Shown here: positions 1 to 33,867 of the stretch, piece after piece
How the letters are laid out: each line of letters opens with the position of its first letter
Numbering within the stretch: position 1 is the stretch's first letter
Virus record (IMG/VR): IMGVR_UViG_3300042922_000586
Location: 1 to 33,867 of that record
Direction: 5' to 3' (one strand)
DNA from: a virus
Length of the DNA: 33,867 nt
Notes under the pieces: generated by a model
Seen by the model: only the letters and a program-made list of their open reading frames with translations
Told to the model about the DNA's origin: nothing
The model's database searches: none
Translations under genes and position numbers: made by a program

Positions 1-138
1 GGTGGCAAGGGTGGGAGTAAGAGCAGCAAAGGTAGCGGCGACAAGAAGCAAAAGATGAGTAAGCCAAGCACCAAGCAAATGCATGATGTTCTTGCTAGCA
101 AAAAGAATAAAATAGTTTATAGAGATGTGAATAATTAG
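1..138 (+). CDS. C-terminal end of an unidentified early phage protein (partial)
   Basis: The frame is open from the first base of the window to TAG at 136-138, leaving 45 residues of a gene that starts outside. The visible part is Gly/Ser/Lys-rich (GGKGGSKSSKGSGDKKQK) and then more ordinary (MHDVLASKKNKIVYRDVNN). Such a basic, flexible stretch is common at the end of nucleic-acid-binding phage proteins, but nothing here identifies the family. The position, upstream of HNH genes and terminase, fits the end of a replication or recombination block. A promoter-like sequence begins immediately after its stop. Confidence 0.5.
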   Translation, partial: GGKGGSKSSKGSGDKKQKMSKPSTKQMHDVLASKKNKIVYRDVNN

Positions 139-167
139 TTGCAATAAACTTGACAAAGTGGTAAAAT
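139..167 (+). promoter_or_regulatory. Sigma-70-like promoter
   Basis: TTGCAA at 139-144, a 17-base spacer and TAAAAT at 162-167. It starts right after the stop codon of the upstream gene and would transcribe rightwards into the hairpin region at 211-326. A nearby TTGACA (150-155) has no good -10 at proper spacing. Confidence 0.45.
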
Positions 168-210
168 AAGGACGTGGATAGCACCGTACTAAATTAACAT
201 AACTTGTTGC

Positions 211-245
211 AGACCGTCTTTAAATAGGCGGTCTATTTGTTTTTT
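211..245 (+). terminator. Hairpin with T-rich tail
   Basis: AGACCG (211-216) pairs with CGGTCT (229-234), followed by ATTTGTTTTTTATTT. The loop is 12 bases. The T-tract is interrupted by one G, so it may be a moderate terminator. It lies about 45 bases downstream of the promoter at 139-167, so a short transcript of about 65-70 nt could end here. Confidence 0.5.
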
Positions 246-255
246 ATTTAATAAT

Positions 256-326
256 AACGCTCAACATAGGCCGACGGGCTGAAAGGTGGTAACCCTTGCT
301 GCTTGGCTGAGCGTTTTTATTTTATT
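256..326 (+). terminator. Branched RNA element ending in a terminator-like stem and U-tract
   Basis: A perfect 8-bp outer stem, AACGCTCA (256-263) with TGAGCGTT (308-315), encloses 44 bases and runs into TTTTTATTTTATTT. Inside, two small hairpins can form: GGCC/GGCT around 269-280 and AAGG/CCTT at 283-286 and 294-297. The result is a three-way-junction-like fold rather than a simple terminator. It sits just before the HNH-AP2 gene. It may be a terminator with an elaborate loop or a small structured RNA of unknown type; I do not recognise it as a known riboswitch. Confidence 0.45.
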
Positions 327-359
327 TCAAGGGAATCAGATAAAAGGGCTGATGATTTT

Positions 360-881
360 ATGAAAAACAAGTTTGAAATTAGAAACGATCATGTTGCGAT
401 ATTTGCAAACAGGTCGGGGAAAACAATTGAGATTTTAATTGATTTTGATGATTTAGAAAAAGCGAGAGAGTTTACCGGCACGTGGACGATTTTCGGAAGC
501 AATAATAGTCTTTATGCACGAGCAACAAAAAAGCGCAATGATAAAACAATTCAATTATTGTTGCATCGTCTATTAACAAATTGCGAAACTGGTAAAATCG
601 TAGACCATATTAATCATAATACGCTTGATAACAGGAAAAAGAACTTAAGGGTTTGTACGAGTTCACAAAATCAAAGCAATCGTACATCTCTTATCGCAAA
701 AACGAGTAATTATAAAGGTGTTTATTTTGATAAAGAAAGACGTAAATGGACTGCGCAAATAACCGTAAATAGAAAAGGTATTTATCTTGGCAGGTATTTA
801 AACGAAAAGAAAGCTGCTCAAAGATATAATGAAGCGGCTATAAAATATTTTGGAGAATTTGCGCTAATAAACAATCTATGA
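360..881 (+). CDS. HNH homing endonuclease with AP2 DNA-binding domain
   Basis: A site-specific DNA endonuclease of the free-standing phage homing type. An HNH core lies around residues 75-110 (HRLL, then VDHINHNTLDNRKKNLR, with the HINH metal and catalytic histidines and the NRKKNLR helix). A C-terminal AP2-like DNA-binding domain follows (YKGVYFDKERRKWTAQI, then GRYLNEKKAAQRYNEAA). I chose ATG at 360 because homologues of this family begin with the same MKNKFEIR-like segment. A TTG at 303 would put the N-terminus inside the RNA stem at 308-315. Length, 173 residues, is normal for the family. The position behind a terminator-like element fits independent insertion. It probably spreads by homing and has no essential phage role. 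Confidence 0.88.
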   Translation: MKNKFEIRNDHVAIFANRSGKTIEILIDFDDLEKAREFTGTWTIFGSNNSLYARATKKRNDKTIQLLLHRLLTNCETGKIVDHINHNTLDNRKKNLRVCTSSQNQSNRTSLIAKTSNYKGVYFDKERRKWTAQITVNRKGIYLGRYLNEKKAAQRYNEAAIKYFGEFALINNL

Positions 882-896
882 AAAGTGGGAGTTAAT

Positions 897-1079
897 ATGA
901 GAAATCAATGCGATTACTACCACGCGGTAAATCCACAAGATAAAATTAATTGTCCAAACTGCATCCATTGGAGCGGTACCCGGTGCCAAATAGAATACAG
1001 GCTCAATAACAAGACCGAGATAGTGCATGAGCCATTTAGAGTAGGCGGTAAACAGCATGTAAGGGGGTTGTGGTATTGA
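897..1079 (+). CDS. Small Cys-rich phage protein, unknown function
   Basis: A 60-residue protein starting at ATG 897, preceded by GTGGGAG at good distance; the upstream in-frame GTG at 885 lies within that SD. Four cysteines occur in its first half (CDYY, CPNC, then RCQI), a spacing suggestive of a small zinc-binding knuckle. The rest is polar with conserved-looking aromatic residues (HEPFRVGGKQHVRGLWY). Its stop overlaps the start region of the next gene, so the two are likely translated together. I do not recognise the family. Confidence 0.65.
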   Translation: MRNQCDYYHAVNPQDKINCPNCIHWSGTRCQIEYRLNNKTEIVHEPFRVGGKQHVRGLWY

Positions 1080-1354
1080 ATAAGATTATAGATGATATAC
1101 ACGTCGACTATGACGAACGCATAGAAGAGCATCAGATTCAGCAGATAGTAGCCGAAGAAAGAATAGAATGGCTGGCAAAGGGCAAGACGCTGGGCAGAGT
1201 GGATTTGCACATTATTGGGGATGAGATAGAAGTTGCTGCACATGAACGGTCGCCAATACGTCGCATTCGTCGTCTGACTGGGTATCTTGCGGAGATAGAT
1301 AGGTTTAACGATGCGAAAAAGTTTGAGCTTGTGGATCGGGTAAATCACTTATGA
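1076..1354 (+). CDS. Small protein with NrdD-like glycyl-radical C-terminus
   Basis: A 92-residue protein. The start is taken as TTG 1076, because AAGGGGG at 1061-1067 sits 8 bases upstream; the GTG at 1070 is too close. The last 30 residues (RIRRLTGYL, then RFNDAKKFELVDRVNHL) match the C-terminal end of class III anaerobic ribonucleotide reductase NrdD, whose pattern is RRVCGYL...PFNAGK...RRVKHL. The glycine of TGYL falls at the radical glycine. The catalytic barrel and the NrdD zinc site are absent. The N-terminal half is acidic and helical. Such short proteins are often labelled ribonucleotide reductase in phages, but this one cannot be a reductase alone. It could act as a radical-domain spare part or simply reuse the fold. 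Confidence 0.72.
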   Translation: MNKIIDDIHVDYDERIEEHQIQQIVAEERIEWLAKGKTLGRVDLHIIGDEIEVAAHERSPIRRIRRLTGYLAEIDRFNDAKKFELVDRVNHL

Positions 1355-1608
1355 TGGTAACGCCAATACCAAAAACACCGCGAATAGTAGATAAAAAGAG
1401 CAAAGAAAGAATAGGGGCTATCGGATACTGCGAGGTATGCGGCAGCTCCTATTTGCTTGAGAAACATCATGTTAAGACTGTTGGAAGCGGTGGACCAGAT
1501 TCGGACGATAACCTTATTTTGTTGTGTTTCATATGTCACCGAAGGGCGCATGACGGAAATATCAGCAAAGACAGGCTGCGGCAAATAATTGGGAGGCGTA
1601 GAAAGTGA
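1351..1608 (+). CDS. Small HNH nuclease
   Basis: An 85-residue HNH protein. A first zinc-binding pair (YCEVCG) is followed by LEKHHVKTVGSGGPDSDDNLILLC and FICHRRAHDG. These give the two CxxC knuckles, the HH pair of the active site, the central N in DDNLILLC, and the final H in RRAH. The start ATG 1351 overlaps the upstream stop (ATGA), indicating translational coupling. The spacing resembles NinG-like and recombination-associated HNH proteins more than the packaging HNH further downstream. Likely a DNA or Holliday-junction nuclease; the exact substrate cannot be told. Confidence 0.8.
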   Translation: MMVTPIPKTPRIVDKKSKERIGAIGYCEVCGSSYLLEKHHVKTVGSGGPDSDDNLILLCFICHRRAHDGNISKDRLRQIIGRRRK

Positions 1609-1718
1609 AAGAATTATTCTGCAAACTATTCCACCGGAAGCACTGGCGCAAGGCTTTAGCTGTAAAGGATCGGCACTGGTGCGCTAAGTGCAAGACCCAT
1701 AGGCGGTGGGTAAGTTAA
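1605..1718 (+). CDS. 37-residue basic protein with a single CxxC knuckle
   Basis: A tiny ORF starting at GTG 1605, with GGGAGG at 1591-1596 eight bases upstream, and ending at TAA 1716-1718. It overlaps the previous stop (GTGA) and shares an A with the next ATG (TAATG). The product is very basic and aromatic (CKLFHRKHWRKALAVKDRHWCAKCKTHRRW). Tight overlaps on both sides and a good SD argue that it is translated. CAKC could bind zinc with the first Cys or the histidines. Function unknown. Confidence 0.6.
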   Translation: MKELFCKLFHRKHWRKALAVKDRHWCAKCKTHRRWVS

Positions 1719-2101
1719 TGGCTACTTTACCCGAAAATATTGACGAAGGATTGCAACCGCCACAATTAGACCAGCTAGGCAGGATACTTGCCAATGAGGT
1801 TGCTAGGCTGGGTAAAAGCGTTGCTGAATACGAAATAAATTATAAGGCGGCAGAGAAGGCGTATAAAAGGGCGCTGGCTGCTGCTATTGTTTTGAATAAT
1901 GAAAGAGGTCTGCCGGCAACTATTGTTAAAGCAAAGGCTGAGACTGCTCCCGAGGTTACAGCGGCTGATGAAGATGTCCAAATGAAAGAGGCTTTATTAA
2001 TTACCGGTAAGGCTGAGCTTGAGGGCCGGGACAAGCAACAGCAGATGGTTAAGAAATTGCTGGATTTAAGGGTTCAGGAGTTAAGAACATTCAGAGGATA
2101 G
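1718..2101 (+). CDS. Helical, coiled-coil phage protein, unknown function
   Basis: A 127-residue protein from ATG 1718, which has GGTGGG at 7 bases and overlaps the previous stop. The upstream GTG 1706 is inside that SD. The sequence is almost wholly helical and charged, with heptad-like stretches (LDQLGRILANEVARLGKSVAEYEINYKAAEKAYKRAL and MKEALLITGKAELEGRDKQQQMVKKLLDLRVQELR, quoted in part only as pattern). It has no cysteines and no visible catalytic motif. It resembles many small phage accessory proteins seen between replication and packaging genes. No function assigned. Confidence 0.7.
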   Translation: MATLPENIDEGLQPPQLDQLGRILANEVARLGKSVAEYEINYKAAEKAYKRALAAAIVLNNERGLPATIVKAKAETAPEVTAADEDVQMKEALLITGKAELEGRDKQQQMVKKLLDLRVQELRTFRG

Positions 2102-2195
2102 TGCATAAACGATTAGAATTATACACAAAAATGCGATTATACACCGTCCAGATACTTTGATTTTGCATATTTAGTGAATAAAGCAGGTGGTTTAA

Positions 2196-2402
2196 CTGTA
2201 CACGACATTCTGTAGCGCGGAAGCATATAAGCTTGCCGAGTGGGCAGTAATGGAAAACAATAGGGTTAAAGCCAGTCGTGTAATGCAGGTTGCTCAACGG
2301 CTGGAAAGTAGATATAGAAATAATTACGGCAATGACTGGGCGTGTCCGTTGCCTCTGAAGTCACCGCCGATGTACGGAGTGAGGCCGGAAAGAAGTAAGT
2401 AA
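2196..2402 (+). CDS. 68-residue phage protein with probable CTG start
   Basis: The frame from 2196 to TAA 2400-2402 reads as a real protein (YTTFCSAEAYKLAEWAV, then RVMQVAQRLESRY, ending PLPLKSPPMYGVRPERSK). The first ATG in frame is 2250, which would drop the well-formed N-terminal helix. CTG at 2196 is preceded by AGGTGG at 2185-2190 with ideal 5-base spacing, so I prefer a CTG start. A second short open stretch (2117-2215, one frame away, FDFAYLVNKAGGLTVHDIL) overlaps its start and looks protein-like but has no start codon; it could be a remnant. Function unknown. Confidence 0.5.
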   Translation: MYTTFCSAEAYKLAEWAVMENNRVKASRVMQVAQRLESRYRNNYGNDWACPLPLKSPPMYGVRPERSK

Positions 2403-2428
2403 TAATAAAATATAAATAAATAATGTTT

Positions 2429-2497
2429 GCAGGATAATTACCTGCCCTGTAACCGAGAGGGTTTGTCAGATAACAACTGACCACCTTCTCTTTTTGT
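2429..2497 (+). terminator. Two-part hairpin terminator before the zinc-finger HNH gene
   Basis: First a 5-bp hairpin, GCAGG (2429-2433) with CCTGC (2441-2445). Then a longer one with outer GAGAGG (2455-2460) and CCTTCTC (2484-2490), an inner perfect GTCAG (2465-2469) and CTGAC (2477-2481), and a TTTTTG tail. It is the most likely end of the upstream small-gene transcript and isolates the following HNH gene. Confidence 0.6.
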
Positions 2498-2528
2498 TTG
2501 CTTAAAACGAATAAAAGGAGAGGGTAAT

Positions 2529-3560
2529 ATAGAAAAGCTATGTGTGTTTTGTGGTGGGGAAATCATTGAATCTCATAAATCAATAAAGTATTGCAGTAAA
2601 TCATGTGGAGAAAAACACAGGAGAAAATTGAGAAGCAAGCCTAGATACTGTTTGGTATGCCAAAAAGAGATTAATCATGCATTTAAGGTCGGAAAGTATT
2701 GCTCTACGGCATGCGCTGATGCTTGGAACAAGAATAACCCAAGATACAACAGAAAGTGTTTATGTTGTGGGAATGAATTTAAAACCAATGAGTATAGAAA
2801 ACATTATTGTTCAACTGAATGTAGATCACAATCTGTTAAATCTAAAGATCGCATTACTAACCTTAGACATAATGGGTTCAATGGTTTTATTGCTAAATTT
2901 AATAATAAGTTTGGTGATAAATTTGAATATGTTGGAGGCTATATAAATAGCGATTCTTCGTTCGAAATAAAATGCAGGACATGCGGAGATGTCTTTACCC
3001 GCAGCGGACAGGTTGTTCGTAAGGACAAAGCATTAACTTGCGATAAATGCGTTAGTATAGCAAGCGAGAAGAACAATGCAATAAAGAAATTAATCAGTAT
3101 TATTCGTGCTGAAGCTAATAAAAGAAAATCCGAAATGGTTAAAGAAATAAAGGGATTAGTTAAAAAGATATTACTCAGAAGAACAAAGTGCATCGAATGC
3201 GGCAAATGGTTTACCACTAGGAATCGCAGTAAACATTGCTCGATATCCTGCGTTAAAAGGTCGAGAAACAGAAAGAAAGAAAAGCGATTAACAATAAACG
3301 GAACAGCAGATTATTCTATCACATTAATTAAACTGGTTGTACGTGATGGTGGCAAGTGTCATATATGTGGTGAGAAGGTAGATATGAAAGCAGGTACAAA
3401 CAATGATATGTATGGATCTATTGACCATGTTATGCCGATAGCCCATGGCGGGTTACATCAGTGGTCTAATGTCAAGCTTGCTCACAGAGGATGCAATACT
3501 TATAAACGAGATAGGCTGACATATGAAAGTGTAGAAGGGCAAGTATGTTTATGTATGTAG
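2529..3560 (+). CDS. HNH endonuclease with an array of treble-clef zinc fingers
   Basis: The N-terminal two thirds hold repeated CxxC...YCSxxC treble-clef fingers (CVFCGG...YCSKSC, YCLVCQ...YCSTAC, CLCCGN...YCSTEC), then a CRTCGD...CDKC finger and another, CIECGK...HCSISC. The C-terminal HNH follows (CHICGEKVDM, SIDHVMPIAHGG, LAHRGCN). Fingers presumably bind the target site while HNH cuts. The first canonical start, GTG 2544, would lose the first Cys of the first finger. ATA at 2529, four bases after GGAGAGGG, keeps it (IEKLCVFC), so either ATA is the start or an ATG has decayed. Length is 343 residues from 2529. Probably a homing endonuclease. Confidence 0.82.
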   Translation: MEKLCVFCGGEIIESHKSIKYCSKSCGEKHRRKLRSKPRYCLVCQKEINHAFKVGKYCSTACADAWNKNNPRYNRKCLCCGNEFKTNEYRKHYCSTECRSQSVKSKDRITNLRHNGFNGFIAKFNNKFGDKFEYVGGYINSDSSFEIKCRTCGDVFTRSGQVVRKDKALTCDKCVSIASEKNNAIKKLISIIRAEANKRKSEMVKEIKGLVKKILLRRTKCIECGKWFTTRNRSKHCSISCVKRSRNRKKEKRLTINGTADYSITLIKLVVRDGGKCHICGEKVDMKAGTNNDMYGSIDHVMPIAHGGLHQWSNVKLAHRGCNTYKRDRLTYESVEGQVCLCM

Positions 3561-3570
3561 GTGATAAATA

Positions 3571-3942
3571 ATGCCGCTAACGCCAATGAAACCATGTTTG
3601 CACCCCGGATGTAATAAGCTTACGCGTGAAACCAGATGTGAAGAACATAAACAACTTGTTCAGAGATTGGCTGATAAGAAACGTGAAACTGCGTCTGAGA
3701 GAGGATATAATTCTAAATGGCAAAAGGCGCGCAAAACATTCTTGCAAAAAAATCCTCTATGCGCTGAATGTGATAAATCCAATAGAGTGACAGCAGCGAC
3801 AGTAGTAGATCATATTAAGCCGCATAAGGGTGATCAAAAGTTATTTTGGAATAAAAGTAATTGGCAACCATTGTGTAAACGTTGTCATGATAGAAAGACT
3901 GCTCGCGAAGATGGCGGTTTTGGTAAAAATATTAATAAATAA
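3571..3942 (+). CDS. Packaging-associated HNH endonuclease
   Basis: A 123-residue HNH protein of the type found directly upstream of terminase in many HK97-like cos phages (HK97 gp74 group). Features in order: an N-terminal CLHPGCNKLTRETRCEEH zinc knuckle, SERGYNSKWQKARKTFLQKNPLCAEC, then the core VVDHIKPHKGDQKLFWNKSNWQPLCKRCHDRKT (key residues DHI, H, N and the CxxC-H end). The start ATG 3571 follows AGGTGA. It lies 142 bases before TerS, separated only by the cos-like element. Known members cut DNA with the terminase at cos, so a role in genome end formation is likely. Confidence 0.9.
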   Translation: MPLTPMKPCLHPGCNKLTRETRCEEHKQLVQRLADKKRETASERGYNSKWQKARKTFLQKNPLCAECDKSNRVTAATVVDHIKPHKGDQKLFWNKSNWQPLCKRCHDRKTAREDGGFGKNINK

Positions 3943-3964
3943 TTTTTATCTTTTAATATTTTGA

Positions 3965-4040
3965 AGATGTATGAGGGGGAGGGGGGTGAAAATCCTTTCG
4001 AACTCACTATGGTAAGACCATGGAGATCCTCATCTTTTTT
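3965..4040 (+). other. Candidate cos/packaging element between HNH and TerS
   Basis: The 130-base gap before TerS is unusual in composition: ATGAGGGGGAGGGGGGTG at 3971-3988, then ATGGT (4009-4013) inverted as ACCAT (4017-4021), and CCTCAT (4028-4033) complementary to ATGAGG (3971-3976), followed by six Ts. cos phages with an HNH-TerS-TerL order carry their cohesive-end site in this position. The same arms could also form a terminator for the HNH transcript. The exact nick sites cannot be read from the sequence. Confidence 0.4.
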
Positions 4041-4084
4041 AAAATATCCCTTTTTGAAACTTTTAAGATAAAGAGGTGGTGATT

Positions 4085-4615
4085 GTGGGTGGCAGAAATG
4101 CACAGCCTATAGCACTCGTAAGAGCGAACGGAAGAAAACATTTGACAAAAGCTGAGATTGCAGCACGTGAAAAGTCGGAAATAAAACTTGGTGACCAAAA
4201 ATTAAGTTGCCCAGCGTTTGTAAAAAACGATGTTGTTTCTTATGCGAAATGGAAAGAAATAACTAAGATTTATAAAGATATTGATTTTGTTTCCTCGGGA
4301 GATATTGGGTTATTAGCTCGTTACTGCATGACATTTAGCGAGTATCTTAAATTGCTTGATCAAAAAATGAAAATCGAAAGATTTGAAATTGACTACGAGA
4401 AACTACTAGAGCATTTTGATCCTGAGTTATTAGAGGGATTGGATGCTTTTTTTCATATGGGTCCAGTAATGTTATTGGACAATGCCATAAATAAAAAGAT
4501 GGACCAGTTATTAAAGATGGAAGACCGCCTGTTCTTAAATCCGCTGGCTAAAGTGAAAAACGTACCTAAGAAAGAAAAAGAGAGAACTGATCCAAATGCA
4601 GACCTATTCAACTAA
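4085..4615 (+). CDS. terS: Terminase small subunit (P27-like family)
   Basis: The DNA-recognition part of the packaging motor, which selects the viral genome and hands it to TerL. The protein is about 176 residues, opening with MGGRNAQPIALVRANGRKHLTKAE, the typical start of the P27 family (MxGRxxxP.....G). A helical core follows with the pattern WKEITKIY...LARYCMTFSEY seen in that family. I use GTG 4085, five bases after AGAGGTGG; GTG 4076 and 4079 lie inside that SD. Its end overlaps TerL by 20 bases, as usual for this pair. Position after the HNH/cos element supports the call. Confidence 0.88.
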   Translation: MGGRNAQPIALVRANGRKHLTKAEIAAREKSEIKLGDQKLSCPAFVKNDVVSYAKWKEITKIYKDIDFVSSGDIGLLARYCMTFSEYLKLLDQKMKIERFEIDYEKLLEHFDPELLEGLDAFFHMGPVMLLDNAINKKMDQLLKMEDRLFLNPLAKVKNVPKKEKERTDPNADLFN

Positions 4616-6377
4616 TGACCTGCATCCGACAAACAAATACGCTGCTGAAATTGTTTCTGGTGCCAGACCGTCATGCAGGCGGGAATGGCAAGCATGTCAG
4701 CGACATTTAAAAGACTTACAAAGACAGGGGACCGAAGACTTCCCCTTTGTTTTTGATGAGTCTAGGGCCAATCGTATTTTTGATTGGTTTGAGCGATGTT
4801 GCCGGCATGTTAGGGGACCATTCTCCGGACAACTCATTACGCTTGATCCATTTCAAAAGTTTGATAAAGGGTGCCTATTTGGTTGGGTTCATAAAGACAG
4901 TGGTAAACGCCGTTTTAAGAAAGCGTTTGAAGAACGAGCCAGAGGAAATGTTAAGTCAACTGAGATGTCGGGAATAGCTCTATATGGTATGTGCGGCGAC
5001 TGCGTTTATCCTCCTGGTAATCCAGAACAAAAAACATATGAAGATAGTCCGGAAGTGGAATGTGCCGCAGTTGACCGTGACCAGGCCAAGCGGGTTTGGG
5101 GTGATGCTAAATCGATGGGCGAAAAGAGCCCTGATATACTCAAGAGACTGCGTATTAAGCGGACGTATATTGAACATAGCAGCAGGGGTGGTCATCTACA
5201 ACCGCTATCGCGTGATACTAAGAATAAAGATGGCGGGGCCCCTTGCATTGTTATTATCGACGAATACCATGCTCACCCCACGTCAGAAATTCACGATGTT
5301 TTGTTTTCCGGGTTTGGTAAACGCATGCAGTCTCTTATGGATATAATCACGACTGCCGGAACGGATGCCGAGAACAGTCCAGCAAAAAAAGAATATGATA
5401 TTTGCTGTAAGATTCTTGATGATGAAATAACAGCAGAAGATTATTTTGTCATGATTCGTGAAATCGACAAAGACGATGATCCACACGACGAAAAAGTTTG
5501 GATTAAGGCTAATCCAATATTGCAATGCGATAATGAGTATTCGCGGGAATTGTTTGCACAAATAAAACGAGAGCATGACCTGGCGTATGGTTCTGGCGAT
5601 CCATCAAAAATTAGAGAGTTTTTAATTAAACGCTGTGATAGATGGGTTTCGGATAGTGCAAATAAATACATGTCTGGCATCATGGATAAATGGAAAGCGT
5701 TAGCTGTTTCGCGGAAAGAATTTTTGGAATTAATCAAGGGTAAAACGGGATATGCCGGAGGTGATTTGTCAAAGCGTATTGATTTAACAGCTGATGGCCA
5801 TGTTTTTCCGTTAGATGATGGACGTTACGCCGTTACTGCTTATGGCTTTATGCCAGAAGAATCAGTCAAAAAACATGAACATTCTGATCGCGTGCCATAT
5901 AAATACTGGGCCTCTGAGGGGTGGTGCACGATAACCCCGGGCGAGGTTACAGACTACAAATTTGTTGCCACTCATTTAGATGAATTCGAATTTGACAACA
6001 ACGTAACCGTAAGAGAAGAGTGCTATGATCCGTACAATGCGACACATTTTATGCAAGAACGTGATGCATCAGGCAAAACAGTAGTTGAAATCCGCCAAGG
6101 CGTTCAAACATTGTCTGAACCTACAAAACTATTTCGCGAACTAGTTCTTCAAGGTAAAATTGTTCACGATGGTAGCCCTCTGTTAACATGGTGCCTTTCT
6201 AATGCGATCGAGGTCAGCGACAACAATGGCAATATTAAATTATCCAAAAAACATAAAGATGACAGTCAACGAATCGATTTAATTGCAGCCATTATTAACG
6301 CCATGGTAAGGGCTATGGTTATACCAGAAGATAACACCCCGGTCTACGAAAAACGCGGCATGCGTTCGCTGCTGTAA
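4596..6377 (+). CDS. terL: Terminase large subunit, HK97 type
   Basis: The packaging ATPase and nuclease, which pumps DNA into the prohead and cuts at the genome ends. It is 593 residues. The ATPase domain has a Walker A-like ARGNVKST near 115-122 and Walker B CIVIIDE near 217-223 followed by YHAHP. The RNase H-like nuclease has the expected acidic positions: D390 (GGDLSKRID), D478 (CYDPYNA) and D561 (RIDLIAA). ATG 4596 lies inside the terS end, giving translational coupling. All key residues are present, and the length matches HK97-family TerL. Confidence 0.96.
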   Translation: MQTYSTNDLHPTNKYAAEIVSGARPSCRREWQACQRHLKDLQRQGTEDFPFVFDESRANRIFDWFERCCRHVRGPFSGQLITLDPFQKFDKGCLFGWVHKDSGKRRFKKAFEERARGNVKSTEMSGIALYGMCGDCVYPPGNPEQKTYEDSPEVECAAVDRDQAKRVWGDAKSMGEKSPDILKRLRIKRTYIEHSSRGGHLQPLSRDTKNKDGGAPCIVIIDEYHAHPTSEIHDVLFSGFGKRMQSLMDIITTAGTDAENSPAKKEYDICCKILDDEITAEDYFVMIREIDKDDDPHDEKVWIKANPILQCDNEYSRELFAQIKREHDLAYGSGDPSKIREFLIKRCDRWVSDSANKYMSGIMDKWKALAVSRKEFLELIKGKTGYAGGDLSKRIDLTADGHVFPLDDGRYAVTAYGFMPEESVKKHEHSDRVPYKYWASEGWCTITPGEVTDYKFVATHLDEFEFDNNVTVREECYDPYNATHFMQERDASGKTVVEIRQGVQTLSEPTKLFRELVLQGKIVHDGSPLLTWCLSNAIEVSDNNGNIKLSKKHKDDSQRIDLIAAIINAMVRAMVIPEDNTPVYEKRGMRSLL

Positions 6378-6389
6378 GGAGGTGATTAA

Positions 6390-7640
6390 TTGCGATTTAG
6401 AAACTGGATAAAAAACAGCATCCAAGAGTATATTGGCAAATGGCTTGTCGGCGACGAAGAACAATATTTACGCGATAATGGAATTATTATGCTGGATGCC
6501 AACTCTGCAATGAAATACACTGCTGTATTTGCCTGCAACAGAGTGCTTGCTGAGACTTTCGCCGGCAGTCCCATAATGGCATACCGCAAACTAAAATCGG
6601 GCGACCGTGAATCTGTGATCGACCTACCTGTATATGATATCCTGCATAATGAACCAAATCAGGAAATGGCTCCGTTTAATTTTAAGGAAGCATGCATGAC
6701 CGCGTTAAATCTGGGCGGTAACGCAGTCTGCGAACGGTTATATAATCGTCGTGGCCGGTTAATAGGTCTCTACCCTTACAAATGGTCTATGGTCTCAATT
6801 GACCGCAAAAACGGCCAACTAATTTACAGGATTCGTGGTGATACTCAAGAAAAAAATCTTACACGCAGTGAAGTTTTTCATGTTCCAGGGCTGTCGTTTG
6901 ATGGAGTAATTGGCTTATCGCCGATTGAATATGCTAGTGCAGCAATTACATTGGGCATGTCTTACGAACAATTTAGTATAAACTTTTACCGAAACGGCGC
7001 CAATTCAAGCGGCGTTTTTGCTTTCCCCGGGGAACTAAGCGATGTATCGTTTGATCGATTAAAAAAAGAGTTAAAAAACAATTACGCAGGGTTAAGAAAT
7101 GCCGGTACACCAATGTTGCTTGAAGGTGGCGGTAAATTCGAACAATTAACCATCAAGCCGGCAGATGCCCAGCTAATCGAAAACAAAAAGTTTCAGATTG
7201 AGGATATCGCTAGAATTTACAGGGTGCCGCTGCACTTGATTCAGAACCTTGACCGGGCAACGAATAACAATATTGAACATCAGTCCCTAGAATTTGTAAT
7301 GTATACTATGCTGCCGTGGTTTAAACGATGGGAAGAAAACATTAACATGCAGTTGTTAACACCATCGGAACGTATGGCGGGGTATTACTTAGAGTTTAAG
7401 ATCGATTCATTGTTGCGCGGCGATGCAAAAAGTCGAGCCGAAAGTTATGCAGCTGGCCGTCAGTGGGGGTGGTTATCGGTTAACGACATTCGCAAGCTTG
7501 AAAATATGTCTCCTATCCCGAATGGCGATATATACCTGCAGCCATCAAACATGGTTGAAGCCGGCAAAGTTTCAGAACAAACTCAGATGCTGGCAGAAGA
7601 AATATACAAAATGATTAAAGAAAAGGGGGTGATAGCTTGA
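6390..7640 (+). CDS. Portal protein, HK97 family
   Basis: The dodecameric ring at the capsid vertex through which DNA enters and leaves and to which the tail attaches. It has 416 residues, and the typical family segments are visible: the YTAVFACNRVLAETFAGSP opening, the LNLGGNAVCERLYN strand, the QFSINFYRNGANSSGVF stem region, and the long helix IEDIARIYRVPLHLIQNLDRATNNNIEHQ near residues 270-300. The start is TTG 6390, five bases after a perfect AAGGAGGTGA; no ATG competes. It overlaps the protease gene by 4 bases. Confidence 0.95.
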   Translation: MRFRNWIKNSIQEYIGKWLVGDEEQYLRDNGIIMLDANSAMKYTAVFACNRVLAETFAGSPIMAYRKLKSGDRESVIDLPVYDILHNEPNQEMAPFNFKEACMTALNLGGNAVCERLYNRRGRLIGLYPYKWSMVSIDRKNGQLIYRIRGDTQEKNLTRSEVFHVPGLSFDGVIGLSPIEYASAAITLGMSYEQFSINFYRNGANSSGVFAFPGELSDVSFDRLKKELKNNYAGLRNAGTPMLLEGGGKFEQLTIKPADAQLIENKKFQIEDIARIYRVPLHLIQNLDRATNNNIEHQSLEFVMYTMLPWFKRWEENINMQLLTPSERMAGYYLEFKIDSLLRGDAKSRAESYAAGRQWGWLSVNDIRKLENMSPIPNGDIYLQPSNMVEAGKVSEQTQMLAEEIYKMIKEKGVIA

Positions 7641-8431
7641 AAAAAAAGTTTTGGAACTTTAAAAACCAATCAAATAGTGCTGCAGACTTGTATTTCTACG
7701 GTGAAATTAGTGAATATTCTTGGTGGGGCGACGAGGTAACGCCAAAAAGCTTTAAGGCAGATCTTGACGCGCTTGGCGATATCGCCGAATTAAACATCTA
7801 TATTAATAGCCCTGGCGGCGACGTTTTCGCTGCTCAAGCAATTTATAGCATGTTGAAACGGCATAAATCGAATAAATGCGTTTATATTGACGGCTTAGCA
7901 GCCAGCGCTGCGTCAGTAGTTGCTCTTGCTGGCGATAAGGTAATCATGCCAATTAACTCCATGCTTATGATCCATAATCCATGGACTATTGGCATTGGAA
8001 GTTCTGCCGATTTCCGTAAGCTTGCAGATGATCTGGATAAAATCCGCGAAAGCATTGTCGCTGTATACCGAGACAAAACCGGACTAACAGATGAAGACAT
8101 TATTAGTCTGATGGATGCTGAAACGTGGATGACTGCGGAAGATGCCTATGGCTATGGATTTGCTGATGAAGTCAAAAGTGAAAAAAAAGTCGCTGCTTCT
8201 ATGAAGGGCGATTTTTTTATTTGCAATGGACTGCAGTTTGATGTTGGTAAATTTGCTGCTTTTCCAAGGAATTCAATCCCTGTAGTTACAGATGAGCCTG
8301 TTATATCAACGCCGGTAATACCAGAACTAAAACCAGAACAAAAAAATAAGGCACCGCAGGTAAACAGCCTGCAAATATATGATTTTCAGTGCCGAATTAA
8401 CGAAAGGAGATTAAAACATGGACTTTATTAA
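7637..8431 (+). CDS. ClpP-like prohead protease
   Basis: The capsid maturation protease, which removes the scaffold-like delta domain of the capsid protein before DNA packaging. The ClpP fold is clear: INSPGGDVFAAQAIYSML, then the catalytic serine in GLAASAAS (S90), histidine in MIHNPW (H113) and a candidate aspartate in LMDAETW (D160). The C-terminal 70 residues are Pro-rich and probably a linker or scaffold tail. Start TTG 7637 follows AAAGGGGGTGATAGC and overlaps the portal stop. Its end overlaps the capsid gene by 14 bases. At 264 residues it is normal for the family. Confidence 0.94.
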   Translation: MKKKFWNFKNQSNSAADLYFYGEISEYSWWGDEVTPKSFKADLDALGDIAELNIYINSPGGDVFAAQAIYSMLKRHKSNKCVYIDGLAASAASVVALAGDKVIMPINSMLMIHNPWTIGIGSSADFRKLADDLDKIRESIVAVYRDKTGLTDEDIISLMDAETWMTAEDAYGYGFADEVKSEKKVAASMKGDFFICNGLQFDVGKFAAFPRNSIPVVTDEPVISTPVIPELKPEQKNKAPQVNSLQIYDFQCRINERRLKHGLY

Positions 8432-9704
8432 AATGATTGAGGATAAAAACAATCTTATTGCTGGCATGGTGGCCAAAGCAAAAATCGAAAACAGGGGGTT
8501 AACCGAGGCTGAAGTGACTCAATGTCAAGCCCTTGAGAACGAAATTAAGTCGCTTGAAGCATCTATGGAGTTTGAAAAAACAGTAAATTCTCGAATTGAT
8601 GCTGAAAAAACTCCTGTTAATCAGCCTGTATACTCCAATATTGAGGTAAAAGAGAAGAAATGGCAGAACCTTGGGGAACAGCTTCAAGCTGTATGCAGAG
8701 CCGCTAACCCTGATGGTGGCAGAATTGATAACAGACTGATTCACGGGGTTAAAAATGCTTCCGGAATGAATGAGGCTGTTAACTCTGAGGGCGGTTTCCT
8801 TGTTGAGCAACAATTCGTAGATGAAATGCTCCAAAAGGTCTATGAAACTGCTGTTGTTGCCAATAAGGTGCGAAAAATACCTATCGGTCCTACTGCTAAC
8901 GGACTTCGAATGAATGGTATTGACGAAACCAGCCGTGTAAATGGCTCTAGATATGGTGGGGTTCAGGCTTATTGGGCTGGCGAAGCTCAAACTGTAACCG
9001 CTTCGAAGCCTAAATTCCGCGAAATCAGCATGAAATTAGAAAAACTGTTTGCACTTTGCTACATGACAGATGAATTGATGGCTGATTCTACCGCGCTTGA
9101 GGCTGTGGTTAGGCAAGCGTTTAACGATGAAATGGCATTTAAACTTGATGATGCCATTATTTCCGGCAATGGTGTGGGTATCCCTCTTGGCATTCTAAAT
9201 TCTCCTTGTCTTGTAACTGTGGCCAAGGAAAATAACCAAGGTGCTGCGACGCTTCTTTATGAAAACATCGTTAAAATGTGGTCTCGTTGCTGGGGCCGTA
9301 GCCGCTTGAATTCCGCATGGTTTATTAATCAGGATATTGAGCCGCAATTGTACTCCATGAGTTTGGTTGTTGGAACCGGCGGCGTTCCTGTGTATATGCC
9401 TGCTACTGGCATTAGTGGACAGCCGTATGCCACGCTTTTCGGCAGGCCGGTTATTCCTATTGAACAGTGTTCGACGCTTGGTACTGTTGGTGATATTATC
9501 CTTGCCGACCTGAGCCAATACATTGCTATTGATAAGGGTGGTATTCAACCGGCATCTTCTGTTCATGTTCGGTTCTTATATGACGAGCAAGTATTCCGCT
9601 TTACTTATCGTGTAAATGGCCAACCTGCGTGGAATTCGGCGTTGACTCCGTTCAAAGGATCGAATACGTTGTCGCCATTTGTTGCTCTTGCAACACGTGG
9701 TTAA
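8418..9704 (+). CDS. Major capsid protein, HK97 fold
   Basis: The shell-forming protein, 428 residues. Residues 1 to about 60 are a charged coiled coil (the delta domain), and a linker runs to about residue 110. The mature part opens with EAVNSEGGFLVEQQFVDEMLQKVYE, the conserved start of the HK97 core. Later family segments include KFREISMKLEKLFALCYMTDELMADS and AFNDEMAFKLDDAIISGNGVGIPLGI. Cleavage by the upstream protease probably falls between about 90 and 118. ATG 8418 follows AAAGGAGA. A hairpin follows the gene. Confidence 0.96.
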   Translation: MDFIKMIEDKNNLIAGMVAKAKIENRGLTEAEVTQCQALENEIKSLEASMEFEKTVNSRIDAEKTPVNQPVYSNIEVKEKKWQNLGEQLQAVCRAANPDGGRIDNRLIHGVKNASGMNEAVNSEGGFLVEQQFVDEMLQKVYETAVVANKVRKIPIGPTANGLRMNGIDETSRVNGSRYGGVQAYWAGEAQTVTASKPKFREISMKLEKLFALCYMTDELMADSTALEAVVRQAFNDEMAFKLDDAIISGNGVGIPLGILNSPCLVTVAKENNQGAATLLYENIVKMWSRCWGRSRLNSAWFINQDIEPQLYSMSLVVGTGGVPVYMPATGISGQPYATLFGRPVIPIEQCSTLGTVGDIILADLSQYIAIDKGGIQPASSVHVRFLYDEQVFRFTYRVNGQPAWNSALTPFKGSNTLSPFVALATRG

Positions 9705-9708
9705 TAAA

Positions 9709-9730
9709 AAGGACGCCATCCGACGTCCTC
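9709..9730 (+). terminator. Hairpin after the capsid gene
   Basis: AGGACG (9710-9715) pairs with CGTCCT (9724-9729), loop of 8. No real T-tract follows, so it is more likely an attenuator or RNA-stability element separating the highly expressed capsid message from the rest. Confidence 0.4.
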
Positions 9731-9760
9731 TAAAATTTAAACAATTTGGAGGTTTTTAAT

Positions 9761-10240
9761 ATGTATCATTGCTTACCTGAAAGTTGTAAAATAGTTCAAG
9801 CTCTTGCGCCGGCGGCTGATGCTGCCGGGCGTACCGGTGCTTATGTAAATTTAAAAAACGTTAAAAAAGCTTGGGTGGTCTGCAATATCACTCAAGGGAA
9901 TGCGGCCACTATTCAACTAGATGTTAAACAAGCCTCTGCAATTGCCGGAACTGGCGTAAAAGCACTGGCTAATGCTATTCCTATATGGGCAAACCTTGAC
10001 GCTGCAACAAGTGATGCTCTAGTGAGGGCGACTGATGCGGTAAATTACACTACCGATGCTGGCGTAAAAAACAAAGTTGTTGTTTTCCAAGTCGACCCTT
10101 TCATGCTGGACACTAATGGTGGGTTTGACTGCATAACTGTTGTTACCGGTGCATCAAACGCTGCGAATATTACTGCTGCCGTGTATGTTTTGGATATGAG
10201 GTATGCTGGGGCGACTCCGCCTAGTGTTGTAGTAGATTAA
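9761..10240 (+). CDS. Probable head decoration or accessory capsid protein
   Basis: A 159-residue, Ala/Val/Thr-rich beta-type protein (MYHCLPESCKIVQALAPAADAAGRTGAYVNLKNVKKAWVV, described here by pattern) directly after the capsid gene. This is a common place for a decoration protein. ATG 9761 is 7 bases after TTTGGAGG; the TTG at 9746 is part of that SD. The sequence alternates short strands with Gly/Asn turns and has no catalytic motif. The gene is bounded by hairpins on both sides, consistent with a separately dosed structural protein. The call rests on position and composition. Confidence 0.6.
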   Translation: MYHCLPESCKIVQALAPAADAAGRTGAYVNLKNVKKAWVVCNITQGNAATIQLDVKQASAIAGTGVKALANAIPIWANLDAATSDALVRATDAVNYTTDAGVKNKVVVFQVDPFMLDTNGGFDCITVVTGASNAANITAAVYVLDMRYAGATPPSVVVD

Positions 10241-10246
10241 TTGTAA

Positions 10247-10271
10247 TAGGGCCGTCTAAATGACGGCCCTA
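10247..10271 (+). terminator. Strong 10-bp hairpin between structural genes
   Basis: TAGGGCCGTC (10247-10256) is perfectly inverted as GACGGCCCTA (10262-10271) around a 5-base loop. Only ATATATTT follows, so it is a partial terminator or a message-protecting stem. Confidence 0.55.
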
Positions 10272-10294
10272 TATATTTGGAAGGAGTGAGTTGT

Positions 10295-10786
10295 TTGGTT
10301 GCAAACGTAAAAACAAGGTGGATCGACGGCAATTTAACTTTTATCGATACCAGTGGTAATGTTCTGCTTAAATTAGATGCTGCTAATTCGCGAGTGGATA
10401 TGCCTGGTACACGCAAAATTGCCAAAGTCGCTTTGACTGCAGGTAATGCAAATGCTTTTGCCTTTGCTTGGCAAAACCCTGAAGCTACAAAAATTATTAT
10501 TGAGCGCATAATGCTAAATTTAACAACCGCCGGCGGCACGGGATCGTCTGTGATTGATGTAGGTATTGTTGCTGATGCAACATCAACGGCCGATACACTC
10601 ATTGATGGGCTCGATATCAATCAAACCGGTCTATTTGATAACATTACAAATAAAGGTACAAATGGGCTGACTAAAGGCTTGGTTGACGAAAACGGTGGCA
10701 CGAACGATTATATAACCGGGAAAATCTTAACCGCTAACGCCGCTGCTTTGGTTGGCAATGCGTACATTGTCTATTTTGCCGTATAG
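10295..10786 (+). CDS. Small phage structural protein, unknown role
   Basis: A 163-residue protein from TTG 10295, placed 8 bases after GGAAGGAG. The in-frame TTG 10277 is upstream of that SD. It opens MVANVKTRWIDGNLTFID and continues with beta-rich, Gly/Thr-rich sequence (NLTTAGGTGSSVIDVGIVADATSTADTLIDGL). Proteins of this shape, sometimes two in a row, are found between capsid and connector genes in Firmicutes siphophages and are likely head fibres or decoration proteins. No enzyme motif. Function inferred from position only. Confidence 0.55.
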   Translation: MVANVKTRWIDGNLTFIDTSGNVLLKLDAANSRVDMPGTRKIAKVALTAGNANAFAFAWQNPEATKIIIERIMLNLTTAGGTGSSVIDVGIVADATSTADTLIDGLDINQTGLFDNITNKGTNGLTKGLVDENGGTNDYITGKILTANAAALVGNAYIVYFAV

Positions 10787-10798
10787 GCGGTGGTTTTA

Positions 10799-11365
10799 TT
10801 GATTTTAAAAGTCATTACTCCGCCTGAAACTGAGCCAATAACCCTGGCTGAAGCAAAAACTCATTGCCGTATTGATGGCAACGAAGAAGATAGTTTTATC
10901 AACGGGTTAATAACTTCGGCCCGTGAATATTCCGAAGGATATCAGAATCGAGCATATGTTACTCAAACATTAGAACAAACTTTTGATCGATGGCCGTGTT
11001 TTCCAGTGGATATTCCTCGACCGCCACTAGTTAGCGTTGCGAGTGTAAAATATTTTGGCACCAATAATGCCGAATATGTTTTAGGAACAGATAAGTACTT
11101 TGTTGATGTTGATTCTGAGCCTGGGAGAATTGCGCTAAACTACTCAGTAACGCTACCAACAACTACATTGAGACCGATTAACGCTGTAAAGATAAGATAT
11201 ACAGCCGGAGCATCATCTGTACCCAAAAAGTTTAAACAGGCTATGTTTTTGCTGATTGGTTATTGGTTTGAAAATCGCGAAGCTGCCCAACAAGGAACAT
11301 TGTCGCGTGAAATAATGTTTTCTGTACATTCGTTACTTGATCAGGATCGTGTGGTGCCGATATGA
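10799..11365 (+). CDS. Head-tail connector protein (gp6-like)
   Basis: Adaptor that docks under the portal after packaging. The N-terminus MILKVITPPETEPITLAEAKTHCRIDG is the hallmark of this connector family: a TPP and PITL...AK..LRID opening followed by a helical bundle (INGLITSAREYSEGYQNRAY) and a beta domain (VSVASVKYFG...YFVDVDSEPGRI). Start TTG 10799 follows GGCGGTGG by 5 bases; GTG 10790 lies inside the SD. It has 188 residues and overlaps the next gene by 4 bases. The order connector, head closure, gp10-like, DUF3168-like is standard. Confidence 0.87.
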   Translation: MILKVITPPETEPITLAEAKTHCRIDGNEEDSFINGLITSAREYSEGYQNRAYVTQTLEQTFDRWPCFPVDIPRPPLVSVASVKYFGTNNAEYVLGTDKYFVDVDSEPGRIALNYSVTLPTTTLRPINAVKIRYTAGASSVPKKFKQAMFLLIGYWFENREAAQQGTLSREIMFSVHSLLDQDRVVPI

Positions 11366-11676
11366 ATATAGGTAAAATGGACAAACGAATCACTTTGCAG
11401 GAGCCGGTTAAGACACCAGATGGCAAGGGTGGCTTCACAACTACGTGGACAGACCGCGCTACTGTATGGGCTGAGTTTAAAAAACCGACTTTCGAAACCA
11501 AAGAAGCGGCTGGGGCTATTCAAAGCGTTTCGCGCCGGGAAATTAAAATAAGATACCGGTCTGACGTTGTTAAGGGGTGGCGGATTATTCACAGTACCAA
11601 TATTATTCCGATTGACCATGTCTATGATGATGACCGGGCCGAAACATTCATGGTTGCCAGGGAGATGGTGAAATAA
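11362..11676 (+). CDS. Head closure protein (head-tail joining, SPP1 gp16-like)
   Basis: A 104-residue beta-barrel protein that seals the connector after packaging. The family signature is visible: MDKRITLQEPVKTPDGKGGFTTTWTDRATVWAEF at the start, then SVSRREIKIRYRSDVV, and a closing I...YDDDRAETFMVAREM. ATG 11362 overlaps the preceding stop. Its own end shares one base with the next gene (TAATG). Confidence 0.9.
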   Translation: MNIGKMDKRITLQEPVKTPDGKGGFTTTWTDRATVWAEFKKPTFETKEAAGAIQSVSRREIKIRYRSDVVKGWRIIHSTNIIPIDHVYDDDRAETFMVAREMVK

Positions 11677-12047
11677 TGGCAGGGAAAGGTTTTTACATTG
11701 ATTTTAAGGTTCCTGAGTTGCAACGGGCCATTAACAATTTATCGAGGTATGACGGTAAGACGGCTATGAAAATTGAGGAACAAATCAGGGTGTCAACACT
11801 CGCAATTAAGAGAGGTGCACTCAGGAGAATCCATGATGTAACCGGTTATCTTCGCAAACATACAGTAAGTAGTTTTAGTCGGAATAAGCTTGAAGGTGCT
11901 GTTCGCGAGAAAGCGCCGCATGCCCATTTGGTTGAATTTGGGCACAAAGGCCCAAGTCCAGCACCCGAGCATCCGACTTTAAGGCCTGCATTTGAGGATG
12001 AACGTCCTAATCTGGTAAGAGGACTTGAACAGGCGGTGAAGCCATGA
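11676..12047 (+). CDS. HK97 gp10-like tail completion protein
   Basis: A 123-residue protein acting at the head-tail junction. Expected features are present: LQRAINNLSRYDGKTAMKIEEQI, a central RRIHDVTGYLRKHTV segment, and the HAHLVEFGHKG...PAPEHPTLRPAFEDE end typical of gp10 proteins (VEFGt....aqPfLrPA). It overlaps both neighbours by 1-4 bases. Confidence 0.9.
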   Translation: MAGKGFYIDFKVPELQRAINNLSRYDGKTAMKIEEQIRVSTLAIKRGALRRIHDVTGYLRKHTVSSFSRNKLEGAVREKAPHAHLVEFGHKGPSPAPEHPTLRPAFEDERPNLVRGLEQAVKP

Positions 12048-12463
12048 TCATCCGCAGAATCCCCTTAGATGCCTTGCAACAAGGTGTTTATGATATCTTA
12101 ACCACGAACCTAACCGAAGAAGATGCCATTCCTATTTACGATGATGTGCCGGACGCTGCTGTTTGCCCCTATATAACTCTTGGCGCATTTACTAATAAAT
12201 TTGGCGGCAGCAAAGACGTTGATATTTCCGATGTCTCACTGCAAATTCACATCTGGTCCGAATACTCAGGTAAAACAGAAGTAAATACGATAGCGAACAA
12301 TGTTGCAAACGTGCTAACATCCTGGATCATTGTTTTATCTGCCGAAGGTTTTAATGTGATAGAGCAAGGGATTGACATGTTTGAGGCATTCCCGGAAGAA
12401 ACAACAGGTTACCACGGAGTATTGACATTCGTTGCTCGCGTCCAAAACATAGGCCCACCATAA
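12044..12463 (+). CDS. Tail completion/terminator-like protein (DUF3168-like)
   Basis: A 139-residue protein of the DUF3168 group, which caps or ends the tail tube. Typical segments: LQQGVYDILTTNL, IPIYDDVPDAAVCPYITLG, DVSLQIHIWSEYSGKTEVNTIANNV and the closing GVLTFVARV. It sits just before the tail-tube gene, as in other siphophages. Its stop codon lies inside a following hairpin. Confidence 0.86.
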   Translation: MIIRRIPLDALQQGVYDILTTNLTEEDAIPIYDDVPDAAVCPYITLGAFTNKFGGSKDVDISDVSLQIHIWSEYSGKTEVNTIANNVANVLTSWIIVLSAEGFNVIEQGIDMFEAFPEETTGYHGVLTFVARVQNIGPP

Positions 12464-12477
12464 GGGGGCTATTTTTT
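12450..12477 (+). terminator. Terminator-like hairpin overlapping a stop codon
   Basis: TAGGCCC (12450-12456) can pair with GGGGGCTA (12464-12471) allowing one bulge, followed by TTTTTT. The stop codon TAA at 12461-12463 is in the loop. It would reduce read-through ahead of the tail-tube gene. Confidence 0.45.
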
Positions 12478-12506
12478 ATGCCCAAATAACAATTAGGAGG
12501 ATGAAG

Positions 12507-13247
12507 ATGCCTAAATTTAATATTTTTGATTTACAGAGGTTTGCAGTTACGCTGCCGGTAAACCAATCCACGTCTAGCGCCACTGTGGGCAAAGATTACC
12601 TATTAAAAATCAATACGGGCACAGTAATGAGTCCTGTATGGACCTTGATTGGTGGTCAGCGCGGAAGCTCACTTGGTCGGACGGCTGACTCGATTGATCT
12701 GAGCCATAAAACATCTGGCGGATGGAAGTCAATGAAAGCAGGTCTCAGAGGTTGGAGCATTGATCTTGATGGTCTCGTATTGCTGAATGACCTTGGATTA
12801 CAGGCCTTAGAGCAGGCATTTATGTCAGGCGTTGAAGTAAATTTGAGGCTTGTATATCCTGACGATACCTACCAGGAAGGATGGGGCAGCATTACCGATT
12901 TCAGTATGGATACGCCGCATGATGGCGAAGCTAGTCTTTCCGGAACAATCGAAGGCAACGGCCCCTTAACTGAAAGAATCGTCGGCGCAATAACCCCGTT
13001 AACGGCTACAATGTCTCTTGCAGCTGCTGCCGATAAGTCATTCACTATTTCACCTGCCCCAACTGCGATTAACGTGGTTAAAATGAACGACGTAGCTCTG
13101 ACAATCACCGCGGATTATACTTATTCGGGCGGCACATTGGTGCTGAAGTCCGGCTATCTCGACGGCCTGGCAATTGGGACATATATATTTGTTATTGATG
13201 TCCAACAGGGTAATGATTTAAGTGTAGCGGTTACCATTACGGCATAA
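12507..13247 (+). CDS. Major tail tube protein with C-terminal Ig-like (X2-type) domain
   Basis: The subunit of the siphovirus tail tube, 246 residues. ATG 12507 is six bases after AGGAGG; ATG 12501 abuts it. The N-terminus MPKFNIFDLQRFA carries the F-x-LQ-x-FA tag often seen on structural proteins of Clostridia and Negativicutes phages. The TP901-like tube domain (GKDYLLKINTG...IDLSHKTSGGWKSMKAGLRGWSIDLDGLV...GEASLSGTIEGNG) spans about 15-160. An Ig-like domain follows from about 165 (FTISPAPTAINVVKMNDVAL...YTYSGGTLVLKSGYLDGL...GTYIFVI), resembling CBM X2 modules and likely exposed on the tail surface. Confidence 0.9.
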   Translation: MPKFNIFDLQRFAVTLPVNQSTSSATVGKDYLLKINTGTVMSPVWTLIGGQRGSSLGRTADSIDLSHKTSGGWKSMKAGLRGWSIDLDGLVLLNDLGLQALEQAFMSGVEVNLRLVYPDDTYQEGWGSITDFSMDTPHDGEASLSGTIEGNGPLTERIVGAITPLTATMSLAAAADKSFTISPAPTAINVVKMNDVALTITADYTYSGGTLVLKSGYLDGLAIGTYIFVIDVQQGNDLSVAVTITA

Positions 13248-13251
13248 TAAA

Positions 13252-13280
13252 GGGCGGCTTAATTGCCGCCTGATTTTTTT
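13252..13280 (+). terminator. Terminator after the tail-tube gene
   Basis: GGCGGC (13253-13258) and GCCGCC (13265-13270) form a perfect stem with a 6-base loop, followed by TGATTTTTTT. A good intrinsic terminator that probably attenuates transcription after an abundantly needed structural gene. Confidence 0.75.
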
Positions 13281-13292
13281 GGAGGAAATGGC

Positions 13293-13505
13293 GTGAGTGT
13301 GAATTTAGTTGCGGTAAAAATACATGTTCAGCCTTGGTTTAATGTGTTTTGTAGTGATGTGACTAATGCGTTAAATCAGGCCGTTAAAAATGGCATGCCA
13401 ATTGACCTGGCCGTAAGATTGTCTCAAGTTATAGTGAAAAACTCAGCACGTGAAAGCATTAATTTGATGGAGGATATAAGAAATGAAAAAAACAATACCA
13501 TTTGA
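13293..13505 (+). CDS. Small protein between tail tube and tail chaperone, unknown function
   Basis: A 70-residue ORF from GTG 13293, 7 bases after GGAGG, overlapping the chaperone start by 23 bases. It has a beta-like start (VNLVAVKIHVQPWFNVF) and a helical end (NALNQAVKNGMPIDLAVRLSQVIVKNSARESINLMEDIRNE). The good SD and coupling to the next gene support translation. No family recognised; it may be a minor chaperone or tail component. Confidence 0.6.
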   Translation: MSVNLVAVKIHVQPWFNVFCSDVTNALNQAVKNGMPIDLAVRLSQVIVKNSARESINLMEDIRNEKNNTI

Positions 13506-13860
13506 ATGTTTCGGGGAAAAACAGCAATTGTGCTTTACCATTTCGGGGATCGTGGAACTGGAACGGGCGCTAAATAAATCAGTACAACAAATCGCTCAGT
13601 CCGGCAATGCTGGATTTGATTTCTGCTTAACTGCCTTGCCTATCTGCCTTAAAAGAATTAATCCTCACTTGTATGTAAAAAAAATTGAAGATTATTTGGA
13701 AACGGAAGGTAACACCATTGATGATATCGCTATCCCGATTGTGCATGCAATTGCCGCAAGCGGTGCATTAGGCAAAACTATTGCCAACAATGCTTTGCGA
13801 ATTTACTATCCTGATCAGTACCCTGAGCCAGAAGTCGAGGAATCAGAAAAAAATGTGTAG
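13483..13860 (+). CDS. Tail assembly chaperone, short form (gpG-like)
   Basis: A 125-residue, mostly helical protein that coats the tape measure during tail assembly. ATG 13483 follows GGAGGATATAAG and lies inside the end of the previous gene. The body (FECFGEKQQLCFTISGIVELERALNKS...ICLKRINPHLYVKKIEDYLETEG...IAIPIVHAIAASGALGK) resembles chaperones of Firmicutes siphophages. The last codons are GAA AAA AAT GTG TAG, and a hairpin follows, so a fraction of ribosomes should shift -1 and add the T extension encoded at 13854-14171. No tape measure follows directly, which is abnormal for this gene pair. Confidence 0.85.
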   Translation: MKKTIPFECFGEKQQLCFTISGIVELERALNKSVQQIAQSGNAGFDFCLTALPICLKRINPHLYVKKIEDYLETEGNTIDDIAIPIVHAIAASGALGKTIANNALRIYYPDQYPEPEVEESEKNV

Positions 13861-13879
13861 CGGACGGCAAGCCCGTCCG
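13848..13879 (+). promoter_or_regulatory. Programmed -1 ribosomal frameshift signal
   Basis: The slippery heptamer A-AAA-AAT is at 13848-13854, in the correct zero-frame register, six codon positions before the stop region. A 6-base spacer follows, then a perfect 7-bp stem CGGACGG (13861-13867) with CCGTCCG (13873-13879) and a 5-base loop. Heptamer, spacer and stem all fit the standard -1 frameshift layout of tail chaperone genes. Confidence 0.88.
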
Positions 13880-14171
13880 TAGTTTTTCCGAATGGGTAGA
13901 ATGGGCTGAATCAATTGCCTATGGCCCGCTTGAATTAAAACCTTGCGAATTCGAGAGATTACAACCGCATGAATTTGACTTATTGTTGGATGGCTATAAC
14001 TGGCGGGAAGATCATAACGGGAAGATACAAGCCTATTGGACGTCGCGCTTAATGTCTGTGCATACAAAGAAACCTGTCAAACCGACGGATTTGTGGAAGT
14101 CTCCAAAAGAAAAGGTTAAGCGGGACAAAAAGGCGGATGCAGAGCATTTGCGGGAAGTGTTTAAACTTTAA
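13854..14171 (+). CDS. -1 frame extension of tail assembly chaperone (gpT part of gpGT)
   Basis: Read after a -1 slip at 13848-13854, this frame continues CVADGKPVRSFSEWVEWAES...ELKPCEFERLQPHEFDLLLDGYNWREDHNGKIQAYWTSRLM and ends at TAA 14169-14171. The LxPxEFxxLLxGYxWR...AYW.a.LM pattern is typical of chaperone T domains, which bind the tape measure and tail tube. The fused product is about 229 residues. There is no start codon with an SD near the frame start; the ATG at 13983 is internal to the domain. This argues for frameshifting rather than a separate gene. Confidence 0.85.
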   Translation, partial: CVADGKPVRSFSEWVEWAESIAYGPLELKPCEFERLQPHEFDLLLDGYNWREDHNGKIQAYWTSRLMSVHTKKPVKPTDLWKSPKEKVKRDKKADAEHLREVFKL

Positions 14172-14204
14172 ATAAAGAGACGGTTATTCCGTCTCTTTAT
14201 TATT
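14171..14204. terminator. 13-bp perfect bidirectional terminator at the left edge of the regulatory island
   Basis: AATAAAGAGACGG (14171-14183) is perfectly inverted as CCGTCTCTTTATT (14189-14201) around TTATT. T-rich flanks lie on both sides. It ends the tail operon from the left and the leftward repressor gene from the right; the repressor stop codon sits in the loop. A slightly degenerate copy is at 15383-15414. Confidence 0.82.
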
Positions 14205-15050
14205 GGGGTCGTATTCTACTTTTGTAATTACGCCCATGATCCTAAGTCTGTTTGCATCTTCTGGGCGTATTATTAGCGGTTTATCAGAACCGGTATTTAA
14301 TAAAATTAAGTCACCCTCCCTGAAAAACCTAGCTATTAGCATAGAAAATTCATCTTCACCATAACCACCGAAAATAAGCGTATTGTTAGGTATCGTTTCA
14401 AAATCGAAAGAAGTATCGACGTAAATAATGCTATTACTTGGGACAAAGGCGCTTAAAGTCCGGTCAGAAGGCAGTTTGAAACAAGCAATATCATTTGCCA
14501 TAACATCGTCTACTTTTAACCATGTTCTATCCATATCCGGGAATTTATTCATATCAAAAAAAGGAATTCTTATAAGTCTTCTATCTTCTTCATTGTGTGT
14601 TGGATTCGTGTATTTATTGATTATCTCCATATAATGGATAATGAAGTCGATTTGTTTCTCGATAGATTTTGAGTATAGGAATTTAAGAAAGTCTTCCTTC
14701 GTCTTGAATTGCTTTTCTTCATCTATTCCATCGACGTCTTCTGCCATCTCTTGATAAACTTGATCAACTAACGTATCCCAACGTTCCATGTATTGTTGAA
14801 GTAACTTTTGGATAGGTTCCGGGGCTTTATCGATATAACCTTCCATAATAAGCTTCTGCGGATCTTGTTTGCAGATTATTGCAATGGCTTTAGATATCTC
14901 TTCGGATGGAGGGGGCATTCTGCCTGTCTGGATTCGTGAAATAGTAGAAGGATCAATCATTACCCCCATTTTTTCACATTCATTTGCAATCTGACGAAGC
15001 GTTAGACCGCTTTCTTTTGTATATTGTGCCAATAGATCTTTATAAGACAT
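14184..15050 (-). CDS. CI-like repressor: HTH plus S24-like C-terminal domain (switch 1)
   Basis: A 288-residue leftward regulator. The start is the second ATG (codon at 15048-15050), six bases after GGGGGA; the first ATG abuts that SD. Residues 1-60 are an XRE-type HTH with a longer turn (SGLTLRQIANECEKMGVMIDPSTISRIQTGRMPPPSEEI). A helical linker follows, then a C-terminal beta domain like S24/LexA proteins (FVPSNSIIYVDTSFDF, FSMLIARFF, PLIIRPE, RIMGVI). The usual catalytic lysine position reads as R in ARFF, so self-cleavage is doubtful. The HTH is a paralogue of the rightward proteins at 15252 and 16267. The gene ends KETE, exactly as the next leftward repressor. Confidence 0.82.
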   Translation of the reverse strand: MSYKDLLAQYTKESGLTLRQIANECEKMGVMIDPSTISRIQTGRMPPPSEEISKAIAIICKQDPQKLIMEGYIDKAPEPIQKLLQQYMERWDTLVDQVYQEMAEDVDGIDEEKQFKTKEDFLKFLYSKSIEKQIDFIIHYMEIINKYTNPTHNEEDRRLIRIPFFDMNKFPDMDRTWLKVDDVMANDIACFKLPSDRTLSAFVPSNSIIYVDTSFDFETIPNNTLIFGGYGEDEFSMLIARFFREGDLILLNTGSDKPLIIRPEDANRLRIMGVITKVEYDPNNKETE

Positions 15051-15085
15051 AGTCATTCCCCCATAATAACAAATATAACAAATAT

Positions 15086-15189
15086 TAGTTACATTAATTA
15101 TATTATACTCGATTTCTGCAATGCGTAAACGAGAATTGCAGAAAAAAATATATTTTACTATTGCATTTAACGGAAACGAGAGTTATAAT
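15086..15189. promoter_or_regulatory. Divergent promoters and operator repeats of switch 1
   Basis: Rightward promoter: TTGCAT (15161-15166), 17 bases, TATAAT (15184-15189). Leftward: TATAAT on the minus strand around 15102-15107 with a GTTTAC-like -35 about 17 bases upstream. Between them lies a 10-bp perfect inverted repeat, TTTCTGCAAT (15113-15122) and ATTGCAGAAA (15135-15144). AAACGAGA occurs twice (15127-15134 and 15174-15181). These are likely binding sites of the adjacent repressor. Confidence 0.65.
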
Positions 15190-15217
15190 AAAAACAAGAA
15201 TTTCCCCAATGAGAAAT

Positions 15218-15233
15218 GCGGAAATTTAATAAA
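15218..15233 (+). repeat. 16-bp repeat, copy 1 (vestige of a Cro-like gene end)
   Basis: GCGGAAATTTAATAAA here is identical to 16231-16246. In copy 2 it encodes the final AEI-stop of the Cro-like protein and the leader of the next HTH gene. Here the same frame gives NAEI-stop, but no gene precedes it, only the promoter. This looks like the remnant of a deleted Cro-like gene. Confidence 0.7.
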
Positions 15234-15251
15234 TAGAAAGGAGGTAATTTT

Positions 15252-15374
15252 ATGAAAGAAACAGAGTATGAGAAATTATTAAAAGAGGCAATCAACGCTA
15301 CGGGGTTGACACTTCGCCGCATATCATACAAATTCGATGAAATTGGTGCCAATATAGACCCAACGTATTTATAG
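15252..15374 (+). pseudogene. Truncated copy of the stand-alone HTH gene (switch 1)
   Basis: A 40-residue ORF from ATG 15252 with an AAAGGAGG SD. It reads MKETEYEKLLKEAINATGLTLRRISYKFDEIGANIDPTYL then TAG. It aligns without gaps to the first 40 residues of the 91-residue protein at 16267 (MDKPDYKKILKEAIQATGLTLRR...DPSYL). The next codons remain recognisable at DNA level (TAG for TCG, then CTACAA for TTGCAA) before the sequence runs into the terminator of the next leftward gene. So a nonsense change and a truncating join have removed the recognition half of the HTH. The intact promoter and SD mean a short peptide could still be made. Confidence 0.8.
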
Positions 15375-15382
15375 GGACTACA

Positions 15383-15414
15383 ATAAAAGAAGCGGTTATT
15401 CCGTCTCTTTTGTA
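15383..15414. terminator. Degenerate copy of the left-edge terminator
   Basis: AAAAGAAGCGG (15385-15395) pairs with CCGTCTCTTTT (15401-15411) with one G-U and one mismatch, same TTATT loop as at 14171-14204. It ends the leftward gene of switch 2 and, like the first, encodes the last codons KETE-stop of that gene. Confidence 0.7.
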
Positions 15415-15896
15415 GCAAGTATTAATTTGTCTTTAACTATTAATTTCAAGGTGCTAAAAACTGCCTCTGTCAGGCTTTTAATAAAAACGGCTTCAAACGA
15501 AGCTGCTTGGTTTAAAAAAATAGAACCTAATTCTATGAATTCATCTTTAGTTAGGCGGTAGTATGTAGCGTTTTTTGAATCTCCTTCTTTTGTAATACAA
15601 AAATCAAAAATGAGATTGGAACCATCTTGCATAACTTTATAGTCTATTCCTACTCGGTAAAAAAGGGCAACTATCGGATCAATTAACTCATCTTTTTGTG
15701 TTTTAGGATCTTTAATTAATTGGTCAACGCTGGTATCGATCATCCCGGCGATTTGTATTAAAGTTTCATATTTCGGCTCTTTCCCATTCTCCCAACTAAT
15801 ATATGTGGAGTATTTTACATCAAGAAACTCGGCCATTTCCTTGACGCTGTAACCCCAAATTTCCCTGTGTCGCTTTAAGTTATCAGCAAATGCCAT
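15396..15896 (-). CDS. XRE-family repressor (switch 2)
   Basis: A 166-residue leftward regulator starting at the ATG at 15894-15896, with GAGG about 10 bases upstream. Residues 3-60 form a standard Cro/CI HTH (LKRHREIWGYSVKEMAEFLDVKYSTYISWENGKEPKYETLIQIAGMIDTSVDQL). The C-terminal 100 residues are an alpha/beta domain without recognisable peptidase motifs (NLIFDFCITKEG...TYYRLTKDEFIELGSIFLNQAASF), possibly for oligomerisation or signal sensing. It ends LATKETE, sharing its last four residues and terminator with the switch 1 repressor though the proteins are otherwise unrelated. Confidence 0.8.
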   Translation of the reverse strand: MAFADNLKRHREIWGYSVKEMAEFLDVKYSTYISWENGKEPKYETLIQIAGMIDTSVDQLIKDPKTQKDELIDPIVALFYRVGIDYKVMQDGSNLIFDFCITKEGDSKNATYYRLTKDEFIELGSIFLNQAASFEAVFIKSLTEAVFSTLKLIVKDKLILATKETE

Positions 15897-15926
15897 CTTG
15901 TCACATCCTCATACGAAGTAAATTTG

Positions 15927-16021
15927 TTTCACTATTAGGAAAAATAATTTCACTAATGGTATTGAAGTTTTAGAAAACATATATTATACTAATAGTGTAA
16001 TAAAAAATACTATTAGTGAAA
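15927..16021. promoter_or_regulatory. Four operators in two 21-bp-spaced pairs, with promoter (switch 2)
   Basis: The palindromic core CACTAWTAGTG occurs four times: TTTCACTATTAG at 15927-15938, TTTCACTAATGG at 15948-15959, ACTAATAGTGTAA at 15988-16000 and ACTATTAGTGAAA at 16009-16021. Within each pair the spacing is exactly 21 bp, and the two pairs are in opposite orientation. The rightward promoter TTGAAG (15962-15967), 17 bases, TATACT (15985-15990) lies between and overlaps the third site. This fits cooperative repressor binding blocking one or both promoters. Confidence 0.82.
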
Positions 16022-16032
16022 GAAGGTGAATT

Positions 16033-16242
16033 ATGATAATCGATAGAGAAAAGTTCAATATTGCTCTTGCGACACAAAAAGAAACGCTAGAGGGCATTAG
16101 TCGCAAAGCAGGAGTAACCAAAAAGACCATATGTAATATGAAAAAAGGGAAAAATGTTGCACCTAGAACAATTGGGATGGTTGCAGAAGCTTTAAGCGTT
16201 TCCGTTGCTGGCTTATTAAAAGAGGATAGAGCGGAAATTTAA
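16033..16242 (+). CDS. Cro-like HTH protein (switch 2)
   Basis: A 69-residue rightward protein from ATG 16033 with AGAAGGTGA at good distance. It is almost entirely an XRE HTH (FNIALATQKETLEGISRKAGVTKKTICNMKKGKNVAPRTIGMVAEALSVSVAGLL). It is the first gene after the operator array, the classic Cro position opposite the repressor at 15396. Its final codons form copy 2 of the 16-bp repeat. Confidence 0.82.
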   Translation: MIIDREKFNIALATQKETLEGISRKAGVTKKTICNMKKGKNVAPRTIGMVAEALSVSVAGLLKEDRAEI

Positions 16243-16246
16243 TAAA
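16231..16246 (+). repeat. 16-bp repeat, copy 2
   Basis: GCGGAAATTTAATAAA, identical to 15218-15233. Here it spans the last codons of the Cro-like gene and the start of the leader of the HTH gene at 16267. Confidence 0.7.
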
Positions 16247-16266
16247 CAGGAAGAAGGGAAATGACC

Positions 16267-16542
16267 ATGGATAAACCGGATTACAAAAAAATATTAAAAG
16301 AAGCCATACAGGCTACTGGGTTAACGCTTCGCCGTGTTTCGTTTAAATTTGATGAATGCGGAACGAATCTAGATCCATCGTATTTATCGCGATTGCAAAC
16401 CGGAAAATTACCACCTGCATCTGATGAATTGAATAAAAAAATTGCCGAAGTTCTTGATATTAACGAAACAACACTGCGATTAGCTGCGCACCTATCAAAA
16501 ATACCCGAAGATTTATTACCGTACCTTGAAATTAAAGAGTAG
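16267..16542 (+). CDS. Stand-alone HTH protein, paralogue of the switch 1 repressor DNA-binding domain
   Basis: A 91-residue protein. ATG 16267 is 8 bases after AAGGG and aligns with the start of the truncated copy at 15252; ATG 16261 is too close to the SD. Residues 1-60 match the HTH of the CI-like protein at 14184 closely (GLTLRRVSFKFDECGTNLDPSYLSRLQTGKLPPASDELNKKIAEVL). A short tail (RLAAHLSKIPEDLLPYLEIKE) follows, and there is no S24-like domain. It may bind the switch 1 operators without responding to the inducing signal, or act as a co-regulator. Cotranscribed with the Cro-like gene. Confidence 0.8.
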   Translation: MDKPDYKKILKEAIQATGLTLRRVSFKFDECGTNLDPSYLSRLQTGKLPPASDELNKKIAEVLDINETTLRLAAHLSKIPEDLLPYLEIKE

Positions 16543-16557
16543 CAAAAGCGGTAAATG

Positions 16558-17169
16558 TCATCTAATCAACTCAGAAGGCCACGATACAGTAATGGTATAT
16601 TCTTCCTCACTATCGGGGATTTCATCGTGATAATGCAATGCAATTTCATCAACAACCCTATTTTCAACTTCTTGTCTAAACCAGAAAGGTGCTTGAGCGA
16701 ATTGTTTAATTAGTAAGTAATTCTGCTTAGCAGTATCGTCTATTGCTTCTTTGGTATCTTGATATGCGGGATTGCTAATCTCTATTTCTATATCCAACTT
16801 AGATATTTCTTTACCGGTAGTCCCTGATTCGTCATCCTCTAAAAAGAAACGATAATCAATGGTGGTAATAGCATAAAAAGTAAATGTTGATTTTTTGCCT
16901 TTCTCTGTAATCGACAATGTAATTAAAAATTGATCTTCATATATTTTATCAAGCCTAACATAAATGTCATAAGGCAAAAATGAAAAAAACTGTTCGGGAG
17001 TTATTTGCAAATAAATACATAGTTTATTTAATGTGTCGAACTGAATTCCTTGATTAGTGTTATTACTAAGCGCGGTCAAAGTAGTTCTGGATATACCGGT
17101 ATCCTCAGAAACCTTTGTGATCCGCAAATTTCGTTCGGCAAACAACAACATAAGATTTGTTCGAATCAA
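16558..17169 (-). CDS. HTH regulator with C-terminal sensor-like domain (switch 3)
   Basis: A 203-residue leftward regulator. I use TTG (codon at 17167-17169), about 6 bases after AGAGAGGTG. Longer readings add an unlikely Cys-rich leader that would cross the promoter. Residues 5-60 are an HTH (LLFAERNLRITKVSEDTGISRTTLTALSNN...FDTLNKLCIYLQITPEQFF) closely related to the rightward protein at 17299. The C-terminal part is acidic and beta-rich (YVRLDKIYEDQFLITLSITEKGKKSTFTFYAITTIDYRFFLEDDE) and not recognised. No terminator copy follows, unlike switches 1 and 2. Confidence 0.78.
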   Translation of the reverse strand: MIRTNLMLLFAERNLRITKVSEDTGISRTTLTALSNNTNQGIQFDTLNKLCIYLQITPEQFFSFLPYDIYVRLDKIYEDQFLITLSITEKGKKSTFTFYAITTIDYRFFLEDDESGTTGKEISKLDIEIEISNPAYQDTKEAIDDTAKQNYLLIKQFAQAPFWFRQEVENRVVDEIALHYHDEIPDSEEEYTITVSWPSELIR

Positions 17170-17184
17170 TACAATCACCTCTCT

Positions 17185-17276
17185 GCATAATGTACAATAT
17201 ATTGAACGAAAAAGCAATTGACATAGCAATATGGCTAGTGTACAATGATTTTATAAAACGTTCAGAGTATTGGACA
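17185..17276. promoter_or_regulatory. Divergent promoters and operators of switch 3
   Basis: Rightward promoter: TTGACA (17218-17223), 17 bases, TACAAT (17241-17246), near consensus. Leftward: a TTGCTT -35 with a 17-base spacer and TACATT -10 on the minus strand around 17187-17215. Operator-like sites: TGTACAAT-AT-ATTGAACG (17191-17208), TGTACAAT (17239-17246) over the rightward -10, and CGTTCAGA-GT-ATTGGACA (17259-17276). The sequence is unrelated to the operators of switches 1 and 2. Confidence 0.75.
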
Positions 17277-17298
17277 AATATGGAGATGGTGCGAAGGG

Positions 17299-17511
17299 AT
17301 GATTAGTATAATTAACAATAACTTTTCAACTATATTAGGGAAAAGACTATTGAAAATTAGCAAAGTGGCTAACGACACTGGAATATCTCGCACAACGCTT
17401 ACCAATCTATATTATAAAAGAAGTCAACTTGTTTCTTTCGATGTCCTTGAAAAACTGTGTACATATTTAGGCTGTAATATAGGCGATATTCTTGAACATA
17501 GGCAACAGTAA
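17299..17511 (+). CDS. Small Cro-like HTH protein (switch 3)
   Basis: A 70-residue protein consisting of one HTH (LGKRLLKISKVANDTGISRTTLTNLYYKRSQLVSFDVLEKLCTYLGCNIGDILEHR). It is a paralogue of the leftward regulator: both share the segment DTGISRTTLT and the LxxLCxYL end. ATG 17299 is used with GGAGATGG about 9 bases upstream; GAAGGG abuts it, so a slightly later start is possible. It lies directly downstream of a near-consensus promoter and could repress its own and the opposing promoter. Confidence 0.78.
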   Translation: MISIINNNFSTILGKRLLKISKVANDTGISRTTLTNLYYKRSQLVSFDVLEKLCTYLGCNIGDILEHRQQ

Positions 17512-17548
17512 GCCAATGCGGCATTTGTTTGTGGTGAGGGGGTTGGGT

Positions 17549-18490
17549 ATGGATTACGAGATTCATGAGGTAGCCAATATCTTTCCGATGATGAGCAATA
17601 GTGAGTTTGCCGGGTTAGTGGAAGATATTCAGAAGAACGGACAACGCGAGTCCATATGGTTGCACCAGGGAAAGATCATTGATGGCAGAAACCGGTATAA
17701 GGCATGTTCTCAATTAGGAATTGAGCCCAAGGTTAAGGAGTGGGACGGCAAAGGAAGTATGGTTGACTTTATCGTCAGCATGAATTTTCATCGACGAAAT
17801 ATGGATGAGAGCCAAAGGGCAATGGTCGGGGCTAAAATTAAACATATCTTTGAAGAGGATGCGCGAAAAAGAATGCTCGCCACTCAAAATAACAACCAAG
17901 GAAAGCAGCTAAGACCGAAAGAGCCTAGCTGCGATAAAGGAACTTCTGCTGAAAAAGCCGCTAAGATGGTTAACTCCTCTAACTCATCCGTGAAACGCGC
18001 TTTTAAAGTTGTGCAAAATGGCGTTCCGGAATTAGTTCAAGCCGTTGAAACTGGAAAAGTATCTGTAACCAGGGCCTACGAGATTGCCAAACTACCAGAA
18101 GAAAAACAGTCTGAAGTCATTCAAAACAATTTTAAGGGAGATGTTGAGACCAAGAGGAAGGAAGATAATGCAGTGGAAGATTCTAAGCCTACCCCGAAAG
18201 CTAAGTCTAAATCGAACCCATTCTTAAAACCATACCAATATACCCCGCCATTACACGTGGAAGCTCCTGTGCTGCAGAAGATGCTTGAAGATGTCAATAT
18301 GACTGTCATGCGGTTTATGAGTGAGTTTGAAACTGAGTTGTATCAACTGGAAGAAATGGGTGATTTCCAATATAAGATTGGAGCCTATGTGGATGCATTT
18401 CATAAGCATGGTAATAAGCTGGAAGCCTTAATTGAATTAAAAAAGGGGATGGAGAAAGATGCTCGCAAAGTACGAAAGTCTGCCAATTAA
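17549..18490 (+). CDS. ParB-like N-terminal domain protein
   Basis: A 313-residue protein with ParB/Sulfiredoxin-type fold. The start ATG 17549 follows GTGAGGGGGTTGG; the TTG at 17492 inside the previous gene is unlikely. The N-terminus has the ParB layout (NIFPMMSNSEFAGLVEDIQKNGQRESIWLHQGKIIDGRNRYKAC), with the II(D)GRNR motif. An HTH-like part follows (DKGTSAEKAAKMVNSSNSSVKRAFKVVQNGVPELVQAVETGKVSVTRAYEIAKLP), then a Lys/Pro-rich linker and a helical end. Chromosomal ParB partitions DNA, but phage relatives are usually regulators or nuclease-like proteins. No ParA gene or parS-like array is visible, so partitioning is not supported here. Confidence 0.8.
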   Translation: MDYEIHEVANIFPMMSNSEFAGLVEDIQKNGQRESIWLHQGKIIDGRNRYKACSQLGIEPKVKEWDGKGSMVDFIVSMNFHRRNMDESQRAMVGAKIKHIFEEDARKRMLATQNNNQGKQLRPKEPSCDKGTSAEKAAKMVNSSNSSVKRAFKVVQNGVPELVQAVETGKVSVTRAYEIAKLPEEKQSEVIQNNFKGDVETKRKEDNAVEDSKPTPKAKSKSNPFLKPYQYTPPLHVEAPVLQKMLEDVNMTVMRFMSEFETELYQLEEMGDFQYKIGAYVDAFHKHGNKLEALIELKKGMEKDARKVRKSAN

Positions 18491-19253
18491 CAGTTTGTTT
18501 ATTGACCCTACATATCAGCGCGATATCAATCACGGTAAAATCAAAGAATGGGGCAAGAACTTCGATGATTCGCTTATTGGAGCCATTGAAGTAGCCGAGC
18601 GCAGTAATGGTACTTATGCAATACTGGATGGACAGCATAGATGGCATTTACTTAAGTCGAAAAATTACAAGACGGTCCCTTGTCTGGTCCATTCCGAGAT
18701 GACGGTTCAGGAAGAGGCATTAAAATTTAAAGAACTCAATGCTAACATAAATAGATTGAGTGAACTTGAAAAGTTCTGGGCTATGATAGGGGCGTGCAAT
18801 TCGAAGCATCTGGAAATTATGAATTTAATAAGTAAAAACGGACTATCTGTTGCCAGGCGTTCCGGTTCAAAGTCTAGCCAGTGCTACCAAATTGCTGCAA
18901 TCGGCAAAATTATGATGATTGAAAAAACATATGGCAATCACATTCTAGACAATACGTTGTCTTTCGTGACTAACGTATGGCCGGGTAACGGATATTCCTT
19001 AAAAGGTCTTATTCTTGAAGGTGTGGCAATTTTTCTATATCGACATCTTAGAAATGTTAAGTTTAATCTTAAAAACGCTCAGAAGAAGTTCTCAATACTT
19101 AATACGGAAATTGTGCTGGCAAAAGCAAGAGATAAATCTAAGCTTTATGGAAGCGGAGTGCAGTATAATATTGCCGATCTTCTTGCCGAAGCATATAACA
19201 AAGGGTTGACCCAAGACAATAAACTCAGATGGGAAGGCCAGTCGGACAAATAA
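18459..19253 (+). CDS. Second ParB-like/DGQHR protein
   Basis: A 264-residue protein overlapping the first ParB-like gene by 32 bases, with GGAG four bases before ATG 18459. The ParB-like core reads LPINSLFIDPTYQRDINHGKIKEWGKNFDDSLIGAIEVAERSNGTYAILDGQHRWHLLKSKN. Its DGQHR motif is shared with DndB-like and plasmid/phage DUF6551-type proteins. The helical C-terminal half (EEALKFKELNANINRLSELEKFWAMIGA, ending ADLLAEAYNKGL) is typical of that family. Tight coupling suggests the two ParB-like proteins work together, possibly as a heteromeric DNA-binding or nucleotide-dependent complex. Function unknown. Confidence 0.75.
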   Translation: MLAKYESLPINSLFIDPTYQRDINHGKIKEWGKNFDDSLIGAIEVAERSNGTYAILDGQHRWHLLKSKNYKTVPCLVHSEMTVQEEALKFKELNANINRLSELEKFWAMIGACNSKHLEIMNLISKNGLSVARRSGSKSSQCYQIAAIGKIMMIEKTYGNHILDNTLSFVTNVWPGNGYSLKGLILEGVAIFLYRHLRNVKFNLKNAQKKFSILNTEIVLAKARDKSKLYGSGVQYNIADLLAEAYNKGLTQDNKLRWEGQSDK

Positions 19254-19305
19254 AAAAGACCGCTTGCGGCGGCCAACACGTTAGGTAGATTATAACATAG
19301 ACAAT

Positions 19306-19384
19306 TAAAAATTAAAAGAGTTAATTGCGACATCTTGGCGGGTGAGCAATTAACTCTAGCAGCAACCCTTGCCGGGGTACAACT
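19306..19384 (-). ncRNA. Predicted leftward small RNA, about 78 nt, with intrinsic terminator
   Basis: On the minus strand a promoter (19391-19420) is followed by about 27 nt and then a 12-bp perfect stem, AGAGTTAATTGC (minus copy of 19346-19357) with GCAATTAACTCT (minus copy of 19317-19328), loop 17, and TTTTAATTTTT. This is a complete small-RNA gene: promoter, start, terminator. No ORF fits. The 5' part carries CCGGCAAGGGTTGCTGCT. Confidence 0.55.
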
Positions 19385-19440
19385 ACTATTATTATACCCA
19401 CTTTATATTATTTTAGTCAATACCTCCTCCGGCAAGGGTT
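19364..19440. repeat. 12-bp perfect inverted repeat flanking the promoter loop
   Basis: AACCCTTGCCGG (19364-19375) and CCGGCAAGGGTT (19429-19440) enclose 53 AT-rich bases. GGTA (19376-19379) and TACC (19421-19424) extend the pairing past a 4-base bulge. The arms could fold in RNA, or mark a small mobile-element remnant of 77 bp with terminal inverted repeats; no convincing target duplication is seen. Confidence 0.65.
19391..19420 (-). promoter_or_regulatory. Leftward promoter of the predicted small RNA
   Basis: On the minus strand TTGACT (complement of 19415-19420), 18 bases, TATAAT (complement of 19391-19396). Near-consensus elements inside the AT-rich loop of the inverted repeat. Confidence 0.65.
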
Positions 19441-19458
19441 TAAATGAGGGAGGGTATT
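19419..19458 (+). promoter_or_regulatory. Hairpin that hides the ribosome binding site of the 19462 gene
   Basis: AATACCTCC (19419-19427) pairs with GGAGGGTATT (19449-19458) in a 9-bp stem with one bulged G, covering the whole SD of ATG 19462. The loop contains the right arm of the 12-bp inverted repeat. An alternative fold pairs that arm with 19364-19375 and would break this stem. This is a possible translational switch. Confidence 0.55.
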
Positions 19459-19461
19459 TTT

Positions 19462-19713
19462 ATGCCAAAAATTATTCCGACGGAATTCGGAGTAAACTTA
19501 GGATACATAGATAAGATAATCCTGGTTGACGGAACCGTACTTGAGAATTGTCAGGTTTTATATAACTCGCCAATCCCTAATACAAAGCAAATTGAAATAA
19601 TCTTCGCCATCGCTAATGAAACTTCCAAGCAAATCATTGGTGCTGCCAATCATACATGGTCTGCTCAGCCAGATATCATGATTAAACATTCCTTCTTTGG
19701 AGGTGCTAATTGA
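19462..19713 (+). CDS. Small protein of unknown function upstream of the antirepressor
   Basis: An 83-residue protein, MPKIIPTEFGVNLGYIDKIILVDGTVLENCQVLYNSPIP and onward, mostly beta-type, with one Cys. ATG 19462 is 7 bases after GAGGGAGGG; ATG 19444 lies before that SD. Its stop overlaps the start of the Bro-N gene, so it is translationally coupled to it. The SD is buried in a predicted hairpin, suggesting controlled translation. I do not recognise the family; the context suggests a role with the antirepressor or in its regulation. Confidence 0.65.
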   Translation: MPKIIPTEFGVNLGYIDKIILVDGTVLENCQVLYNSPIPNTKQIEIIFAIANETSKQIIGAANHTWSAQPDIMIKHSFFGGAN

Positions 19714-20522
19714 TGAGTGATTTAACTAAAATATTTAATTATGACAGTAAGCAAATGCGAATAGTGGTTGTTGATAACGAACCTTGGTTTGTAGCAAAAG
19801 ATGTTTGTGAATTATTGGGGCTTGAGCAAGTTAGCCGAGCCATGGACAGACTTGATGATGATGAAAGGGGCTTACTAAAAGTAACCCACCCCCAAAGCCC
19901 GGATAAGACTATTGAAGTTAACGGCATCAACGAGTCGGGACTATATCAATTAATTATCGCATCAAACAAACACGAGGCAAGATCGTTCAAGCGGTGGGTC
20001 ACTCATGAAGTACTGCCAACAATCCGCAGACACGGCATGTACGCTACTGATGATTTATTAAATAACCCAGACTTGGCAATTAAGGCATTCACTGCCCTTA
20101 AGGAAGAACGGGCCCGGAATCAACAATTGGCACTTGAAAATGCCCAGAAAACTCAAATAATCCATGAGCTTCAACCAAAGGCTACATACTACGATTTTAT
20201 TTTGCAAACTAAAGCTGCTATATCAGTAAATCAAATTGCAAAAGACTATGGAATGTCTGCAAGGCAATTAAATAACCTGTTGCATGATTTTAAAGTACAA
20301 TATAAAGAAGGGGGAATATGGTTATTGTATCAAGACCATGCGCCAATGGGGTATACTTCATCCAAAACCCATAATTACACTAACAGCAGGAACGAGCAAT
20401 GCAGTAAGCTTCATACCTATTGGACACAAAAAGGACGACTGTTTATCTATGACCTGCTAAAACAGCAAGGAATCCTGCCGATGATTGAGCGTGAAGGGTT
20501 AAGATTGGTTTCAAATAAATAG
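19710..20522 (+). CDS. ant: Phage antirepressor with Bro-N and KilAC (ANT) domains
   Basis: A 270-residue protein. Bro-N domain at about 1-110: LTKIFNYDSKQMRIVVVDNEPWFVAKDVCELLGL, then VNGINESGLYQLIIASNKHEARSFKRWVTHEVLPTIRRHGMY, all hallmark segments. A coiled linker follows, and a KilAC/ANT domain at about 145-265: ISVNQIAKDYGMSARQLNNLLHDFKVQYKEGGIWLL, ending TQKGRLFIYDLLKQQGILP. Such proteins bind CI-type repressors or DNA and trigger lytic growth. ATG 19710 or 19713 both sit downstream of TTTGGAGG. Being in the same island as three repressors, it is a natural candidate to inactivate one or more of them. Confidence 0.92.
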   Translation: MMSDLTKIFNYDSKQMRIVVVDNEPWFVAKDVCELLGLEQVSRAMDRLDDDERGLLKVTHPQSPDKTIEVNGINESGLYQLIIASNKHEARSFKRWVTHEVLPTIRRHGMYATDDLLNNPDLAIKAFTALKEERARNQQLALENAQKTQIIHELQPKATYYDFILQTKAAISVNQIAKDYGMSARQLNNLLHDFKVQYKEGGIWLLYQDHAPMGYTSSKTHNYTNSRNEQCSKLHTYWTQKGRLFIYDLLKQQGILPMIEREGLRLVSNK

Positions 20523-20531
20523 TGACGGTTC

Positions 20532-20560
20532 AAAGAGAGGCTAATAACCTCTCTTTTCTT
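20532..20560. terminator. Bidirectional terminator after the antirepressor
   Basis: AAAGAGAGG (20532-20540) pairs perfectly with CCTCTCTTT (20548-20556), loop 7, with TCTT following and T-rich sequence on the other strand. It ends the antirepressor transcript and the leftward secreted-protein gene. Confidence 0.78.
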
Positions 20561-20569
20561 ATACCCATG

Positions 20570-20584
20570 AAAGGAGGTGATTAG
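20570..20584 (+). promoter_or_regulatory. Orphan perfect Shine-Dalgarno sequence
   Basis: AAAGGAGGTGATTAG faces right but no rightward ORF follows; the leftward gene's stop codon begins at the next base. It resembles the SD before the tape measure (GAGGTGATAAAA at 21231-21242). It may be the original ribosome site of the displaced tail gene, left behind when the leftward gene was inserted. Confidence 0.5.
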
Positions 20585-21127
20585 TTAATTGTTTTTCAGT
20601 TTTTCTGCTTCTTTTATTAGATCATAATTTAAAACTGTTTTCCATTCTTGGATGCATTCTGGAGTTAGCTTGAATTGGTAGTCTAATTGATTGCTGAAGT
20701 TTACTCTAAATAGCACGCTTTTATCGCTTTGTATGGCCTTGTAAATTTTGTCTGTATCGTAGATTATTCTACCGCCCCATGCATATAAAAGATTTGTCTT
20801 TGTACTGGGGAGAGCGTGGTCTTTAATTTGCCAAGTAGTGCTGTTTCCTACGGGTTCTCCTTCGATAATGTAATCAAGGTTTTTACTAAAGAAATAATAC
20901 TCGTTGCCGGATACCATAAACTTCATATTAACAAATGGTTTAGGAATATCTTTAGCGTAAGTCTTTGTGAGGTAGCAAGTCATTTCGGTGCTAGGATTTA
21001 TTGCGATTACTCTCTCACTAGTTACAGTAAAGGTGTTTTTAAATTGATCGAGTGACGTTTTTATCTCCGCAAAACAAATAGACGGCAAACAAAGCAATAC
21101 CACGAAAAATAATAGTGTTTTTTTCAC
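20585..21127 (-). CDS. Secreted moron protein of unknown function
   Basis: A 180-residue leftward protein. The start is GTG (codon at 21125-21127), 8 bases after AAAAGGGG. Earlier starts would lie upstream of the transcription start predicted from the promoter at 21150-21178. The N-terminus MKKTLLFFVVLLCLPSICFA is a classic signal peptide with cleavage before EIK. The mature part is beta-rich (FTVTSERVIAINPSTEMTCYLTKTYAKD, NEYYFFSKNLDYIIEGEPVGNSTTWQI) and not recognised. Own promoter, own terminator and opposite orientation to the late operon define it as a moron, probably expressed in the lysogen and acting at the cell envelope. Confidence 0.8.
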   Translation of the reverse strand: MKKTLLFFVVLLCLPSICFAEIKTSLDQFKNTFTVTSERVIAINPSTEMTCYLTKTYAKDIPKPFVNMKFMVSGNEYYFFSKNLDYIIEGEPVGNSTTWQIKDHALPSTKTNLLYAWGGRIIYDTDKIYKAIQSDKSVLFRVNFSNQLDYQFKLTPECIQEWKTVLNYDLIKEAEKLKNN

Positions 21128-21149
21128 ACAAAAAACCCCTTTTATTCCC

Positions 21150-21178
21150 ATTCTATATAGTTTGTCCTGAAAAATCAA
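21150..21178 (-). promoter_or_regulatory. Promoter of the secreted moron
   Basis: On the minus strand TTGATT (complement of 21173-21178), 17 bases, TAGAAT (complement of 21150-21155), followed directly by GGGAATAAAAGGGG and the GTG start. Good spacing and element match. Confidence 0.68.
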
Positions 21179-21242
21179 TGAATATTCAAAATAGCAGTCC
21201 ATGTGACTGCTATTAATTTTGCTTGGAAACGAGGTGATAAAA

Positions 21243-24236
21243 ATAGCAACCGTAGCAGAGCTACTCGTAAAAATTGGTGCCGACAGCTCAGGTTTGCGCA
21301 AAGAAATCAATGCGACTCAGCGCCAATTGAAGCGAGCATTTGGGCCCGAGTCCCTTGAGTTATCCGAAGGAGCAGCAGGTGTGCTTGCTGGCATTGCTGC
21401 CGCTATGGGAGCAATAGGCATAGCGTCTGTAAAAATGGCTGCCGATATGCAGGCGAGCAGGACCGCATTTACTCAGTTATTGGGAAGTGCGGATAAGGCA
21501 AACGCAATGCTAAAAGACTTGGCTACTTTTGCCGCCGACACACCATTTGAACTGCCGGGATTAGTAAATGCGTCAAAAAGACTTTTAGGTATGGGGTTTG
21601 CCGCCGAAGATGTAATTCCAATGATGTCTGCCGTTGGCGATTCTATTGCGTTACTCGGTGGCGGTCAAGATGCGATTAACGGTGTTGTTCGTGCTCTAGG
21701 TCAAATTCAGGCTAAAGGAAAACTGTCGGCAGAAGAAATTAATCAGCTTGCAGATAATAATATACAGGCTTGGAAATATGTTGCTTCTGAGCTAGGCGTG
21801 TCGATTCCTCAGGCAATGGAAATGACAAAGAATGGCGCTGTCGATGCCACGACAGCTATTAACGGTATAGTAAAAGGTATGCAGTCTGAATTCAAAGGTG
21901 GCATGACGGCATTATCCAAGGAGATACCTGGGCTACTGTCAACCATCAAGGACAATGCAGGCGCTGTAATGCGTGAAATGGGAGACCAGATAACCGATGC
22001 ACTAGATTTAAAAGCCAGACTGCAAGGCGTTGCTGATTACCTCAATACCTTCGCCAGTGCAGTAGAAAATTCAGGCCTTAAAAATGCGATACTTGGAATG
22101 GTTCCTCCTGAAGCTACAGCCGCTGTTTTCGCATTAGGCGGAGCATTAGTAGCAGTTGCCATACCTGCGATATATACATTCGCCGCCGGCTTATGGTTGG
22201 CTATTGCACCTATGGCCCCTTTTATCGCGTTAGGCGCGGCAATTGGCTTGCTGGCCTATGAGATTTGGAAGAACTGGGAACCGCTTGGCGGACTTTTCTC
22301 AGGTCTCTGGAGTGCGATAACATCTTCAACCTCCGCGGCATGGGGTAACATTCAAAGAGTGTTTTATTCTGGTGTTCAATCTGTTTTGCAGATGATGATA
22401 CCTCTTGCAAATCTGGTTGGTGGTGGGCTACAGGCGGCATTAAGTAGCTGGCTTGATACACTGCCAGGCAAGATTGAAGCTGCTTCATCACAAGCTGCTG
22501 AAGCGAATACAAAGTTGGCGGAAAGCTTAGCGAGTGTCAAAAAAGCTGCCAGTGGTTTAAACGTCGGCATGGTCATGAAAGACATTTCAAGTTTAATGCC
22601 TTCTGCTGCGAATAAACCTAATACTACTTTTACGGGATTACACGGAAACGGCTCTCCCGCTGCAGCACCTGACGACGGCGCTACAAAAAAAGCTGCAGAT
22701 AAAGCAGCAAAGGAATGGGAGAAGCTTGAGGATAAAGCTGAGCAAGTCAGCAAATCAATTCAGCGTGAGTGGGTGCAAACCACAAAAACCCAAATGGAAC
22801 AGCTTGATATTTGGGTGGATGAGCAGAACAGAGAGCTTGATAAAACTGCTGCTGCAAATGTCAATTACGAGGAAGACAAGAAGAAGGTTGCAGCCATATA
22901 CTCTGAGAGACGAATTAAAATTCTTCGCGATGAAGCCCAAAAAGCAAGGGAAATTGCTGTTACGATTCGCGATGCGTGGAAAGAACTGCAATACAATACG
23001 ACCAGTAGTGGATTGGCAGGAAATAGCGCTGATCTTGCTAAGATGGCTAGTGACCATCAGAATGCCATTGACGCTATTAGTGACAAGTGGGATAAGTTGT
23101 CTCAACAATACGCTACAGCTACGGCGACAGAGAAGTCTATATTTATTAAGAATCTTCAAGATCGCGGCGTTGTGTATAAAAAAATTGGCGAAGATGAAAT
23201 ATCTTTTGAGGCCAATAAGTTAGCCGAGAAAGCAGCCTTGAACGAGCAGTATAATCAAAAACTGTTAGATAGGTACGCTACAGGCAAAGACCTCCAAGCC
23301 GATATTGACGCGGCCTACAATGCTAACAGTATGGCTATGTTGCAAGCAGCGTTAACCAAAGAAAATGCCATCCAGCAGAGCAATCGCGATGCCCAATTAG
23401 AAATGATGAAACTATTTGAGCAAGCTAGGGCAGATGCAACGTTAACATCGGCTGAAGTCATTTCCCGTATAGGGTCAACAGCCTATGACGGCTTTAAGTC
23501 CGGACTTGCCGACATATTTGCCGGAACGAAAAGCATTGGAGATGCCTGGAACGAGTTAGGCGGTGTAATCCGCAAGGTAATTGCTAATATGGTGGCGGAG
23601 TGGATTGCTGGCAAAATTGCAATGGCTTTATTCGGCAAAGCATCGGGTGATGAAACATCAGCTAAATCAGTAACCCAAGGTGCAGCTACGGCAGCCGCAT
23701 GGTGGCCTGCCGCTATTGCGGTATCTCTGGCGACTTTTGGGGCTAACGCTGGTCCGGCTATTGGCGGCATGGCGGCGGCTACGGTTGCAGGGATGGGTAT
23801 GGGCATGATTTCGGGCAAGGCAACAGGCGGCCCGATCAATGGGCCCGGTACCGGAACTTCAGACAGTATTTTAACCTGGCTGTCAAACGGTGAGTATGTT
23901 ATTAAAGCCTCTGCGGTCAGAGAGCTTGGCATTGATGCATTAAATACACTCAATACTGGGCAAATGCCTGCGTTCGCATCTGGTGGTTTAGTGACCGGCC
24001 CGTCACTATCATCGTTAGGCAGTAAATACAGTGGATCTACTGGCAACCAGACGAACAGAAGATCATCAACAACCACCGACTCATCCAGTCAATCACCATC
24101 CATTAACGGCACCATAAACGTAAACATGCTCGACACAAAAGGCTTCAAAAAATTCCTGAAAAACTCCGGCGGCGCAGAAGTGCAGAAATTCTTTGTCGGC
24201 CAAGCAAAGGCGTTCGGCGTGGGGGTGAGGATATAG
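21243..24236 (+). CDS. Tape measure protein, probable ATA start
   Basis: The protein that fixes tail length and crosses into the host on infection, 997 residues from 21243. GAGGTGA (21231-21237) sits 5 bases before ATA 21243, giving IATVAELLVKIGADSSGLRKEI; the only other starts are TTG 21219 and GTG 21234, upstream of or inside the SD. An N-terminal tape-measure core is at about 60-200 (FTQLLGSADKANAMLKDLATFAADTPFELPGL). Hydrophobic clusters lie near 290-345 and 820-860 (WWPAAIAVSLATFG...MGMGMI), with long coiled coils at about 480-760. The C-terminal segment ATGGPINGPGTGTSDSI...LSNGEYVI is typical. By the usual 0.15 nm per residue it predicts a tail near 150 nm. It is about 7 kb from its chaperone. 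Confidence 0.93.
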   Translation: MATVAELLVKIGADSSGLRKEINATQRQLKRAFGPESLELSEGAAGVLAGIAAAMGAIGIASVKMAADMQASRTAFTQLLGSADKANAMLKDLATFAADTPFELPGLVNASKRLLGMGFAAEDVIPMMSAVGDSIALLGGGQDAINGVVRALGQIQAKGKLSAEEINQLADNNIQAWKYVASELGVSIPQAMEMTKNGAVDATTAINGIVKGMQSEFKGGMTALSKEIPGLLSTIKDNAGAVMREMGDQITDALDLKARLQGVADYLNTFASAVENSGLKNAILGMVPPEATAAVFALGGALVAVAIPAIYTFAAGLWLAIAPMAPFIALGAAIGLLAYEIWKNWEPLGGLFSGLWSAITSSTSAAWGNIQRVFYSGVQSVLQMMIPLANLVGGGLQAALSSWLDTLPGKIEAASSQAAEANTKLAESLASVKKAASGLNVGMVMKDISSLMPSAANKPNTTFTGLHGNGSPAAAPDDGATKKAADKAAKEWEKLEDKAEQVSKSIQREWVQTTKTQMEQLDIWVDEQNRELDKTAAANVNYEEDKKKVAAIYSERRIKILRDEAQKAREIAVTIRDAWKELQYNTTSSGLAGNSADLAKMASDHQNAIDAISDKWDKLSQQYATATATEKSIFIKNLQDRGVVYKKIGEDEISFEANKLAEKAALNEQYNQKLLDRYATGKDLQADIDAAYNANSMAMLQAALTKENAIQQSNRDAQLEMMKLFEQARADATLTSAEVISRIGSTAYDGFKSGLADIFAGTKSIGDAWNELGGVIRKVIANMVAEWIAGKIAMALFGKASGDETSAKSVTQGAATAAAWWPAAIAVSLATFGANAGPAIGGMAAATVAGMGMGMISGKATGGPINGPGTGTSDSILTWLSNGEYVIKASAVRELGIDALNTLNTGQMPAFASGGLVTGPSLSSLGSKYSGSTGNQTNRRSSTTTDSSSQSPSINGTINVNMLDTKGFKKFLKNSGGAEVQKFFVGQAKAFGVGVRI

Positions 24237-24802
24237 ATATTTTTCCGCAACAAACAAATATGGCGTGGAACAACAAGAAAACGCCCAGATATGATGTAAC
24301 AGTGCAAAAATCAGGCACTAAGAAACGGAAAACGATCTGTACCCATGCTTACCCTGAATGGGAGTTAGAATGTTCTTTTGTGGCTCTTGATAAACGGCAG
24401 GTTGATAAGATTGCCGGGTTTTTTTGCTCACAGTACGGAGTAACTAAAGCTTTTCTGTGGTATGACATGGAGGACTATCGGCAGGCCGGGATTCAATTCG
24501 GTATCGGCGATGGCGTAACTCAGCGGTTTCAGTTGTTGCGATCGTGGGCTGATCTGTTTTATGAACCCGTTTATGATATTCTTACCGACTCGCTGATGGT
24601 CTATCAAAATGAAGCTCGTACAGCGGTAACCTTAGAGGACAATGGCATCGTGTATTTTTCGACACCACCAGCGGCAGGCATAAAACTTGCCGCTGATTTC
24701 TATTACTATTGGCGGGTGGCGTTTGACAGCGACATTACATGGGAAATGATCTGGTACAATCTTTACAATCTAAATTCGTTTAAGTTGGTGAGTGTCCGAT
24801 GA
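24233..24802 (+). CDS. Distal tail protein (DUF2460-like), probable ATA start
   Basis: The protein that forms the ring at the tail end, first of a four-gene tail-tip set. ATG 24260 is the first standard start, but the family begins with an FPxxxxxxWxxxKTPxxxTxVQ segment. That is found only if translation begins at ATA 24233 (IDIFPQQTNMAWNNKKTPRYDVTVQ). ATA 24233 is 5 bases after GGGGGTG and overlaps the tape measure stop (ATAG). Later typical segments: YPEWELECSFVALD, IAGFFCSQYGVTKAFLW, a GDGVTQRFQLLR strand and VYFSTPPAAGIKLAADFYYYWRV. Length 189 residues from 24233. Confidence 0.82.
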   Translation: MDIFPQQTNMAWNNKKTPRYDVTVQKSGTKKRKTICTHAYPEWELECSFVALDKRQVDKIAGFFCSQYGVTKAFLWYDMEDYRQAGIQFGIGDGVTQRFQLLRSWADLFYEPVYDILTDSLMVYQNEARTAVTLEDNGIVYFSTPPAAGIKLAADFYYYWRVAFDSDITWEMIWYNLYNLNSFKLVSVR

Positions 24803-25659
24803 TGGAATGCAGTGAAACGTTAAAAAATTTTATTCATACTGCCACCGAGATGTATGTTTGTAATTTGTATCAAATAACGCTTAGAGGCGGTACCGTACTG
24901 CGATATGCCGACTACGACATGGATATTACTCTGACTGACGGTCGCAAATTTATTCACACAGGCCCCATGTTCGTGCGCGGACAAACTTCCGTAACCGCAA
25001 AAATAGAGGTTGATTCTATGGATGCCTCTGTATTTGCTGATCAGTCCGATAAAGTCGGGATGACTACCTGGATGGAAGCGGCGCAAACCGGCGCATTTGA
25101 TGAGGCTGACTTTATCACTTATATGTGCTTTATGTCCGCGCCTGGTGTCGTAGTCGACGTTTTAGAATGGTTCGGCGGCTACGTTGATGTAGAGGGCGGC
25201 GGCGGTATGGAAATGGATTGGAAAATAAACTCTGAAATGAAGAAACTGAATGTTGATTATCCAACCAGAAAGTTTTATCCAACCTGTCCCTATGTGTTGT
25301 ATGGTGCTGGGTGTGAGTTAAATATTGCCGACTGGACCGTAAGCGGGACGATAACACAGGTAAATAGCAAACAGGAGATACACACGGACTTGACATTCGG
25401 CGACGGATATTATGATCTGGGAGGAGCTTCATTTACGTCAGGCGACCTAATTGGATCGAGCATGTCGGTTAAAAACTCATATGCATTAAACGGCAGAATA
25501 GTTTTTATTGTTTCGCTTGATCTGCTGCCTGCGGTCGGTGACACGTTTACCATTTACCCCGGGTGCGAGAAAACGCCAGCGATCTGCGCAACGAAATTCG
25601 ATAACCTTGCCAAAAACCGCAGTACGCCGTTTATTCCGTTGAAGGAGACGGTGACATGA
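24799..25659 (+). CDS. Tail tip hub protein (DUF2163/BR0599-like)
   Basis: A 286-residue protein matching the second tail-tip protein of gene transfer agents and related siphophages. The N-terminal beta domain (YQITLRGGTVLRYADYDMDITLTDGRKFIHTGPMF) is followed by a linker and the C-terminal BR0599-like domain, with its Cys-containing segments CPYVLYGAGCELN and PGCEKTPAICATKFDNLANF-like end. The conserved cysteines probably form a disulfide or metal site. ATG 24799 overlaps the previous stop. Confidence 0.88.
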   Translation: MMECSETLKNFIHTATEMYVCNLYQITLRGGTVLRYADYDMDITLTDGRKFIHTGPMFVRGQTSVTAKIEVDSMDASVFADQSDKVGMTTWMEAAQTGAFDEADFITYMCFMSAPGVVVDVLEWFGGYVDVEGGGGMEMDWKINSEMKKLNVDYPTRKFYPTCPYVLYGAGCELNIADWTVSGTITQVNSKQEIHTDLTFGDGYYDLGGASFTSGDLIGSSMSVKNSYALNGRIVFIVSLDLLPAVGDTFTIYPGCEKTPAICATKFDNLAKNRSTPFIPLKETVT

Positions 25660-26078
25660 TAGTCTCTGAAGCAAAAAAATGGCTAGGAACTCCATATCAT
25701 TCAGGCGCTAATATAAAAGGTGTGGGCGTGGATTGCGGTTGGTTATTAATTAAGGTGTATGAAAACGCAGGCATACTACCACCGGGTGAATGTGATCCCG
25801 GGTATTATTCGCCCGAATGGCACTTACACAGATCAGAAGAAAAATATCTCGGTTGGGTGATAAAATACTGCAAGCCGGTCGACAGTCCGAAACCGGGCGA
25901 CATTGCACTATTTAAGTTTGGTCGTTGTGTTAGCCACGGCGGTATTTTTATTGGCGGCAATAAAATAATTCACGCTTATACCGGCATGGGGGTTATTATG
26001 TCAGGCATGAATGAAGCCCTATTGCTGGACAAGAAAGGTGAATCAAGGCTGCACGGCATGTATAGGGCGGTGATATAA
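25656..26078 (+). CDS. NlpC/P60 cell-wall peptidase of the tail tip
   Basis: A 140-residue cysteine peptidase that cuts peptidoglycan stem peptides during DNA entry. Catalytic Cys27 is in GVDCGWLL, His94 in CVSHGGIF, with the polar third residue expected shortly after (near H106 in IIHAYTG). The fold starts SEAKKWLGTPYHSGAN as in the family, and KPGDIALFKFG precedes the histidine strand. Position between the hub proteins matches GTA gene 14. Overlaps both neighbours by 1-4 bases. Confidence 0.93.
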   Translation: MIVSEAKKWLGTPYHSGANIKGVGVDCGWLLIKVYENAGILPPGECDPGYYSPEWHLHRSEEKYLGWVIKYCKPVDSPKPGDIALFKFGRCVSHGGIFIGGNKIIHAYTGMGVIMSGMNEALLLDKKGESRLHGMYRAVI

Positions 26079-28210
26079 TGGGCGGCAAAAGCACAACGAT
26101 CGATCCCGGGAGCGTAGGCAGCTTTCAAGTAAACCAGGCCACGTATGGGATAGTAACACCGGTAATACTGGGCACTTCCCGGCAACAGGCAAACATAATC
26201 GATCATTTCAATTTTACAACATTAAAGCACACGCAAAAGTCCGGTAAAGGCGGCGGATCAACCACAACCGTAAGCTACACCTATAAAGCCGCCGTCATGT
26301 TGGCGATGTGCGAGGGACCTATTGCCGGTATCGGCAGCGTCTGGGTGGATACTGACACGGTCACTACCCTGGCAGCTACAGGGCTCACGTTGTTTGACGG
26401 GAGCATCGGACAGGAACCGTGGCCGTATATACTTTCAACAGAGTCTAGTTTGCCATGGATCTATAAGCTTTTTGGATCTACGATTGACCCTCTTACGGAT
26501 AAAATATCGCATTATCTTCCATATAGCGGTTTGGCCTATGTGGCCGGGTACATTGACCTAAATAGCAATGCCGGAGTTAAGATCTACAACTTTGAGATTA
26601 AAGGCCAATTGCTTGACACCGGCGATGGCGTGGATATTAACCCGGCAGACGGGTGCAGATACATACTTACTGCACTGGATTTCACGGATAGCAATATCCA
26701 TGCCGAGACATACGAGAACTACCAGTTGTTTTGCAAGGCAGCCGATTTATATGTAACCGTTCCTCTGACCGATCAAACAGCGGCGTACGAAACCATTAAT
26801 AAGCTGTGCGAAATGACCAATACGATAACATTCTGGTCGCAGCGGAAAATTAAATTTATCCCGCGCTGTGAAACGGAAATTACCGGCAATGGTGTCACAT
26901 ATACGCCCAACACCACACCTGAGTACGATCTTAGCGATGATGATTTTTTAGAGGATGAGGACGGTAAGCTTGTCACTTGGGAGCGTACCGGAAACGCTGA
27001 AACCTATAATCAGGTTACTGTTGAGTTTACCAACCGGGCAAATGGCTATGAAACTGAAACTGTAGACTATCAAATTTTAGCCGATATTAATAAGCGCGGG
27101 CTCCGACCGATGAGCACGGTAACATACCATGAAATCCATACAAGGGACCGGGCTGGGTATGCAGCTCAAATGTTGGCTATGGATGGCTGTTATGGTAGAA
27201 ACACTTATAAATTTAAGTTAGGGATCAAGCATTGCCTGTTAGAGCCTGGCGATATCGTAACGCTAACGAATGCCGCTAATGGATTAAATAAATTGCCGGT
27301 GGCAATCGAAAGCAAAAAAGAGGTCGAGTTAGGCGAATATGAGTTTGAAGCAAAATATAAGCCGATAGGGACCTATGTACCAGCAAGATACACATCTTAT
27401 GACCCGGTTCGTCCTGCGACTGATAGAAACATTGATCCTGGCGATGCGAACGCTCCGATGTTTTACGAGACACCTTTCACGGATAATTATAATATCGGTA
27501 TCGCGACCAGCGGGGGCGAAAACTGGGGAGGAGCTTACGTATGGATTAGCTCCGACGACGAATCGTATGAACAGGTAGGCGAGATTGCTGGCCCGTCAAA
27601 ATATGGCAAGATTATATCTGCTATGAGTGACACTGATACCTCAATAACGGTTGAAATGGCTGATAGCGACGCACAGTTATTGTCTGTGTCGTCAACGGCG
27701 GCAGATGCTAATGCCACATTGTTGGCCGTAGATCAGGAATGGATGGCGTATGAAACTGCTACATTGGTCAGTCCCAGGGTATATACTTTGTCTGGTTTGC
27801 GCAGAGGGTTGCATGGTAGTGTTGTTGCGGAGCATGTAGTTAATGCTGATTTTCTACGATATGATGCTGAAGGTTTTTTATATCCCTACTCAGCGGAAGA
27901 TGTCGGCAGGGAAATATTTATTAAATTGGTGTCTTATAACGTGTTTGGGTTAGGCGCGCAAGGCTTGGAAGATGTTGCGGCTTATCCATATACCATCACA
28001 GGGGCCGGGTACGTTAGCAGCAGCTACATCTTTACTCAGGCCAGCGCCGTTACCGTTTGGTCGATTGAGCATAACCTTAATAAATATCCTGTTGTCGCAT
28101 GTGTTGATGCGAGCGGAAACACCATCGAAGGGGCTATCAGTTATACCTCTGTTAACACGCTAACAATTACATTTTCAGTCGCGTTAGCCGGCACTGCGTA
28201 TTTAACTTAA
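26078..28210 (+). CDS. Tail hub/central fibre protein (GTA gp15-like)
   Basis: A 710-residue central baseplate protein. N-terminal insertion-rich beta domains (IVTPVILGTSRQQANIIDHFNF, VSYTYKAAVMLAMCEGPIAGIGSVWVD) precede the phage-tail type hub region (YETINKLCEMTNTITFWSQRKIKFIPR, DLSDDDFLEDEDGKLVTWERTGNAETYNQVTVEF, about 230-350). The C-terminal end is a small beta domain (WSIEHNLNKYPVVACVDASGNTIEGAISYTSVNTLTITF) found at the ends of many phage fibre and hub proteins, where it may anchor receptor-binding parts. It completes the DUF2460, DUF2163, NlpC/P60, hub order. Confidence 0.88.
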   Translation: MGGKSTTIDPGSVGSFQVNQATYGIVTPVILGTSRQQANIIDHFNFTTLKHTQKSGKGGGSTTTVSYTYKAAVMLAMCEGPIAGIGSVWVDTDTVTTLAATGLTLFDGSIGQEPWPYILSTESSLPWIYKLFGSTIDPLTDKISHYLPYSGLAYVAGYIDLNSNAGVKIYNFEIKGQLLDTGDGVDINPADGCRYILTALDFTDSNIHAETYENYQLFCKAADLYVTVPLTDQTAAYETINKLCEMTNTITFWSQRKIKFIPRCETEITGNGVTYTPNTTPEYDLSDDDFLEDEDGKLVTWERTGNAETYNQVTVEFTNRANGYETETVDYQILADINKRGLRPMSTVTYHEIHTRDRAGYAAQMLAMDGCYGRNTYKFKLGIKHCLLEPGDIVTLTNAANGLNKLPVAIESKKEVELGEYEFEAKYKPIGTYVPARYTSYDPVRPATDRNIDPGDANAPMFYETPFTDNYNIGIATSGGENWGGAYVWISSDDESYEQVGEIAGPSKYGKIISAMSDTDTSITVEMADSDAQLLSVSSTAADANATLLAVDQEWMAYETATLVSPRVYTLSGLRRGLHGSVVAEHVVNADFLRYDAEGFLYPYSAEDVGREIFIKLVSYNVFGLGAQGLEDVAAYPYTITGAGYVSSSYIFTQASAVTVWSIEHNLNKYPVVACVDASGNTIEGAISYTSVNTLTITFSVALAGTAYLT

Positions 28211-28223
28211 AGGGAGCGATATT

Positions 28224-28625
28224 TTGGCAGAAAAGAATTTTTATTGCGATATTAATATGCATGGAAACAAGATTAGAAGCTTGCCTGATGCCACAACTGC
28301 ACAGGAGCCGGCTACATTGGCGCAGTTGCAGGCAATCGAATTGACACCAGGGCCAAAAGGAGATACTGGTGATACGGGCCCTGCCGGTCCGGCAGGCGCG
28401 TCATACCTAAAATACGCTACCACAATAGGCAATGGAATCGATACTGTATTTACAATAACTCATAATTTTGGTACTCGGGACGTAGTTGTGCAGGTTCGAG
28501 AGACGGCAGCACCTTATGGATACATGGTTCCCGATAGCGTTCAAGCCACTGATATAAACTCAGTGGCTGTTTCTTTCACTGTTGCCCCAACAACAAACCA
28601 GTACAGGGTAATTATTTTAGGATAG
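28224..28625 (+). CDS. Short tail fibre/spike with collagen-like stretch
   Basis: A 133-residue protein from TTG 28224, 7 bases after AGGGAG. The N-terminus (FYCDINMHGNKIRSLPDATTAQEPATLAQLQA) has the N-x-I-x-x-L-x-x-P pattern common in fibre attachment regions. A short collagen-like run follows (GPKGDTGDTGPAGPAG). The C-terminal beta domain (DTVFTITHNFGTRDVVVQVRETAAPYGYM) ends in YRVIILG. Probably a trimeric fibre with receptor or adaptor role. Confidence 0.78.
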   Translation: MAEKNFYCDINMHGNKIRSLPDATTAQEPATLAQLQAIELTPGPKGDTGDTGPAGPAGASYLKYATTIGNGIDTVFTITHNFGTRDVVVQVRETAAPYGYMVPDSVQATDINSVAVSFTVAPTTNQYRVIILG

Positions 28626-28636
28626 GAGGCGTTGAA

Positions 28637-28999
28637 ATGTCCGACCCCGTAACCCTCCCGTTATCCGTAAAACGCGGAGCGGATCTATATATTGAAATCG
28701 AATGCTTTCAGGGCGATGGCGTTACACCTTTAGATATATCGACATTTGATTTTTATGGCGACGTTAAAGCTGATCCTAATAGCGGGGTTGTTAAGCCATT
28801 AACCGTTGGCTGCAAAATTGGCACAACTAACGTTTTGCAAATAGACATGCCGTCGGCGGTATCTGCAGACATACCAGCACCGGGAAAGACGCTCACAGAA
28901 ACAGCGATTTACTGGTACGATATCAAAGTTGATACAGGCAGCGAAGTTGAATATTGGTACCAAGGCCCGTTTATTGTAACGCCCAGAGTAACAGTGTGA
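28637..28999 (+). CDS. Small baseplate/fibre-associated beta protein
   Basis: A 120-residue beta-rich protein after TAGGAGG. The sequence (LPLSVKRGADLYIEIECFQGDGVTPLDISTFDFYGDVKAD, then YWYDIKVDTGSEVEYWYQGPFIVTPRVTV) resembles small phage proteins found beside fibres, with a beta-sandwich look and no catalytic motif. Likely an adaptor between baseplate and the long fibre encoded next. The exact role is unknown. Confidence 0.68.
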   Translation: MSDPVTLPLSVKRGADLYIEIECFQGDGVTPLDISTFDFYGDVKADPNSGVVKPLTVGCKIGTTNVLQIDMPSAVSADIPAPGKTLTETAIYWYDIKVDTGSEVEYWYQGPFIVTPRVTV

Positions 29000-29008
29000 G
29001 GTGATAAT

Positions 29009-31951
29009 GTGGCAGATAAAATATTTAAAGTGACTGAAACAAAGTATACATTTGTTCAAGCAGCTCAGCGTGGTACGCAGGGAGAGCAAGGGATAAAAGG
29101 AGATACCGGAGATGTAACTCCGGCAGCGACAGCAGCAAGGGACGAGGCTGTGGCGGCTAAAAATACAGTGGTTAGCACCATTGCCACCGCCACAGAACAA
29201 GCGATATCTGAGGCTATACCGGCAGCTACGGCAATAGCAACTAATGCAGCCACCCAGGCCCAGGGATATAAAACTGCGGCTGAGACTGCGGCAAATGCGG
29301 CAAACATAGCAGCGCAATCTACCGCAGACATAGCCTATCAGACCGTTGCGGAACTCTACGCTGATCTAGCTCATGCGGCTAACATCACAGCATTAATCAC
29401 AAATGATACTACAGCCGCAGGGTCAAATACCTATACTATAACTACTAACTTTACTGCAGGTGCTACAGTCGTATTTGACGGGGTAACTTTTACTGTTGTA
29501 GCCTCCGGTGCTACTGGAAATCAGTTTAATGTAGGTGCCAGTACAACAATATCAGCAACTAATTTAGCGGCTGTTATGGCTGCTAATACCACTATAAACG
29601 CCATATACACTGTAACAGCGAGTACAAATATAATTACTATAACAGAAACTAATGGGGGCTATGGTGATACTCCTGGTACAATGTCGGTGACGGGAACCGG
29701 GGCAATAACTGTAGGCACTGCAATTGTCAGTAAATCTATGGGGATTTGGATTAAAGAGGGTGTAAGTGGTGCGGGTAGGTGGAAAAAATCTGCTTATCAA
29801 CCACCTGTTGTAGATAACAGCATTAGTACAATTAAATTAATTAACGATGCTGTTACTAATAAAAAAGTAGCAAGGAAAACAATAAAACCAGAAAATTTAA
29901 CGATTGAACCATTGCAGACTATGGCAAGCCGGAATTTATTCCGGGCCGATAAAGCTACCCCGGGATATTCGATTGTAGCAGGCACTGGTGAACCCGCCGT
30001 AAATGCTGCGTTTAGTATATCTGAAATGATACCAACTACTGTTGGTGTTACCTATCATAAGGTGAGTGCCCACCCGTGGGCGTGGTACGATAGAAATGAA
30101 AAATATTCATCGGGTGGCACAGGCTCGACAACCATTACAGCACCAACTGGTACTGCATATTTGCGGTACACCGTATTGACCGCCGATTTAGCAAAAGAAC
30201 AGCTTGAAATAGGGACAGACCAAACAGGTTGGGAAAATCCCTACCCAAAACCCCAGATGGACGCTTTTCTCAAGCGAATTAATAAAGACCATTTGTCAAT
30301 TGAAGTCCCAACAGTAACGAGCGGAAAGAATTTATTTAATCCAGAAGATGTAATACCGGATTGTTACCCATCCGTTACAAATAAAGGGGTTTTGGTGCCG
30401 CTCGCGGGATTTTACTCAAGTAAATTAATTTTCGTTAAGCCCGCAACAACATACTTTATGAGATATGCACAACAAGTGTGTTATTACAATGAATATGGGG
30501 TGTTTGTTGATGGAGTTTCCTCAGCAGGAGCATTTACCACAACCGCAGATACTCGCTATATTCGAGTGGCCATATCAGCGTCAGCGTTAAACACACAACA
30601 AATTGAGCTTGGTTCGGCATTTACAGGATTTGAGGCTCACAAAAAATATCTGCCAGAAAATGTTTATTTATTGCCAGAACAAGTTGAAGGGTTAGTAAAT
30701 TTCGCTGAACCGGAATTTGCCATACAATTACCATCGAAGATTTACCTAGTCAGTGGTGAATCTTTTTCTGTTTATTACCGCAACATCGTTAAATACTCAA
30801 AGGCTCTTGATAAAGGTAACTACTACATCCGGGCGCAACAAAAATCAGGCAGCACCTACAGCCAGAAAGGTGTTGGTTATCCGTATAAATGGGAATACGC
30901 TCCATCTGGTGTTGAGACTTTCGATATGGAATTTCGTATTGTAAGTTTATATTCTGATACTGCCGTAGCTTCCAAGATTGTAACTTTCGTTTGTGCCGAT
31001 GCGGCAGCAGCAGTAAACCATGGTAGGACAGCTAACATCATTACGATTGGCGACAGTTTTACTGATGGGTATGGAGTAACTGGGCATCTATATAATTTTG
31101 CCACAACCAAGGGTGGCGGCAACACCCTAAACTGTATTGGACTTAACGATAGCGGGACTCCTGGTGTTAAAGATGATGCATGGTCTGGGAGATCTTATGG
31201 GTGGTTAACTACTTCAAATATTGGATACCTGCGGAGTGACCGTCCATTAAGTGACGCTATATGGGATTCTGGTTGGGGCGAAAATGAAACATATGGATGG
31301 ACAACCGGGCAGACATATGCCGACTTAACTAGCGACCAAAAATTACACGGCTACACCAAGAATGAATTTTGGAATCCAGCAACCTCCGCCTTTGATTTTG
31401 CGTATTTTATGGACACTTATTTCCCAACGTATGTTCCGTCAGGGGAAACGGGAGTACACATGGACGCGTTTGTGTCGTTTATGGGATTGAATGATGCTTG
31501 GAATCCAACTCCGACAGCGTTAATTGCATCACTAGCAGATTATCGCACTAAGATACTTGCCATTGCCGACAGTGTGCAAGAGTGGGATTCAAATATAAAA
31601 ATTTTATTGCATACTGTGACACCACAACCAGATGGAGATAAATTTATGACCGAATATGGGGTAGATTTTAAGCATCCAGACAGGATTAAGTGGTGTCAAG
31701 AAATATGGAACGAGATGATTGTTGATTATTTTGATTCCGATGAAATGCGAGCGCGCGGGGTATATGTAATTCCGACAGCTGCGCATTTTGACACTCGATC
31801 GTCTATTTTGACATCCACCTATTACCCGGACAAATTTAACCCGAGTTATTCTGAGGTATTGACAAGCGATATTCACCCGACAGCGACAGGGGCTAAATAT
31901 CTGGCAGACGCAATGTGGATGGCGTTATATAATTTAGTTTTTCATAGTTAG
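29009..31951 (+). CDS. Tail fibre with SGNH/GDSL hydrolase domain
   Basis: A 980-residue fibre from GTG 29009, after GTGAGGTGATAAT. The N-terminal part has a collagen-like patch (GTQGEQGIKGDTGD) and an Ala-rich coiled coil to about residue 115, followed by beta repeats. Two related modules start at SRNLF (about 310) and GKNLF (about 445), each ending in a QLEIG or QIELG strand, likely carbohydrate-binding. The C-terminal third is an SGNH hydrolase: IGDSFTDGYG at about 681-690 (Ser nucleophile), GLND at about 826 (Asn), and DIHPTATG at about 952 (Asp/His pair). It probably deacetylates or cleaves esters of surface polysaccharide at the receptor. Confidence 0.9.
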   Translation: MADKIFKVTETKYTFVQAAQRGTQGEQGIKGDTGDVTPAATAARDEAVAAKNTVVSTIATATEQAISEAIPAATAIATNAATQAQGYKTAAETAANAANIAAQSTADIAYQTVAELYADLAHAANITALITNDTTAAGSNTYTITTNFTAGATVVFDGVTFTVVASGATGNQFNVGASTTISATNLAAVMAANTTINAIYTVTASTNIITITETNGGYGDTPGTMSVTGTGAITVGTAIVSKSMGIWIKEGVSGAGRWKKSAYQPPVVDNSISTIKLINDAVTNKKVARKTIKPENLTIEPLQTMASRNLFRADKATPGYSIVAGTGEPAVNAAFSISEMIPTTVGVTYHKVSAHPWAWYDRNEKYSSGGTGSTTITAPTGTAYLRYTVLTADLAKEQLEIGTDQTGWENPYPKPQMDAFLKRINKDHLSIEVPTVTSGKNLFNPEDVIPDCYPSVTNKGVLVPLAGFYSSKLIFVKPATTYFMRYAQQVCYYNEYGVFVDGVSSAGAFTTTADTRYIRVAISASALNTQQIELGSAFTGFEAHKKYLPENVYLLPEQVEGLVNFAEPEFAIQLPSKIYLVSGESFSVYYRNIVKYSKALDKGNYYIRAQQKSGSTYSQKGVGYPYKWEYAPSGVETFDMEFRIVSLYSDTAVASKIVTFVCADAAAAVNHGRTANIITIGDSFTDGYGVTGHLYNFATTKGGGNTLNCIGLNDSGTPGVKDDAWSGRSYGWLTTSNIGYLRSDRPLSDAIWDSGWGENETYGWTTGQTYADLTSDQKLHGYTKNEFWNPATSAFDFAYFMDTYFPTYVPSGETGVHMDAFVSFMGLNDAWNPTPTALIASLADYRTKILAIADSVQEWDSNIKILLHTVTPQPDGDKFMTEYGVDFKHPDRIKWCQEIWNEMIVDYFDSDEMRARGVYVIPTAAHFDTRSSILTSTYYPDKFNPSYSEVLTSDIHPTATGAKYLADAMWMALYNLVFHS

Positions 31952-31976
31952 TACCGCCAATGAGCGGTTATTTTTA
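31952..31976 (+). terminator. Terminator after the fibre gene
   Basis: ACCGC (31953-31957) pairs with GCGGT (31964-31968), loop 6, followed by TATTTTTATT. It separates tail genes from the lysis cassette. Confidence 0.65.
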
Positions 31977-31991
31977 TTGGGGGTGGGGGAG

Positions 31992-32255
31992 TTGGGGGAA
32001 GTTTTAGGTAATATTGTTGCGATTATAACAATAATTGCAGCTGGTGCCGGTATAGTAGCCGGTATTACAAAGTATGTAGTTGTAAACCCTTTGCAGTGGG
32101 CGATTAGTACCCTCAATGAAGCTGTTAAAGAATTAAACTCTATGTTGGGACATCTAGCCGAGGAACAGAAAAATATTGACAAGCGGTTAGTTGCCGTCGA
32201 AGAATCAACTAAATCGGCACATAAACGAATTGACGGTATGGAGGGGAGGCAATGA
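31992..32255 (+). CDS. Membrane-anchored coiled-coil protein at head of lysis cassette
   Basis: An 87-residue protein. TTG 31992 is 6 bases after GGGGGTG; TTG 31977 is also possible. One N-terminal membrane segment (VLGNIVAIITIIAAGAGIVAGI) is followed by a charged coiled coil (LNEAVKELNSMLGHLAEEQKNIDKRLVAVEESTKSAHKRIDGME). The layout resembles XhlA-type lysis accessory proteins, though there the membrane segment is C-terminal. Likely a holin partner or small holin. It overlaps the next gene by 4 bases. Confidence 0.7.
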   Translation: MGEVLGNIVAIITIIAAGAGIVAGITKYVVVNPLQWAISTLNEAVKELNSMLGHLAEEQKNIDKRLVAVEESTKSAHKRIDGMEGRQ

Positions 32256-32596
32256 CAATCACATCCGAATTACAAATATTTCTATGGGCCGCTGGCGTAC
32301 TGCTGGCGGCTAATTTATTGGCCATAGCGCTGTTTGTGCTGTTTGCGAAACTGCCGGCAAGTGCATTTAAAGAGTCGCTCCAGAGTGTCATTTTTGAGAT
32401 TGACAAATTTGCAGACCGGATGGAGAACGATCAAAAGCGCCGGATTGCAATACAGAGTATAAACGACGTTCTGGGCTGGCGCCGTATTCTGGTGCCAGCT
32501 GCGCTGATAGGCTGGATCATCGATGCCGAAGTGGCGGCAATACGAAAAATGCAGGCGGCGACTGATACGCCGGATCTGCACAAGGAGGATGAATAG
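32252..32596 (+). CDS. Putative holin
   Basis: A 114-residue membrane protein: a strong transmembrane helix at about 8-33 (FLWAAGVLLAANLLAIALFVLF), a charged helical middle with no Cys, and a second hydrophobic stretch at about 80-96 (ILVPAALIGWIIDAEVAAI). Size and position just before the endolysin suit a holin. No family signature is visible, so the call is contextual. Confidence 0.6.
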   Translation: MTITSELQIFLWAAGVLLAANLLAIALFVLFAKLPASAFKESLQSVIFEIDKFADRMENDQKRRIAIQSINDVLGWRRILVPAALIGWIIDAEVAAIRKMQAATDTPDLHKEDE

Positions 32597-32597
32597 T

Positions 32598-32726
32598 ATG
32601 GGAAGCGGTTGGACTACTGTAAAATGGTATCAGTATCCCGGGTTGATAATGTGGGGACTATGGCAACTTGTGAAATACTCCGTTAAGCAGATTGTTAATT
32701 CTACGATCAGGAGGGATAGCAAGTGA
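32598..32726 (+). CDS. 42-residue lysis-cassette peptide, unknown function
   Basis: ATG 32598 follows AAGGAGGATGAATAGT. The product MGSGWTTVKWYQYPGLIMWG, then LWQLVKYSVKQIV and a basic end, has one amphipathic or weakly membrane-seeking helix. It overlaps the endolysin start by 4 bases. Too short for family assignment; perhaps a lysis regulator or holin antagonist. Confidence 0.6.
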   Translation: MGSGWTTVKWYQYPGLIMWGLWQLVKYSVKQIVNSTIRRDSK

Positions 32727-33343
32727 CAAACGAGGAACTAGCCTACGAAATATCCCGAGGAATCGGGCAAACCGGTGTAGAGGGTGGCTACAACAGTGTT
32801 ACATGCTCTACAGCCGGAGATTATCCGTCTATGGGCATATCGCAATGGGAGGGGCTTGGTGGGCGCGGAGACACGTTGCTGAACTATATTGACGGTGGCA
32901 ATCAATTCGCCGGCCGCACATACTCCGATATAAAATATAACTGCGAGCTAGACGCGCTTGCTGTGTTGCTGGATTCTCCGCAAGGCCAGGAAGCCCAGAA
33001 TAAAATTCTTGCTGCTGACTGCCTGGGAATGTATGTGCCGGCACTGAAACTGGTGCCTGCCCTGGACGACAGCCGGTGCTTTATTTATGCCGGCATTTGG
33101 TGCCCGACCAGCCATATTGTCGTCAGGCGGTTTTTGCAGAACCGGTATGACCGTTATGACATTCGCAGTCTGGCAACACTTCGGGATATATTCAGGGATC
33201 AGTACTATATCGCGGCAGCTGTGGGCGTAGAAAATGCCCGGGGATATGCTAACCGGGCAGAGAATACATATCAATATATAGCTGCAGTGAATTTATCAGC
33301 CTATGGTGTTCCGGAGTACGGCAACGGGCCGTTTGGAAGATAG
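32723..33343 (+). CDS. Endolysin, lysozyme-like muramidase/transglycosylase type
   Basis: A 206-residue protein from GTG 32723 (SD AGGAGGG). The N-terminal segment IGQTGVEGGYNSVTCS, with an acidic residue at E20, followed by YPSMGISQWEGLGGRGDTLL, fits the E...GxxQW.G.R..xLL layout of phage lysozyme-like domains. E20 is the candidate catalytic glutamate. The rest is helical (CELDALAVLLDSPQGQEAQ, FLQNRYDRYDIRSLATLRDIF). No signal peptide is visible, so export would depend on the holin. The function is well supported by position, less so by sequence. Confidence 0.62.
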   Translation: MTNEELAYEISRGIGQTGVEGGYNSVTCSTAGDYPSMGISQWEGLGGRGDTLLNYIDGGNQFAGRTYSDIKYNCELDALAVLLDSPQGQEAQNKILAADCLGMYVPALKLVPALDDSRCFIYAGIWCPTSHIVVRRFLQNRYDRYDIRSLATLRDIFRDQYYIAAAVGVENARGYANRAENTYQYIAAVNLSAYGVPEYGNGPFGR

Positions 33344-33353
33344 GGGGTGGAAT

Positions 33354-33867
33354 ATGTTTAGTTTAACCAAGCGCCAGGCGGTCATACTGCTTGGCGTTGT
33401 TTTATTAGTGGCGGTAATAGGGTGGCTTCTGTACCAGCACAACGCTGACCGGGAAGCTCGACTGCAGCAGGCAACGGTGTTAACCGAGGCGCAGGCCCAG
33501 GATATTAATTATTTGCAGAACGAACTGAAGATCAATAAACAGAATGCAGAGTCTACGGCCAAAGCACTTGCCGAAGCCCTAGCCGGTCAGAGACAGCCAG
33601 AAGTTAAATTTATAGTACAGGCCCCTACGGTCCAGGCTGCAGCAGAGCAGGTAGCCGATCGGATTAACCAGCAGGATAAGACACTACCGCCTATGGCACT
33701 GGAGAAAACTGACCGCACTGTAATCGTGCCCAATGAGACCAAAACGCCTGAAGCTAATTGGGATGTCGGCGTGTTTAAGGTAAATAACTATCGTAACTGG
33801 GAATGGTCCGGTGGTTATGGTCAGCACAAAGGTGAAGGGTATATACCAATAGGTTTACAGCGCAACT
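33354..33867 (+). CDS. Inner-membrane coiled-coil, Rz-like spanin candidate (partial)
   Basis: Open from ATG 33354 (SD GGGGGTGG) to the window end, 171 residues visible. An N-terminal signal-anchor (QAVILLGVVLLVAVIGWLL) is followed by a periplasmic coiled coil (REARLQQATVLTEAQAQDINYLQNEL, then NAESTAKALAEALAG) and a Pro-containing region. A compact C-terminal part (WDVGVFKVNNYRNWEWSGGYGQ, YIPIGLQRN) continues past the end. One N-terminal anchor plus a long periplasmic coiled coil after the endolysin is the i-spanin layout, needed only if the host has an outer membrane. The C-terminal domain is not a usual Rz feature. No embedded Rz1-like lipoprotein was found. Confidence 0.6.
   Translation, partial: MFSLTKRQAVILLGVVLLVAVIGWLLYQHNADREARLQQATVLTEAQAQDINYLQNELKINKQNAESTAKALAEALAGQRQPEVKFIVQAPTVQAAAEQVADRINQQDKTLPPMALEKTDRTVIVPNETKTPEANWDVGVFKVNNYRNWEWSGGYGQHKGEGYIPIGLQRN

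Follow-up and report, generated by a model that had tools for sequence, protein, structure and literature searches.

A 7-kb island of repressor switches, an antirepressor and a conserved RNA element in the tail operon of a Negativicutes prophage resembles a secondary immunity region of the P22 immI type

The immI region of phage P22 is situated within the late genes and has the order sieA(-) mnt(-) / arc sar ant terminator. The control of an antirepressor by a small RNA, with a structured leader, has been described for c4-ant of phages P1 and P7 (PMC12197685), and in the IsrK-orf45-anrP locus of prophage Gifsy-1 a structured leader with alternative RNA structures is accompanied by a short ORF, the stop of which overlaps the antirepressor start (PMC4825925). 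The removal of repressors by an antirepressor has been described for Gifsy prophages (PMC3121763). Here we analyse a 33,867-base virus record (hereafter the window) of a prophage whose host group is the Sporomusa-like bacteria of the Negativicutes, and which carries about 7 kb of regulatory genes between the tail chaperone and the tape measure gene. We consider it reasonably probable that this island represents a secondary immunity region of the P22 immI type that arose by successive insertions at the chaperone-tape measure moron site.

PHROGs profiles identified the window as a siphophage late region, with HNH genes, terminase, portal, protease, capsid, connectors, major tail protein, gpG, its -1 extension, the tape measure and additional tail genes; the genes at the right end are read as lysis-type by position only. 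Four HNH endonuclease genes are packed at the left end (303-3942), before the terminase genes. The same profiles revealed neither an integrase nor a canonical left arm in the 33,867 bases, and no repressor outside the island within the window; the record begins near the early/late boundary, the left arm being absent from it. Relatives of the tape measure gene were found in Sporomusaceae, in other genomes and in viral contigs, most of the related loci being metagenomic.

The left flank of the island is formed by the chaperone gpG and its -1 frameshift extension gpGT (13483-14171, gpG 13483-13860, rightward; phrog_2115 and phrog_7377), where gpG closes with an A7 slippery stretch (13842-13860) that fits the usual -1 frameshift. 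The right flank is the tape measure protein (21243-24236, rightward, start at 21219 or 21243; phrog_12798). The spacing between gpT and the tape measure gene in the window is 7,048 bp, whereas in 46 of the 49 related loci in which the gpT extension was identified, several of them copies of one phage, the two genes abut or lie at most 110 bp apart. The statement of the initial annotation that they are normally adjacent therefore holds, as does the existence of an island of about 7 kb, lacking in relatives, which separates gpG/gpGT from the tape measure gene. The remaining three loci belong to two phages: one (L040) has a spacing of 324 bp with a 93-aa leftward gene, and the other (L004/L012) a spacing of 820 bp with one leftward gene and a bidirectional terminator similar to that of the window. 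Since all three exceptional loci carry one leftward gene at this place, comparison of the sequences marks the junction as an insertion site.

Right after gpT the window has a bidirectional terminator-like hairpin with a 13-bp perfect inverted repeat, AATAAAGAGACGG..CCGTCTCTTTATT (14171-14201). It is resembled by the L004 hairpin AATAAAGAGGC..GCCTCTTTATT, located behind gpT and ahead of the leftward gene, and no such hairpin follows gpT at the closed junctions of L002, L003, L005 and L039. Another terminator-like hairpin (21190-21214, rightward) directly precedes the tape measure gene. The G+C content of the island is 34-39%, compared to 41-47% in the flanks; most of its genes are intact with plausible start sites, and simple promoter matches over the region (29 observed, 26.5 expected) are hardly above chance. 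Like a moron, the island is extra cargo at a late-gene junction that is missing from close relatives. It had been called a non-standard prophage layout, which holds only in part: HK97 has a moron at the same junction, P22 immI lies in late genes and another Negativicutes phage (L138) has a related antirepressor between chaperone and tape measure. The suggestion that the island times the expression of tape measure or lysis genes found no direct support, the island being bounded by terminator-like hairpins.

The cargo is as first described: leftward HTH repressors, rightward Cro-like genes, two ParB-like genes, a Bro-N/KilAC antirepressor and a leftward signal-peptide gene. Of the three divergent regulator modules reported, switches 2 and 3 are intact and switch 1 is decayed. 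Switch 2 comprises the 166-aa HTH_3 repressor R2 (15396-15896, leftward), an operator-like region with four TTTCACTAATAGT-type sites (15924-16024) and a rightward Cro-like 69-aa HTH protein with weak matches (16033-16242), followed by a rightward 93-aa HTH-like protein (16261-16542; phrog_34197). In switch 3, the HTH_26 repressor R3 (16558-17169, leftward, start at 17151 or 17169) is separated from a Cro-like 70-aa HTH_26 protein (17299-17511, rightward), its paralogue with 54% identity over 46 aa, by a region (17188-17246) with two TGTACAAT sites and a promoter-like TTGACA-17-TACAAT (17218-17246). Both switches thus have, by sequence, the divergent HTH pair and shared operator-like repeats of CI/Cro systems. 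Switch 1 consists of R1, a 290-aa HTH repressor-like protein (14184-15056, leftward; HTH_31 weak, phrog_37705), and a rightward partner truncated to 40 codons (15252-15374), which rules it out as such a pair. Operators had been proposed for each switch; the repeats convince in switches 2 and 3 and less so in switch 1, where one 10-bp perfect inverted repeat, TTTCTGCAAT/ATTGCAGAAA (15113-15144), is a possible operator.

Nor is the supposed independence of the three switches supported, for besides the decay of one, switches 1 and 2 share paralogous parts: the truncated ORF is 67% identical over 40 aa to the 93-aa protein of switch 2, which in turn is paralogous to the N terminus of R1 (37%). The two copies of a 34-nt direct repeat (82%; left copy 14165-14198, right copy 15377-15410) enclose switch 1, the right copy being the 3' end of R2, and both R1 and R2 end in KETE. 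Given this repeat and the shared last codons, switch 1 probably entered via recombination at the 3' end of R2, as a nested insertion. An AlphaFold model of R1 alone (pLDDT 47) was too poor for use, a phmmer search of PDB sequences with R1 brought up nothing credible, and single-protein scans of viral contigs found no relatives of R1, ParB1 or ParB2. PADLOC returned weak matches only, mostly to HTH regulators. The S24 peptidase domain, as expected for LexA-type autocleavage, had no match in R1, R2 or R3 at E ≤ 1, which makes their removal by an antirepressor more likely than SOS cleavage.

Downstream of switch 3 two ParB-like proteins are encoded rightward, ParB1 (17549-18490; phrog_21315/4715) and ParB2 (18459-19253; DUF6551). 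Their relatives in the L040 phage, 46-47% and 48% identical, are likewise neighbours; the pair is located there in the early region, after an integrase and an HTH_3 repressor and before a Rha antirepressor, and the tail genes of this phage are partly close to those of the window (gpG 77%, tail terminator 75%). This arrangement, together with the lack of another repressor in the window, could be taken to mean that the island is the primary lysogeny-control module, moved as a block from the early region to the tail operon. We consider this unlikely: the island is devoid of an integrase, the L040 relative has kept the standard early position, and the record, beginning close to the boundary of early and late genes, simply lacks the left arm.

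The antirepressor Ant (19713-20522, rightward; PF02498 Bro-N and PF03374 KilAC, phrog_130) is preceded by a rightward 83-codon ORF of no family (19462-19713), whose stop overlaps the Ant start (TGATG), so that the two are likely to be translationally coupled. The nearest Ant proteins come from two other phages, L136 (76%) and L138 (59%), and are encoded there in the tail region, in the former just downstream of a tape measure-like gene and in the latter between chaperone and tape measure. These positions indicate, as far as sequence goes, that antirepressors do land in tail operons within this host group. In L138 (8508-13249) the tail looks unrelated, and the antirepressor shares the space between the chaperone and tape measure genes with a secreted gene and a small RHH-like one. 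At the right end of the island a leftward gene (20585-21127) encodes a secreted protein with a signal-peptide-like N terminus; it has a promoter-like TTGATT-17-TAGAAT (21178-21150) and flanking hairpins, and these candidate promoter and terminator sequences, such as a moron would have, surround this gene only. No convincing kinship to it was seen in the secreted genes that L004, L136, L138 and L040 have close to the junction.

The leader of the antirepressor unit deserves special attention. What had been noted as a small RNA region does contain structured RNA, which is not generic but one instance of an element that recurs. L136 and L138 have leaders with 87% identity that form two hairpins, followed at the 3' side by a purine-rich site and then TATTTTTATG. 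A DNA search of Sporomusa-type chromosomes identified related leaders ahead of SLH-domain genes that have nif-like genes nearby, with two in tandem in one genome; the SLH domain was confirmed by Pfam for one such downstream gene. A covariance model (R1) built from six sequences, the L136 and L138 leaders and chromosomal leaders, with the window left out, recovered the element in the window (19316-19471) at E=5.4e-5 in 7.5 kb, the next best match being at 0.39; against 534 kb the window match had E=0.0039. Applied to 300 Negativicutes genomes, the model found further copies ahead of a Rha antirepressor beside chaperone and tape measure (L304), ahead of a Bro-N/KilAC Ant (L305) and ahead of another SLH-like gene (L303), and a partial copy (L306). 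All five known phage copies, from the window and four other Negativicutes phages, precede a short ORF and an antirepressor, an association free of search bias in L304 only, as Ant was part of the route to L136, L138, L305 and the window. Other phage and prophage loci, about 3.4 Mb in all, yielded no more copies, pattern scans for viral copies gave no further members, and no Rfam family (C4, sar, riboswitches or any other) matched at the element in the window or its relatives at E ≤ 5. The element appears not to have been described before.

The copies before SLH-domain-like genes are located at 8340-8660 (leftward) in L291, 7959-8104 (rightward) in L292, 7475-7620 (leftward) in L293 and 6038-6185 (rightward) in L303, and in the loop of hairpin I they hardly differ from the prophage copy L304. 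The partial copy in L306 (6133-6214) is situated upstream of two large enzyme genes, which by reading may encode glycyl radical enzymes. In L305 (3608-5385) homologues of window genes 1351-1608 and 1706-2101 follow directly downstream of the RNA element and Ant, so that a related phage has the same cassette near the early/late boundary.

Hairpin II contains a candidate anti-Shine-Dalgarno (anti-SD) sequence, AATACCTCCTC (19419-19429, rightward), complementary to the Shine-Dalgarno (SD) site at 19446-19458. Across nine distinct copies the own anti-SD:SD pairing was stronger than swapped pairing (126 of 50,000 permutations), and for the window itself the energy was no better than with foreign SDs. 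On the opposite strand an antisense RNA of about 75 nt is predicted (19306-19384, leftward), with a promoter-like TTGACT-18-TATAAT at 19420-19391 and a hairpin with T-run ending at about 19306; P22 sar, for comparison, has 68/69 nt (PMC12197685). A TTGC-type -35, a spacer of 17-18 nt and an extended -10 are found on this strand in nine of ten copies, the window promoter match differing in being shifted and lacking the extended -10, and all ten have a hairpin and then T-rich sequence 60-75 nt further on. Per-copy promoter scores are only modestly above shuffles. The recurrence of the pattern at one position is suggestive, but no more, of an antisense RNA gene, since the copies are related by descent. 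Our first reading, a cis-acting riboswitch on the sense strand, is possible; in view of the recurrent leftward promoter and terminator pattern, we prefer the reading that the antisense RNA may open hairpin II and free the anti-SD. Tentatively, the leader may represent a new Negativicutes family of antisense sRNA genes with anti-SD control of antirepressors, closely similar copies standing before SLH-domain (porin-like) genes in Sporomusa-type chromosomes, from which cross-regulation of induction and envelope protein between prophage and host may follow.

We infer the regulation, timing and immunity of the island from its gene arrangement as follows. In a lysogen the leftward repressors R2 and R3, perhaps also R1, would shut the rightward Cro-ParB1-ParB2-ORF-Ant unit and would confer immunity to phages with the same operators; the immunity to other phages proposed at the outset is consistent with the regulatory cargo. 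A second lock on Ant might be provided by the short antisense RNA from the leader, which would open hairpin II and free the anti-SD strand to stop translation of the short ORF and of the coupled Ant. Upon entry into a cell that has neither the repressor nor the antisense RNA, or on flipping of the switches, Ant would be made and would inactivate the repressors of its own phage or of a resident prophage; R1-R3 are expected to be taken off by an antirepressor without SOS cleavage. The leftward secreted gene may be an independent exclusion-type moron.

One might see in the island instead a scrap heap of degraded morons and regulators without joint function, given its mixed ancestry and switch 1 with its truncated partner and bounding direct repeat; most genes, however, are intact with plausible starts, and the RNA element is preserved, as are the operator-like repeats in switches 2 and 3, which makes this distinctly improbable. 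That two phages were joined in the tail operon by the assembly is very improbable, for although the virus contig comes without read-support information, both island borders lie exactly at gene ends, the left terminator is like that of L004 at the same junction and insertions recur there in relatives.

If the secondary immunity reading is correct, immI-type immunity extends to phages of Negativicutes, and the island suggests that nested insertion lets switches accumulate at a moron site. Through the RNA element, for which there is no Rfam entry, the control of antirepressors in at least five phages is linked to an element of host chromosomes, and RNA control of prophage crosstalk becomes testable outside enterobacteria.

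Compared with P22 immI, the island similarly places a repressor and antirepressor module in late genes, with a leftward repressor and a rightward small DNA-binding gene, a terminator, a leftward exclusion-type gene and a predicted antisense RNA in the position of sar in the ant leader. It differs in having CI/Cro-type HTH pairs, two intact and one decayed, in place of Mnt/Arc, the repressors matching HTH_3/HTH_26 and not ribbon-helix-helix models; in the Bro-N/KilAC type of its Ant (phrog_130); in the additional ParB-like genes; and in its site between chaperone and tape measure. We regard this likeness as one of layout, without claiming homology. HK97 carries the gp15 moron and a terminator at the exact chaperone-tape measure junction, although gp15 is one small gene as against 7 kb of regulators. 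Ordinary CI/Cro switches share the divergent HTH pairs with operator-like repeats between them, whereas those of the island are stacked, in a tail operon and without integrase. The c4 RNA is read from the same strand as ant, and P1/P7 c4 differs further in that the Rfam C4 family has no match here. A close parallel for the structured leader and the short ORF overlapping the antirepressor start is Gifsy-1 IsrK-orf45-anrP, in which IsrK lies on the anrP strand, while the small RNA predicted here is encoded on the opposite one.
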